Below are positions 1 to 52,233 of a DNA stretch of 52,233 nt, one piece after another. Numbering within the stretch: position 1 is the stretch's first letter; every line of letters starts with the position of its first letter. This stretch comes from Microcoleus sp. LEGE 07076 (lineage in GTDB: Bacteria; Cyanobacteriota; Cyanobacteriia; Cyanobacteriales; Microcoleaceae), in NCBI RefSeq assembly GCF_015207455.1, contig NZ_JADEWV010000015.1, positions 1 through 52,233 on the forward strand. Reading direction: 5' to 3'. The translations under genes were made by a program, and so were the position numbers. The notes below the pieces were generated by a model. That model did no database searches. It was not told the DNA's origin and saw nothing but the letters and a program-made list of their open reading frames with translations.

Positions 1-1191
1 ACTGATGAGTTTTTCCTTAATTTCTTGCAACCGCTTCCTTGACGCAAAATAAGCCATCGGGCCGCTAATGCAGCCCCGCAACCCGGCCAACAACAAATCA
101 CTAGGGATAGAATCCGGTTGCTGCCGCAAAGAAGCAATTAATTCTGGAATTTGCTTGCAACGCAGCCATTCCCAAGCTAACAGAGGTACGCTAAATTCTC
201 TGTTGACCACAAATATCCGCGTCCAGAAAGCATAAACTCCGATTCCGTAGCCTTGGAGCGTTTTTTGCAATTCTTTCCAGGTGCGGCGGTGGCGGTGCCA
301 ACTCAAAGCTCTCGGCTCGTAGACGATGCAGTAGCCGGCACGCAAAATGCGCGCAAACAGTTCGCAGTCTTCGCCGCCCACAGTCGGAGTTCCCGCCCCC
401 AAAGCTTCGTCAAACAGGCCAATGCAGTCGATCGAACTTTTCCGCAAAGCCATACTCGCCGAAACCCCCACCGGAGAGACTATCAGCGGGTTGCACTGCG
501 CCCCGTCAAAAACTCGGCGATAGAAGCCCCGTCCGTGGGGGCTGTAGCGCTCGAACCATTCTTGCGCTTCGGTTTCCAGTTCCAAGGGCATGATTAGCCC
601 CGTCACGCACATAACTCGCGGATCGCTAAAATTCCACAACAGAGATCGCAGCCAATTCGGATCGGGAGCCGCATCATCATCTGTAAACGCTACGAATTCG
701 TGTTTAGCTTCGCGTAAAGCGCAGTTGCGGGCGGCACTGGAACCCGGTACATCTTCGCGCACGTAGCGGACTGTTGGGTAATTTTTGATTAATTCTTCAG
801 TAACCTCCGTGGCGGGACAATTGTCAATTACTAAGTATTCCTGACCGTCATCTGGCATCAGCATCAGCGCGTCAAGAGTGCGCCGCAAATCTTCCGGGCG
901 ATCGCGCGTGCAAACTGCTACTGTGGCGATCGGCATTGCCTGCACGGGCCCCCGCTCATCCCATTCCAGGGCATCGTAGAGCCAATTTTTCCACAAGTTG
1001 TCACCAGCAGCATTCCTCAGTGTTTCCCGCAATTCCTCACTGACAATGCGACCTCCGACTACCGGCAAAAGAGCTTGACCGCTCGGTTTTCCCTGCATTC
1101 TAATTAAAATCAAGGCTTTGCTGTAACGCTCCTCAACCGCAATTTCTGGCGGGAGTGTGTAGAGATCCAGGTCGATAATAGCTGTTGCCAT
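1..1191 (-). CDS. Glycosyltransferase family 2 protein (C-terminus outside window)
   Basis: Reading the minus strand from the ATG at 1191 gives 397 codons with no stop, so the gene runs off the left edge. Residues 1-85 form an N-terminal region without a recognised domain. A GT-A fold follows, with the nucleotide-binding start IATVAVCTRDRPEDLRRTL near residue 88, VIDNCP, the stretch PGSSAARN, and the metal-binding FTDDDAAPD near residue 170. A later GGEDCELFARIL segment is the acceptor-side acidic motif of GT2 enzymes. It probably transfers a sugar from a nucleotide donor to a lipid or polysaccharide acceptor. The substrate cannot be told. The T/A-rich heptad repeat 1204-1226 (TTTTAGA units) lies just upstream. 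The family is well supported and the specific role unknown. Confidence 0.88.
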   Translation of the reverse strand, partial: MATAIIDLDLYTLPPEIAVEERYSKALILIRMQGKPSGQALLPVVGGRIVSEELRETLRNAAGDNLWKNWLYDALEWDERGPVQAMPIATVAVCTRDRPEDLRRTLDALMLMPDDGQEYLVIDNCPATEVTEELIKNYPTVRYVREDVPGSSAARNCALREAKHEFVAFTDDDAAPDPNWLRSLLWNFSDPRVMCVTGLIMPLELETEAQEWFERYSPHGRGFYRRVFDGAQCNPLIVSPVGVSASMALRKSSIDCIGLFDEALGAGTPTVGGEDCELFARILRAGYCIVYEPRALSWHRHRRTWKELQKTLQGYGIGVYAFWTRIFVVNREFSVPLLAWEWLRCKQIPELIASLRQQPDSIPSDLLLAGLRGCISGPMAYFASRKRLQEIKEKLIS

Positions 1192-1480
1192 TGTTAAGCA
1201 TCTTCTATTTTAGATTTTAGATTTTATCTTTCAAAAAACTCAGAGATTCTCAGTATTTTACCTGATGTATTTTAGCCAAATTTGTTGTATGGCGATCGCA
1301 GCTTATCAAGGCCGTACTTGCCGATCGCAGATCGCAAATCAAACATAAACCCTCATTTTTGTTATTGCTGTTATTTATTTTTACTTTCGATTACCTCCTA
1401 ATGTCAAGTTTTTTTCAGACATAAATTTGACAGCCGAAAACTATCGCCCGGATCGGCTGGTGTCAGTTGCAGGTATTATT

Positions 1481-1517
1481 GGTATTAATCGCCTTACCAG
1501 ATATCGCGATTAATACC
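1481..1517. repeat. Perfect 12-bp inverted repeat with 13-nt spacer
   Basis: GGTATTAATCGC at 1481-1492 is answered exactly by GCGATTAATACC at 1506-1517. It lies in the gene-free stretch 1192-1636, which otherwise holds only a heptad repeat, HIP1 sites and the adjacent MITE-like element. It may be an operator, a hairpin or part of a decayed mobile element. No U-tract follows, so it is not a typical terminator. Confidence 0.6.
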
Positions 1518-1524
1518 CAATCAA

Positions 1525-1636
1525 GGCGTTGCTTAATCAGGGTATGAAAAAAATCAGTTTAAAATCCAGAAGCTTTGTGGGTACTGGTTTCTATGATTGG
1601 CATATTTAGTCTTTCATACCGTAAATCAGCAACGCC
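1525..1636. mobile_element. MITE-like element, 112 bp with imperfect terminal inverted repeats
   Basis: The left end at 1525-1549 (beginning GGCGTTGCTTAATCAGG) is complementary, with about four mismatches in 25, to the right end at 1612-1636 (ending AATCAGCAACGCC). There is no coding capacity between the ends. I infer a miniature, non-autonomous insertion sequence. It directly abuts the truncated start of the IS630 remnant at 1637, so its insertion or a recombination at its end may have removed the transposase N-terminus. No convincing target duplication was found. Confidence 0.5.
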
Positions 1637-2308
1637 ATCCAACAAGAATGGGATATTACTACTATAAGCACGGAAACAATTAACAGAATACTTAAATCAT
1701 TTTCCATGAGTTGGCACCGGATGCGTCGAGGTGTTGGGGGAGAGCCAGACCCAATAGAATACAAGGAAAAACAAGCACAACTATCAGAACTACAACGACT
1801 CGAAGATCTAGGCGAGATAGATTTATACTATTTAGATGAAACAGGATTTTTTCTAATTCCTTCTGCTCCTTATGTTTGGCAAAATATCGGTGAATATTTA
1901 TCGCTCAAGAGTTGGCGCAGTCATCGTTTAAACCTCTTGATAATCATGAACATAAAAAACAATTTTAACGCCTATATATCAACTGACACCATCAATTTTA
2001 ATGTAGTTTCTGCCTGAAACTAATAGTTTTTTTGTGGTCAAACGACATACATTTATTGTAGTCAATCGAGCTTTTATTCATACTACCGATTTCATCTACG
2101 ACCGACTTGAAGAATGGAAAAAACGCGGTCTATATATCTTTGAAATACCGACTTATTCACCAGAATTTAATTTAATTGAGATTCTGTGACCGTTTATTAA
2201 ATATGAATGGATCGAAATAAATGCCTATTCTAGCTGGCCAGCTCTTGTTTCATGTGTGGAAAAAATACTTAAACAATTTGGAGAAAATTATGTAATTAAT
2301 TTTGCTTA
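1637..2308 (+). pseudogene. IS630-family transposase remnant (copy A)
   Basis: An open piece at 1706-2017 encodes 103 residues including DLYYLDETGFFLIPSAPYVW. This is the DDE-domain region around the first catalytic Asp of IS630/Tc1-type transposases. Further pieces follow in shifted frames: a segment like RLEEWKKRGLYIFEIPTYSP and PEFNLIEI (third catalytic Glu, about 2150-2180), and the C-terminus ending ENYVINFA at 2306. The N-terminal helix-turn-helix part is missing and several frame breaks occur, so it cannot be active. A related copy B lies at 43270-44330. The 3' end sits at the broken end of the neighbouring phycobilisome linker gene. Confidence 0.82.
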
Positions 2309-2309
2309 A

Positions 2310-2699
2310 CTAGTTATCAGCCTCAAAGCCGCTTGCATTGAGGATATTACTGTGATGCTTCGTTTCTTGATAGCCGTCAGGCGCTCTACCTAACAGGTGC
2401 TTGAAAGTCAGCTCCGTATAGCGGTAGCGCGGACAAACGTCAAAAAAGCGCGATCGGTAAAGCTCCGATTTCGCCACTTGGCGCACGAACTCGCGGACGC
2501 TGATTTCGCCACGTTTGAGCTGCGATTCGGGAACCGAAAGCCGTTCGCTCTCCATTACGTAAGCATTGCCCAAAACTTGTCGGTACACTGCTTGAATTAC
2601 GGTGGCGGCTTCCTCCTCCGAGCGTCCGGGCCACAACTGAATAGGGTCTGTGTCTTCAAATAGGGCGACGCCCAATTGAGATGCAGATCCAAAAGTCAT
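2310..2699 (-). pseudogene. Phycobilisome linker polypeptide, 3'-truncated
   Basis: The 129-residue product is the first part of a PBS_linker_poly domain. It has LWPGRSEEEAATVIQAVYRQ, VLGNAYVMESERL, SVREFVRQVAKSELYRSRFF and FKHLLGRAPDGYQE, all hallmarks of rod and rod-core linkers that join phycocyanin or allophycocyanin discs. Family members continue from GFEAD into a conserved IDSYIDSDEY-like stretch. Here the reading stops at GFEADN, next to the end of the IS630 remnant at 2308. IS630 elements insert at TA, and the junction reads GATA-ACTAG, so disruption by insertion is likely. The 5' end is intact: ATG at 2699 preceded by GGAGAGAG. The missing C-terminal part was not found on the other side of the element. 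A short linker could still be made, but I regard it as a broken gene. Confidence 0.75.
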
Positions 2700-3447
2700 T
2701 TAAACTCTCTCCTGGATAGCCACAAGGTTTGCTTAGAAAAATGTATCAAAGCTTTTACAAAAAAACCGATCGAACTCATAAACTCCCTATCTGCCCTGAC
2801 AGCAGCAGTTAGCTAGCACAAGTCTGGTTCTCTAAGTTTTTCTTATTGGACTACACACCGCCCTCAAAACCCGATAGATGAAGATTTGTAAAGTTTTGTC
2901 AACATCTTTGGGCTACTGAACTAAAATCTTCTCATAAAAAAGACTAGCTTTTAGCAGGCGCAAATTGTGAAAAAAGGTTTAAAACCCAAAATACAAGATC
3001 GAGTTCGCTGCTCCAATCAAAGTGCAATAAAATGTAACTTTTGATGCTGGAACCAGTAGCATTAACTTTGTCGAAAGGCGAAGGCCTAAAGGTCGCTGCC
3101 TTCGGGAAATTGCTTTCAGGGCGCTGCATCAAATCTTAAGTGCCATTAGTTTCCTTGCACGGGAGCCGGAACCTTCGAGCAAACATTAAATTCTCTTAGC
3201 CCGCGCACCACCGTTTTTTTCTGGATCTGTGGCGGAAACACAGTCTTTTCGTCCGTCTTTCCCCGGTTGATGCGTTGATGACTGAACTCGATCGAAGAGA
3301 CAAATTCAGTAATTCTCGCTTCAATCGCCAACAAGCCTTCTGGCTGACTGGCTTTTGCACCAGATGTCTAATGAATGCAGTCGCTATTGATGTTTGAATC
3401 TGGCAATACTGCAAGTTGCGCGCGATCGCAGGGAGCTAACCGCAGTG
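2700..3447. other. Gene-free divergent intergenic region
   Basis: About 750 bases lie between the linker remnant (minus) and the metallo-hydrolase (plus). I find no convincing coding sequence; short open frames show no family resemblance. The stretch is AT-rich at 2880-2960 and should hold the two divergent promoters, but I could not fix a -10/-35 pair. Confidence 0.5.
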
Positions 3448-5082
3448 ATGGATCTCGATTGTTTACCTTACGGCGCAGGCCACGGAGAGGAAGGAGTGTG
3501 TTTGCTAGTCCGCATGGGGCCGCACCGCATTTTACTTGACTGCGGTGTAGAGGATGTCTCGCCCCTGTCAGCGACACTAGATCGATCGCTCCCAGCCGAT
3601 TTTGTGGTGTGCACCCACGCCCACTCCGACCACGCCAGAGGTTTGCTAGCACTTCACCAGTCTTTCCCCCGCTTGCCAATTTACGCCAGCGAAGTGACAG
3701 CGCGACTGCTAGCCCTCAACTGGCCGGAACAATCTCAGCAGCCGGAGTCCAAGTTCTGTCAAGCACTGCCCTGGCAGTCGTCGATCGAACTGCGCCCCGG
3801 ACTAAGCGTTCAGTTATTCCCGTCAGGCCATTTGCCCGGAGCGGCCTCGGTGCTGCTGACTTATGCAGCCCCCCACCGCACCTACACCCTGGTTTACACT
3901 GGCGACTTTTTCCTGTCCAATTCTCGTTTGGTAGAAGGTTTGCCACTCGGAGAACTCAGGGGCATGAAGCCGGACGTATTAATTGTCGAAGGCAGTTACG
4001 GCACGGCGCGCCACCCTCACCGCCGACAACTGGAAAATCAATTAGCCGATCGCCTCCACCGGGCGATCGCCGACGGGTACTCGGTACTGCTGCCCTCGCC
4101 GGCCCTCGGTTTGGGTCAAGAACTGCTGATGCTGCTCCGCAGCCACCACTATTTCACCGGCCGCGACTTGGATATTTGGGTAGACGGCACTGTCGCTGAC
4201 GGCTGCGACGCTTATCTCGAACTGCTGCCCCAATTTCCCGCCGCCGTCCAAAATTTTGCTCTGCACCAACCCTTGTTTTGGGACGAAAGAGTGAAACCCC
4301 GCGTCCGCCGCAGGGCTGCCGAACAGTCTCCCGGATTGGGATCGGCTCCCTGTATTGTGATTGCTGACCGCATTGCTGATTTGAATTTGTATGTTGCCCA
4401 TCGGACAAATCCTTGGATTTTGCTCGCACCTCAAAAACCCGGATATCCCCTCAAAGACTGGCTCCCCAACTTGCCCGAATCAGGAGTCAGAAGCGTCGAA
4501 ACTTATTTGCTAGCCGAACACTGCGACGGCCCGGGGACTACCCAGCTCATCCACAACTTGCGTCCCCAGCACGTAATTTTAGTACACGGTTCCCCCGCCT
4601 ATTTGGCTGACTTAGCTAACTTAGACGAGCTCCGCAACCGCTATCAGTTGCACACTCCAGCGACGGGTACGATCGTTGAACTGCCGATCGGGGAAATGTT
4701 TTTGCAGCCCGCGATCCCGGAAACTAACTATGAGGGAGAACTCAGCGAATTAGGCACAGAGGTAGCAATTAGCTTGCCGAGTCCGATAACAGCCGATCCT
4801 CGGTGGGCCAACTTTGCCGATACCGGTTTAGTAGAAGCCCGCTGGCAAGGCGAAGAACTGGTACTGCGCGGCATTTCCCAGCGGGAACTGCTTTTTCAAG
4901 CCAGCGCCGTTGCCACCAACCTCGAATGCTGCGGCAATTGCCAGCACTACCGCGGCCAGCGCTGTTGGCACCAGTCGAGTGCTTTGTTTGGCTTCAAAGT
5001 TACTCCCGACGGTTACTGTCCGGTGTTTGAATCGATACCGGAGTCCGAACTTTTCCTAGATCCGGACACAGAAGGCGATTGA
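3448..5082 (+). CDS. MBL-fold metallo-hydrolase with C-terminal Cys-rich segment
   Basis: A metallo-beta-lactamase-fold protein of about 544 residues. The N-terminal half has the zinc-binding CTHAHSDHARGL (HxHxDH), then SGHLPGA and YTGDF, matching the metal ligands of the beta-CASP/RNase J-like and exonuclease-like branch. The middle has VHGSPAYL near the C-terminal edge of the fold. The last 60 residues hold a compact cysteine cluster, LECCGNCQHYRGQRCWHQ followed by a Cys in GYCPVF, which could bind a metal or an Fe-S cluster. I prefer the ATG at 3448 (MDLDCLPYGAGH), preceded by GGGAG. An upstream TTG at 3394 would add 18 residues. Substrate unknown; an RNA/DNA hydrolase role is inference from the fold. 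It is a single-gene unit. Confidence 0.85.
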   Translation: MDLDCLPYGAGHGEEGVCLLVRMGPHRILLDCGVEDVSPLSATLDRSLPADFVVCTHAHSDHARGLLALHQSFPRLPIYASEVTARLLALNWPEQSQQPESKFCQALPWQSSIELRPGLSVQLFPSGHLPGAASVLLTYAAPHRTYTLVYTGDFFLSNSRLVEGLPLGELRGMKPDVLIVEGSYGTARHPHRRQLENQLADRLHRAIADGYSVLLPSPALGLGQELLMLLRSHHYFTGRDLDIWVDGTVADGCDAYLELLPQFPAAVQNFALHQPLFWDERVKPRVRRRAAEQSPGLGSAPCIVIADRIADLNLYVAHRTNPWILLAPQKPGYPLKDWLPNLPESGVRSVETYLLAEHCDGPGTTQLIHNLRPQHVILVHGSPAYLADLANLDELRNRYQLHTPATGTIVELPIGEMFLQPAIPETNYEGELSELGTEVAISLPSPITADPRWANFADTGLVEARWQGEELVLRGISQRELLFQASAVATNLECCGNCQHYRGQRCWHQSSALFGFKVTPDGYCPVFESIPESELFLDPDTEGD

Positions 5083-5323
5083 AATATAAATCACGCGCTT
5101 TTCCGAATCCCTCCTGCCTTCTGCCCAGTGCCTTAAGCCGATCCCAACGATAAATATTCACGCCTAATTACTTACAGATAGCTAGCAATACGATCGTACT
5201 CGAACACAAACGCTTCTTACTCTCATTAAATCGGGTTTTTTGCCTAATTCTTCGAGAAAAAAGGGAGAAAAGTCATTTTCTTTTCCCCCAAATCTTATTT
5301 GTGCCTCAAGGGCGAGATCGAAA

Positions 5324-5635
5324 CTAATCTAAATTCGAGTCCGGGTAATGATTGCGAATTTGTTCGGCTTCGGGACAATCGTCAGAAACTAGGGGTTCGC
5401 AGTTAGTTCTCGACACCGAAGCCAACTTCTGGGACACAGCTCCAATACTTTCTAGACGCACCATTTCTTCCCAGGAGCTAATTTCGTCTTCTTCGTCGGT
5501 TTCGTAGCGCAGCGTGACTAGATCCCCTTCAATATCTAGGATACGAGCGCGCTCTATCCAACGTTGCTGATCTCGAAGAAAAATAGAAACCTCACGACCA
5601 TCACAACAGAGTTGATAGATTTTGCGCTGTAGCAT
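5324..5635 (-). CDS. Conserved cyanobacterial small protein (DUF6679-like)
   Basis: A 103-residue soluble protein starting MLQRKIYQLCCDGREVSIFL, with an acidic centre (YETDEEDEISSWEEMVRLESIGAV). From memory it matches a short conserved cyanobacterial family (DUF6679) with no known function. There is no signal peptide or membrane segment. The DGREVSIFLRDQQRWIERARI part suggests a small beta-barrel-like fold, but that is a guess. The C-terminal 30 residues look variable. The start ATG at 5635 is chosen because the conserved N-terminus begins there. It stands alone between the hydrolase and an IS relic. Confidence 0.75.
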   Translation of the reverse strand: MLQRKIYQLCCDGREVSIFLRDQQRWIERARILDIEGDLVTLRYETDEEDEISSWEEMVRLESIGAVSQKLASVSRTNCEPLVSDDCPEAEQIRNHYPDSNLD

Positions 5636-5686
5636 TTGTCAGTTCTCCTGCGCAGTGTAACTTGCTTAAAATATGGGCTGTTTACC

Positions 5687-5723
5687 TTGACATACTCCCC
5701 AACCTCAAGGCGTGGGGATTCTC
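5687..5723. mobile_element. IS200/IS605-type end hairpin
   Basis: TTGACATACTCCCC followed by AACCTCAAGGCGTGGGGATTC forms a short hairpin (CCCCA 5697-5701 with TGGGG 5713-5717). This arrangement is typical of the ends of TnpB-bearing IS605-family elements in cyanobacteria. A degenerate TnpB piece lies downstream at 6729-7049. Whether both come from one element is uncertain. Between 5760 and 6720 I see no gene, only broken frames. Confidence 0.55.
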
Positions 5724-6728
5724 GATTCAAATAGCTTTCAGCAAGCACGGCTTGTCTGATATTGCCTAGCCCGATAGTTGATGCCCCAACCTATTTGAGA
5801 ATTTTGGGATTTTATAGAGTTGAGACCGGATTTTTACATCTGGCGAATCAACAATACATAACTTATCATGAAAGCCGTCCGACAAGGACTGGATTCCTAT
5901 CCCAATTTTTCTGTAATGTACTTTGAGTTTTAAATCGGAAAGCACAGCCATATTGACTGGCCAGTTTCACGTTTTCTGAAACTTCAACACCGATTGGTGT
6001 GATTGAATTTGATTCTACCACTAAATCTATCCAGTACGCCATTTATCCGATCGCAGATTTTGCAGCCGCCGGCATCTCTCGCTAGAGGCATTTGCCCGAA
6101 TACATCACAGAATCAGGACTTGAGGGAACGATGGTTAAAGAAAATCTCGCGACAGACACTTTTTGCTCAGAAGTCATGTTCAGATTTAATTTGACCCTAA
6201 TTACTTGGGTCACAAATTCTGCCAACAGTCCCGACTGTTTTGAGGTCTCACTCTGAAACTGTTGATTTTGCCTTGGTTGCGGGATTGCCCTGAAACGCCC
6301 AACTCTTTATTATATGGTGGTCAATTCGCAACTGTCTGGAGTATTGTCTTCAATAGCTCGATCGAGCTATAGACTATGTGAAAATGCTCTGTGCGATCGT
6401 AGAGTATTGGTGCGCTTTCCTCAAGTACCGCCAAACCGCTCTCAAGTAGTGAGTGACGAAGAGTCAGTGGGTTTGGCGCTGGTGTCGTCATCTCGATCGC
6501 TGGGCTGAACCGCCACTAACCGAGTACGATATGGTGGGGGAATCATCCTGTTCTAGTTGAGTCAGCAGAAATCGAGATTTTCACAGCGCAGAGTCTATGT
6601 TTGTTGTCGCTCTCTTTTGTCGCTGTTTGAGCTATCCGTCGAACAGTTGACACCAGCAGACAACCTACTACTAACTCGCGCTAGAGATAGCCAGTCTCAG
6701 TTCATTAAAGAACTAGGCTATCTAGCTA

Positions 6729-7049
6729 ATGACACCTCGCTTTCGTTCCCCGAAGTCTGGGCATACCTCTAAAGCTAATCAACCGCAGAAAAAGCTAATT
6801 TTCCGCTGTGAATACTTTGGGTATGAACTTGATGCCGCCCTCGCCGGAAGCAGAAATATCGCACTCAGAACGCTGCTTTTCCGACAAAACTTGACGAGTA
6901 CGGGGATATTGTCCGCACTCCCTAATGTGTCGAACAGCGATTCGCGAGCAAAAGCTGAAACCCTTTTGCGGTTTTCAGGCGTTCGTTGCAGTCGAGTTCA
7001 GACGCAAGCCCCCACCGTGCAGCCATACTCGGCCTGCGGTGGCGGGTAG
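6729..7049 (+). pseudogene. TnpB (IS605 OrfB-like) C-terminal remnant
   Basis: The translation contains SPKSGHTSKANQPQKK, then FRCEYFGYELDAALAG and SRNIALRTLLFRQ. This matches the zinc-ribbon and C-terminal tail of cyanobacterial TnpB proteins (normally CxxCGHTSKAN and a second CxxCG before the last catalytic Asp). Three of the four zinc-ligand cysteines are changed and the Asp of DAD is replaced, so the piece is dead. The RuvC-like N-terminal domain is unrecognisable upstream. It ends about 50 bases before the capA-like gene. Confidence 0.65.
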
Positions 7050-7097
7050 TTGACAACAAATTGGAGTCATCGCTCGATCTGTTAAGGAGGGTAATTT

Positions 7098-9164
7098 ATG
7101 GTATATGCAGAAAATTGGTCGCAGCCGTCAATCTTGGATCTAGCGCGAAAGGGCAACTTTCAAGCCCTGAATTACTGGATTGACAGTTTGCTCAGACCCG
7201 AAGGGATTTATGCCCGCGTCGAACAAGCTCAGGCCGGCTGCGTGCAAATCTTAGTAGAATTCCAGCGCGAATTTACGCCAGATACTACTTTACTGGGGAG
7301 CACTCTCCGGGAAGGCTTAGTCAAATTTATTTGTCACCAACTCTGGAGACTTAACTCGCCAGCAGTAGAAGGGGTGCGAATTCACGCGCGGTTGGCTGGA
7401 GAACCAGAGATTCTCTGGAAACAGTCGGTGCGAATTGTGACTCCGGCAAATCGGCGGCAGCGGCGTTACCGTTCCCTATTGGTCATAGATTGGGTTAAAT
7501 TTAAAACGTATCGTTCTCTGCTTTTGGTGGGTTCGGCACTTGCTTCATTTATTTTAGGGTGTTGGGTGAGCTACCACGAGGCTCTGGCTATCCGGTTAGT
7601 ATCCCCAGTCTCGCCTTACCAGCACGCTGCGGTAATGTCGGGGCCGCCTCCTAAACGTCCAGATGCGGTGCAAGCTGCTTTAGAAGTAGTACCCGTAGTC
7701 AAACAAAAGCAGGTTGCTAATCCCTACGACCCCACCGTAACGCTGATGTTCGGAGGAAATGTGAATCTATCGGATGCGATCGCAGCATCTGCAGGTAACG
7801 ATTATCATTGGGCTTTCGCCAATATGGACGAGTACCGGCAAGCAGATGTTTCGATGGTTAATCTAGAAAACCCCCTGACTAGCTCTACCTTGACTAAGAG
7901 CAAAAAACAATTAAATTTTAAAGCAGATCCAGAATCGGTGAAAGTATTAACCGAAGGAGGAGTGGATATTGTCAATCTGGCAAATAGCCACGCTATGGAT
8001 TATGAGGAACCGGGGCTGGTGGAGACTATAAATACTCTAAACAATGCTGGAATTGGGTATCTGGGAGCCGGTAGAAATATTAAAGAAGCTAGGCGCCCAG
8101 ATATTATTGAGGTTAAGGGTCAGCGGATCGCTTATCTCGGTTATTACGATGCTGACCTTAACGCCGCCGACCAAGGGAAAGCGGGTACTAACCCCCGCCG
8201 CAACAATCGCGTGGCAGAGGATATTCGAGCTCTCAGGGGCCAGGTAGACTGGATTATTGTTAATTACCACTGGGGAGTTGAATTGGCAGATTATCCGGGA
8301 GACTGGCAGATTGATTTGGCTAGGTTCACGATCGACCAAGGAGCAGATTTGGTAGTGGGACACCACCCCCATGTCCTCCAAGGTGCAGAAGTTTACAAGG
8401 GCCGCCCGATAGTTTACTCGCTAGGTAATTTTATATTCGGCGCGAATGCTCGCAGCGATTACGATACCGCAGTCCTGAAAGTATCGCTCAAAGACAGGAA
8501 TATGAAGGTAGAATTTCTGCCTGTGGAGGTGAAAAAGTTTCAGCCGAAGGTGGTGAATGGGGCGGCGGGCGATCGGATTCTCAAACGCGTGGAGCAAATT
8601 TCTAGTATTTTCGATCGACCAATGCGATCTTCTGTAGTTCTAGATGCCCCAATCAACCCAGGAATCACACCAAAAACTCCAAACTCGACCTTGTACCCAG
8701 CCAAAAGCGATATCTACCGACCTAAGCTTAATTCCCCAGTCCCGACCGGTGAAAGCAATCTGCCAGACCCAGCACAACCCAAACCTACTCCGATTTTGCC
8801 AGCTTTGCCTGCTGCGCCCAAACAGCCGGACAAATCGTCATTTTTTCAGAATGGGACAGTACCTGCAATGGAGTCGAGTCCGCCTCCTAGTCGAGATTTG
8901 CCACCTCGTCTATACCGGACTCAACCTCAAAAACCGAGCCGGGAAGCAGATCCGTTTACTCAAGAGCCATTCATTAAAGAACCGTTTATTTCGCCCCCAC
9001 CTCGAGGCCAAGGAGAAAGTCCCCAAAGCTATGTTTCCCCGAGTGGGGATCTATCTTTCAAAGTTGGACTCAAACAGCAGCCGACAAACAGGATCGTTCC
9101 ACACACAGTCGGCGACCCCTCCGGGCCACAGATCGTCCTGCCTCCTCTAGCTAGCATTGGTTAG
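7098..9164 (+). CDS. CapA-family protein (poly-gamma-glutamate synthesis-type) with N-terminal extension
   Basis: A 688-residue protein. Residues 1-130 form a soluble N-terminal domain seen in cyanobacterial homologues. A single hydrophobic segment follows at about 137-160 (SLLLVGSALASFILGCW). Residues 210-470 are a CapA/calcineurin-like phosphoesterase-type domain with LMFGGNVNLS, VNLENPLT, NLANSHAMDY, GYLGAG, VNYHWGVE and VGHHPHVLQG plus YSLGNFIF. The last 200 residues are rich in Pro, Ser and Lys and probably disordered. CapA proteins anchor or process poly-gamma-glutamate or related surface polymers, but cyanobacterial targets are not known. The domain probably acts on the periplasmic side if the segment is a membrane anchor. 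ATG 7098 is preceded by AAGGAGGG. No partner cap genes are near. Confidence 0.85.
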   Translation: MVYAENWSQPSILDLARKGNFQALNYWIDSLLRPEGIYARVEQAQAGCVQILVEFQREFTPDTTLLGSTLREGLVKFICHQLWRLNSPAVEGVRIHARLAGEPEILWKQSVRIVTPANRRQRRYRSLLVIDWVKFKTYRSLLLVGSALASFILGCWVSYHEALAIRLVSPVSPYQHAAVMSGPPPKRPDAVQAALEVVPVVKQKQVANPYDPTVTLMFGGNVNLSDAIAASAGNDYHWAFANMDEYRQADVSMVNLENPLTSSTLTKSKKQLNFKADPESVKVLTEGGVDIVNLANSHAMDYEEPGLVETINTLNNAGIGYLGAGRNIKEARRPDIIEVKGQRIAYLGYYDADLNAADQGKAGTNPRRNNRVAEDIRALRGQVDWIIVNYHWGVELADYPGDWQIDLARFTIDQGADLVVGHHPHVLQGAEVYKGRPIVYSLGNFIFGANARSDYDTAVLKVSLKDRNMKVEFLPVEVKKFQPKVVNGAAGDRILKRVEQISSIFDRPMRSSVVLDAPINPGITPKTPNSTLYPAKSDIYRPKLNSPVPTGESNLPDPAQPKPTPILPALPAAPKQPDKSSFFQNGTVPAMESSPPPSRDLPPRLYRTQPQKPSREADPFTQEPFIKEPFISPPPRGQGESPQSYVSPSGDLSFKVGLKQQPTNRIVPHTVGDPSGPQIVLPPLASIG

Positions 9165-9289
9165 CTGGTGGGGTCGGAGCTTTTGATGCAGAGGGAGGAA
9201 AGGGGCGGTAATGGGTGAACAGCAACATACCAGCCACCAATGATTAACGACCGATTTACTAACAACCAATGATCGACGACCTACTACCG

Positions 9290-10171
9290 ATGACAAATGT
9301 GTTTGCGATCGCGCTGAAGCAAAAGCAGTACAAAACCTATATCCTCTCCGACGAAACCGCTAACTCTGCTCTAGAAGTTGTGCCGGAACGGGGCGGTATT
9401 GCCATTAGCTGGCTGGTTGAAGGCAAAGAAATGTTCTACTTGGACGCGGAACGGTTCGCCAATCCCGATCTGACTGTACGTGGCGGGATTCCCATCCTGT
9501 TTCCGATGTGTGGCAATCTCCCCGACAATACCTACACGTACAAAGGAGTTGAGCGCAAGCTCAAACAGCACGGCTTTGCTCGCGATTTGCCTTGGACGGC
9601 GACGGAACAAGTCACGGATGGTTGCGCGGCTATTACCCTGGTGCTTAACAGCGATGAGAAGACTCAGGCTGTTTATCCCTTTGATTTCCAAGTAGCTTTT
9701 ACTTATCAAATTAAAGGCAATTCTTTGGAAATTGTGCAGGAATATACCAATATTGGTGCTGATCCCATGCCTTTTTCTAGCGGCTTGCACCCTTACTTTT
9801 TAGCTCCAGACAAGACAAATCTGCGCTTTGAGATTCCCGGGATGCAGTACAGGGATCAGAATACCCACTCCAAGGGTTATTTTACGGGGGTTTTCGATCC
9901 GACGCTGAATGAAATTGATGTTTCGTTTGATGAACTCACGGGTCTTGCTGCGATTGTTACTGACGCGACGCGCAACTTGCGGCTCACCCTCAGTTACAGT
10001 TCCAGCTACGGGAAGTTGGTATTCTGGATGGTCGAAGGCAAGGATTTTTACTGTCTGGAACCTTGGACGGCCCCTCGAAATGCCCTCAACACAGGCGAAC
10101 ACTTGATTTATTTGCCCCCCGGCGCAACTTGCCAGATGCTGGTTCGCATGACTGCAACTTTTTTTGAATAA
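9290..10171 (+). CDS. Aldose 1-epimerase / hexose mutarotase family protein
   Basis: About 293 residues of galactose-mutarotase fold. Visible blocks are GGIPILFPMCGNLP near residue 70, a conserved KQHGFARDLPW with the likely catalytic His, SSGLHPYFL with a second conserved His, and CLEPWTAPRNALNTGE containing the catalytic Glu position. It should interconvert alpha and beta anomers of an aldose or hexose 6-phosphate in the cytoplasm. The ATG at 9290 (MTNVFAIALKQKQYKT) is my preferred start; an ATG at 9269 adds seven residues. Neither has a strong ribosome-binding site, and the leader contains the repeated phrase ACCAATGAT. It is followed by the tRNA-Lys gene. Confidence 0.87.
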   Translation: MTNVFAIALKQKQYKTYILSDETANSALEVVPERGGIAISWLVEGKEMFYLDAERFANPDLTVRGGIPILFPMCGNLPDNTYTYKGVERKLKQHGFARDLPWTATEQVTDGCAAITLVLNSDEKTQAVYPFDFQVAFTYQIKGNSLEIVQEYTNIGADPMPFSSGLHPYFLAPDKTNLRFEIPGMQYRDQNTHSKGYFTGVFDPTLNEIDVSFDELTGLAAIVTDATRNLRLTLSYSSSYGKLVFWMVEGKDFYCLEPWTAPRNALNTGEHLIYLPPGATCQMLVRMTATFFE

Positions 10172-10235
10172 AGACTTGCTATTTGAATAGATGGGTGCTA
10201 CTATTATAAATTGTGTGCGGTAACAATGTTTTGGC

Positions 10236-10307
10236 GGGTCGCTAGCTCAGCGGTAGAGCATTCGGCTTTTAACCGATTGGTCTCGGGTTCAAATCCCGGG
10301 CGACCCA
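10236..10307 (+). tRNA. tRNA-Lys (anticodon UUU)
   Basis: The 72-nt cloverleaf has acceptor stem GGGTCGC/GCGACCC with discriminator A, D-arm CTAGCTCAGCGGTAGAG, anticodon arm TTCGG-CTTTTAA-CCGAT giving anticodon TTT, and T-arm CGGGTTCAAATCCCG. CCA is not encoded. It is preceded by the AT-rich TACTATTATAAAT, which may hold the -10 box. Confidence 0.97.
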
Positions 10308-10494
10308 TAAAAAATCTAGAATTTTGAGTTTTGAGTTGAATGCTCGGAACTCAAAATTTTGGTTTTTGAGCTTTTAACTAGAAATTTGCAAAGATAATGC
10401 GCGATCGGTTACAAATTGTCTTAATATTGTCGTAAGAATTGAAGTTGTCCAAAATCCACTGCCCGGAAATCACAAATAACTAGGAGGAATATCT

Positions 10495-11574
10495 ATGGCG
10501 CTTGTACCTATGCGACTGCTGCTCGACCACGCGGCTGAAAATGGTTACGGCCTACCGGCTTACAACGTCAACAACATGGAGCAAATCCAAGCCATCATGC
10601 GCGCTGCTGACGAAACCAACAGCCCCGTGATCCTGCAAGCTTCTCGCGGCGCTCGCTCCTATGCTGGGGAAAATTTCCTGCGCCATTTGATTTTGGCTGC
10701 AGTTGAAACCTATCCTCACATTCCCATTACCATGCACCAAGACCACGGCAATGCCCCCGGCACTTGCTATTCTGCCATGCGCCAAGGTTTCACCAGCGTG
10801 ATGATGGACGGTTCTCTGGAAGCGGATGCTAAGACTCCCGCCAGCTACGAGTACAACGTTCAAGTTACTCGCGATGTGGTGAATGTTGCTCATTCGATCG
10901 GCGTTAGCGTTGAAGGCGAACTGGGTTGCTTGGGTTCTCTGGAAACAGGAATGGGCGAAGCAGAAGACGGCCACGGCTTTGAAGGTGCGCTTTCCCACGA
11001 TCAATTGCTCACAGATCCCGAAGAAGCTGTTAATTTCGTTGAGCAAACCGGGGTTGATGCTCTCGCAGTGGCGATCGGCACTTCCCACGGCGCTTACAAG
11101 TTCACTCGCAAGCCGACTGGCGAAATTTTGGCAATCAGCCGCATTGAAGAAATTCACCGCCGCTTGCCAAATACTCACTTGGTAATGCACGGTTCTTCTT
11201 CTGTACCCCAAGAATTGCTGGAAATCATCAACAGCAACGGCGGCAAAATCCGCGAAACCTACGGCGTACCTGTGGAAGAAATCCAAAAAGGTATCAAGTG
11301 TGGCGTTCGTAAGATCAACATTGATACTGACAACCGTTTGGCGATTACCGCTGCGGTGCGCGAAGCTTTGTTTGCTAAGCCCGAAGAATTCGATCCGCGC
11401 CACTTCTTGAAGCCGTCGATCAAGTATATGCAGAAGGTTTGTAGCGATCGTTACAACTCTTTTGGTTGCGCCGGTCAAGGTACAAAGATCAAGCAAGTTT
11501 CTTTGGACGATTTCGCAGCTAAGTATGCTAAGGGAGAATTGAGTTCTTCTACTAAGAAGACTGTCGCTGTTTAA
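10495..11574 (+). CDS. fba: Class II fructose-bisphosphate aldolase
   Basis: A 359-residue enzyme that cleaves or forms fructose 1,6-bisphosphate. In cyanobacteria it also makes sedoheptulose 1,7-bisphosphate in the Calvin cycle. Class II features are visible: [12 protein letters not shown] (catalytic Asp and zinc-ligand His), EGELGCLG with the metal-binding Glu, [20 protein letters not shown] with a zinc-ligand His, and [11 protein letters not shown] for phosphate binding. The length and the long insertion fit the cyanobacterial class IIB type. A strong ribosome-binding site, AGGAGGA, sits nine bases before the ATG. It is a one-gene unit closed by a hairpin terminator. Confidence 0.96.
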
Positions 11575-11625
11575 GAATTTTAGGTTTGAGATTTGAGATT
11601 TATCTGAAGTCTAAAGTTTGGATAG

Positions 11626-11660
11626 CCGGGTAGCTGCGAAGTTGCCCGGTTTTTGTTTTT
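11626..11660 (+). terminator. Rho-independent terminator after fba
   Basis: CCGGGTAGCT pairs across a GCG loop with AAGTTGCCCGG, and TTTTTGTTTTT follows. It lies about 50 bases after the aldolase stop codon. Confidence 0.8.
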
Positions 11661-11778
11661 GGACAGAAACCGATCAGAGTTGTGATTGACAACTGCGATC
11701 GCTATAGCAGTTTTCCTAATTTTGCTTACAATGAAACTAATTTTCGTGTGAAAAACCGTTTGAATCAAAGGTGAAGGA

Positions 11779-12426
11779 ATGGCAAAGGTTATTGCAGTTA
11801 CAGAAGCAATTAAAAGCCTTGCTGAGGCTGAATCAAGGTTGAATTTGAGCCGAACAGAGGATGAGGCTTTTTTTACTGAGTGGCTAGCCCAATTGCCAAG
11901 TCCCAGCGATGCTGAACAGACTGCTTTAGATACGCTACGACGCAGATTGCTATATCATAGAGCAGATGGAGAATTGTTAGAAGGGTCAGTGACTTTGCTG
12001 GTGGCATCACCTTTGTTAGAACTGGCGGGTTTCTACGATCCACCGTTTAGAATGAAGGCTGAAGCTGCGGTCGAAATTGCGATCGATGATGGGGAAGAAA
12101 CGCTGCGGGGACGCATTGATATTTTGATTTTGCTTCAGCAGCTTTGGGTAATGGTTTTGGAGTGTAAGAAGACTACGATTTCGGTGCGATCGGCATTACC
12201 CCAAGCATTAGCATACATGATGGCAAATCCCGATCTGGATCAACCGAGGTTTGGGGTGTTGACGAATGGTGATGATGTGTTGTTTGTGAAACTTATGGCT
12301 CAACCTACGCCCGAATACGGGTTATCGCGGGCATTTTCGATCTATACTGTGCGTAGTGAATTGCGCTCGGCTTTTCAAGTCTTGAAGCATTTAGGGCAAA
12401 GCATTACTAGATCGGACGGCGGTTGA
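11779..12426 (+). CDS. Restriction-endonuclease-type (HsdR-like) nuclease-fold protein
   Basis: A 215-residue protein resembling the short cyanobacterial proteins labelled as type I restriction subunit R. The segment GRIDILILLQQLWVMVLECKK gives the D-x(n)-E-x-K signature of the PD-(D/E)XK fold, and an earlier helix carries a conserved acidic residue. There are no helicase, specificity or methylase parts nearby, so it is not a complete restriction system. Its function in DNA cleavage is inferred only. The stop codon lies inside a dispersed repeat (12415-12516), so the last residues SDGG are repeat-derived and the native C-terminus may have been longer. ATG 11779 follows GTGAAGGA. Confidence 0.7.
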   Translation: MAKVIAVTEAIKSLAEAESRLNLSRTEDEAFFTEWLAQLPSPSDAEQTALDTLRRRLLYHRADGELLEGSVTLLVASPLLELAGFYDPPFRMKAEAAVEIAIDDGEETLRGRIDILILLQQLWVMVLECKKTTISVRSALPQALAYMMANPDLDQPRFGVLTNGDDVLFVKLMAQPTPEYGLSRAFSIYTVRSELRSAFQVLKHLGQSITRSDGG

Positions 12427-12516
12427 AACCGCGTCTACACAAACGATGTCCGCCTCCGCGGACTAAGAAATAAAGGGGTATTTAAGATAAGACGGCGGTT
12501 TCAACCACCGAGTCTT
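12415..12516. repeat. Dispersed repeat supplying the stop codons of two convergent genes
   Basis: GACGGCGGTTGAAACCGCG at the left and GACGGCGGTTTCAACC near the right are related copies, with CCGCCTCCGCGGACTAAG between them. Both flanking genes (ending 12426 plus, 12501 minus) terminate inside it. It resembles a common intergenic repeat of filamentous cyanobacteria. A bidirectional terminator role is possible. Confidence 0.6.
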
Positions 12517-13886
12517 ATGGTGGCATATTGCCTCAATACAGGTGAAATAGTGTAAAATTTTGCTTGTTGTTCTATCAAGCAGCGCCGCGATAAAGATTGC
12601 AGCGCATTTACCAAATCTGAGGCGGGAATTTGGCTATTTTCTAGCAATTGGGTGAGGTTAATTGCATCGCTTGCTTTGGCTAACAAGGAGATTACTTGTT
12701 TTTCTAGTTCGGATAGGCGGCTAAATTGCTGCTGTAAAACATCTTTCAAATCTTCTGGCAACAATATGGTATCATTTGGTAATAACTGATTCACGCCGCC
12801 TCCCAATTCTTGAATCAGAGTCGCCACGCTTTTTAACCATAGGGGATTTCCTTGGTAGCGATGAATGAGTGTTTCAATGTTATCGCTTTCTGCTAACCCA
12901 TAATCTATCAGAATTTTCCGTCCGGCTGCGATGTCTAAACCCTTGAGTTGTAAGGTACGAATGGAAGTATTTTGGTTTTTAACTTGAGTCACTTCTCTGG
13001 GTTGTTCCCAACCAATTAACATCAAGCAGCTTTGATGGGATAATTTTTCTATTTGTTTGAATAAAGTGCGATATTCTTCGCATTCAGGTTTATATTTTCC
13101 TGCGAATTCGCCGCCACAAAAAAGGTTGTGAACGTCATCTAATATTATTAAACAGCGATGGTTTTGTAAATACTTAATTAACGGTAAGGGTTTCTGGTTG
13201 GTTGGGGATGAATCTGGTTTTTGTGAATTGGAAAAAAGCTGTGTTAGGTTAGATTGAAATTTATCTATGGTGGGGAATTCGTCGAGGGTGTACCAAGCTG
13301 TGTACTCAAACTCGTGTTTGATTTGTTGTACGAGTTGTACTGCTAGGGTGGTTTTGCCGATGCCGCTGATACCGGTGAGGGTGATGAGGCGGCTGTGTTG
13401 TTGTAGAATCCAGGTGGTGAGGGTGTCGAGAGAGGAAGTGCGATCGTAGAAAGCACCCAACTCCGGCATTTCGCTTAAATCTTGATGTAGAGTTTTGATT
13501 TGTTTTGAGTTAGATGTTTCCTGATTTGGTGGCTGTGAGTTGGGTAGTTCTGGTGGGTGTCTAGCTTGTCCGCAAATGTTGAAAATACTGCTCACTACAA
13601 CATCTTGTGCAAAGTTTACAACATTAGAGTTTTGCAACCTCTCCATTGTCGATCGAAAATTTGTTTTATTAACATCTTCTCCCAACTCTTCTGAGAGTAT
13701 CGGCCATAACTTTGAGCCAACATCCCTGACATAACTCTCGTTACAGTGAATCTCCTCGGCAATTTTGGTATATTTCTCACCTTGCATGGTTCCTCGCAGA
13801 ATTGCCTCTTGTAAGTTATCGAGGTGCTGACCGGTTTTGGCAAACACCACCTCGTCAGCCATTTTTAACACTTCCTTAAGATTCAT
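12501..13886 (-). CDS. STAND-type NTPase with vMAP-like N-terminal helix-turn-helix domain
   Basis: 461 residues. Residues 1-90 (MNLKEVLKMADEVVFAKTGQ ... YTKIAEEIHCNESYVRDVGS) form a small HTH domain that I recognise from cyanobacterial vWA-MoxR-associated conflict proteins. Residues 150-400 are an NB-ARC/STAND P-loop module: Walker A GISGIGKTTLA, Walker B RCLIILDDVH, then GNPLWLKSVA of the GxP motif. A short winged-helix region ends the protein. Usual STAND regulators carry WD40, TPR or LRR sensor repeats after the NTPase; none is present here, and the C-terminus runs into a repeat. It may be a truncated signalling or defence ATPase. It is divergent from the trpS-like operon with 213 bases between. 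Confidence 0.82.
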   Translation of the reverse strand: MNLKEVLKMADEVVFAKTGQHLDNLQEAILRGTMQGEKYTKIAEEIHCNESYVRDVGSKLWPILSEELGEDVNKTNFRSTMERLQNSNVVNFAQDVVVSSIFNICGQARHPPELPNSQPPNQETSNSKQIKTLHQDLSEMPELGAFYDRTSSLDTLTTWILQQHSRLITLTGISGIGKTTLAVQLVQQIKHEFEYTAWYTLDEFPTIDKFQSNLTQLFSNSQKPDSSPTNQKPLPLIKYLQNHRCLIILDDVHNLFCGGEFAGKYKPECEEYRTLFKQIEKLSHQSCLMLIGWEQPREVTQVKNQNTSIRTLQLKGLDIAAGRKILIDYGLAESDNIETLIHRYQGNPLWLKSVATLIQELGGGVNQLLPNDTILLPEDLKDVLQQQFSRLSELEKQVISLLAKASDAINLTQLLENSQIPASDLVNALQSLSRRCLIEQQAKFYTISPVLRQYATIRLGG

Positions 13887-13924
13887 GCAGCATCGTGGAT
13901 GTTGTGATTTTCCGTATTATACCT

Positions 13925-13964
13925 AACATTTTCCAACATTTTCCAACATTTTCCAACATTTTTT
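13925..13964. repeat. Tandem 10-bp repeat (AACATTTTCC, about 4 copies)
   Basis: Three exact units and a fourth degenerate one (AACATTTTTT) run head to tail in the divergent promoter region. The 10-bp period equals one DNA helical turn, so stacked protein binding sites are possible. The repeat is 136 bases upstream of the trpS-like gene and 39 bases upstream of the STAND gene. Confidence 0.8.
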
Positions 13965-13984
13965 AGACAGGGCGGGTTGGATTA

Positions 13985-14020
13985 GCCAACAAAATTGCCA
14001 ACAAAATTGCCAACAAATAA
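13985..14020. repeat. Tandem 12-bp repeat (GCCAACAAAATT, 3 copies)
   Basis: Two exact copies and a third ending in ATAA. Together with the adjacent 10-bp repeat it fills the short space between the STAND gene and the six-gene operon, where the promoters must lie. Confidence 0.75.
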
Positions 14021-14099
14021 TAATTATTTTGCAAGCTCATTAATATAAATTGAAGTTAAATTACTCTCCTGCTTAATAGCTGCGGATTTTAACTTAACT

Positions 14100-15536
14100 A
14101 TGACAGACGCCTCTTTATTGAGAGAAAAAAACTGCCCTCACAACGTCGTTTACGAGTTTGAGCCTTCCAAGTTGGTCAGGACTTTTATTTTAGAAAGCAC
14201 TCAAAAAGACTTAATCTTTATCTGTGAAGAAAACTTGGGTTCGCCAGAATCATTGCTAGACCTGTCGGTGCTAGAGACGCTACTGGGATCGTCTTCACTT
14301 ACATACAATCCAAGTGGAGTGGCAGATGCACTCTCTTTGATTGCAACAAAAAGCAGTGTACAACGGGTGATCCTGGATGAGTCAGTATTTGACCGGGATT
14401 TAGTCTATCTACCAACAGCAGGGCGGAATGCTGCTATTGAAATTAGACCGGACGATCTGCGAAAAGTGCTGATAGATTTAGGCTTTGATTCTGAAGCGGA
14501 CAAGCCAAAGCTGATTACTTATGATTTTGGCTACACAACTAATAACCAGACCACTCAACACCGAGTTATTTCCGGCATTCAGTCATCAGGGGATATGACG
14601 CTGGGGAATTATTTGGGAGCGATTATTAACTGGAAAAAGCAGATCGAAAAGTACGATGAGAATTTCTTTTTCATCGCTGATTTGCACAGCTTAACTGTAT
14701 TGCCTGACCCGGCTGATTTGCGAGATCGCATTCGCAAGACTGTAATGACTTTGATTGCCTGCGGTCTGGATTTAGAGAAGGCTGCACTGTTCCGTCAGAG
14801 CGATCTGGGTGGCTATCATACTGAACTTGCCTGGATTTTTAGCTGCTTGACACCAGAGGGCCGGTTAGAGCAGATGACCCAATTTAAGGATAAGTCACAG
14901 AAGCAGCAGATGATAGGAACTGGTTTGAAGACTTATCCTATTTTGATGGCGGCGGATATTTCTTTGTACCAGGCAACTCTTGTACCTGTAGGAGACGATC
15001 AGCGGCAACACCTAGAACTGTGTCGGGAGATTGTGCGGCGATTTAATAACCGCTATGGTTACACAATGCCTGTGCCCAAAGCTGAAGTACCGGAAGTTTT
15101 AGCGCGTGTAATGAGTTTGACTGATGGGACAAAGAAAATGTCCAAGTCAGATGAAAATCGAGACAGTTGTATCTATTTGTTAGATAGCCCGGATGAGATT
15201 AATCGCAAAATTAAACGAGCTAAGACAGACAGCGATCCTACATTAAGCTTTGATGAGAATCGGCCTGAAGTTTTTAACCTGTTAAGTATCTATCAAGTTT
15301 TATCAGGTAAGGAAAAGGAAGCAATTGAGCGTCACTTTGAAGGAAAGGGTGCGGCAGCACTTAAACAGGAATTGACAGAATTGCTGGTTGAGGAGTTAAA
15401 ACCCATTCGACAAAAATACAATGAGTTGGCTAGTAATCCCTGTCTAGTAGATGCTGTTTTGCAAAAAGGTAGGGAGCGGGTAGAGCCAATTGCTAAGCAG
15501 ACTTTGGCGATCGCTAAGCAGCGTGTGGGGTTGTAA
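14100..15536 (+). CDS. TrpS-like tryptophanyl-tRNA synthetase paralogue with N-terminal extension
   Basis: 478 residues against about 335 for ordinary bacterial TrpRS. Residues 154-478 are a complete class Ic synthetase: HRVISGIQSSGDMTLGNYLG with HIGH-like TLGN at 167-170, ADLHSLTV (His196), PILMAADISLYQ with the indole-recognising Asp at 286, VPVGDDQRQHLEL, and KMSKS at 346-350. It may therefore still activate tryptophan or an analogue. His196 is the position where an Asn change is reported to give indolmycin resistance; here it is His. Residues 1-153 match no domain I recognise. It is the first gene of a six-gene operon, with two bases separating it from the TrpA-like gene. A housekeeping trpS is expected elsewhere in the genome, so I infer a specialised role: self-protection, or aminoacyl supply for a pathway. 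Confidence 0.85.
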   Translation: MTDASLLREKNCPHNVVYEFEPSKLVRTFILESTQKDLIFICEENLGSPESLLDLSVLETLLGSSSLTYNPSGVADALSLIATKSSVQRVILDESVFDRDLVYLPTAGRNAAIEIRPDDLRKVLIDLGFDSEADKPKLITYDFGYTTNNQTTQHRVISGIQSSGDMTLGNYLGAIINWKKQIEKYDENFFFIADLHSLTVLPDPADLRDRIRKTVMTLIACGLDLEKAALFRQSDLGGYHTELAWIFSCLTPEGRLEQMTQFKDKSQKQQMIGTGLKTYPILMAADISLYQATLVPVGDDQRQHLELCREIVRRFNNRYGYTMPVPKAEVPEVLARVMSLTDGTKKMSKSDENRDSCIYLLDSPDEINRKIKRAKTDSDPTLSFDENRPEVFNLLSIYQVLSGKEKEAIERHFEGKGAAALKQELTELLVEELKPIRQKYNELASNPCLVDAVLQKGRERVEPIAKQTLAIAKQRVGL

Positions 15537-15538
15537 TT

Positions 15539-16312
15539 ATGCCACGCTTAATGACCCATTTGGTTGCCAACTATCCCAATCCGCAGGGGTTTTGTGAAGC
15601 TCTGAGGGCAATGCTTGAAGTCAATGTTGACTTTTTAGAAATTCAACTGCCCTTCACTAATCCAGTGGCAGATGGAGAGGTTATCTATCAAGCTAACCAG
15701 GTAGCTAGAGAGTACGGAGATAGTTTGAAAAAAATTCTAAATACCTGCTGCCAAATCAAGCAGAATAATTTCCCGCATAGTGCAACTAAACTGATGTTAG
15801 TAGCCTATGGAACTACCGTTCTGTATAGGGACTTAGCCGAACTGGTCGCTTTACTCAAAGATAACGGTTTTAGTGGCTTGATTATCCCCGATCTCCCTTT
15901 TGGTCGATCCCCAGAACAAACTCAACTCAGTCAATTGTGCCAACAACATCAATTACAACTAATTCCTGTAATTGCTAGAAACACTGAGGATCAACGTCTG
16001 GAGGAAATAAAAACCTGGTTAGAAGCTAACCAGCTTATCTATGCTATGGCTCGTACTGGTCAAACCGGAGAACTGACCAACCAAGCTGACCCAATAATAA
16101 GTAAGTATTTGCATGGTCTAAAGCATTCTCTATCGGACTATCAGATTGCTGTTGGATTTGGCATAAAAGATAAGGAACAAGTAAAGGATTTAAACTCCCA
16201 AGGATTTATTGCTGTAATTGGCACGGAAATTGTCAGAAGGATTAGTAAAGCCAAGCAAGCTAATTCTAGTATTTACGATGCTGTTTTTGAATTTTTACAG
16301 GAGTTGAAGTGA
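15539..16312 (+). CDS. TrpA-like tryptophan synthase alpha-chain paralogue
   Basis: 257 residues of TIM-barrel TrpA type. Catalytic Glu34 (LEIQLPF, equivalent of Salmonella Glu49) and Asp45 (VADG, Asp60) are kept, as are the loop-6 RTGQTGE (Thr183 equivalent) and the phosphate-binding VGFGI. So it could cleave indole-3-glycerol phosphate to indole. It starts directly at the first strand (MPRLMTHLVANYP), lacking about 15 residues of the usual N-terminal helix. The usual Asp56, which pairs with TrpB Lys167, is Asn41. It overlaps the next gene by four bases (GTGA). No trpC or trpF is present, so indole-glycerol phosphate must come from elsewhere. Function as indole donor is likely; pathway unknown. 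Confidence 0.86.
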   Translation: MPRLMTHLVANYPNPQGFCEALRAMLEVNVDFLEIQLPFTNPVADGEVIYQANQVAREYGDSLKKILNTCCQIKQNNFPHSATKLMLVAYGTTVLYRDLAELVALLKDNGFSGLIIPDLPFGRSPEQTQLSQLCQQHQLQLIPVIARNTEDQRLEEIKTWLEANQLIYAMARTGQTGELTNQADPIISKYLHGLKHSLSDYQIAVGFGIKDKEQVKDLNSQGFIAVIGTEIVRRISKAKQANSSIYDAVFEFLQELK

Positions 16313-17616
16313 AGAATATTTATTCTGCAAATCAGTTTGAAATACACGATCGCTATTACGGGGAAAACCAAGAATTTGGCGGTCAGTATGTCCCGGAGAT
16401 TCTATTGCCGTCTCTGGATGAGTTAGAAGCAGCTTTTCAAAAGTATCGTAATGATGCAGATTTTCTAGCTGACTTGAAAGACTTGCAGCAAGATTTTATT
16501 GGTCGCCCTAGCCCCTTGATTTTTGCTAAAAGACTCACAGAAAAACTTTGTGGCGCTAAAATTTATCTAAAAAATGAAGGTAACAATCTTACAGGCAGTC
16601 ACAAAATCAACCACTGTGTTTACCAAGTATTACTGGCGAAAAGAATGGGAAAAAAGCGGGTAATTTGCGAGACAGGAGCGGGACAGCACGGTATAGCAGT
16701 AGCAACAGTTTGTGCTAAATTTGGCTTAGATTGTGTGGTCTACATGGGGCAAAAGGACATTGAAAAGCAGTACCCAAACGTCTTTTTTATGAAACAAATG
16801 GGGGCAGATATTGTCCCCGTTTTGAAAGGTAAGCAAAGGCTTGTAGAAGCGGTAGACGCAGCTTTGGGCGATTTTCTTCAAAACCCTGACTCTTACTATA
16901 TGCTTGGTTCGGCGCTAGGGCCGCATCCCTATCCTGAAATAATGCGCGAAGCTCAAAGGATTGTGAGCGTTGAGACTAAACAACAATTGCAGGAAATAGA
17001 AGGGAGATTGCCGGATGTAGTAATAGCTTGCATCGGAGGAGGTTCAAACGCGATTGGGGCTTTTAACGAATATTTGTACGAAGAACAGGTGCGATTGATG
17101 GGAGTAGAAGCTGGAGGCGAAGGAATCGATCGGGAGGGGCGACACGCTAGCCGAATTTCATCGGGGCAAGGAAGAATTGGGGTCATGGAGGGGTTCAAGT
17201 CTTACTTTTTACTTGATGAGAATGGGCAATGTTTGCCAACAGAAACTATTTCTGCTGGTTTGAACTATGCAGGAATTGGGCCTTTACACGCTTATATGTA
17301 TTCTGTCGGTCGTCTTGAAATTAGCTCAGTTACTGATACCGAAGTTTTAAAGGCTTTTCAACTTTTAGCTGAGACAGAAGGACTGATTTCAGCTTTAGAA
17401 TCTGCTCACGCGGTGGCAAAGGCAGTAGAGGTAGCGACAGAACTTGGTAAAGATAAGATTGTGCTGGTTAATTTATCGGGTCGTGGCGATAACTATTTAT
17501 TTAATATTGCCAAAGGACTCGAAGATAAAGAGTTTAAGAGGTTCTGTCAGGAATTCTCAAAACCCCCTTCTTTATCAGAAATTATCGTCAAGAAACAACA
17601 GGTAAGCAATGCCTAG
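16309..17616 (+). CDS. TrpB-like tryptophan synthase beta-chain paralogue
   Basis: 435 residues, fold type II PLP enzyme, GTG start overlapping the TrpA stop. PLP Lys99 (GSHKIN), catalytic Glu121 (ETGAGQHG), the phosphate loop GGGSNAIG, Glu364 (SALESAHA) and Ser390 (NLSGRGD) are present. Against Salmonella TrpB by eye, three regulatory positions differ: Arg141 is Lys153, Lys167 is Val179, Asp305 is Asn319. Arg141-Asp305 closes the active site, and Lys167 contacts alpha Asp56. The motif KREDLNHTGAHK of ordinary TrpB is replaced by KNEGNNLTGSHK. It probably condenses indole or a related nucleophile with serine or another amino acid. Altered regulation or substrate range is inference. It overlaps the MFS gene by eight bases. 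Confidence 0.88.
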   Translation: MKNIYSANQFEIHDRYYGENQEFGGQYVPEILLPSLDELEAAFQKYRNDADFLADLKDLQQDFIGRPSPLIFAKRLTEKLCGAKIYLKNEGNNLTGSHKINHCVYQVLLAKRMGKKRVICETGAGQHGIAVATVCAKFGLDCVVYMGQKDIEKQYPNVFFMKQMGADIVPVLKGKQRLVEAVDAALGDFLQNPDSYYMLGSALGPHPYPEIMREAQRIVSVETKQQLQEIEGRLPDVVIACIGGGSNAIGAFNEYLYEEQVRLMGVEAGGEGIDREGRHASRISSGQGRIGVMEGFKSYFLLDENGQCLPTETISAGLNYAGIGPLHAYMYSVGRLEISSVTDTEVLKAFQLLAETEGLISALESAHAVAKAVEVATELGKDKIVLVNLSGRGDNYLFNIAKGLEDKEFKRFCQEFSKPPSLSEIIVKKQQVSNA

Positions 17617-18790
17617 AAACATCCTGATAATTCTACTAGGAATGCTTGCTTTTGGTTTTGCGGGTGGTGCCAGTGGTCCTGTGATTATTGAGATTATTGG
17701 TAAGAGCAAAGATCCTCTCACCAATGCCTTCTATAACGGTTTCCCCTACGTTATGTACTTTATAGCTGCTCCTTTGGCTGCCAAACTCATAGAACGTTCA
17801 GGGGGTCGCGCATCCCTGCTGGTCGGCTCATTATTCGTGAATGGGGCACTTGGATGTTTTGCTCTGTTTTATAATTCTTCAAGAGGGCTGTTTATTACCA
17901 ATTTTATCGTCATCACAGGAGCTGCTTTTTTACGGGTAGGTGGCAACACAGTTATCAATCAAAACGCGCAACCAATTAGAGAGCTAGCACAGCCTTTATT
18001 TTCTCTCTCAACTAAAGTGGGAACACTTTTGGGGAGGGGTTCGCTAGAGTTATCCACGCTAGTTCCAGCGCTACAAACAGTACGGTCGTCTTACCCATTT
18101 GCACCTTTTATGATTAGTGGTGCTGCCTTTGTGCTATCTTCTACCGCTGCCCTGCTATTTTTATGGAAACCACAAAAAACAGTATCTATCCCTCAAAATA
18201 GCAAGCCAAAACTAACAACAGATGAATATTTTTCTGTGCTTCCACTCCCTAGCATAATCGCTATTTTCCTGTCTAGGTTTGTCGAAAGTTCCATGGCGTT
18301 TAGCATTGTCATTCTGTTTCATTCAAATTACGAAGGATTTTTGAGATCGCAGTCTATAGGGGTCTGTACTACGGCTATAGTTTTGGCTATAGCTGGACAT
18401 TTCTATAAAGGGCTACTGTCCAGCTTTTTAACAGTAGAAATAGTGATTGTACTCAATTTCTTGGTAATTGCCGGATATGGGGTTTTGATTTCCGCCACTA
18501 CCAATATACTGATATTATCACTTTCATTTTTAGTTTTGGGGGCGATCGCCAACTGTCTTGACGTTTTTGGAAGGCTTTTTTACGGTAACTTTTATGATAG
18601 CCAGCCTGAAATGCAGCCGCGAGCAAGTGCAGTGGCAGAAATATTTACCAATTTCGGATCGATAGGTGGCTATATTATCCCTGGCTTCTTGCTGACTTTT
18701 TTACCAAATTACACTTGGCACGTTTGTCTGGGAGTAAGTGTGGTTGCCCTATCTCTAGGGATTTATCACCGCCTCCAATCGGCTAACTAA
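17609..18790 (+). CDS. Major facilitator superfamily transporter
   Basis: 393 residues with about 12 hydrophobic segments, beginning NILIILLGMLAFGFAGGASG. An AAKLIERSGGRASLL loop after the second segment is the MFS motif-A position, and a second half starts around residue 205. The organisation is like small drug or metabolite exporters. I see no substrate-specific motif. Its start lies inside the end of the TrpB-like gene, so translation is coupled. The most economical reading is that it exports the product of this operon or imports a precursor such as tryptophan or indole. This is inferred from position only. It is unrelated to the Mtr/TnaB tryptophan permeases, which belong to another superfamily. 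Confidence 0.82.
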   Translation: MPRNILIILLGMLAFGFAGGASGPVIIEIIGKSKDPLTNAFYNGFPYVMYFIAAPLAAKLIERSGGRASLLVGSLFVNGALGCFALFYNSSRGLFITNFIVITGAAFLRVGGNTVINQNAQPIRELAQPLFSLSTKVGTLLGRGSLELSTLVPALQTVRSSYPFAPFMISGAAFVLSSTAALLFLWKPQKTVSIPQNSKPKLTTDEYFSVLPLPSIIAIFLSRFVESSMAFSIVILFHSNYEGFLRSQSIGVCTTAIVLAIAGHFYKGLLSSFLTVEIVIVLNFLVIAGYGVLISATTNILILSLSFLVLGAIANCLDVFGRLFYGNFYDSQPEMQPRASAVAEIFTNFGSIGGYIIPGFLLTFLPNYTWHVCLGVSVVALSLGIYHRLQSAN

Positions 18791-18806
18791 ATATCAAGCA
18801 AAATAA

Positions 18807-20309
18807 ATGAAACAGGTATTAGTTATGGACTATTGCAAGAATTATAAAAATCTATTCAACTCAAGGTATAATAATATGAATAAGACAAATAATCAAGATT
18901 TCGATTCTAGGGGAGAGATAAAGATTAATATGCTGAAGCAATCTCAAGTTATTGAAATATTGCAACTGGTTAACACTGACGGTGCATCTCATTGTCACCC
19001 TGACCAAATTTTGCCACAACTACAGACAATTCGTAACCATAATCCTGATCGCATCCGCATTGAAGAAATTGGTCATTCTCGCGCTCGCCATCCTCTCTAC
19101 GCATTGCTGATAGGCGATACAAATAACAACCCTATCATCGCAGCCACTGGCAACTGTCACGCTGAAGAAGCCATCGGCACAACTACAATTCTGAAGTTAG
19201 CAGAAGCGATCGCATCTCAACCCAACTTTCAACCCATCCTAGAAAACTACTCTTTTGCCTTTATCCCACAAGCTAACCCCGACGGTACATTAAAAAACTG
19301 GGAATGGCTAAAACTCGATCGTCCTACCTACCGCGACTACCTGCGACATTACTATCGAGACAATCGTTCTGAAGATGTTGAGCATGGTATTCCTACTCCT
19401 GAAACGGCACAAGAATGCCGTCCCGAACCAGAAGCCATAGCTAAATTTTATCGTCGCTTTCCCAAAATTAGTTATTACGTTACTCTGCACTCAGCTAACG
19501 TATTTCCGGGAGCGATGTTTTTAGTAAGTCAAAAACCACCCTCTGATATTTCTGAAACTTTGCGTGCAGTCACCCATCAACAAGGTTTATCTGTGTACGA
19601 AGACAACGATAATGGCATGGATGGTTTTGAGTTTATCGAACCAGGTTTTTATGGGATTCCCCGCTTTGAGGTGATGCGCGAAAAAATGTTAGCAGGAGGA
19701 GATCCAGAGCGAATTAAAAAATTTAAGCTTAACTCATTCCAATTAGTTGAAAGCGAATGTCAATGTCAGATGTCCTTAGTATCTGAGCTACCTTACTTTC
19801 AAGTAGTGGGACTCGATGATTTAACTCCTTTATCCGATTGTATTCCTGTAGCTTGCGATCGCGAAGTCCCAAAACGCAAGCTCGTTGATTTTGAAGAGGC
19901 AAGTGCCAAGCAGCGAATGAATTTGCTTTCTTGTCTATCAGCCTCTAATTTTTCGTCACCGCTGATGGAGTTTTACCAAGAGAAAACTAAATGGTTGTTA
20001 GGAAATATTGCAGGCGATCGCCAAGATTGCCAAAAAGTCAGGGGATGTCCGGCTTTAATCAAAGACTTGCTAGAAGTCCGTATTCGACCTCTAATGCTAG
20101 AAGCTGAAATAGCTGCTATGATGATCCGGCTTTACGAGGAGTCTGGAGAAAAATCAGAGCGCGTCAAGTCAGCTATTTCGTACTATGAGGAAACATTTAA
20201 TAACGCTTGCGATCGCATAGACGGAATCGCAACAATCAAAACCGTTTATCTAGCCGATCAAGTCAAAATCCAAGCCGGAATTATTTTATCTGGACTATTA
20301 GCAAGCTAA
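18807..20309 (+). CDS. M14-family zinc carboxypeptidase-like protein
   Basis: 500 residues from the first ATG. ATG 18930 (MLKQSQVIEIL), preceded by GGGAGAG, is an equally good start and removes 41 low-complexity, Asn/Lys-rich residues. Zinc ligands His118 and Glu121 (GNCHAEEA, HxxE) and His228 (YYVTLHSA) are visible, with IPQANPDGT between them as in metallocarboxypeptidases. A Glu in PRFEVMRE is the likely general base. There is no signal peptide, so it acts in the cytoplasm. The C-terminal 160 residues are helical and unassigned. In an operon of tryptophan-type enzymes and an exporter it may trim or hydrolyse a peptide or N-acyl amino acid. That role is inference. The next gene follows after ten bases. 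Confidence 0.8.
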   Translation: MKQVLVMDYCKNYKNLFNSRYNNMNKTNNQDFDSRGEIKINMLKQSQVIEILQLVNTDGASHCHPDQILPQLQTIRNHNPDRIRIEEIGHSRARHPLYALLIGDTNNNPIIAATGNCHAEEAIGTTTILKLAEAIASQPNFQPILENYSFAFIPQANPDGTLKNWEWLKLDRPTYRDYLRHYYRDNRSEDVEHGIPTPETAQECRPEPEAIAKFYRRFPKISYYVTLHSANVFPGAMFLVSQKPPSDISETLRAVTHQQGLSVYEDNDNGMDGFEFIEPGFYGIPRFEVMREKMLAGGDPERIKKFKLNSFQLVESECQCQMSLVSELPYFQVVGLDDLTPLSDCIPVACDREVPKRKLVDFEEASAKQRMNLLSCLSASNFSSPLMEFYQEKTKWLLGNIAGDRQDCQKVRGCPALIKDLLEVRIRPLMLEAEIAAMMIRLYEESGEKSERVKSAISYYEETFNNACDRIDGIATIKTVYLADQVKIQAGIILSGLLAS

Positions 20310-20319
20310 AGGTAGTGCA

Positions 20320-21006
20320 ATGACTAGAATTTTACTGATTGATAATTATGACAGCTTTACATATAACGTTTCTCAGTGTCTCAGCGCTCTTAAACTCGGA
20401 ACCGAACACCCTGTTATTGACGTTATTCGTAACGATCAAATTACCGTAGAAGAGGTGAGAGATAGAGTTAAAGAGGGCTACTATAAAGCAATAGTGATTT
20501 CACCTGGGCCAGGTCGCCCTTCAGACGCAGGTATAACAATGGATTTAATTAGGGATCTGGGGCCAAGTTATGAACGTGAAGAAGAATTTTGGCCAGGGGT
20601 TCCGATTTTGGGCGTTTGCCTTGGACATCAAGCAATTGGTGAAGTGTTTGGTGGTCGTGTTATTTTAGCACCTGAGCCGATTCACGGTAGAACTTCACCA
20701 ATTTATCACAAACGGAAAGGTGTTTTTGCTGGCTTACCCAGCCCTTTTGACGCGACACGCTACCACTCTCTAGTTGTTGAATTAGAAACTTTACCTGAAG
20801 TCTTAGAGCGTACAGCATGGACTGCGGGAGATGATTTAATTATGGGTTTTCAGCATCGGGAATACCAATGGATTCAAGGAGTGCAGTTTCATCCTGAAAG
20901 CATACTGACAAACGATAAAGTTCGTGAAGGCTTATTACAAAACTTTCTTAACTTTATTTCAAATTCTACAGATGATGAATCTGCTGTGGGTGCATGGGAA
21001 CAATAA
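20320..21006 (+). CDS. TrpG/PabA-like glutamine amidotransferase
   Basis: 228 residues of class I glutaminase. It has LLIDNYDSFTYN at the N-terminus, SPGPGRP, the nucleophile Cys100 in GVCLGHQAIG, and the His191-Glu193 pair in VQFHPES. It should release ammonia from glutamine for a synthase partner. The ordinary partner, TrpE or PabB, is not encoded in the window. It must work with a housekeeping partner or with an unrecognised enzyme. An insert, YEREEEFWPG at 84-93, is longer than in standard TrpG. It is the last gene of the operon. A ribosome-binding AAGGTAG lies just upstream. The amidotransferase call is firm; assignment to anthranilate synthesis is not. Confidence 0.88.
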   Translation: MTRILLIDNYDSFTYNVSQCLSALKLGTEHPVIDVIRNDQITVEEVRDRVKEGYYKAIVISPGPGRPSDAGITMDLIRDLGPSYEREEEFWPGVPILGVCLGHQAIGEVFGGRVILAPEPIHGRTSPIYHKRKGVFAGLPSPFDATRYHSLVVELETLPEVLERTAWTAGDDLIMGFQHREYQWIQGVQFHPESILTNDKVREGLLQNFLNFISNSTDDESAVGAWEQ

Positions 21007-21036
21007 CATTTTGATTAAAAATGATCGCCCTTTCTA

Positions 21037-21405
21037 TCAAATTCTGAAAACTTGCACTTTTTCCTCTATATCCAATCCGCCCTCGCCTAAAGTATCAGCA
21101 GAAAAATCACGATCGATAAACTCATCTAACAGCTCAAAAAACTTATCGAGTGCTTTGCTTTCATCCTCAGAATAAAACAGAATGACGTTAGCCCAAGATT
21201 GGCTAGTCTGCACATTAAATCTTTTTCGTATCCACTCAGGAAACTGCATAAAATCGCTATCTTGTTTTGTTGGCTGTTCTCCTAACTCATATTTAGCAAC
21301 GCTGTAACCCGATAAAAAAGCCTGAAGGCAAATAATTGAGTGTCGTCCCAAGTACATTGAAGGAGCTTTCTTAATTTTCTCAATCACCGTATATAAATCG
21401 TGCAT
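21037..21405 (-). CDS. Small conserved protein, candidate immunity partner of the papain-fold toxin
   Basis: 122 residues, no signal or membrane segment, starting MHDLYTVIEKIKKAPSMYLG with SIICLQAFLSGY. I recall short proteins of this type (MYLGRxSI...FLxGY) annotated only as hypothetical, often beside toxin-like genes. It lies 42 bases downstream of the papain-fold toxin gene on the same strand, the usual place for an immunity gene. The immunity role is inferred from position alone. Its stop is 30 bases from the end of the convergent trpG-like gene. Confidence 0.6.
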   Translation of the reverse strand: MHDLYTVIEKIKKAPSMYLGRHSIICLQAFLSGYSVAKYELGEQPTKQDSDFMQFPEWIRKRFNVQTSQSWANVILFYSEDESKALDKFFELLDEFIDRDFSADTLGEGGLDIEEKVQVFRI

Positions 21406-21447
21406 TCTTTTACCTCAATATTTTTCAATAATTGTAATTTTTGCCAC

Positions 21448-21831
21448 TCAAAATTCCTCTTCTATAATCTTAAAACTTCCCATACCCAGTTCCAGAGTAG
21501 GAGATGTTAAATTTTGGAGCCATTCCTGCCGAGTCACGCCACTAAAATCTATATTATCAAAAACAATTTCCTGTTCGTCGATTGTAATTGATATCCCTTG
21601 ATGGTAGCCATTAGTAGCAATTTGCTGCTGTCGTCGTAAATCATAAATCACTGACCAAGGTAGGTCTTGCTTTTCTAAATCCAGTTTAATCTGCTTACCA
21701 TTTACATTTTTGACTGTCAAGAACTCTTTGATAGCTTGACTGCATTCAACACATTGAAAAACTCCATACAGGCTGGCAATTTTAGCGATCTCTTCTCGAA
21801 TCTCATCTAAACTACTCGGATCTAAACTCAA
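21448..21831 (-). CDS. Papain-fold toxin domain protein
   Basis: About 127 residues. A conserved Cys in VFQCVECSQAIKEFL, a His in TNGYHQGISI and an Asp in IVFDNIDFSG make a Cys-His-Asp/Asn series typical of the short papain-fold toxin 2 family. The family ending with RQEWLQNL is present. These domains usually form the C-terminus of large polymorphic toxins. Here the domain stands alone with no secretion part, as is common in cyanobacteria. An AGGAGG at 21845-21850 (minus strand) favours the TTG at 21831 as start; the frame is open back to a TTG at 21864. Target unknown (protease, deamidase or transglutaminase-like). Confidence 0.72.
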   Translation of the reverse strand: MSLDPSSLDEIREEIAKIASLYGVFQCVECSQAIKEFLTVKNVNGKQIKLDLEKQDLPWSVIYDLRRQQQIATNGYHQGISITIDEQEIVFDNIDFSGVTRQEWLQNLTSPTLELGMGSFKIIEEEF

Positions 21832-21883
21832 AGTGGAAAATTTACCTCCTATCTTTGTGTACAAGTATATCTCAAAATCTGTC

Positions 21884-22033
21884 TGGATGAATTGCTGAGT
21901 GTTGGGTCAATCCCTTCAGTGGTGCGATCGCCCCTCACAGCAAATACCAAATAGTGGGATGATTGTACAGATTGCGAGCGCCCCATAACGCATCAAGAGC
22001 GATCGCCCTTTCTTGTTTCTGATGACCGATCGC
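21884..22033. repeat. HIP1-rich dispersed repeat, copy A
   Basis: Begins GATGAATTGCTGAGTG and includes CCCTTCAGTGGTGCGATCGCCC, AAATACCAAA, GAGCGATCGCCC and CTTTCTTGTTTCTGATGA. Related copies start at 24334 and 25754. In the 25754 copy the first 24 bases are the 3' end of an open frame, so the family may derive from that gene's tail and downstream DNA. Confidence 0.65.
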
Positions 22034-22081
22034 CTATTTTCAATTATCTAAAAACATCAATCTATTAGTCAATCAGAATTA

Positions 22082-22537
22082 TTACGCAGAGCGAGTTGGT
22101 ACTGTGAAATTTGTAAACAGTCGCACATCAAACTTACTATCTCTCAACGAATTCACTAAGCGTTCATCGAGTGTTAGCAACGGTGCCATAACTTGCTCTG
22201 AAAGTGCCACATAACAGCCATCATAAGCTGTAATTCCATAGTCCAAACCAATTTGGACAGCTTCACTCATTAGATACTTCGTTGAAGTAACTTGAAATCC
22301 TAAAGCTTTCAAGTCACTTAAATCTGCCTGAACTTGTTCAGCAGTGTAAAGGTTAGCTCGAACATATTTCCAAAGAACATTAGCACACTCAATATAAAAT
22401 AGATCGGGTACGAAAAACTCAACATCCAGATCGTCGAGACAATCGAATAGTTGATTAACTTTTGGAGTCAGTGGATCGGAAATAAACTGCTTAATACAAA
22501 TATTTGTATCGATGACACATCGTAACGGAACAGTCAT
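22082..22537 (-). CDS. PIN-domain toxin (VapC-like RNase)
   Basis: 151 residues of PIN fold. The acidic metal site is visible as Asp10 in CVIDTNICIKQF, Glu in FYIECANVLW, Asp in ITAYDGCYVALSE and the final Asp in LLTLDERLV. This is a Mg-dependent endoribonuclease toxin that usually cuts tRNA or rRNA. It overlaps the upstream RHH-like antitoxin gene by four bases (ATGA), so the two are cotranslated as a type II toxin-antitoxin pair. All acidic residues are present, so it could be active. Confidence 0.9.
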   Translation of the reverse strand: MTVPLRCVIDTNICIKQFISDPLTPKVNQLFDCLDDLDVEFFVPDLFYIECANVLWKYVRANLYTAEQVQADLSDLKALGFQVTSTKYLMSEAVQIGLDYGITAYDGCYVALSEQVMAPLLTLDERLVNSLRDSKFDVRLFTNFTVPTRSA

Positions 22538-22803
22538 CTGTTGCGATCCTCTCCAATCAAAATCGTACTATCCATTAAACCAAAATCCCTTGGATTAACT
22601 CTAGGACGACTGCGAATCCTCTGTAGGATTGCTGACATTGGTTTGCTCTCTTGCGCCCGATCGATCGTTACCTTGTCAGACTCAAATGATTGCTTCAATA
22701 GACGAATGACTGCTTCATTGAGAGTCAAATTTTTTTCTGAGGCAAGATATTGAATGCGACTGTACAATTCATCAGGCAGGTTTTCAATCTGAAGTGTAGC
22801 CAT
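22534..22803 (-). CDS. VapB-like ribbon-helix-helix antitoxin
   Basis: 89 residues. MATLQIENLPDELYSRIQYLA followed by LTLNEAVIRLLKQ is a typical ribbon-helix-helix DNA-binding start (strand, then two helices). The C-terminal tail (KPMSAILQRIRSRPRVNP) should wrap the PIN toxin. The pair probably represses its own promoter. It is the first gene of the two-gene unit. Confidence 0.85.
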   Translation of the reverse strand: MATLQIENLPDELYSRIQYLASEKNLTLNEAVIRLLKQSFESDKVTIDRAQESKPMSAILQRIRSRPRVNPRDFGLMDSTILIGEDRNR

Positions 22804-22846
22804 TGCAGTCTTATAATTATTTGATTTATTATATCACCAGTTTAAG

Positions 22847-23059
22847 TTAACTTTCCACCCTACGGTAATCGCCGATGCGGATGCGATAGCGACCCGCGTA
22901 ACCTCTCATGGCTTTAATGTCAGAAATCTCCTCCAAGGTGTTGATTGCTTCTAGTGTTGTAAAAGCCAGATCGTAGATGCGTTGGTAAGATGTCGAGCTC
23001 TTCAGTTGTTTCAAGTCTTTTAGAAAAGCCTGACGGTATTGAACTTCCCAGATAACTAT
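22847..23059 (-). pseudogene. RelE/ParE-type toxin, 3'-truncated duplicate
   Basis: Identical, apart from a few bases, to the toxin at 24608 until GDYR, where homology stops at 22861. The reading then ends with RVES and TAA at 22847. About 25 C-terminal residues (IGIEVNEDVIEVMRVLHRREFYRYF in the full copy) are lost. That part normally carries the last strand and catalytic side chains, so the product should be inactive. Its antitoxin gene upstream is intact. Confidence 0.8.
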
Positions 23060-23348
23060 TCCTCAAGATAAGCTAAGGCTTGCGAGCGATTTAGCAAGGG
23101 AGTATTAACAGCTTCATCCATTGCTTTGTTCATGCAATAATCTTCTACCGCACCCGCAAGTTGAGCGACAGAAACTTCTTCATTAGGTAGTAGTAGTTGT
23201 CGCCATAGCTCAATAGGAATCACCACAGCGCTTACATCTCCGTCTTTGTTCGTAAGATATTCAATATTTAACGTTGTTTCCATGTCATACTCCCGAAACT
23301 TCCTGCAATTCTAGCTTACCTGAGAGTGCTGTGGCAATATCTGGTTTA
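22861..23348. repeat. 488-bp direct repeat, left copy (toxin-antitoxin duplication)
   Basis: Nearly identical to 24688-25175, at a constant offset of 1827 bases. It holds the antitoxin gene, most of the toxin gene and about 65 bases upstream of the antitoxin. The repeats bracket xisH-xisI. Confidence 0.93.
23056..23283 (-). CDS. RelB/Phd-like antitoxin (copy 1)
   Basis: 75 residues: METTLNIEYLTNKDGDVSAVVIPIELWRQLL, then an acidic helix ending NRSQALAYLEE. The pattern (short strand, VVIPIEyW, then helices) is that of small antitoxins paired with RelE/ParE toxins in cyanobacteria. It differs from copy 2 at two residues (Gln/Arg near residue 41 and Gln/Glu near 68). It may remain as an orphan antitoxin because its own toxin is truncated, and it could still neutralise the copy-2 toxin. 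Confidence 0.8.
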   Translation of the reverse strand: METTLNIEYLTNKDGDVSAVVIPIELWRQLLLPNEEVSVAQLAGAVEDYCMNKAMDEAVNTPLLNRSQALAYLEE

Positions 23349-23440
23349 GGATAAAATATCAAGTAAACATTGGTAGCGATCGCCCCATAACGCATCAAGA
23401 GCGATCGCTCTTTATGCAACCAAAAGCATCAACGTTAGTT

Positions 23441-23776
23441 TTAACTCACTGCAAATTCTGTGAACTGACGCATATAAGGTGGATGAAACCCAACCACAAT
23501 ATCAGACTTCGGCACACCTATATCAACCAGCTCTTGCCCTAAATCGATTTCTGTTCCATTCTGCTGAATCCAGATTTTGCCATCCTTAATATCGAGATGT
23601 ATAGGACAACCGTAAACTCGCTGTTTGTTATCCCAACCCACTCGAACAACTTGATAATGATTGTGTTCTGTGTCAAAAACAACTTGCACATCCACTTCTC
23701 CATAAGAAGGCTTGTATGCAGCATATTTCGTGAGAACTTGTTTGATACAATCCCGATATTTTTCTACTTTTTCCAT
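23441..23776 (-). CDS. xisI: XisI-like fdxN-element excision controlling factor
   Basis: 111 residues. MEKVEKYRDCIKQVLTKYA, VQVVFDTEHNHYQVVRVGWD, HLDIKDGKIWIQQNGTE and IVVGFHPPYMRQFTEFAV are the signature blocks of XisI. In Anabaena XisI is needed, with XisH and the recombinase XisF, to excise the fdxN element during heterocyst formation. Homologues are widespread in cyanobacteria that lack this element, so the role here is not known. The gene overlaps the end of xisH by 13 bases. No xisF is nearby. Confidence 0.93.
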   Translation of the reverse strand: MEKVEKYRDCIKQVLTKYAAYKPSYGEVDVQVVFDTEHNHYQVVRVGWDNKQRVYGCPIHLDIKDGKIWIQQNGTEIDLGQELVDIGVPKSDIVVGFHPPYMRQFTEFAVS

Positions 23777-24180
23777 AAAGCTATCACCTCTTCTTCTACG
23801 TCATATACTAATAATTTGAACTGGTAATCTTCCACAACTGCGATTGTAAATTCACGCTTGAAAAAATCGTTATACGCTGTCAAAGGAATTGCCAAAAATA
23901 GCTGACGTTGGGGGTCTTTAAACTTGAGTGCTGTACGGTAGTTAATAAATTGTCCAACCGCTAAATGAAAATCTGTTATCGCTGAAGTATTCAAAAAGCT
24001 CTTGATTTCTACAGCAATTTTCTCGCCCTGCCGTTCGGCTGCCAGCAGACGTTCCGCCCCCAGATCGATTAACATATCAACTCCACCCACACTGATGGAA
24101 AGTGGGTCATCTGTAATGTGCCAACCCTCCTTTTGCAACGCAATCTTCACAACATCATGAAATTTATCCTTTGCTGACAT
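23764..24180 (-). CDS. xisH: XisH-like fdxN-element excision controlling factor
   Basis: 138 residues from ATG 24180 (MSAKDKFHDVVKIALQKEGW). An open extension upstream to 24240 is not conserved in the family. The fold looks like an endonuclease: DMLIDLGAERLLAAERQGEKIAVEIKSF holds an Asp and an E-x-K as in PD-(D/E)XK enzymes. LAVGQFINYRTAL and LAIPLTAYNDFF are further XisH hallmarks. With XisI it forms a translationally coupled pair. Nuclease activity is inferred from the motif. Confidence 0.93.
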   Translation of the reverse strand: MSAKDKFHDVVKIALQKEGWHITDDPLSISVGGVDMLIDLGAERLLAAERQGEKIAVEIKSFLNTSAITDFHLAVGQFINYRTALKFKDPQRQLFLAIPLTAYNDFFKREFTIAVVEDYQFKLLVYDVEEEVIALWKK

Positions 24181-24333
24181 AAAGCCCTGATGACAAACAA
24201 CTACAATTATACTGGCGTTAATTGAGATGTGTGAGCGCAATAGTCATTACAAACACACAAGGAATGTCCGCATCCCTATCTATCGAAAGCTTACCACCAT
24301 TTCGCAAACCCCCAAAATTTGGCGGAGATCCTC

Positions 24334-24595
24334 ATGAATTGCTGAGCATGGGGTAAATCCCTTCAGTGGTGCGATCGCCCTTCACACCAAATACCAAACA
24401 CTGTGATAATTTTACGAGTTGCGTGAAGCGTAGCTATCCCGCAGGGCGATCGCCCTTTCTTGTTTCTGATGAGCGATCGCCTAAAATGAAAGATCGATCG
24501 CCCATTACACAAAATACCAAACAGTGCGATACTTGTACCAAGAGCGATCGCCCATAACACATAAAGAGCGATCGCATTTCTCTTTTACAAATCAA
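24334..24595. repeat. HIP1-rich dispersed repeat, copy B with short tail copies
   Basis: Starts TGAATTGCTGAGCATGGGG and contains seven GCGATCGC or GATCGATCG-type sites in 260 bases. The sub-phrases CAAATACCAAACA and GAGCGATCGCCC recur. It fills the gap between xisH and the second toxin gene. I find no gene in it. Confidence 0.65.
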
Positions 24596-24607
24596 GATTC
24601 CAACTGC

Positions 24608-24886
24608 TTAGGGAAAATAACGATAAAATTCCCGACGATGTAGAACACGCATCACTTCTATAACATCTTCATTAACCTCTATTCCAATACGGTAATCGCC
24701 GATGCGGATGCGATAGCGACCCGCGTAACCTCTCATGGCTTTAATGTCAGAAATCTCCTCCAAGGTGTTGATTGCTTCTAGTGTTGTAAAAGCCAGATCG
24801 TAGATGCGCTGGTAAGATGTCGAGTTCTTCAGTTGTTTCAAGTCTTTTAGAAAAGCCTGACGGTATTGAACTTCCCAGATAACTAT
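24608..24886 (-). CDS. RelE/ParE-type toxin (full-length copy)
   Basis: Reading from an ATA codon at 24886 gives IVIWEVQYRQAFLKDLKQL and so on to HRREFYRYFP, about 92 residues. This is a normal RelE/ParE length, with AGRYRIRIGDYRIGIEV (the central strands) and the basic VLHRREFY C-terminus. The usual start codons are absent at the expected position; the first is TTG at 24841, which would cut off the first strand. RelE toxins cleave mRNA on the ribosome and ParE toxins poison gyrase; this one is more RelE-like. It overlaps the antitoxin stop by a few bases. Confidence 0.75.
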   Translation of the reverse strand: MVIWEVQYRQAFLKDLKQLKNSTSYQRIYDLAFTTLEAINTLEEISDIKAMRGYAGRYRIRIGDYRIGIEVNEDVIEVMRVLHRREFYRYFP

Positions 24887-25175
24887 TCCTCAAGATAAGC
24901 TAAGGCTTCCGAGCGATTTAGCAAGGGAGTATTAACAGCTTCATCCATTGCTTTGTTCATGCAATAATCTTCTACCGCACCCGCAAGTCGAGCGACAGAA
25001 ACTTCTTCATTAGGTAGTAGTAGTTGTCGCCATAGCTCAATAGGAATCACCACAGCGCTTACATCTCCGTCTTTGTTCGTAAGATATTCAATATTTAACG
25101 TTGTTTCCATGTCATACTCCCGAAACTTCCTGCAATTCTAGCTTACCTGAGAGTGCTGTGGCAATATCTGGTTTA
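24688..25175. repeat. 488-bp direct repeat, right copy (toxin-antitoxin duplication)
   Basis: Right partner of 22861-23348, sharing all but a few bases. Recombination between them would delete xisH-xisI and one toxin-antitoxin copy. Confidence 0.93.
24883..25110 (-). CDS. RelB/Phd-like antitoxin (copy 2)
   Basis: 75 residues, identical to copy 1 except Arg for Gln near residue 41 and Glu for Gln near residue 68. It is followed directly by its toxin gene. The ATG at 25110 and the 65 bases upstream belong to the duplicated segment, so both copies share one promoter sequence. Confidence 0.82.
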   Translation of the reverse strand: METTLNIEYLTNKDGDVSAVVIPIELWRQLLLPNEEVSVARLAGAVEDYCMNKAMDEAVNTPLLNRSEALAYLEE

Positions 25176-25251
25176 TGAAACAGCTCTCGCCCAGACACAA
25201 AGCGAATGGGAGAAAGTTTGAGAGTTTAATTTAGTCAACGGGAGAACAGCA

Positions 25252-25776
25252 ATGGCATGGGTGTTTAGCTTATCGGCTGAATGTGGAATAAAACAATCTG
25301 AAGCAAAGCAATTTGCTCAATATTTTAATGAAATTTTCTGGACGCTCTCAAACGGTAGACATTCCCAATGTAGGGCAGAAATTTTTCAGGATATAGAATA
25401 AAATTGGTGGTGCCGAGTTTGTCCGAGTGGCATCAGTGAGATTGGGACAGGCACTCCAGAAAGTGCTTATTTAATGACAGAAATAGGTCTCCCTCTGTAT
25501 AATAATTTGCGGTTGGCTCCACCGTTTCGGTATGCTTTAGTTGGTATGGAAGCAGACGAGTTTAGAACCTATAGCGAATTGATTGAAGAGTCAGCCTTGG
25601 TTTTTCCAGGATTGGTTTTAGCTGAAGCTGTTTGGCAAGCGACTGGAGCGGATTCGGTTTTTCGATCGTTCACTCTTGGATATGTTTGGAAGCCGTATGA
25701 AGGTGAAGCTTACAGACCGCTAATAGCATCGCCCGAACTAAAAAACAAGCTTGATGAATTGCTGAGTGTGCGGTAA
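25252..25776 (+). pseudogene. Conserved cyanobacterial protein with one in-frame TAA
   Basis: One frame runs from ATG 25252 to TAA 25774-25776 with a single internal stop (TAA at 25399). The first part is MAWVFSLSAECGIKQSEAKQ and ends FQDIE. After the stop the frame continues with NWWCRVCPSGISEIG and TPESAYLM, then PPFRYALVGMEADEFRTYSEL to the end. From memory this is a conserved hypothetical family in cyanobacteria that is continuous at this point (about 174 residues). No frameshift has accumulated, so the stop is recent. A truncated second-half protein from ATG 25474 is possible. The 3' end is shared with a dispersed repeat. Confidence 0.65.
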
Positions 25777-25852
25777 ATCCCTGCACTGGATCGATCGACC
25801 TTCACACCAAATACCAAACACTGTGATAATTTTACGAGTTGCGTTCTCGCCT
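25754..25852. repeat. Dispersed repeat copy C (includes a gene tail)
   Basis: TGAATTGCTGAGTGTGCGG opens this copy and is also codons of the preceding frame (DELLSVR-stop). The remainder, CTTCACACCAAATACCAAACACTGTGATAATTTTACGAGTTGCG, matches copy B at 24380-24424 closely. Confidence 0.65.
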
Positions 25853-25854
25853 TT

Positions 25855-26514
25855 CTAAGGTGAATTCCGCATATAATCCTTATTAACAGCAGCATTTTCT
25901 ATCTGATTACGAAATACATCAAGCATTCCCATAATTTCTGCGTGTAGCTCTATATACTCTTCTCTGTCAAACGTCAAATAGTTACCATGTGCAATTTCGT
26001 TTCTTGTTTTCAAAAGCTTAATATCGATTAACACGGACTTAGTAGAGTAAACAGAAAAGTCTATTCCCAGAGTACAAGTTATTTCCCTCAAAATGTCAGA
26101 AGACAGATTGGATGCAGTAGAAATTGCATCTTTGTCTTTGTATGGCAAAGAGCATTTAGCATTTAAGTTAGAAAGGAATAAATCACAAACAGGTATATAT
26201 AATGATGGTTTATTAGTGTCTCTAGCCTCATTCAATTTTGTCTTCATTGCCAGAGCCAGAAAATTGCTACTAAGCTGATCGTAGCGAAGTTTTTGCATCG
26301 CAACAAACTCTAGGTAACTATTTGATGCTAATTTGACAAAACCTTCCCAATGAGCATAAAGAATACATATTCCACTCCGAATCAACGCACTATGCCTTTG
26401 AGGAGAAACATTTCTCGCTTCTACCAAGGATTTGAGTTCCGAAAGTTCCTTCTTTCGCCAAGCAAGATCGGTGGAAAGCTTATCACTTAATTGTTCAGCA
26501 GTTCGGATACTCAT
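25855..26514 (-). CDS. HEPN-fold RNase-like protein (MAE_28990/MAE_18760 type)
   Basis: 219 residues, all helical. The N-terminal half has ICILYAHWEGFVKLASNSYLEF, and the C-terminal half carries RNEIAHGNYL. RNEIAH is the Rx4-6H catalytic signature of HEPN ribonucleases. The sequence resembles the RiboL-PSP/MAE-type HEPN proteins described from Microcystis. The ATG overlaps the DUF262 gene stop by one base (TAATG), so the two are coupled. Known HEPN-DUF262 associations suggest anti-phage or toxin activity directed at RNA. Here this is inference from motif and context. Confidence 0.8.
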   Translation of the reverse strand: MSIRTAEQLSDKLSTDLAWRKKELSELKSLVEARNVSPQRHSALIRSGICILYAHWEGFVKLASNSYLEFVAMQKLRYDQLSSNFLALAMKTKLNEARDTNKPSLYIPVCDLFLSNLNAKCSLPYKDKDAISTASNLSSDILREITCTLGIDFSVYSTKSVLIDIKLLKTRNEIAHGNYLTFDREEYIELHAEIMGMLDVFRNQIENAAVNKDYMRNSP

Positions 26515-27635
26515 TAGGGCGAAAATACTTTCCTACCAAGCGGAATCAGGTAAGGTAAACGTCTTGCAGCATTCACGCCTGCTCCCGACCATTTTTGATA
26601 AGTTGGATGTGACCAAATACCTTTTATTTTATCAGATATCTGGTTTGTTTGAGGTAGATTTTTATAGTTATATCCGATTCCCAATGCTACCACTTCATAT
26701 GCCGATAATAGAAAACCACCAAGGAACCTGTCTTGTTCAGATTTATATCTCTTGAAACTATCATCACCTGTAGTTTCATTAAGAAGATCGAATGTTGTTT
26801 TGAATGCGGTTTCTATATGGTGATAATCTAATTCTTTATTGACAGCCATTTCACGCATTTTTTCTGTTAGGAAAACGTGAACATCACCACCCAACTTTTC
26901 AAGGCTGCTCTCATCTTGATTTAAGAGAAGTATGAAACGCAATACTAACTCCATATCATACTTTTCTTCATAGAGTCTATCGCTTAAAGCCGTGCATTTT
27001 TTGAATGATTCATAATCGGCAAGTGAACGCATCAATTGATATAAATCTTTATTCAACATCAAAAGAATGCAATTTCTCACTTCTTGAGGTGTAGCAACGG
27101 AACCTCCTGTATTCAGTCGCTGAAAGAGCTCATATTTAATCATTTTGTCGCTTTCTTTCTCAACAATATTGACAGCAATTTTTGAGCGCTTAATCAATAA
27201 ACGCTGTGCTTGAGTGAAAGAATTATCTTTGTCATTTGGATCGTCCCATTTTTTACCTTCTAAAGAAGCTAAATATGTAGTTTTTTGTAAGGCTACTGGA
27301 TGTGTATTGTTTTCTGATTCATCTTTTTGTGATTCATCTTTTTTCAAAATTCCGACAAATTCATATATTGTGGATAGTCTCTGAACACCATCTACAACAT
27401 CCCAAACACCATCATCTCTTTGGCTCACAAAAATTGGTGGAATAGGTATACCTAGCAAGATTGATTCTATGAAGGTAGATTTTTGATGATCTGACCAACG
27501 AAAAAATCTCTGAAAATCTGGATGAATATCAATCTCACTCTTTTCATAAAGGCTGATCCACTCTCCAATAGACATTGAGTAGCCATCAGTCCTAATTTCT
27601 TGCCTTGTTTTGTCAATCTCATCTTGCAGGGACAT
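26514..27635 (-). CDS. DUF262 domain protein (GmrSD N-terminal-like)
   Basis: 373 residues. The N-terminal 120 have the ParB/Srx-like DUF262 blocks IHPDFQRFFRWSDHQKSTFIES, LLGIPIPPIFV, and VVDGVQRLSTIYEF with the DGxQR nucleotide-binding signature. There is no C-terminal HNH nuclease (DUF1524) as in full GmrSD enzymes; the rest is helical. I suspect an NTP-using regulatory or sensor subunit whose effector is the HEPN protein encoded next. The two-gene unit is bounded by a 160-base gap to the Uma2 genes. A Lys/Asp/Glu-rich loop near residues 100-115 (KKDESQKDESEN) looks like a low-complexity insertion. Confidence 0.87.
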   Translation of the reverse strand: MSLQDEIDKTRQEIRTDGYSMSIGEWISLYEKSEIDIHPDFQRFFRWSDHQKSTFIESILLGIPIPPIFVSQRDDGVWDVVDGVQRLSTIYEFVGILKKDESQKDESENNTHPVALQKTTYLASLEGKKWDDPNDKDNSFTQAQRLLIKRSKIAVNIVEKESDKMIKYELFQRLNTGGSVATPQEVRNCILLMLNKDLYQLMRSLADYESFKKCTALSDRLYEEKYDMELVLRFILLLNQDESSLEKLGGDVHVFLTEKMREMAVNKELDYHHIETAFKTTFDLLNETTGDDSFKRYKSEQDRFLGGFLLSAYEVVALGIGYNYKNLPQTNQISDKIKGIWSHPTYQKWSGAGVNAARRLPYLIPLGRKVFSP

Positions 27636-27798
27636 AGTTCAAGGTGTGCTAAATGTTGTTATGTTTAACTATTTTTGTAGAATAGGGATACTTAGCTATT
27701 CTACTGTGTTTCGTTGCGCCTGACTAAAAGTCAGTATTTAACCCTGCAATTATAGCAGATCAAGCGATTTGTTGCTTAAGTCCTATTAATTAACCAAA

Positions 27799-28407
27799 TT
27801 ACTGCGGCCGAATTCCCTTCAAAAACTCCTGTCTTGCCTCAATCCTTGAAGGCATTAAAACACAACGCACCAACAATTCTAAATCCAATTCCGGCAACAA
27901 ATCACTTTTAGAAATTAGCTCATAATCATTCTCGCGCAGCCCATACACAGCCAACTGATTATTTTCCCAAAACCAAACTTCTGGAATCCGAAGTCGCAGA
28001 TATTTAGCTAGTTTATTTGTACTACCGCTAGTAATTGTCACTTCTACTGCTAAATCGGGATGTTCTTTCGTTTCACCTATATAATAAGACTCATCAGGCT
28101 CAAATGAGACATCTTTGGCTCGATTTTTGCGAGTTGCACTTCCTACAGGAATATATTCAATTTCCATTTCACAAAAGTAGAGTTGTATCAAAAAATTAAG
28201 AATACAACTGATTGTCTCATGTGCTTCGCCCAATGTCATAAACTCGATCCACCCATCAAGATAAATAATTCGCAAACCAGGCGCATCTGCCATTAAAGAT
28301 TCCAGCGCCTCAAATTGCTCCCAACTATAATAACCGGGGAGAATCAATCGCTGTTCGGCAAGCGTAACTACTTCTTCTAAAACTTGTGCTGTCATAGGTA
28401 TAGCCAT
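27799..28407 (-). CDS. Uma2-family endonuclease (DUF820), copy 1
   Basis: 202 residues of the PD-(D/E)XK Uma2 family, which is greatly expanded in cyanobacteria. The core is ESYYIGETKEHPDLAVEVTITSGSTNKLAKY (D-x-x-x-E-V) followed by IPEVWFW, and the N-terminal YYSWEQFEALESLM is conserved. Its physiological role is unknown, although the family is often linked to mobile DNA. A tandem paralogue lies 90 bases upstream. The two share almost identical C-terminal 70 residues and differ in the middle (ETISCILNFLIQLYFCEMEI here). Confidence 0.9.
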   Translation of the reverse strand: MAIPMTAQVLEEVVTLAEQRLILPGYYSWEQFEALESLMADAPGLRIIYLDGWIEFMTLGEAHETISCILNFLIQLYFCEMEIEYIPVGSATRKNRAKDVSFEPDESYYIGETKEHPDLAVEVTITSGSTNKLAKYLRLRIPEVWFWENNQLAVYGLRENDYELISKSDLLPELDLELLVRCVLMPSRIEARQEFLKGIRPQ

Positions 28408-28496
28408 TCTATTTTAATATTGCTAGCCATTATATAGTGTAACCCTGGTAGGGACAGCATGAAATCCCATTCAAAACTTAGCGAACAAAGTCGAGC

Positions 28497-29105
28497 TTAC
28501 TGCGGCCGAATTCCCTTCAAAAACTCCTGTCTTGCCTCAATCCTTGAAGGCATTAAAACACAACGAACCAACAATTCTAAATCCAATTCTGGCAGCAAAT
28601 CACTTTTAGAAATTAGCTCATAATCATTCTCGCGCATCCCATACACAGCCAACTGATTATTTTCCCAAAACCAAACTTCTGGAATCCGAAGTCGCAGATA
28701 TTTAGCTAATTTATTTGTACTACCGCTAGTCATCGTTACTTCTATTGCTAAATCGGGATGTTCTTTTATTGAACCTATATAATAAGACTCATCAGGCTCA
28801 AATGAGACATCTTTGGCCCGGTCTTTGCGAGTTGCACTCCCTACAGGAAAGAACTCTATTCCGAACGCAAAAAAGTATGCTTCCAGCAATATAGCGATCG
28901 CCTTTTTAAAGCTTTCATGTGCTTCGCCCAATGTCATAAACTCGATCCACCCATCAAGATAAGTTATCCGCAAACCACAAGAGTTTGCCATCAAAGACTC
29001 TATAGCCTCAAATTGCTCCCAACTATAATAACCGGGCAGAATTAATCGCTGTTCCCCAAGCGTAACTACTTCTTCTAAAACTTGTGCAGTCACAGCTATC
29101 ACCAT
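28497..29105 (-). CDS. Uma2-family endonuclease (DUF820), copy 2
   Basis: 202 residues, paralogue of the gene at 27799. The ends are near-identical; the central part ESFKKAIAILLEAYFFAFGI differs. The catalytic segment reads EHPDLAIEVTMTSGSTNKLAKY. The 3' 300 bases of the two genes match almost base for base, while the central 120 bases do not, which is a pattern of gene conversion. Function unknown. Confidence 0.9.
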   Translation of the reverse strand: MVIAVTAQVLEEVVTLGEQRLILPGYYSWEQFEAIESLMANSCGLRITYLDGWIEFMTLGEAHESFKKAIAILLEAYFFAFGIEFFPVGSATRKDRAKDVSFEPDESYYIGSIKEHPDLAIEVTMTSGSTNKLAKYLRLRIPEVWFWENNQLAVYGMRENDYELISKSDLLPELDLELLVRCVLMPSRIEARQEFLKGIRPQ

Positions 29106-29172
29106 CCTATTTTAAATATTGCTAGCCCCTACCCAGTAAAAACCAGGCAGGGGCATTCTTTCACATTCTAAC

Positions 29173-31413
29173 TTAATGAACTAGCTCGATCGCCCTTTTA
29201 GTCAACGCCTCAGCAGTCAACCCGTTAAACGCCATCAACTGACCCGCACTAGAAGTAGTTTCCCCCCGCTTCCAAGCAAAAGTATCACGCGGGCAATTGC
29301 TGCGGAGCATCACCGGCTCCAACATCCCAGAAGCACCGCCTGTCACGCCAATCAAGGCATCTCCGCCAAACATTTCAGCAAATTTCTCATCGCTCAAAAA
29401 GTCGCCGTCAGCTTCAGAACAAGTATCCCAAGCAACATCACTTGAACGGTACAAACGGCGCGGATTCACAACAGAAACAATCCGCACTCCAATCCCTTCT
29501 GTTTCCAAAAATGTCGCCGCTTCAAACACCGGTATTAAAGTCATATCGCCGACAACAGCAAACACAACTTTCTTGCTTCCCCCTTGATTGTGAGGAGCTT
29601 GGGGAGAATTGATTTCGTGCAGCACAACTGCACCGTCTTGCAAACCTTGGCGAGTCTGTGCAAAAGTAGTGCGAATTGGCAGCGGCGACTTGCTCGCAGT
29701 AATCACAACTCCCTTATTTTTAGCACTCAAAGCCCACTCGTAACAAGCTTGAATGCTGTTAGCATCCGGTGGAAACAAAGGAAACACATTGCCGTTACGC
29801 ATCATTGCGGCAAAATAAGCCTCAATTTCCGGCCGCTGGTGCGTCCAACCGTTGCGGCCTTGCTCCAATGCACCTGCCGTAAATAAGGTGACAGTAGCCG
29901 GAGTTGGACGGCGCAATTCTGCCATTGCTTGGGTAACAGTTTGCCAAATTGGTAAACCGTTGATAGCAAAAGATTCGTAGGAACACCACAAACTCCGCCC
30001 TCCAAATAGCGACAAACCTACAGCCAAACCCGCGCAAGCATCTTCGCTCAAGGGTTCGTAAACTTGACCGTTTGGCGATTGATTGTAGAGGTCATCTGTT
30101 GTCGGGTGAATGATTTTGAGAGCTTGATTGATGTTGGCAATTGCCGATGCTTCATTACCGTCAGCATTGGTGACAACAAAAGTGCGATCGCACTCGCCGA
30201 CTTTCGCTACCAAACGTCCCATTGCAGTTGTCGAAATCTTGGCTTCTCCACCAACTGCAAATTCTTCTAAAGGCAATTCGCCCAAATCTGCCAGCGGCAA
30301 TGTAAACTCAGTAACAACTGTTTTCGCTGCAGGCCCGCCGCCGGCGCGCTCGCAATTTGTCCGCACCAACTCCCAAGCAGCCACCGTCAAAGCGCGCTCT
30401 TTTAAGGCACTAATAATGTGCGGAGCATCCAGCGTATCTTTTGGATAAAGGTTGTGAGATTTCGACCCGCGCGCGTGCACTCCTGCACCTTTCAACTGTT
30501 TGATAATAAACGCAGTTAATTTGCCGCCGAGAGCAGATTTGGCTGCTTTGTCAACTCCTTCTAAAACAGCTTTGGTAAATGCCATGCGCTGTTCGAGTGA
30601 AAAAGCAGTGCTGTCAACATAAGCTTCCGGTTGATTTTTATCGTCAAATTCCTTAGCATCAACTAAGATGACTTCTTCAAAACCGTTTCCTTGCCAATAA
30701 GCAATCATTTCAGCATTAGTTTTTGTCGAAACCATGCTGTGATGTTCTTGAGAATATCCGTTCCAAACTAACACTGGTAAAAAGTTAGTAGCCTTGGGAT
30801 AAGCAGTGTGAAAATGCGCCATGCTGCTCATGGGATAGGGTTCGCCCATACCGCCGTCGCCCATTGTGAAAGCAAACAGTTTTCCGGGATGCAAAAGTGC
30901 TCCCGCCATTGCAAAATGCTGCCCTTGTCCGAGGGGACCGGCTGGTGCTAAAAGGCCGGGAATGAAACCGGAAAGATGTCCTAATAAACCGTCTTTTTCG
31001 CGGAATTTATCGCGCACTTGCTGCACGTTGACAATTCCCATGTCTTCTAAAGATCGATCGAGAAACATGGCACTGTAAAATCCCGGCGCGTGGTGCCCGA
31101 CTTCGGTGACAATGTTCTTGTGTCCGAGCATCACCAACGCGGCATAGGCCTCGGCTTGGCTGGCAAAACCGCCCGGATGTCCCGATGCCTTGCTGGCGGT
31201 GACTTGCAGCGTCAGGTAGCGCAGGGCGTCTGCTCCCAGCATTGTTTGAAAGACGGCGACGGGATCGGCCGCATCGGCGATCGACTTGCTTCCGCTGGCG
31301 ATCGCGGGTGCTTTCCCGTAAGTCTCAAAACCCGGCACTGTTTCGGAGAAATACTGGATTCCTTCGCAAAAACTGGGGATGGCTGACGTTGCCTTCGACG
31401 TAGTTGCAGTCAT
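29173..31413 (-). CDS. Transketolase-superfamily thiamine-diphosphate enzyme
   Basis: 746 residues, longer than the standard transketolase of about 670. KASGHPGGFASQAEAYAAL matches the conserved N-terminal TPP-domain start. MGDGGMGEPYPMSSMAHFHT to VLVWNGYSQ is the GDG-x(about 30)-N cofactor motif. The pyrimidine domain has a catalytic Glu region (YESFAINGLPIWQ), and the C-terminal domain ends AFNGLTAEALTKRAIEL. It is clearly of the transketolase/phosphoketolase group. Residues such as HHSMVSTKTNAEMI hint that it is a distinct cyanobacterial branch rather than Calvin-cycle transketolase. Exact donor and acceptor sugars cannot be read. The ATG at 31413 starts MTATTSKATSAIPSF. Confidence 0.8.
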   Translation of the reverse strand: MTATTSKATSAIPSFCEGIQYFSETVPGFETYGKAPAIASGSKSIADAADPVAVFQTMLGADALRYLTLQVTASKASGHPGGFASQAEAYAALVMLGHKNIVTEVGHHAPGFYSAMFLDRSLEDMGIVNVQQVRDKFREKDGLLGHLSGFIPGLLAPAGPLGQGQHFAMAGALLHPGKLFAFTMGDGGMGEPYPMSSMAHFHTAYPKATNFLPVLVWNGYSQEHHSMVSTKTNAEMIAYWQGNGFEEVILVDAKEFDDKNQPEAYVDSTAFSLEQRMAFTKAVLEGVDKAAKSALGGKLTAFIIKQLKGAGVHARGSKSHNLYPKDTLDAPHIISALKERALTVAAWELVRTNCERAGGGPAAKTVVTEFTLPLADLGELPLEEFAVGGEAKISTTAMGRLVAKVGECDRTFVVTNADGNEASAIANINQALKIIHPTTDDLYNQSPNGQVYEPLSEDACAGLAVGLSLFGGRSLWCSYESFAINGLPIWQTVTQAMAELRRPTPATVTLFTAGALEQGRNGWTHQRPEIEAYFAAMMRNGNVFPLFPPDANSIQACYEWALSAKNKGVVITASKSPLPIRTTFAQTRQGLQDGAVVLHEINSPQAPHNQGGSKKVVFAVVGDMTLIPVFEAATFLETEGIGVRIVSVVNPRRLYRSSDVAWDTCSEADGDFLSDEKFAEMFGGDALIGVTGGASGMLEPVMLRSNCPRDTFAWKRGETTSSAGQLMAFNGLTAEALTKRAIELVH

Positions 31414-31546
31414 GCTTGATACCTGAAAAATTTGGATTAGATTAATTTAACAGTAATTTTATAACTTATTTGTTGCAAAAGATCGTTATTTCTGTTGTTG
31501 CCAATTATAAATCCAATCATGTCCGATCGACTATCGCAACAAAAAA

Positions 31547-31607
31547 GGTTCGTAGTGCGGACTTCAGTCCGCTTCCGGATTGCGGACTGAAGTCCGCACT
31601 ACGAACC
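31547..31607. repeat. Long perfect palindrome (26-bp arms, 9-nt loop)
   Basis: The left arm, 31547-31572, starts GGTTCGTAGTGCGG. The right arm, 31582-31607, ends CCGCACTACGAACC and is its exact reverse complement. Runs of A and T flank it, so it could act as a bidirectional terminator. The outer GGTTCGTAGT/ACTACGAACC arms recur in the palindrome at 33916-33976. Confidence 0.92.
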
Positions 31608-31704
31608 CTTTTTATATCGCTAAATTTAGGTTCTTCCTTATTTGGTATGCCTAACTAACAATTAAAATACCAAGTAAGGAATGAAGAATAAATAACTTAA
31701 TGAA

Positions 31705-31947
31705 TTACTCAGGTTTAGGTAAGGCTCGATAATTCCATTCTGGCAAATATTCGTCGAAAACAATTTTCATAGTATTCTTGAAATTATCAGCGACCTTTCG
31801 ACCAATTTTATAAACCTGATTAAGGACATTTACAGATAGCCCCGTTTTAGTTTTAGGTAAGGATTCAGGTAAAAATCGTTCCGCTCCCGAGCCGAACAAT
31901 ATGGTAATGTAGTCAGATGAGCGAAAATTCAGAGTTATCAGCAGCAC
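31705..31947 (-). CDS. Small unrecognised frame inside the IS relic
   Basis: 80 residues ending MKIVFDEYLPEWNYRALPKPE. The basic and aromatic C-terminus suggests a transposase tail fragment, but I could not tie it to a family. It overlaps the start of the IS66-like fragment on the other strand by 31 bases. It may be coding debris. Confidence 0.3.
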   Translation of the reverse strand: MLLITLNFRSSDYITILFGSGAERFLPESLPKTKTGLSVNVLNQVYKIGRKVADNFKNTMKIVFDEYLPEWNYRALPKPE

Positions 31948-32519
31948 TAAAATTAGAAATGGTTGACCAGTTGAGCCACCAGGAGCTGGTCAAAATTGTG
32001 CTAACCCAACACAAGCTGATTGAAAAATTACAACAAGAGCTTGAAAAACTCAAAGAGAGACAGCCCAGTAATGGTAAAACATCATCAAAGCCACCATCGA
32101 GCGATCTGATACAGAAATCAGAGACAGCCGCTTTTGATAACTCAAAAGAGCCAGAGTGAGAGTCCGAGCCAAAGCGTAAACCAGGAGGACAACCGGGACA
32201 TATCGGTAAAACCCGAAAACGATTTGGGCGAGTAGATAGATATCAAATCAGCACCCCTGATTATTGTGAGCATTGTGGTAGCACAGAATGTCAGGATTCA
32301 GGTCTAAAAACTTGCGAGTCCAACGCTTGTCTGGTAAGGGTTTTAGGGCAAAATAAGGGTTTTTGTCTTTGGTGGTTGATTGTCAATAAAGGACGAAAAA
32401 CTGTCATTAGTTCTGATTTATTGAGAATAGATATTTATTTAGCATCAAGCTCCATATCTAAAGTCTTTGCCCAGCAAGGAGTTATGTTACCTGAATGCTT
32501 ACGATTTACATTTTGACAT
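31917..32519 (+). pseudogene. IS66-type transposase N-terminal remnant
   Basis: The first 80 residues (HKLIEKLQQELEKLKERQPS, GKTSSKPPSSDL) are the coiled-coil and Ser-Pro region at the start of IS66-type transposases. After a TGA at 32157, the same frame continues as ESEPKRKPGGQPGHIGKTRK, then RFGRVDRYQIS and YCEHCGSTECQDSG, the usual zinc-binding linker. The catalytic domain is absent; later frames are broken up to about 32519. Confidence 0.8.
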
Positions 32520-32608
32520 ATTTGTTCAATTGCTTTTAGTGATTTAGCTATTGATTTAGCATAATAAGTAAGGAAGAACCGAACAATTACTCAGCTAACA
32601 AACATAAA

Positions 32609-32785
32609 CCGCTCTCGTTTAGCCGCGAAACTGATTAACTCAATCCCCGCACCGCCAGCACTCGCATCAAGTCCCATCAGGGGTGTGCCCAGAGTCTTTT
32701 TGGGTATCTTTTCGCCGATCGCTCTCCACCGTGCAATAATAAAATGACTTGCACAAAAAACTCTATTAGTAGGTAAGTCTTGCCC
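32609..32785 (-). other. Possible gene fragment on minus strand
   Basis: A minus-strand frame without a clear start reads FIIARWRAIGEKIPKKTLG and LMGLDASAGGAGIELISFAA, ending KRERFMFVS before a TGA. The even amino-acid composition suggests coding ancestry, perhaps the tail of a gene cut by the adjacent IS relic. I do not recognise the family. Confidence 0.3.
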
Positions 32786-32871
32786 ACTTTACCCCTACAT
32801 ATAGCGTCTCAAAAGTCAAACCGTGCAAGTTCCAAATCAAATCGGCTGTTGCACTACCCACATTTTTTCTA

Positions 32872-33900
32872 ATGGCTGAAGTCCCCCAATCTCCCGCAGA
32901 ACTTGCCGAAGCCCTCAGAGGCTTGACAGATATCGATTTCCAATTACCAGATCCCGAAGACGAACAAATACCAGACTTCGATTTTGACAATCAGGTTGAC
33001 AATGCCTGGAAAGTGTGCGATCGCTTCGACCTGCAAACCGACATCTGGCGCGGACGCATTCTCCGAACAGTGCGAGACAGAGAAAAAAAAGGCGGCGACG
33101 GACGTGGCACCGGCTTTTTGAACTGGCTCAAAGAACGAGAAATTGGCAAAAGTCAAGCCTATTCTTTGATAGAACTAGCCAAGAGTGCCGATACTCTGAT
33201 CGAGCAAGGAGATTTAGACCCAGATTCTATTAGAAACTTCAGCAAAAGAGCCTTTGTAGAAACCGCCAAAGCATCGCCAGAAGTACAGCTAATGGTAACA
33301 GATGCCGCATCAAAGGGCGATCGAATTACCCGCCGCGAAGTCAAACAACTCTCCGACGAATGGATGGCAATGAACTCAGACTTACTCCCAGAAGAAGTCA
33401 AAGAAAAAGCATCTAGCGGTTCGCTTCCTTCCCGCTATCTGGCTCCTTTAGTCAAGGAAATGGAGAAACTATCTCCATCTCACCAAACAGAAATCCAAAA
33501 AGAAGTAGCAGAAAATCCAGACGTAGATACAGTAAAACAGCTAACTTCCGACGCAAAAAACTTATCAAAATATCTCGACGCAGCCGCCCAAGTGCAAGCC
33601 CTCAATCAGTCTCACTTAGACATGGAAATGGCTTTAGAAGAATCTTTGCGCGTCGGTTGTTTGGGAACCACCGCCGATGTTGTCAAACAAGCTGCCTTGC
33701 TAGAACAAACTGTAGTCAAACTCTACACTGTTTGGAAGCGTTTAGGAAGTTTGGCAGATAGATTGTACGTCGATACAGGAGCAAGCACACCAAATTTGCG
33801 CTTACTTTTGGGATGCTTGGACAGTCTTTCGGGAGAAAAGATTGAAGTGGATTTCGGAGACGGAGAACGCTCTATTCGCTTGCAAATTATTAGCGAATAG
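32872..33900 (+). CDS. Conserved cyanobacterial protein of unknown function
   Basis: 342 residues, soluble. Residues 1-45 are acidic and probably flexible. Residues 50-105 (WRGRILRTVRDREKKGG ... GFLNWLKEREIGKSQAYSLIELA) look like a helix-turn-helix segment of the DUF3102 or KorB type, where GKSQAYSLIELA is the recognition-helix region. The central and C-terminal parts are helical, with DAKNLSKYLDAAAQVQALN and VKLYTVWKRLGSLADRL. I do not know a function; a DNA-binding or partition-like role is only a hint. It is a single gene, with palindromes just downstream. Confidence 0.65.
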   Translation: MAEVPQSPAELAEALRGLTDIDFQLPDPEDEQIPDFDFDNQVDNAWKVCDRFDLQTDIWRGRILRTVRDREKKGGDGRGTGFLNWLKEREIGKSQAYSLIELAKSADTLIEQGDLDPDSIRNFSKRAFVETAKASPEVQLMVTDAASKGDRITRREVKQLSDEWMAMNSDLLPEEVKEKASSGSLPSRYLAPLVKEMEKLSPSHQTEIQKEVAENPDVDTVKQLTSDAKNLSKYLDAAAQVQALNQSHLDMEMALEESLRVGCLGTTADVVKQAALLEQTVVKLYTVWKRLGSLADRLYVDTGASTPNLRLLLGCLDSLSGEKIEVDFGDGERSIRLQIISE

Positions 33901-33915
33901 CTCAACCTTTACCTG

Positions 33916-34035
33916 GGTTCGTAGTCAGGAATGCGAGTCTTCTCCAAATGCGGACTCGCATTCCTGACTACGAACCAAGTCTGTGAGGAATGCGAGTTTT
34001 CTCCAAATGCGGACTCGCATTCCTCACTACGAACC
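33916..34035. repeat. Two adjacent palindromes of one repeat family
   Basis: First: arms 33916-33939 and 33953-33976 (24 bp, exact, starting GGTTCGTAGTCAGG) around a 13-nt loop. Second: arms 33983-33997 and 34013-34027 (15 bp, GTGAGGAATGCGAGT), with the outer TACGAACC at 34028-34035 retained on one side only. The loops are the same (TCTCCAAATGCG). They lie between the convergent ends of the unknown gene and the small membrane-protein gene. Confidence 0.9.
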
Positions 34036-34055
34036 AAATGTGCGTCAATCCCTGT

Positions 34056-34313
34056 TTATCTGCGGTTAAATTTTCTGATTTTGTTCCAAAGATAGCGGGG
34101 ATTCAAATAACTCCGATATTTGGTAACTACTTCTTTTCCCAAAATTACCACGCTCAGCCAAAAACACACTTCAGCTAGCACAGCTAAAACAACATCTATT
34201 TGCGTTTTTTCGGCGATACTCAGTGGTAGGAATGGTACAATAAACAAGATTGCCAGCCAGGGCAAAAAAGATGCAATAAATAAAAACCAACCCAGCTTTT
34301 GCAGATTCTGCAT
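34056..34313 (-). CDS. Small two-helix membrane protein (transporter-suffix-like)
   Basis: 85 residues with two hydrophobic segments, WFLFIASFLPWLAILFIVPFLP and VVLAVLAEVCFWLSVVILG, then a basic tail (KYRSYLNPRYLWNKIRKFNRR). This matches a short family often annotated as transporter suffix domain. The positive tail should face the cytoplasm. It stands alone and no function is known. Confidence 0.7.
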   Translation of the reverse strand: MQNLQKLGWFLFIASFLPWLAILFIVPFLPLSIAEKTQIDVVLAVLAEVCFWLSVVILGKEVVTKYRSYLNPRYLWNKIRKFNRR

Positions 34314-34467
34314 AAATTTGATTTACTGGATAAATTTAGATTCCACGGCGGCAGGCCTAACTGAGATTATAGAGAACGTCTCGCAAAAGTCTCCAAGTAT
34401 CTGGAAATTATCTGCGTTAATCTGCGTTAATCTACCTAGCATCTGCGGTTTGCATTCCATTTCCAAC

Positions 34468-35286
34468 TCAATTCTTAATTCCCGTCGCCGCAATCCCCCG
34501 AATAAACTGCCGCTGACCGACCAAAAACAGCAACACCACCGGCACAGTCCCAATTACCACCGCCGCCATCAACAACTGCCAACTGCTAGTAAACTGTTCC
34601 TGAAACTCGGCCAAAACCAACTGCACAGTCCGCAACTCCGGCCGCGTCGTAAACACCAGCGGCTTAAACAAATCGTTCCACTCCCCGATAAACGCAAACA
34701 AAAACAGCGTCACCAAAGCAGGGCGGGCAATAGGCAACATCACCTGCCACAACACCTGCCAGCGGTTAGCTCCGTCCAGCATTGCCGCTTCTTCCAATTC
34801 CACCGGAATTGTCATAAAATACTGGCGCAGCAGAAAAATCCCAAAACCGTTAGCAGCAGTCGGCAAAATCAGCGCCCCGTAAGTATTCAGCAGATGACCC
34901 CACTTCAAAACCATAAAAATAGGAATTACCAAAAGCTGAAACGGAATCACCAGCGTCGCCAAAACCACCAAAACTAGAGCCTGCCGCCCCCGAAACTTGA
35001 GCCTGGCCAAAGCATAACCTGCCAAAGCAGAAGTCACTACCTGAAAACCTGTCACTGCGATCGCCACTAGAGTAGAATTAACAAATGCCAACAAAAAATT
35101 TCCCCTCTGCCAAGCCTCCTGATAGTTCGCCAAAGTCAAGCCTGTGGCCTTGACACCGACACCTGATGGTGATACCGAAACCAAAAAAACAGCAGCCAGC
35201 GGCAGCAGCACCAGCGCAGCCCCCGCCAGCAACAAAATAAAACTCAGCACTTCCAGCGCTTGAGACCAGCCCAACGATTTACCCAT
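34468..35286 (-). CDS. Carbohydrate ABC transporter permease (MalG/AraQ type)
   Basis: About 272 residues from ATG 35286 (MGKSLGW); the frame is open upstream to a GTG at 35358, adding 24 residues. There are six membrane segments. The cytoplasmic EAA loop reads ELEEAAMLDGANRWQVLWQVMLPIARPAL, the hallmark of binding-protein-dependent permeases that contact the ATPase. A long periplasmic loop after the first helix (SVSPSGVGVKATGLTLANYQEA) is typical of sugar systems. Partner permease, binding protein and ATPase are not in the window, so they are encoded elsewhere. Substrate unknown. Confidence 0.9.
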   Translation of the reverse strand: MGKSLGWSQALEVLSFILLLAGAALVLLPLAAVFLVSVSPSGVGVKATGLTLANYQEAWQRGNFLLAFVNSTLVAIAVTGFQVVTSALAGYALARLKFRGRQALVLVVLATLVIPFQLLVIPIFMVLKWGHLLNTYGALILPTAANGFGIFLLRQYFMTIPVELEEAAMLDGANRWQVLWQVMLPIARPALVTLFLFAFIGEWNDLFKPLVFTTRPELRTVQLVLAEFQEQFTSSWQLLMAAVVIGTVPVVLLFLVGQRQFIRGIAATGIKN

Positions 35287-35466
35287 AAACTTGTGAATTA
35301 ACCTAAAATAATAAGCTTGTGAGGCTCTCAAACTCGATCGCCCCCCTGATTCCCACACAATCGTAAATTTTTAGTCGAAAATAGGTAAAGTGTAGTGCAA
35401 CGCGACCCCAAAATTTTAAGGGGTTCCCAAACATCCTACAAGGTTATATAAGGAGAAAACGTATCT

Positions 35467-36159
35467 ATGCCCCAGCTTGAGGCCAGCCCAACAATAGACT
35501 TTCAAACCGAAACTTACAAAGACGCTTACAGCCGTATCAACGCCATTGTGATTGAAGGCGAACAAGAAGCTCACGACAATTACCTGACACTGGCCGAACT
35601 GTTGGCTGACAAAAAAAGCGAGTTAGTTGGCTTGTCCAAGATGGAGAACCGCCACATGAAAGGCTTCCAAGCTTGCGGCCGGAATCTCAAGGTCACGCCC
35701 GATATGGCATTTGCCAAGCAATTCTTTTCTGATTTGCACAGAAACTTCCAAACCGCCGCGGCTGAGGGTCAGGTTGTAACTTGCTTGCTGATTCAATCCC
35801 TAATTATCGAGTGTTTTGCGATCGCAGCCTACAACATCTACATCCCCGTCGCCGATGACTTTGCCCGCAAAATCACCGAAGGCGTCGTCAAAGAAGAGTA
35901 CAGCCACCTCAACTTTGGGGAAGTCTGGCTGCAAGCTCACTTTGAGGAATCAAAAGCCGAACTCGAAGCAGCCAACCGCCAAAACCTGCCCATCATCTGG
36001 AAGCTGCTAAACGCTGTCGCAGACGATGCCCGCGTCTTGGGAATGGAAAAAGACGCTTTAATCGAAGACTTTATGATTGCCTACGGCGAAGCTTTAGGCA
36101 ACATTGGCTTTAACAACCGCGACATCATGCGGATGTCAGCACAAGGTCTAGCAGCCTAG
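35467..36159 (+). CDS. ado: Aldehyde-deformylating oxygenase (alkane synthase)
   Basis: 230 residues, a ferritin-like di-iron enzyme that turns fatty aldehydes into alkanes plus formate. Iron ligands are visible: a Glu in [14 protein letters not shown]-x-x-H in [10 protein letters not shown], a Glu in [15 protein letters not shown], and the E-x-x-H pair in [13 protein letters not shown]. The length and start ([21 protein letters not shown]) match the cyanobacterial enzyme. A strong ribosome-binding AAGGAG lies before the ATG. It sits 141 bases before the acyl-ACP reductase gene, the conserved order in cyanobacteria. A hairpin in the gap may attenuate transcription into aar. Confidence 0.96.
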
Positions 36160-36198
36160 TTAATTGGGAAATAAGGAATGGGAAAAGAATTAAAAATC

Positions 36199-36220
36199 AA
36201 AAATGAGGCATCTCATTTTT
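36199..36220 (+). terminator. AT-rich hairpin between ado and aar
   Basis: AAAAATGAG pairs with CTCATTTTT across GCAT. The stem ends in a T-run, so it may be a weak terminator. It is followed by the heptad repeat 36232-36273. Confidence 0.45.
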
Positions 36221-36231
36221 AATTGGAAAAT

Positions 36232-36273
36232 TTCCTTCTTCCTTCTTCCTTCTTCCTTCTTCCTTCTTCCTTC
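36232..36273 (+). repeat. Six tandem TTCCTTC heptads upstream of aar
   Basis: Exact head-to-tail units ending 27 bases before the aar start codon. The frame is open through the repeat, so an upstream ATG (36223) could be mistaken for the gene start; its translation would be only Ser, Phe, Leu and Pro repeats. Confidence 0.92.
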
Positions 36274-36300
36274 TTCAATCCTCCTTCATTTGACAACTTA

Positions 36301-37326
36301 ATGTTTGGTCTAATCGGTCACTTAACCAGCTTAGAACACGCCCAATCAGTAGCTAACGAGCTGGGCTATCCAGAATACGCCGATCAAGGTCTCGATTTTT
36401 GGTGCAGCGCACCGCCTCAAATAGTTGATCATATCACTGTCACTAGCATTACCGGGCAAAAAATAGAAGGCCGCTATGTGGAGTCGTGTTTTTTGCCAGA
36501 AATGCTAGCCACTCGCCGGATTAAAGCAGCCACTCGCAAAATCCTTAATGCGATGGCGCACGCTCAAAAAAACGGGATTAATATCACTGCTTTAGGTGGC
36601 TTTTCTTCGATCATTTTTGAGACTTTCAACTTGCAGCAAATTAAGCAAATTCGCAATCTCAAGTTGGAGTTTGAACGGTTCACCACTGGTAACACTCACA
36701 CAGCTTACATCCTCTGCCGCCAAGTAGAAGAAGCAGCCCCTAAATTGGGGATTGAACTTTCAAAAGCCACGGTAGCGGTTTGTGGTGCTACCGGCGATAT
36801 TGGCAGTGCTGTATGTCGCTGGCTCAATGTTAAAACAAATGTGGCAGAATTGTTGCTAATTGCCCGCGACAAAGAACGCTTGCAAGATTTGCAATCGGAA
36901 TTGGGGCGAGGAAAAATCATGAATTTGGAAGAATCCCTGCCCCTAGCGGATATTGTTGTCTGGGTCGCCAGTATGCCAAAGGGAGTAGAAATTGACCCCA
37001 AGACATTGAAGCAACCTTGTTTATTGATTGACGGTGGCTATCCGAAAAATCTGGCAACTCAGGTGAAGTATCCCGAAATTTACGTGCTCAATGGCGGGAT
37101 TGTGGAGCATTCCCTCGATATTGAGTGGAAAATTATGAAGATTGTCAATATGGATGTGCCGGGCCGACAGTTGTTTGCCTGTTTTGCCGAATCCATGCTG
37201 CTGGAATTTGAAAAATTGTATACCAATTTTTCTTGGGGACGGAATCAAATTACAGTGGAAAAGATGGAGCAAATCGGCGAGATTTCCGTCAAACACGGTT
37301 TTCGACCTTTGATGATGTCATTTTGA
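36301..37326 (+). CDS. aar: Long-chain acyl-[acyl-carrier-protein] reductase
   Basis: 341 residues, starting at ATG 36301 ([15 protein letters not shown]), which is the conserved N-terminus. It reduces acyl-ACP to the fatty aldehyde used by ADO. Visible parts are the catalytic Cys region ([13 protein letters not shown] upstream of the Rossmann fold), the NADPH-binding [18 protein letters not shown] near residue 160, and [12 protein letters not shown]. The usual length is 339-341. An in-frame ATG 78 bases upstream is rejected because it lies in the heptad repeat region. With ado it forms the alkane unit. Confidence 0.96.
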
Positions 37327-37551
37327 TGTGATTTTTTGCAGTTATTGGTTATTGAGGAAATTTTTTTCTGATAATAACCAGTAATTTTTTTGAGAAAGCT
37401 AAGAGTTAACATTATGTTCGATCGCGCGACGAGACTAAAAGTTGTTTGCAGTCAGCACAAAGAGTCCTAATTTGTCAAAAAACAGTTAATTTACAACTTA
37501 TCTAATCGTCCTTTCCACTCAAAACCTGTAAGCGAGCCTGCGAACCGAGCA

Positions 37552-38058
37552 TTATGGGAGATGTTTAATAGATATATCGCCTCGGAAGTTCTCTCCGCAG
37601 TTTTTGAGGGTCATGACTGCGATAATGTTTTTACTAAGTTCGTCTGGAATGTCCAAAGCTTCGGACAGTTCCAGCAAAAAATCCTGTTCCTGGACGGTGA
37701 AAATTCCATCTACCAAAACCAAATCCGCGGCAATAGCAAAAGCTGTTTCTCGAAGCTGAGGAGTCAAGGCATTTTTAGCAGCAGCAAATACCTCAGCCGG
37801 AGTGTACTGACGGCTCAATGCTAAGACTTTCTTAAAAAGTTCTTGGAAGTGCTGGCCTGAATAAGACCTGAACAAGCGAATGTGATTGGCGGCCAGAGTT
37901 TGTCTTTCTTCTTCTGAGATTTGACCGTCGGCGGCAACAGCTAATACAGACAGGGCTGTTAAAGCTTCCGAAGGGGTGAGTTCGATCGCACTTGTGTTGC
38001 TTTTTGCACTTTGGAACAATTCAACAGGATTTAGTTTTTTGTCACTGTCGGGGGGCAT
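37552..38058 (-). CDS. TerB-like protein
   Basis: 168 residues. Two TerB-type acidic helical repeats, LAVAADGQISEEERQTL and LVLVDGIFTVQEQDFLLEL, which bind metal in tellurite-resistance TerB. It is probably a cytoplasmic stress-related protein. It sits between aar and accA on the opposite strand. No other ter genes are near, so tellurite resistance should not be assumed. Confidence 0.82.
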   Translation of the reverse strand: MPPDSDKKLNPVELFQSAKSNTSAIELTPSEALTALSVLAVAADGQISEEERQTLAANHIRLFRSYSGQHFQELFKKVLALSRQYTPAEVFAAAKNALTPQLRETAFAIAADLVLVDGIFTVQEQDFLLELSEALDIPDELSKNIIAVMTLKNCGENFRGDISIKHLP

Positions 38059-38279
38059 AGGAGTGCGCGTATCGGCGCGGGTAAAACTCTGGATCTAGCA
38101 AAAATAGTTTAGCAAAAAAACGAGGCAGCCGCCTCTGGTTTAAAACTTTTGTTACCAAGCAAAGCATAATTCAAAATTCAAAACTTCCCAGGAACCCTCT
38201 TTTTCAGCAACACCTGACAGGGTAGGATCGTCCAAGTGCCGATCGACTTTCACCTTAAAACCCTATACAAATTATCAGC

Positions 38280-39260
38280 GTGACAAACCCAGACCGCAAA
38301 CCACTACTCCTAGATTTTGAAAAGCCGCTGGCCGAACTCGAAACCCGAATTCACCAGATTCGCCAACTCGCCGCAGAAAACAGCGTCGATGTCACCGACG
38401 AAATTCGCAAACTCGAAGCTCGTTCGACCCAACTGCGGCAAGAAATTTTCAGCAGCTTGTCCCCCATGCAGCGGCTGCAACTCGCCCGCCACCCGCGCCG
38501 CCCGAGCACCCTCGACTACATTCAGGCAATTAGCGACGAGTGGATGGAACTCCACGGCGATCGGCGCGGCGGAGACGACCCGGCCGTCGTCGGCGGAATT
38601 GCCCGCATAGACGGCCGTCCTACAGTCATCATCGGCCATCAAAAAGGGCGCGACACCAAAGACAATATCGCCCGCAACTTCGGGATGGCAGCGCCAGGGG
38701 GCTACCGCAAAGCCCTGCGGTTGATGGAACACGCCGATCGCTTCTCGATGCCAATTTTCACCTTTATCGACACTCCGGGGGCTTGGGCGGGCTTAGAAGC
38801 CGAACAGCTTGGACAAGGAGAGGCGATCGCCTGCAACCTGCGAGAAATGTTTCGCCTCGAGGTGCCGATTATTTGTACCGTCATCGGCGAAGGAGGTTCC
38901 GGCGGCGCATTAGGTATCGGGGTCGGCGAGAGGCTGTTGATGCTGGAGCATTCCGTGTATACCGTGGCCACCCCCGAAGCTTGCGCCGCCATCCTCTGGA
39001 AAGACTCCGGTAAAGCCAACTTAGCCGCAGAAGCTCTCAAAATCACTTCCTGGGATTTGAAAAATCTCGGCGTTCTCGATCAGATAGTGCCCGAACCTGT
39101 TGGTGGCGCTCACTCTAACCCCCTGAAAGCTGCTGCTATGCTCAAAGGAGCTTTGTTGGAAAACTTAGCAGAACTGACACAGCTTACCGGCCAGCAGCGG
39201 CGCGAACTCCGGTATCAAAAGTTTCGCGACATCGGTGTCTTCACCGAAATTGCTGCTTGA
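38280..39260 (+). CDS. accA: Acetyl-CoA carboxylase carboxyltransferase subunit alpha
   Basis: 326 residues, GTG start ([20 protein letters not shown]). With AccD it transfers the carboxyl group from biotin-carrier protein to acetyl-CoA, giving malonyl-CoA. Conserved crotonase-fold features: [48 protein letters not shown] and [13 protein letters not shown], then ILWKDSGKA. It lies downstream of ado-aar, a frequent neighbourhood that joins supply and use of acyl-ACP. No terminator separates it clearly from the SDR gene 240 bases downstream. Confidence 0.97.
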
Positions 39261-39503
39261 GCCGATCGATTCAGATTTATTAGTTATGAAGTGAACTTCA
39301 TAACTAATAACCCATAATTCATAATTCATAATTCTGCAAATCTATCAGCAGTGTTATAATTTTTCAGATGAGATCGGCTTAACAGTTCTTAATGTTACTC
39401 TCATAATTAATTGTTATCGCCTGCAGCCGACAGTTGTCTAATTTGCCGAAGAAGGCTGTAACGATCGATCGAGAGTTGCCGAGGGAAAGTATCAGGAAAT
39501 TTA

Positions 39504-40229
39504 ATGAACGATCGAACAACAAAGCAGGCTCTGATTACCGGAGCTAGCAGCGGTATTGGCAAAGCGACAGCGCTAGCATTAGCCGCCGAGGGCATAAATC
39601 TGGCCTTAGTTAGCCGAGAGTCAGAAAAATTAGAAGCTGTTGCCGCAGCAGCCAGAAAAGTCGGAGTGAAAGCAGAAGCTTATCCCTTAGACTTGGCAAA
39701 AATTGAGCAAGTGCAAAACGGCATCAGGGCGATCGTATCTCAATGCGGGCCCGTAGATATTCTGGTCAACAGCGCTGGTATGGGCTACACCGGCTCCTTG
39801 ACCGAAACGCCCCTAGCCGACTGGCAGAGTGTCCTAGACCTCAATCTTACTAGCGTTTGGCAGTGTATTTTAGGAATTTTGCCCTCCATGCGCGATCGCG
39901 GATCGGGAATCATCATCAACGTTTCCTCGATCGCCGGCAGCCAAGTCTTCCCCAACTGGGGAGCCTACTGCGTCAGCAAATTCGGTCTCATGGCTTTGTC
40001 CAAGACATTGGCCGCAGAAGAACGAGCTCGGGGAATTCGCGTCACAGCCATCTGTCCGGGTTCTGTCAACACTCCCATGTGGGACACAGACACCGTACAA
40101 GCCGACTTCGATCGAACTGCCATGTTAACCCCAGAAATCGTCGCCCAATCAATTCTGCACGCAGTTCAGTTGCCGGCAAGTGCAGTAATCGAAGAAATCA
40201 CCCTCATGTCCAACGCTGGAGTTTTGTAA
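39504..40229 (+). CDS. Short-chain dehydrogenase/reductase
   Basis: 241 residues, a classical SDR. TGASSGIGKATALALA is the cofactor loop, VNSAGMG the NNAG-like motif, then INVSSIAGSQ with the catalytic Ser, and the YCVSKFG (YxxxK) pair. The sequence around residue 37 (VSRESEKLEA, an Arg after the second strand) favours NADP. It may be a 3-ketoacyl reductase of the FabG type; the order ado-aar-accA-SDR-folE is seen in many cyanobacteria. Substrate not determined. Confidence 0.9.
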   Translation: MNDRTTKQALITGASSGIGKATALALAAEGINLALVSRESEKLEAVAAAARKVGVKAEAYPLDLAKIEQVQNGIRAIVSQCGPVDILVNSAGMGYTGSLTETPLADWQSVLDLNLTSVWQCILGILPSMRDRGSGIIINVSSIAGSQVFPNWGAYCVSKFGLMALSKTLAAEERARGIRVTAICPGSVNTPMWDTDTVQADFDRTAMLTPEIVAQSILHAVQLPASAVIEEITLMSNAGVL

Positions 40230-40293
40230 ACTTGAGATTTTAGACTCCTGGATTTTGCTCGAATTCAACCATCTTTGAATCTGTATCCCCCAA

Positions 40294-40349
40294 TCAAAAA
40301 TCAAAAATCAAAAATCAAAAATCAAAAATCAAAAATCAAAAATCAAAAA
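40294..40349 (+). repeat. Eight tandem TCAAAAA heptads upstream of folE
   Basis: Exact 7-bp units ending 22 bases before the ATG of folE. It belongs to the short tandem heptad repeats typical of filamentous cyanobacteria. Confidence 0.93.
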
Positions 40350-40371
40350 TCGACCCTCACACAAAATTATT

Positions 40372-41106
40372 ATGACAATTGCATCCAACAACGGTTCAAA
40401 CACCTCGAACTCAATCTTGACTGACAGCATGAAACCTTCAGAAACCGCAGACAACAACGCCTCGCGCATCAGCACTCGACCAGATCGCAATTCCTCCAAC
40501 GGTCAAGAATCCAACGTGCCCGTCCCCTCCGAAGTAGGCCAGGAAGAAATGATGGAGGCCGTTCGGACGCTGCTGCTGGGAATAGGAGAAGACCCCGAAC
40601 GCGAAGGACTGCTCAAAACCCCGAAGCGGGTAGCAGAAGCAATGCAGTTTCTCACCAGCGGCTACAGCCAATCCCTCGAAGAACTTCTCAACGGCGCTAT
40701 CTTTGACGAAGGTCACAACGAAATGGTACTGGTGCGAGACATCAGCGCCTTCAGTATGTGCGAACATCATATGCTGCCATTTATGGGTCGAGTTCACGTC
40801 GCCTACATTCCCAACCAAAAAGTAGTGGGACTGAGCAAATTAGCCAGAATTGTCGAGATGTACAGCCGTCGGTTGCAGGTGCAAGAACGTTTGACACGCC
40901 AAATTGCCGAAGCAGTTCAGACAATATTAGAACCGCAGGGAGTGGCTGTAGTAATGGAAGCTAGCCATATGTGCATGACGATGCGGGGCGTGCAAAAACC
41001 CGGCGCTTGGACGGTTACGAGTGCCATGTTGGGAGTGTTTCAAGACGAACAAAAAACTCGCGAAGAATTCCTCAATTTAATCCGCCACCAACCGGCATTC
41101 TTTTAG
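40372..41106 (+). CDS. folE: GTP cyclohydrolase I
   Basis: 244 residues. It converts GTP to dihydroneopterin triphosphate, the first step of folate and pterin synthesis. The core (residues 70-240) has [35 protein letters not shown] with the zinc Cys and His residues, [38 protein letters not shown] with the second zinc Cys, and the C-terminal EEFLNLI. The first 60 residues are Asn/Ser-rich and variable, so an internal start is possible. Gene order after the SDR is conserved in cyanobacteria. Confidence 0.97.
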
Positions 41107-41237
41107 TCAGTTGACAGTTGGCAGTTGTCAGTTGACTGTGGTGAGCTTTCCAGCGAACAGTCAACAGTTATCAGTTTATAGTGACGATCGCCCGTTCTGC
41201 TAATAAAATGAATTGATGACTCATCGCTTGTGACTAA

Positions 41238-42668
41238 ATGAATCCTATTAAATTCGGCACCGATGGCTGGCGCGGCATAATTGCCGACGATTTTACATTC
41301 GATCGCGTAGCGTTAGTAGCTCCCCTAGCGGCACAAGTTCTCGCAGAAACTGGAGGCAGCAGCGATAGCAGCAGCGGTACCGTAATTGTCGGTTACGACC
41401 GCCGGTTTTTGGCTGAAGAATTTGCCCAAACAGCGGCTAATGCCGTCCAAAACGCCGGATTTGACGTGCTGCTGAGCGAATCTTACGCTCCTACTCCGGC
41501 TTTTAGTTTAGCTGCCAAACAATTAAATGCTTTGGGTGCGATCGTCCTGACAGCCAGCCACAATCCCGGTTCATATTTAGGGTTAAAAGTCAAGGGCGGA
41601 TTTGGAGGTTCAGTTTCGCCCGAAGTTACGCAACAGATAGAAGCAAAACTGGAAAATCCGGCGGCACTTTCAGCAACTGGCGGAAAATTGGAAAATTTCA
41701 ATCCTTGGCCGGCTTACTGCAAAACATTGCGGGAAATGGTGGATATCGAGGCGATTAAAGATGCGATCGCCTCTGACAAAATTACAGTATTTGTAGATGC
41801 CATGCACGGTGCGGCCGCCGGAGGACTGGCACAAATTTTAGAAGAAACAGTGCACGAAGTCAACAGCGATCGAGATCCTCTGTTCGGCGGCGGTGCACCA
41901 GAACCCTTACCCCGCTACCTGTCGCAGTTGTTCCGCGTGATGCGTACCCACGGGCGAAAAGCATCTGGTTTGTCGATCGGATTTGTATTTGACGGAGATA
42001 GCGATCGAATTGCAGCCGTTGACTCTAGCGGAAATTTTCTGAGTTCACAAATCCTAGTTCCCATCTTAATCGAACATTTAGCTTCGCGGCGCGGATTAAC
42101 TGGGGAAGTGATCAAAACTGTCAGCGGATCGGACATAATTCCCAAAATAGCCCAACTGTACAACTTACCTTTATTTGAAACGCCGATCGGTTACAAGTAT
42201 ATAGCCGATCGAATGCTAAGCACCCAAGTCCTAGTCGGCGGCGAAGAATCAGGAGGAATCGGCTACGGTACCCACATTCCCGAAAGAGACGCTTTGCTGT
42301 CAGCCCTGTACTTGTTAGAAGCAGTAGTCAAATCCGGGGAAGACTTAAGCGAAATTTACAGCCGACTGCAAACAGAAACTAAATTTACTTCAGCCTACGA
42401 TCGCATTGACTTGCACTTAGCAAACATGGACGAACGTTCGCGCTTGCTAGATTTGTTAGAAAATCAACCTTTAACAGAAATTGCCAGCAAAGCAGTTGTA
42501 GATTGCAACAAAGTTGACGGATATAAATTCCGTTTAGCCGACGGAAGTTGGCTGTTAATTCGGTTTAGCGGAACCGAACCAGTATTGCGGCTGTATTCTG
42601 AAGCTGCGACCTTGAAAGAAGTCATGCAAAACTTGAACTGGGCGAAGAGTTGGGCGCAGAAAGGTTAA
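41238..42668 (+). CDS. Phosphoglucomutase/phosphomannomutase family protein
   Basis: 476 residues with all four alpha-D-phosphohexomutase domains. The FGTDGWRG start binds sugar, TASHNPG carries the phosphoserine, FDGDSDRIA binds Mg, GEESGGIG binds substrate, and RFSGTEPVLRLYSEA contacts phosphate in the last domain. It interconverts sugar 1- and 6-phosphates (glucose, mannose or glucosamine not distinguished). It probably serves glycogen or polysaccharide supply. It starts 131 bases after folE and ends at a short hairpin. Confidence 0.93.
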   Translation: MNPIKFGTDGWRGIIADDFTFDRVALVAPLAAQVLAETGGSSDSSSGTVIVGYDRRFLAEEFAQTAANAVQNAGFDVLLSESYAPTPAFSLAAKQLNALGAIVLTASHNPGSYLGLKVKGGFGGSVSPEVTQQIEAKLENPAALSATGGKLENFNPWPAYCKTLREMVDIEAIKDAIASDKITVFVDAMHGAAAGGLAQILEETVHEVNSDRDPLFGGGAPEPLPRYLSQLFRVMRTHGRKASGLSIGFVFDGDSDRIAAVDSSGNFLSSQILVPILIEHLASRRGLTGEVIKTVSGSDIIPKIAQLYNLPLFETPIGYKYIADRMLSTQVLVGGEESGGIGYGTHIPERDALLSALYLLEAVVKSGEDLSEIYSRLQTETKFTSAYDRIDLHLANMDERSRLLDLLENQPLTEIASKAVVDCNKVDGYKFRLADGSWLLIRFSGTEPVLRLYSEAATLKEVMQNLNWAKSWAQKG

Positions 42669-42689
42669 TTTTTAAGTTAGATGAATGAC

Positions 42690-42706
42690 ACGGGCGAGAC
42701 GCCCGT
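42690..42706 (+). terminator. GC-rich hairpin after the mutase gene
   Basis: ACGGGCG pairs with CGCCCGT around AGA, 22 bases after the stop codon. No long U-tract follows. The phrase (ACGGGCGAGACGCCCGT) is also a common cyanobacterial intergenic repeat. Confidence 0.5.
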
Positions 42707-43269
42707 GCCACAGTTTAATTCTGTCAATAAAACTCGTTGGTAGTCAGGACTTTAGTTTTTGTTCAACGAAGGAACCGAGGAAATGGCAATGCCGTTTCCC
42801 TATCCCAAAATAATCAATTTTGATCGACAACAGATGTAACCATCGCCCGATTAATTGTAGGGATACGGCACTGCCGTTTCCTCCTCCCTTGCTTGTTGGT
42901 AATATCAATAATGGCATTGAAAAATATTTTTTCTAGTAGTTATACCATTTTGCCAAAATCCTGCCACAGTAGTTGTAAGATGCGTCACCCGAGAACAATT
43001 CCTCGCATTTCACGCCAGATATATCGTGCGACGCACCTTACACATTGGGTAAACGAAACAAACTCAAAAATTCTCTTGCAGTCAGCTTTTTTCTAAATAA
43101 TATTCAACAAAATTAATTACATAAACAACTAATATGATATACTGAAATATTAAATTGTATTCAAACAGGTTTTATGCAGGTTTTTACTTCGAGATATCAA
43201 TCCACTTTCGTTGAAATTGCTAAACCGAATTTATCCAGAAAGCAGACATCATCAAGTGCGCCACGCGAG
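42707..43269. other. Gene-free stretch with repeat phrases
   Basis: GGCAATGCCGTTTCCCTATCCC and a similar phrase at about 42860 (GGCACTGCCGTTTCC) are related copies. Short frames here look non-coding. The DNA then becomes AT-rich towards the IS630 relic. Confidence 0.5.
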
Positions 43270-44330
43270 CAGATTTTTTAATTTTAGTTTCACAAAATGT
43301 CAAAAATTAAAACAACCATGAAAATCTTTAAAATTAGTTATAACACCATGTATAACTGGTTGAATCGATGGGAACATTAGGTAATGATCAGAGTATACAA
43401 TCAACCAGGTAGAGGCAGAAACAAAATATTTGATTCCGCACAATCAGCTCAAATTAGAGACTGGGTAAAATTGCAACCAAAACAATTAAAGCAAGTAGTA
43501 CAACAAATAAAAAAAAGAATTCTCTATTAATATGAGTACGGAAACAATTAAAAGAATAATTTCAAAAAAAGTATGAATAGGCCGAGAATCCGTCCAGGTG
43601 TTGGCGGCCGGCCAGACCCCATAGAATACAAGTAAAAAAACAAAGATTTTCATAACTAAAATAACTAGAATATGAGGTAACAATTGATTTATACTATTTG
43701 GATAAATCTAGATTTTGTGGCATCCCATGTGTCCCTTATGGATGGCAAGAAGATATTGGCGAATATTTTTCAATTAATAGTCGTATAACTAAGCGTTTAA
43801 ATGTCTTGTCAATCATGAATATACAAAACACTCGGTCTGCTTATATTTCAGAGCAGACTATTAATTATGATGTAATCGTAGCCTGCAAGTGATACTTTGT
43901 TTGCTGTGGTGGAGCGGCTAACATTTATTGTGCTACATTAAGCTTTTATTCATACTAGCAATGCCATTTTAGATCCAATACGGTTTACTTAAGACGATCT
44001 CCCTGGCACACCCCTTAAAAAGAGAGGGACAAGAATGCCCTCAAAGTTCCCCAACAATCAGGGGGATGCTGCAAGGGATCTCCAGGGCATAAATATGTTA
44101 AGTGAACCGTATTGATTTTAGATCAACTTGAAGAATGAAAAGAACGCGAATCTACTATATTTTGATTACCGATTTATTAACGTAAATTGAATTTAATTGA
44201 GATTCTATGGCGGTTGATCAAATATGAATCGCTAGAAATAGATGCCTACTCTAGCTGGCAATCTCTTGTTTCATGTGTAGAAACAATTATTAAAAGTTTT
44301 GGAGATAATTATGTAATTAATTTTGCTTAA
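43270..44330 (+). pseudogene. IS630-family transposase remnant (copy B), interrupted by a MITE
   Basis: Broken frames give the HTH part (IFKISYNTMYNWLNRWE), a linker (GRGRNKIFDSAQSAQIRDW and LKQVVQQIKK), the DDE start (LDKSRFCGIPCVPYGWQED with the first Asp position) and the end (ENYVINFA-like NYVINFA at 44328). Several stops and frame changes are present. Its last 130 bases match copy A (1637-2308) closely. A 139-bp insertion at 43976-44114 splits it. It lies between the mutase and dacB genes. Confidence 0.82.
43976..44114. mobile_element. 139-bp MITE with 17-bp inverted ends and 10-bp target duplication
   Basis: Ends CAATACGGTTTACTTAA (43976-43992) and TTAAGTGAACCGTATTG (44098-44114) are inverted copies with one mismatch. 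The flanks 43966-43975 and 44115-44124 are both ATTTTAGATC, an exact 10-bp duplication. The uninterrupted sequence corresponds to copy A of the IS630, which lacks the insert. The 10-bp duplication fits IS4-type transposases. No coding capacity. Confidence 0.9.
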
Positions 44331-44331
44331 G

Positions 44332-44390
44332 CTGTCGCGCAGATAAACATTGCATATTCAGGGCGGGCGGTAAAGCCCACCCCACAATAG
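44332..44390 (+). repeat. Dispersed repeat, partner of 50331-50370
   Basis: AGCTGTCGCGCAGATAAACAT and GCATATTCAGGGCGGGC recur in inverted orientation at 50331-50370 with one or two changes. It starts directly behind the IS630 remnant. Confidence 0.75.
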
Positions 44391-44610
44391 TTTTATTGTT
44401 TTTTGACAGACAGTTTAAATGTAGAACAGCAAACCCTAATTAAACTTAAAAGCGAGCATCTCAATTTTGCTCGCAAGCGGACGCTCGCAAATCGTAAAAA
44501 ATGCTTTTTTGCAAAAATGAGGTTTTCCAACCTTAAAACTTGGAGGGTTTTGCAGAGTTGGGTATTTTAGGTGTAACTACTTATCTAAAATTTCTTACCT
44601 TAAATCTGTT

Positions 44611-46059
44611 TTAACAACGACGCAGGCGATTTAATAATAGCACAATTTCGTCGGTTGCCGATCGCAATTTTGAAGCCGGCAGGTCAGATTGATTGACAAT
44701 AATGCTAAACACCAGCGGCTCGTAGTTGGGAACTTCGATATATCCCGACAGCGCCGAAACTCCGCTCAAAGTTCCTGTTTTTGCTTGCAAAATTACGCGG
44801 CTTGCGGTAGAATTAAATCGATTTTTTAAAGTGCCGTTTTCGCCGGCGATCGGCAGCGAGGCGCGGTAAATAGATGCAGCAGGTGAATTCGCCATCAATC
44901 TCAAAGTTTGCACTAAGGCTTCTGGACTAATTAAATTGTGGCGGGAAAGTCCTGACCCGTCGGCTAATATGTAGCTGTTTGGATTCACCCCTAATTCTGT
45001 TAAAGCTGTTTTTAACTCTTTCAAACCAATTTCACTGCTATCTGTTGGCTGCAGGGGTATACTCTCTGTAATTTTGCCCAACAATCTCAACAAAACTTCA
45101 GCATAAACATTATCGCTTTCCTGATTGGTTTCTTTAACTAATTCCGCCATTGGCGGTGATTCGACTGCCGCTAATTCCTGACTAAAACTGCGAGAATTAG
45201 ATGCAACTACTGCCCGATCGACTTTAATTCCTGCATTTGCTAGAGCTTGCTGAAAATGCTGCAAAAAATTGCTGGCAGGATTGACAACGGCCACATAGGC
45301 AGATTCAGATTCAGCACCAACTCTCAACTGTCCGCTAACTCGAATTGTCTGCCGATCGAACTCTCTCCCCACGTCCACAAACTCCGGTTCATTTTGTCTG
45401 ACAGTCTCAGAGTTATTCAGAATTTGCCATTGATTTGTCAGTTGCGGTTCGGCAAAAGTAACTTTTAGAGGTTGCCCTAGATCCTGCGGGGACAAAAGAA
45501 GCTCGATCGAATTGCGATCGAAGATCAAACTATTAATCGGCGCGCCGTAGCCAGCTTGAGCATCTTCCCATTCCCAATTTGGATTGACCGCATTGCCTTG
45601 AAAATAACTATCATCCCCAATCAACTCGTTTACTTGACTAATTCCGCGCCGTTTCAACTGCTGCGCTAAGGATTTTAACCCAGTTTCAGTAATACTCGGA
45701 TCTCCCCTCCCAACAATATATAAATTACCATTTTCGCCGCTGTAAACCGATGTCTTAATCCGAAAATCGGCACCGAGTTTCTGCAATGCAGCGGCTGTAG
45801 TTAGCAGCTTGACATTTGATGCCGGAATGAAATATTTGGCTGCGTCGCGGCTGTAGAGAGTAGCTGTAGAAGATAGAGGTTGAATCAAAATGCCCCAGCG
45901 CGATCGGCTAAATTCAGGACGATTGGCGATCGCATCTATTTTTGCGCCCAATTCCCCGGAACAAATATCCCCAGCAACCGCCGGCGTTTGAGCGACTGCC
46001 GCCGGCGCGCGCCCCAACACTAGCATTAGCAAACTAACTGCGATTCCTTGAATTTTCAC
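44611..46059 (-). CDS. dacB: D-alanyl-D-alanine carboxypeptidase/endopeptidase (PBP4 type)
   Basis: About 482 residues from GTG 46059 (VKIQGIAVSLLMLVL, a signal peptide ending AVAQ). An ATG at 46140 would add 27 residues ahead of the signal sequence and is less likely. Low-molecular-mass PBP motifs: SxxK in IPASNVKLLTTA, SxN in NQESDNVYAE, and KTG in LQAKTGTLSG. The long insertion between SxxK and SxN is typical of class C PBP4. It removes terminal D-Ala or cleaves peptide cross-links of peptidoglycan in the periplasm. Single gene. Confidence 0.93.
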   Translation of the reverse strand: MKIQGIAVSLLMLVLGRAPAAVAQTPAVAGDICSGELGAKIDAIANRPEFSRSRWGILIQPLSSTATLYSRDAAKYFIPASNVKLLTTAAALQKLGADFRIKTSVYSGENGNLYIVGRGDPSITETGLKSLAQQLKRRGISQVNELIGDDSYFQGNAVNPNWEWEDAQAGYGAPINSLIFDRNSIELLLSPQDLGQPLKVTFAEPQLTNQWQILNNSETVRQNEPEFVDVGREFDRQTIRVSGQLRVGAESESAYVAVVNPASNFLQHFQQALANAGIKVDRAVVASNSRSFSQELAAVESPPMAELVKETNQESDNVYAEVLLRLLGKITESIPLQPTDSSEIGLKELKTALTELGVNPNSYILADGSGLSRHNLISPEALVQTLRLMANSPAASIYRASLPIAGENGTLKNRFNSTASRVILQAKTGTLSGVSALSGYIEVPNYEPLVFSIIVNQSDLPASKLRSATDEIVLLLNRLRRC

Positions 46060-46342
46060 AGTGCAATTTCCATAATATGTAGCCTTTTGAACTCTCATAT
46101 GAGGTACTATGCGGCATAGGGCATCGGCCTGGGTGGGCATACCTCACACCTAACTGAGAACCGCTATATAAGATTGCCTGAATTTTTGATTGATAGGAAA
46201 ACCGCAGATTTTAAGCAGATTTACACATATTTACGCAAATTTTTTAGAAAAAAAACGAGCAAATAAATGCAATCTTATTCTAACAATTTCTATTCAAATT
46301 AGATGCGCCATAACTTACAATTATCACCGCATCAAGTGAAGA

Positions 46343-46669
46343 CTAATAATAATAACGCATATGAATTCTCGGATTGAACAGCGCCTCTACAGGTTTTCCC
46401 TCTTTGAGGTGCTCTTCCACAATCAACGGTACATCACTCGGTTTAACTCGACAATACCAAATTTCGTCAGGCGTGACTCGCACAGTCGGGCCTGTGTTGC
46501 ACTGTCCCTGACAGCTACAGGCTTTAACACTCACCCCTGCAACGGGTTCGGCTTCAAAAGCAGCGAGCACTTCTGCTGAACCATTTTTTAGGCAAGATTG
46601 ATACTGGCAAATTAATACACAGCGCGCTTCTGGTTGAGATTCTGATTCTGGGGCTGGAGATTCTGGCAT
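46343..46669 (-). CDS. Thioredoxin-like 2Fe-2S ferredoxin-type protein
   Basis: 108 residues. The cysteines in CQYQSCLKNGS and in ACSCQGQCNTGP have the spacing of the thioredoxin-like [2Fe-2S] family (as in NuoE/HoxE-like small ferredoxins). VRVTPDEIWYCRVKPSDVP and VEEHLKEGKPV are also conserved in cyanobacterial members. The N-terminus (PESPAPESESQPE) is flexible. Likely an electron carrier; partner unknown. Confidence 0.85.
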   Translation of the reverse strand: MPESPAPESESQPEARCVLICQYQSCLKNGSAEVLAAFEAEPVAGVSVKACSCQGQCNTGPTVRVTPDEIWYCRVKPSDVPLIVEEHLKEGKPVEALFNPRIHMRYYY

Positions 46670-46914
46670 CGGTAAGGATTTATCGGCTGTTTAATATATT
46701 TTAACAATGTCGTCGTCTGCCCGATCGCGTTATTCTAGACAAACGGCAGAATTCGCCAGTGCGATTGAAACAACCTTTCAAATTCTGGCATTCAAACTTT
46801 TTCCTTCCTTCTACCTTCTCACAAATCCCTTCAGCAGAGCTGCCTTTCTTCAGTCTATGTCACGCTTTGCCTATATGATCGGATGTAGAGCAAAAACTCA
46901 ATCAACCGCCAATC

Positions 46915-47376
46915 ATGCCCAAAACAGTAGCCGATCTGATGAGCCGCGAGCTAATTTTAGCGCGTCCCGAAATGCCCTTGAACGAAGCGATTAAAATTTT
47001 AGCCGATCGACGTATTAGCGGTCTTCCCGTCGTAGATGAGAATGGCTTATTAGTAGGAGTCATCTCCGAAACCGACTTGATGTGGCGGGAAACCGGCATA
47101 ACTCCGCCCGCTTACATCATGGTACTCGACAGCGTGATTTACCTAGAAAATCCTTCGCGTTACGAGCGAGAACTCCACAAGGCTTTAGGACAAACAGTAG
47201 GAGAAGCGATGAGTAAAGAGCCAGTTACCATCGGCCCCGATGAATCTGTCCAAGAAGCTGCAAAACTAATGCACGATCGCAGCATCCACCGATTGCCGGT
47301 AGTTGATACAGAAGGCAAAGTAATCGGAGTCCTCACTAGGGGAGATATTATCCGAGCGATGGCTGCCGAGTCTTAA
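46915..47376 (+). CDS. CBS-domain protein
   Basis: 153 residues made of two CBS motifs: VADLMSRELILARPEMPLNE ... GLPVVDENGLLVGVISETDL and VGEAMSKEPVTIGPDESVQE ... LPVVDTEGKVIGVLTRGDI. Such pairs bind adenosine nucleotides and regulate partner proteins. A longer linker (PPAYIMVLDSVIYLENPSRY) between the repeats is typical of cyanobacterial stand-alone CBS proteins. No partner is obvious. Confidence 0.92.
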   Translation: MPKTVADLMSRELILARPEMPLNEAIKILADRRISGLPVVDENGLLVGVISETDLMWRETGITPPAYIMVLDSVIYLENPSRYERELHKALGQTVGEAMSKEPVTIGPDESVQEAAKLMHDRSIHRLPVVDTEGKVIGVLTRGDIIRAMAAES

Positions 47377-47463
47377 TTAATTGTTGTAGTTGAAGGATTG
47401 TATCAGAAAATGAGTCGATCGCTCCTTCAATCTGCGAATTTTTGGCAATTGCCAATTACCAAA

Positions 47464-47491
47464 TCTAAAATCTAAAATCTAAAATCTAAAA
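47464..47491 (+). repeat. Four tandem TCTAAAA heptads upstream of nblB
   Basis: Head-to-tail units ending four bases before the ATG of the next gene, where a ribosome-binding site would be expected. Confidence 0.9.
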
Positions 47492-47495
47492 TCCG

Positions 47496-48158
47496 ATGAG
47501 CATTACCCCTGAATCTGTAGAACAATTGTTAAATTCCGAGGATTTTGGCGAAAGGCTGCGAGGTGTCAACCAACTGCGACAACTAGAACCTGCGATCGCC
47601 TACAATTTGATTCAAATTGCGATCGGCGACAAAAACGTCCGAGTCAGATACGCTGGCGTCAGCCAAATGTCAACCCTCGGCACGCAGAATCTGCCGAATG
47701 CTTTAGAGGTACTGCTTCACAGCTTGCACAACGACCCCGAACCCGACGTGCAAGCAGCAGCAGCCGATGCTTTGGGCGCATTGAAATTAACCGCTGCTTT
47801 AGAAGATTTGGAGCAAGTTTACGGCAGTACATCTGAATGGTTGGTGCAACTGAGTATCGTCGCGGCGTTGGGAGAAATGGGAGATTCCAAAGCATTTCCC
47901 ATGTTAGAAAATGCCCTCGGTTCTGAAAACGAATTGATCCAAACTATTGCGATTAGCGCATTAGGAGAATTGGGAGATAAACGGGCGCTGCCGCTGCTGC
48001 TTCCCTACGCTTCTAATGCAGATTGGCAGATTCGTTATAGAGTCGCCCAAGCTCTGGGGCGGTTGGGCGGTGCCGAAGCAGAGGCGGCGTTGGAAATTCT
48101 CGCCCAAGATGACGTTGAGCAAGTTGCTCAGGAGGCTAAAGTCGGACAAAAAAAATAG
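47496..48158 (+). CDS. nblB: HEAT-repeat protein, NblB-like phycobilisome degradation factor
   Basis: 220 residues built of HEAT/PBS-lyase-type repeats: VRVRYAGVSQMSTLGTQNLP, PEPDVQAAAADALGALK, LVQLSIVAALGEMGDSKAF, LIQTIAISALGELGDKRALP and QIRYRVAQALGRLGGAEAE. The length and start (MSITPESVEQLLNSEDFGERL) fit cyanobacterial NblB, which helps degrade phycobilisomes under nutrient stress, rather than CpcE/F lyase subunits. The start codon has a heptad repeat in place of a normal ribosome-binding site. Confidence 0.8.
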   Translation: MSITPESVEQLLNSEDFGERLRGVNQLRQLEPAIAYNLIQIAIGDKNVRVRYAGVSQMSTLGTQNLPNALEVLLHSLHNDPEPDVQAAAADALGALKLTAALEDLEQVYGSTSEWLVQLSIVAALGEMGDSKAFPMLENALGSENELIQTIAISALGELGDKRALPLLLPYASNADWQIRYRVAQALGRLGGAEAEAALEILAQDDVEQVAQEAKVGQKK

Positions 48159-48804
48159 TTGGAAATCTGGAGATTGCCACGCTTGACTCGCAACGCTGAG
48201 CGGTTGTTAATTTTGAATTAATCATACTGGACGAACAAACTTTCTGTTTAGGGTGCTACAAGATCGCACCCGATCGCGATCGGTAGCGGGATCAGGTGCG
48301 TGTCAACTGAAATGTTCCACAATTAATTCGTGTGGAAGCCTTTTATGGACTGGCTCTGGGGCCCATCTCACCAGAAATTAATTCTTTGAGAGAACACCCC
48401 GGAGAGCCTGTTTTTGACGGTGCAAGATGTCAGTGTAAAACGACTTTTTGCATCACTCCTCAAACTGTCGGAAGCCAATAGTAGAATTACTTCTGAGTAT
48501 TTTAGAAAAAACTTAGTTGGCGCGCGATCGCACGTCTGAGAAACCAGGCTTTTTAACTGGTAGAAACCGGGTTTCTAGGTTCTGGCGCCAGCGCGCGATC
48601 GTCCTATTCCCCAGCCCCACCACAGCCGGACTCTTGACATTCGCACTTTGACCAGAGCTATAATCAAAATACATACAGCAGCAGGGGCAGGGATTAACAC
48701 AATTATTGAATTGTACCCAGCCAACCAAGAATCGGGGAAACTATCGTTAAGACGGTAAGCAATCTACTAGCACTCGCCAAGTCTTAAAATTTTTAATCAT
48801 CTCC
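48159..48804. other. Gene-free stretch before the CAP-RTX gene
   Basis: About 645 bases. It contains HIP1-type sites and a repeat phrase (AACCAGGCTTTTTAACTGG then TAGAAACCGGGTTTCTAGG, about 48542-48580) with hairpin potential, common in filamentous cyanobacteria. No open frame here looks real. Confidence 0.5.
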
Positions 48805-50091
48805 ATGATAGAACAAAATTCCGGTTCTCAGTCTTTGGACATTTTAACAGGAGAGCGATCCGCTTCTCAAATTTCCCAATCCCCAACCAATCAAAACTTT
48901 ATTTATAGAGTTTTAGAACTAACCAATATAGAACGCAGTAAATTAGGTTTATCCCCCCTAACTTTAAATACTCAGTTACTGAGTGCGGCGCAAACTCAGA
49001 GCCAAAATATGGCACTGCAAGACTTCTTTTCCCACACTGGAAAAGATGGTTCTTCAACGCGAAGTCGGATTACTGCAACGGGCTATCAATTCAGGGTAGC
49101 AGCAGAAAACATCGCTGCGGGTTCTTCTACACCGGAACAAGTCGTTGAAGGGTGGATGAACAGCAGCGGCCACCGGACTAACATTCTTAACCCCAATCTC
49201 AAAGAAATAGGAATCGGTTACTATTTCTTAGCCAACGATACTGGCACAGAAAATAGGAATCACTATTGGACACAAGTTTTTGCTACTTCTGTTGACGGTA
49301 GCGTCAATGCAGCACCAACTACAACTACAACTCCAACTCCAACTCCAACTCCAACTCCCAACACATTAGTAGCAATTACTTCCCCAATACCCAATGCTGC
49401 GGGGGAGGGCAACCCGACACCAGTACCCAAGAATACAGCCAGCGGCGGCAACTATTTCCTATCAGATAGTGGCGATACTCAAATACCGACAACTGCTGCG
49501 GGATTGTCAATTTTTGCTCTTTCTGGCAAAGACAGTCTCATGGGTGGAGATGGTGTTGAGATAATTAATGGAATGCAAGGTGCGGATACACTTAATGGGG
49601 CTGGGGGCAATGACAGTTTATGGGGCGGGAAAGAATCGGATTTAATTGATGGGGGGGTTGGTAATGATTTTATCAGTGGCAACAACGATAACGATCGACT
49701 GATCGGATCTGACGGTAACGATACGATTCGCGGCGGCAAAGAAGATGATATCTTGATTGGCGGTAACGGATCGGATTTGTTGGGGGGCGATCGCGGGCAA
49801 GATATTCTGACGGGCGGTGACGGAAATGATACGTTTATTTTAGCAGGAGGTTTGTCTGCTGCGGCTGCTTTAATTAGTGCGGATGTGATTACTGATTTTG
49901 GGGCAGGAGATAAAATTGGTTTGACTGACGGTATCGGGTTTGCCAACTTGACTTTTGAAGCTGTGAGTTTGCAGTTGGATGGAGGTGCAAGTGTCGCTTC
50001 TACGGCGATTAAGTCTGGCAGTAATTATTTGGGAATTGTGCAAGGTGTAAGTGAAAGTCAGCTTGCATCAAGTGTTTTTGTGAATGGGTAA
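48805..50091 (+). CDS. Secreted CAP-domain protein with RTX calcium-binding repeats
   Basis: 428 residues in three parts. Residues 25-160 are a CAP/SCP domain: VLELTNIERSKLGLSPLTLN, FSHTGKDGSS (conserved His), AAENIAAG and WMNSSGHRTNILNP. Residues 170-220 are a Thr/Pro linker of TPTPTP repeats. Residues 245-350 are hemolysin-type GGxGxDxLx nonapeptide repeats (GNDSLWGGKESDLIDGG, NDRLIGSDGNDTIRGG, NDILTGGDGNDTFILAGG) that bind Ca2+ and fold after type I secretion. There is no N-terminal signal peptide. The last 60 residues are the putative type I export signal. Role outside the cell unknown. Confidence 0.92.
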   Translation: MIEQNSGSQSLDILTGERSASQISQSPTNQNFIYRVLELTNIERSKLGLSPLTLNTQLLSAAQTQSQNMALQDFFSHTGKDGSSTRSRITATGYQFRVAAENIAAGSSTPEQVVEGWMNSSGHRTNILNPNLKEIGIGYYFLANDTGTENRNHYWTQVFATSVDGSVNAAPTTTTTPTPTPTPTPNTLVAITSPIPNAAGEGNPTPVPKNTASGGNYFLSDSGDTQIPTTAAGLSIFALSGKDSLMGGDGVEIINGMQGADTLNGAGGNDSLWGGKESDLIDGGVGNDFISGNNDNDRLIGSDGNDTIRGGKEDDILIGGNGSDLLGGDRGQDILTGGDGNDTFILAGGLSAAAALISADVITDFGAGDKIGLTDGIGFANLTFEAVSLQLDGGASVASTAIKSGSNYLGIVQGVSESQLASSVFVNG

Positions 50092-50223
50092 CGGGGAATA
50101 GGTAGCTTGTAAGGTGCGTCAGTTGGTAGGGATGGGATGGGTAGCCCAGATTGTCGAAGCTGACGTACCCTACTACTTCAGAAGTAAGCTGTTGTGGCAT
50201 TTAAACTGTATGTTAAAAAACTA

Positions 50224-50302
50224 TAGACTTCTTGCAAAAATAGTTAGGACGGGTTCGAAGCCATCCCAAAATTTGATTAAAAGGACTTTTGCAAGAGGTC
50301 TA
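50224..50302. mobile_element. 79-bp MITE-like element
   Basis: Ends TAGACTTCTTGCAAAA (50224-50239) and TTTTGCAAGAGGTCTA (50287-50302) are inverted copies with one mismatch. The interior is non-coding. No clear target duplication was found. Confidence 0.65.
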
Positions 50303-50330
50303 ATAAAACAATGAGTGGGGTGTCGGGCCC

Positions 50331-50370
50331 GCCCTGAATATGCAATGTTTATTGGCGCGACAGCTGATCG
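50331..50370 (-). repeat. Inverted copy of the repeat at 44332-44390
   Basis: CGCCCTGAATATGCAATGTTTAT and GGCGCGACAGCT read on the minus strand match the copy at 44332. The stretch between the CAP-RTX gene and murQ otherwise holds the MITE-like element and a short remnant phrase, with no gene. Confidence 0.72.
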
Positions 50371-50487
50371 CGAGTAGGTCGCGCTCAAAATACCAACAGT
50401 GTTTATCACATCAGATCCGGGGAAGAGATTTCACAATTTCTTGAATCGATTGCAAATGACAACTGACAACTGACAACTGACTAATGA

Positions 50488-51402
50488 CTAATGACTAATT
50501 GATGCTACAGCCGATCGCAAATTTCCTTGAAACTCAGCCAAAATTCGATCGCACTCTTCCTTCTCCAAATTAGTCCAGTGCATCATCAAAGCTAATTTAA
50601 CAGACTTGCCGCTTTTTTCGAGCAAAAAACCCGCTTCATCCCGACTCAAATCAGTCAAATCCTGCAACATCCGCACCGCCCGATCGCGCAATTTCTGGTT
50701 GGTCACCGCCACATCAACCATGCGATTGCCGTAAACCTTACCCAGCTTTACCATTACACCAGTCGAAATAATATTCAAAGCCATTTTTGTGACTGTACCG
50801 GCTTTCAAGCGCGTCGAACCCGCCACTACCTCCGGGCCAACCAACAACCGAATATCAACATCAGCCTCAAAATTCACCTGTTCCACGGGTACGCAGGCGA
50901 TAAACACAGTCTTCGCCCCCCGCTGTCGCGCTGCGTGTAAGGCACCAGCCACAAAGGGCGTTGTACCTCCTGCGGTAATTCCGACAACCACATCTAAGTT
51001 GGTAATGTGACGGTGGGCGATCGACTCCGCCCCATCCTCACTCCGATCCTCCAAATCCTCCGAACTCCGCACTAAAGCTCCCGCACCCCCGGCAATTATG
51101 CCCTGTACGAGTTCTGGCGGGGTGCAGAAGGTGGGGGGACACTCGGCTGCATCGAGCACCCCCAAACGCCCGGAAGTACCTGCACCGACGTAAAACAGGC
51201 GGCCTCCTTGACGCAGAGATTCGGCGGCGGTGTCGATCGCCCGGGCTAACTCTTGGCGGGCGGTGGCGATCGCGATTAATGTGTGGGCATCTTCCCGGTT
51301 GAACAAATCGACTAATTCGATCGAACTTAACTGGTCTAAATTTTCGCTGTTGGCATTCACCTGTTCAGTCAGCAGATGCCCTCTTTCTTCTAAATTTTTC
51401 AT
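50488..51402 (-). CDS. murQ: N-acetylmuramic acid 6-phosphate etherase
   Basis: 304 residues. It cleaves the lactyl ether of MurNAc 6-phosphate to give GlcNAc 6-phosphate and D-lactate, in cell-wall recycling. SIS-fold features: LFYVGAGTSGRLGVLDAAECPPTFC, GIIAGGAGALVRSSEDLEDRSEDG (catalytic Glu), VVGITAGGTTPFV, GPEVVAGSTRLKAGTVTKM and VYGNRMVDVAVTNQKL. All blocks are intact. No murP-like or anmK gene is nearby. Confidence 0.97.
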   Translation of the reverse strand: MKNLEERGHLLTEQVNANSENLDQLSSIELVDLFNREDAHTLIAIATARQELARAIDTAAESLRQGGRLFYVGAGTSGRLGVLDAAECPPTFCTPPELVQGIIAGGAGALVRSSEDLEDRSEDGAESIAHRHITNLDVVVGITAGGTTPFVAGALHAARQRGAKTVFIACVPVEQVNFEADVDIRLLVGPEVVAGSTRLKAGTVTKMALNIISTGVMVKLGKVYGNRMVDVAVTNQKLRDRAVRMLQDLTDLSRDEAGFLLEKSGKSVKLALMMHWTNLEKEECDRILAEFQGNLRSAVASISH

Positions 51403-51479
51403 TTTTTTTTATTAGTCACTTGGCAGTTGTTAGTTGTTAGTTGTTAGTTGGCAGTTGTTAGTTGTTGGTGATAATTACC

Positions 51480-51547
51480 AAGGCCCAATGCCCGGAGCGG
51501 GCCGGAGCGGGCCAAGGCCCAATTCCCGGAGCGGGCCGGAGCGGCCC
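51480..51547. repeat. Two tandem 34-bp GC-rich units
   Basis: 51480-51513 and 51514-51547 are near-identical (AAGGCCCAATGCCCGGAGC, then GGGCCGGAGCGGGCC). The second differs at two positions. Short TTAGTTG and TGACTGC heptads flank them on the left and right. Strongly GC-rich against AT-rich surroundings. Confidence 0.92.
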
Positions 51548-51583
51548 ATGACCATTAACCAATGACCATTAACCAATGACTAA

Positions 51584-51611
51584 TGACTGCTGACTGCTGA
51601 CTGCTGACTGT
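51584..51611. repeat. Tandem TGACTGC heptads
   Basis: Three exact units and a fourth (TGACTGT) immediately precede the stop codon of the DUF3110 gene. They belong to the heptad family seen at other gene borders in this window. Confidence 0.85.
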
Positions 51612-51985
51612 TACAAGAGTCCTTCGAGTCGGCGACGCATAGAATCGAGTTCGTTTTGGGAAACCTCAGAATCCGGCTCCGGATCAGGTTGCTCCTGGGC
51701 CTGCCACTGAGTTTGTGTTACATTGTCTTCTGGCGGAATCGCTAGCGCGCCCGCCGGCACCAGTTCCCAATCATAATCAACACTGTCGCAGAACTCCTTA
51801 ATTTCTTGATCGTCGATCGCCTCGACGGTAGCTTCGGGGAAATCCTGAGCTTCCAACATCACGCCAAAGCGGGTGGCGTCATCTTCCGACTCAAACATCA
51901 GAACTTTGTTGCGATCGCCGAGTTGAATGGTATGAATTCCCTCATTCTCGGTGCGGGCATTGAAGAGTAAGACGAACACTCGCAT
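51611..51985 (-). CDS. DUF3110 domain protein
   Basis: 124 residues. MRVFVLLFNARTENEGIHTIQL, then VLMFESEDDATRFGVMLEAQDFP and IDDQEIKEFCDSVDYDWELVP are the DUF3110 blocks of cyanobacteria and plastids, of unknown function. A tail rich in Gln, Pro and Glu follows (EQPDPEPDSEVSQNE) with a short helix at the end. Confidence 0.9.
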   Translation of the reverse strand: MRVFVLLFNARTENEGIHTIQLGDRNKVLMFESEDDATRFGVMLEAQDFPEATVEAIDDQEIKEFCDSVDYDWELVPAGALAIPPEDNVTQTQWQAQEQPDPEPDSEVSQNELDSMRRRLEGLL

Positions 51986-52042
51986 AAGTTTTAAAGACCT
52001 TCTTAACCACCGTTTTTTTATCTTAGAAGCGATCGGGCAACC

Positions 52043-52180
52043 GATTTTAGATTTTAGATTTTAGATTTTAGATTGAGGGCAGATCCTGGACTGGGGGGGA
52101 TCGAAAAGAGTTGGGGCATTTAGACGACTCGGTTGGAGATTTTAGATTTTAGATTGAGGGCAGATCCTGCACTGGGGGGG
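52043..52180. repeat. GATTTTA heptads and a duplicated 43-bp unit
   Basis: Four GATTTTA units (52043-52070), then a unit at 52057-52099 repeated at 52138-52180 (GATTTTAGATTTTAGATTGA then GGGCAGATCCTG-ACTGGGGGG) with one mismatch. It lies upstream of the DUF3110 gene; no gene is seen from 52000 to the window end. Confidence 0.88.
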
Positions 52181-52233
52181 AAATCTAGGGGATTTGGGGG
52201 AGTTGGAGGACTTGGTTTTGGGTAGTGTTGCGT

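Follow-up and report, generated by a model that had tools for sequence, protein, structure and literature searches.

The cyanobacterium Microcoleus sp. LEGE 07076 carries an accessory set of six adjacent genes on contig NZ_JADEWV010000015.1 (52,233 nucleotides, hereafter the window). Four of the genes encode diverged paralogues of TrpS, TrpA, TrpB and TrpG, and the others an MFS transporter and an M14 peptidase-like protein. The TrpS paralogue begins with a 150-residue extension that we assign, with moderate confidence, to a degenerate YbaK/ProX-type (INS) tRNA-editing fold. The reading we favor, plausible but tentative, is that this accessory operon makes, exports and/or tolerates a tryptophan-like antimetabolite, with TrpS serving as a self-protection copy.

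Layout and accessory status of the six genes

The genes and associated features are as follows.

13887-14099, + strand: intergenic region upstream of the operon, with one promoter-like match at 13995-14024
14100-15536, + strand: TrpS paralogue, 478 aa (TIGR00233), an N-terminal extension followed by a complete bacterial TrpRS
14160-14471, + strand: putative INS/YbaK/ProX-like domain in the TrpS extension, residues ~21-124
15539-16312, + strand: TrpA paralogue, tryptophan synthase alpha (TIGR00262)
16309-17616, + strand: TrpB paralogue, tryptophan synthase beta, GTG start (TIGR00263)
17609-18790, + strand: MFS transporter (MFS_1, PF07690)
18807-20309, + strand: M14 zinc carboxypeptidase-like protein (Peptidase_M14)
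20320-21006, + strand: TrpG/PabA-type glutamine amidotransferase (TIGR00566)

The ORF coordinates confirm the six plus-strand genes of a preliminary description, with gaps of +2, -4, -8, +16 and +10 bases; all five junctions overlap or span at most 16 bases. From this spacing we infer that the genes probably form one transcription unit. The unit was taken to consist of these six genes because the upstream NB-ARC gene (12501-13886) is divergent and the downstream ORF (21037-21405) is convergent. The upstream region 13887-14099 contains 16 promoter-like matches versus 15.8 expected, which is no excess over chance, and no Rfam family. The whole window lacks a tRNA-Trp and any Rfam leader, and its only tRNA is a tRNA-Lys at 10236.

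The protein kinds proposed earlier also hold. TrpS (319 bits versus a cut-off of 176.75), TrpA (129 versus 102), TrpB (510 versus 392) and TrpG (188 versus 121) exceed their NCBIfam cut-offs, and the MFS protein (39.5 bits versus 33.4) and M14 protein (71.8 versus 21.6) exceed those of Pfam. The label "exporter-type" for the MFS protein is unsupported, as matches beyond MFS_1 are all below cut-off and to unrelated NCBIfam models, and the protein has no sequence match in PDB.

A genome search bears out the accessory status suggested in the preliminary description. Second copies of TrpS (48% identity to the operon copy), TrpA (27%), TrpB (51%) and TrpG (56%) are each encoded on another contig, and the six-gene set is thus accessory. 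The genome has one TrpE-type gene (C444; TIGR00564, 517.2 bits versus a cut-off of 517.7) and one isochorismate synthase gene (C377). Both lie outside the operon, which therefore lacks a chorismate-using partner of its own for TrpG.

The unit resembles a canonical trp operon in the presence of TrpA, TrpB and TrpG and in the trpA/trpB overlap, but trpS, MFS and M14 genes take the place of trpE, trpD, trpC and trpF. An ordinary trp operon is ruled out by the absence of these four genes from the unit and by the second copies elsewhere. There is no sign of a contaminant contig, as other genes on it are cyanobacterial in kind (for example, aldehyde decarbonylase). A known defense system was rejected because the six proteins have no PADLOC match.

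Conserved and altered residues in the enzymes

The catalytic part of the TrpS paralogue appears ordinary. KMSKS (346-350) and 51 other columns are identical in 21 TrpRS rows, and the G-N of the HIGH-type motif (169-170) is identical in the window TrpS and 20 other TrpRSs. Residues H196, M283, D286, V295, V297 and Q301, which we take to be Trp-pocket positions, are the same as in ordinary TrpRS. His196 presumably matches His43, which we take to be the indolmycin-resistance position; it is unchanged in the TrpRS alignment, and the change associated with resistance at this position is absent.

In TrpA, catalytic E49 (also in 46/46 other TrpAs) and D60 (43/46) are kept, as is T183. However, residue 56, which we take to be an acidic alpha-beta interface position where alphaD56 contacts betaK167, is Asn in the operon copy, whereas the 46 others have Asp (26) or Glu (20). 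Similarly, TrpB keeps catalytic K87 and E109 (both also in 33/33 other rows) and S377, but has the changes R141K, K167V and D305N. All three of the usual residues are present in 31 of the 33 other rows, the exceptions (L064 and L092) belonging to the trpB_rel family. Two allosteric pairs are therefore altered: R141-D305 has become K/N, and alphaD56-betaK167 has become N/V. According to the accessible text of one study, Ala mutants that lack the R141-D305 bridge differ in their intermediates and in substrate specificity (PMC9512447). A hydrogen bond between K141 and N305 is conceivable, in which case the closed-state lock may persist in a weaker form, and the changes in TrpA and TrpB need not be selected, given the high overall divergence.

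TrpG has its Cys-His-Glu motifs (GVCLGHQ at 98 and FHPES at 190). The M14 protein, whose start codon is uncertain because of several in-frame ATGs, contains H118-x-x-E121 and H228, presumably the Zn ligands (HxxE...H), and E327, a candidate catalytic residue; this assignment was made partly by eye.

These residues bear on a somewhat unlikely alternative, in which the unit is a backup or resistant cassette. It would sustain the synthesis and charging of ordinary Trp while the housekeeping set is blocked by Trp loss or by an inhibitor from a competitor, and the MFS and M14 proteins would pump out or cleave the inhibitor. The ordinary Trp pocket, the kept catalytic motifs of four Trp enzymes that exceed NCBIfam cut-offs, the lack of tailoring enzymes and the defense-like genes in the surroundings of the operon are consistent with this role. 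However, the allosteric changes would be unneeded for plain Trp, no known inhibitor-resistance change is seen, and TrpE, the usual feedback target, is not duplicated.

The N-terminal extension of TrpS

To our knowledge, TrpRS does not carry an editing domain. The preliminary description called TrpS extended, without recognizing an INS-type fold. An INS profile matches the extension with P of 5.8e-5, a probability of 66% and a score of 33.8, whereas 300 shuffles reach at most 21.3. A structural model built with YbaK rows resembles ProX 8huz in Foldseek (E 1.5e-7, TM 0.68), and the list of matches also holds two longer signaling proteins of related fold (3mem and SadB). In a model built with TrpRS rows only, this stretch has pLDDT below 50 except for residues 117-126. 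The extension is also below the Pfam cut-off of PF04073 (15.7 bits versus 25.5, E 0.016), and the sole place listed in a PF04073 search of the genome at E 0.1 is ProRS.

The extension is thus like the ProRS INS domain and the YbaK/ProXp trans-editing factors in fold and profile, but differs from them in being fused to a class I TrpRS, in having Arg27 in the catalytic Lys column in both alignments, and in having a degenerate form of the conserved glycine-rich loop. The Lys in question is K46 of H. influenzae YbaK, described as important in the accessible text of PMC3532385. The accessible sections of a review state that INS members are single-domain except for the ProRS INS domain; a figure legend there also mentions ProXp-ala proteins that have a C-terminal domain or are joined to ProRS (PMC11295145). 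The accessible portions of two papers that treat TrpRS, YbaK and editing domains describe no TrpRS fusion of INS type.

TrpS relatives in named genomes have 44-52% identity among the matches listed (80 of 579). The extension is found in 0/80 of these, and the open frame above the catalytic part is at most 46 residues in 80/80 (21 with ATG starts only).

The tRNA-editing type of fold lends some support to the earlier idea that this TrpS charges the product or protects the cell from it, although protection is still a supposition. The lack of the catalytic Lys would suit binding or transfer over hydrolysis. This observation fits an improbable alternative in which Trp-tRNA or Trp-AMP made by TrpRS donates its Trp to a small peptide or conjugate, with the INS-like domain handling, M14 trimming and MFS exporting, and TrpG, TrpA and TrpB merely supply Trp. 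The operon does include a peptidase and a transporter, and aaRS-derived proteins are known in the synthesis of bioactive molecules (accessible text of PMC9437257). However, none of the six proteins is recognizable as an acyl-tRNA-using enzyme, and TrpRS appears complete for tRNA charging.

Distribution and proposed function

One-gene searches revealed no second such operon among 385 other cyanobacteria, in overlapping samples of 60 genomes of the family and 387 of the order, among 398 genomes of another phylum, or among 20 further genomes. The same six-gene set is therefore in no relative within the sampled genomes, and conservation lends no support to the dedicated pathway proposed earlier. 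Among plasmids, TrpA has matches in 93 records (at most 31% identity among the 30 matches listed) and 3 Haladaptatus plasmids match 17% of the length of M14; there is no plasmid match for the MFS protein and no megablast match for the 12-24 kb DNA. Exact-peptide scans of viral contigs yielded no confirmed relative of either TrpA or M14. The window copies are on long branches in both the TrpB tree (32 rows; trpB_rel rows L064 and L092 were dropped from 34) and the TrpS tree (29 rows picked out of 77), and neither tree indicates a donor lineage.

The long branches, the absence of the set from every other genome searched, and a GC3 of the operon genes below that of the core-type genes of the window might suggest that horizontally acquired trp genes came together by chance or are decaying, and that they share no function. 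We consider this very improbable, because the six ORFs are intact and closely joined and five enzymes keep their catalytic motifs. A unit with overlapping ORFs that combines four Trp-related paralogues does not have the look of a chance cluster.

The dedicated accessory pathway of the preliminary description stands insofar as the set is accessory and its four diverged Trp paralogues keep their motifs, whereas the product, export direction and protection are presumed. In the antimetabolite reading, TrpG would act with the single housekeeping TrpE to raise flux into the pathway, and TrpA would yield indole or an indole analogue. TrpB, with its closed-state lock altered, would join this to serine or a different donor, so that Trp or an analogue is formed. 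TrpS would charge Trp and reject or tolerate the analogue, perhaps aided in tRNA handling or rejection by its INS-like domain. M14 might trim or inactivate a peptide or amide form, and MFS would carry the product out.

Arguing for the antimetabolite reading are the accessory second copies, coupled ORFs and one TrpE-type gene; the catalytic residues kept while TrpB R141/K167/D305 and TrpA D56 changed; the INS-like domain and long branches; and precedents elsewhere. Organisms that produce albomycin, mupirocin and indolmycin protect themselves with second aaRS genes (PMC9437257), and a canavanyl-tRNA deacylase beside canavanine genes is an editing factor dedicated to one antimetabolite (PMC10018355), as the accessible texts describe. 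Arguing against it are the ordinary Trp pocket without the His43 change, the absence of the set from sampled relatives, which removes any conservation argument, and an INS-like domain without catalytic Lys and below the Pfam cut-off. The possible K141-N305 bond, changes that need not be selected and the lack of support for export by MFS also count against it, as does the lack of a Trp-tailoring enzyme (halogenase, methyltransferase or oxygenase) among the six genes.

The unit is like the indolmycin-type clusters of Streptomyces and Pseudoalteromonas in that a Trp-tRNA ligase gene sits in a tryptophan-related unit (PMC5069768), where it is an insensitive second copy (PMC9437257), again from accessible text. 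However, the operon has TrpA, TrpB and TrpG and no aminotransferase or methyltransferase, and its TrpS has the unchanged His. An auxiliary second TrpRS is also found in TrpRS II, which works with NO synthase (accessible text of PMC9437257), but no NO synthase is among the six genes. The accessible part of the chuangxinmycin paper contains nothing on resistance. Our literature searches found no account joining TrpRS, tryptophan synthase and a biosynthetic gene cluster in cyanobacteria, or a TrpRS self-resistance gene cluster with tryptophan synthase.

A more specific version, which we regard as rather unlikely, is a natural-product or antimetabolite system in which a retuned Trp synthase makes a Trp analogue and immunity comes from the TrpRS with its INS-type domain. 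We know of no earlier proofreading-type domain on TrpRS, and this one would be the first. The pairing of a TrpRS-INS fusion with a retuned Trp synthase would suggest a Trp analogue against which the cell needs proofreading, and could offer a possible compound directed at TrpRS as well as a natural synthase for Trp analogues.

Six genes, with second copies of four

The preliminary description listed six plus-strand ORFs, whose order and spacing we reproduced exactly:

14100-15536, plus strand, TrpS
15539-16312, plus strand, TrpA
16309-17616, plus strand, TrpB
17609-18790, plus strand, MFS transporter
18807-20309, plus strand, M14 peptidase
20320-21006, plus strand, TrpG

Its family assignments for the four Trp proteins also hold, all exceeding their respective NCBIfam cut-offs. 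The other two proteins carry MFS_1 and Peptidase_M14 domains. The M14 protein retains HxxE and the third ligand His, and a family search with its C-terminal part at E 0.01 gave no match. Because the upstream flanking ORF is directed away from the unit and the downstream one towards it, we take the operon, from this arrangement, to comprise six genes.

The 52 kb contig belongs to a 6.79-Mb genome that is 99.6% complete and, judged by the genes it carries, cyanobacterial. A search for housekeeping counterparts found a second copy of each Trp gene on another contig, and thus the operon is accessory, as had been proposed.

Second copies and identity to the window copies (TrpA, TrpB and TrpG by tblastn; TrpS by comparison of the catalytic part)
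TrpA, contig 411, 27%
TrpB, contig 121, 51%
TrpG, contig 444, 56%
TrpS, contig 161, 48%

At E 0.001, the genome encodes two chorismate-binding enzymes. One, of TrpE type, scores 517.2 bits on TIGR00564, slightly below the cut-off of 517.7, and the other is an isochorismate synthase; therefore, the operon TrpG lacks a dedicated partner.

GC3 is 0.29-0.44 in the six operon genes, 0.41 and 0.43 in the two genes immediately upstream, and 0.46-0.62 in five chosen core-type genes of the window. This low GC3, together with surrounding defence-like genes, suits a putative acquired island. The lower-GC stretch around the operon (11779-29105) contains these defence- or toxin-like genes:

11779-12426, HSDR_N-type
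12501-13886, NB-ARC
21448-21864, Tox-PL-2
22082-22537, PIN
23764-24240, XisH
25855-27635, HEPN adjoining GmrSD_N

Two Uma2-family ORFs, each 202 aa long, lie side by side (27799-28407 and 28497-29105); near-alike by eye, they are perhaps a recent duplication. Farther along, at 35467-37326, a long-chain aldehyde decarbonylase precedes a reductase-like ORF, resembling the cyanobacterial alkane gene pair, with a presumed accA-like ORF behind.

Catalytic and allosteric residues

Window TrpA and TrpB were compared with 46 and 33 other sequences, respectively, using E. coli numbering from the K-12 genes. TrpA retains E49, D60 and T183, and TrpB retains H86, K87, E109, S235, N236, E350 and S377. Allosteric residues have changed. 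TrpB has K for R141, V for K167 and N for D305, three residues present in 31 of the 33 others, both exceptions being trpB_rel proteins. TrpA has N at position 56, where all 46 others have D or E; this position contacts TrpB position 167 across the subunits. The available text of PMC9512447 describes R141-D305 as the closed-state salt bridge of TrpB, reports altered intermediates and substrate specificity in alanine mutants of either residue, and contains no description of a K-N pair. The K141-N305 pair could retain a hydrogen bond. Because overall divergence is also high (differences at 10 of 69 TrpB and 10 of 31 TrpA columns at least 95% conserved), these changes need not have been selected for a new substrate.

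Among the compared TrpB loci, the trpB_rel proteins at L064:6309-7460 and L092:6074-7225, from two Dorea-labelled genomes, lie ~2.5-2.8 kb before trpS.

In TrpS, 56 columns are identical to those of 20 other TrpRS proteins. Because these include KMSKS and most positions that we presume to form the Trp pocket, the operon TrpRS is probably active on Trp. It deviates at 17 positions common to at least 90% of 76 others, four deviations being shared with the housekeeping copy, and has Ser288 where all 76 have Leu.

The TrpS extension

Residues 1-149 of TrpS weakly match Pfam tRNA_edit, falling short of its cut-off (E 0.016; positions 77-122 aligned with model positions 77-122), and NCBIfam YbaK (E 0.043); a PDB sequence match to YbaK (E 0.63) is third of nine weak ones. 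Profile comparison with 17 YbaK-type proteins gave P 5.8e-5 and 66% probability over residues 21-124. The comparison scored 33.8, above the best of 300 shuffles (21.3) and the best of 22 tested pieces of other operon sequence (19.0). A model built with YbaK rows, which may steer the fold, has mean pLDDT 70; with it, Foldseek gave 25 structural matches at E <=0.001, including ProX, YbaK and ProXp-ala (best 1.5e-7, TM 0.68). Using TrpRS rows only, pLDDT falls below 50 over 1-116 and 127-151, although the secondary-structure elements of the 87-126 stretch recur at almost the same positions. An INS-type fold is likely, and we assign it with moderate confidence. The structural matches include two longer signalling proteins (3mem and SadB), so the INS-like fold is known outside editing too. 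Arg27 occupies the catalytic lysine column, and the conserved glycine-rich loop is degenerate; we have low confidence in classical hydrolytic editing.

Searching the genome with tRNA_edit at E 0.1 did not recover the extension, and gave no match beyond a ProRS-like ORF; thus, stand-alone YbaK is absent at this threshold. This ORF, which we take to be ProRS, matches model positions 1-53 alone (at contig 376, 38694-38864), as many relatives match 1-52 to 1-56, a pattern that suggests a reduced INS domain. A review (PMC11295145) presents INS members other than the ProRS INS domain as single-domain proteins, while one of its figure legends names ProXp-ala variants that carry a C-terminal domain or are joined to ProRS. 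None of 80 related TrpRS loci, among the matches listed of 579, has an open frame of >46 residues above the catalytic part.

Distribution and possible role

Distribution was sampled by single-gene searches in overlapping family, order and phylum samples of genomes, the phylum sample being even (386 genomes, including the window's own). The extension had no counterpart in the other 385, save one match (E 9.5e-4) with three internal stops, and the M14 protein has partial, distant matches alone (E 6.5e-7 or weaker) in eight. TrpA matched none of 60 other genomes of the family at E 1e-25, and 12 of 387 others in the order sample at E 1e-24 (best 1.1e-26, 29% identity), which we read as probable housekeeping TrpA. 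In the phylum of a Rickettsiaceae genome, TrpA matched 63 of 398 genomes at E 1e-20 (best 7.5e-31, 35%). At 20 of these 63 loci, examined with ~1.5 kb either side, TrpB adjoins TrpA in 19, the remaining locus ending early, and none has TrpS, MFS, M14 or TrpG matches. TrpA also matched 11 of 20 further genomes chosen through TrpS matches (best 1.5e-25). The synteny that the preliminary description proposed to seek in relatives was not recovered; because no counterpart emerged from these searches, the six-gene set is rare within the sampled genomes.

Second aminoacyl-tRNA synthetase genes can confer self-resistance, including TrpRS for indolmycin (PMC9437257); a Trp-tRNA ligase gene lies in an indolmycin cluster (PMC5069768), and an antimetabolite-specific editing factor is described for canavanine (PMC10018355). 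The operon is neither an indolmycin-type self-resistance system nor a canavanine editing-factor system. Of two rival readings, a resistant supply cassette strikes us as rather unlikely, and a pathway using Trp-tRNA as less probable still. Our favoured, still tentative, reading is that the operon may encode a pathway making, exporting or tolerating a Trp-like antimetabolite, which would entail a product, its export and immunity.
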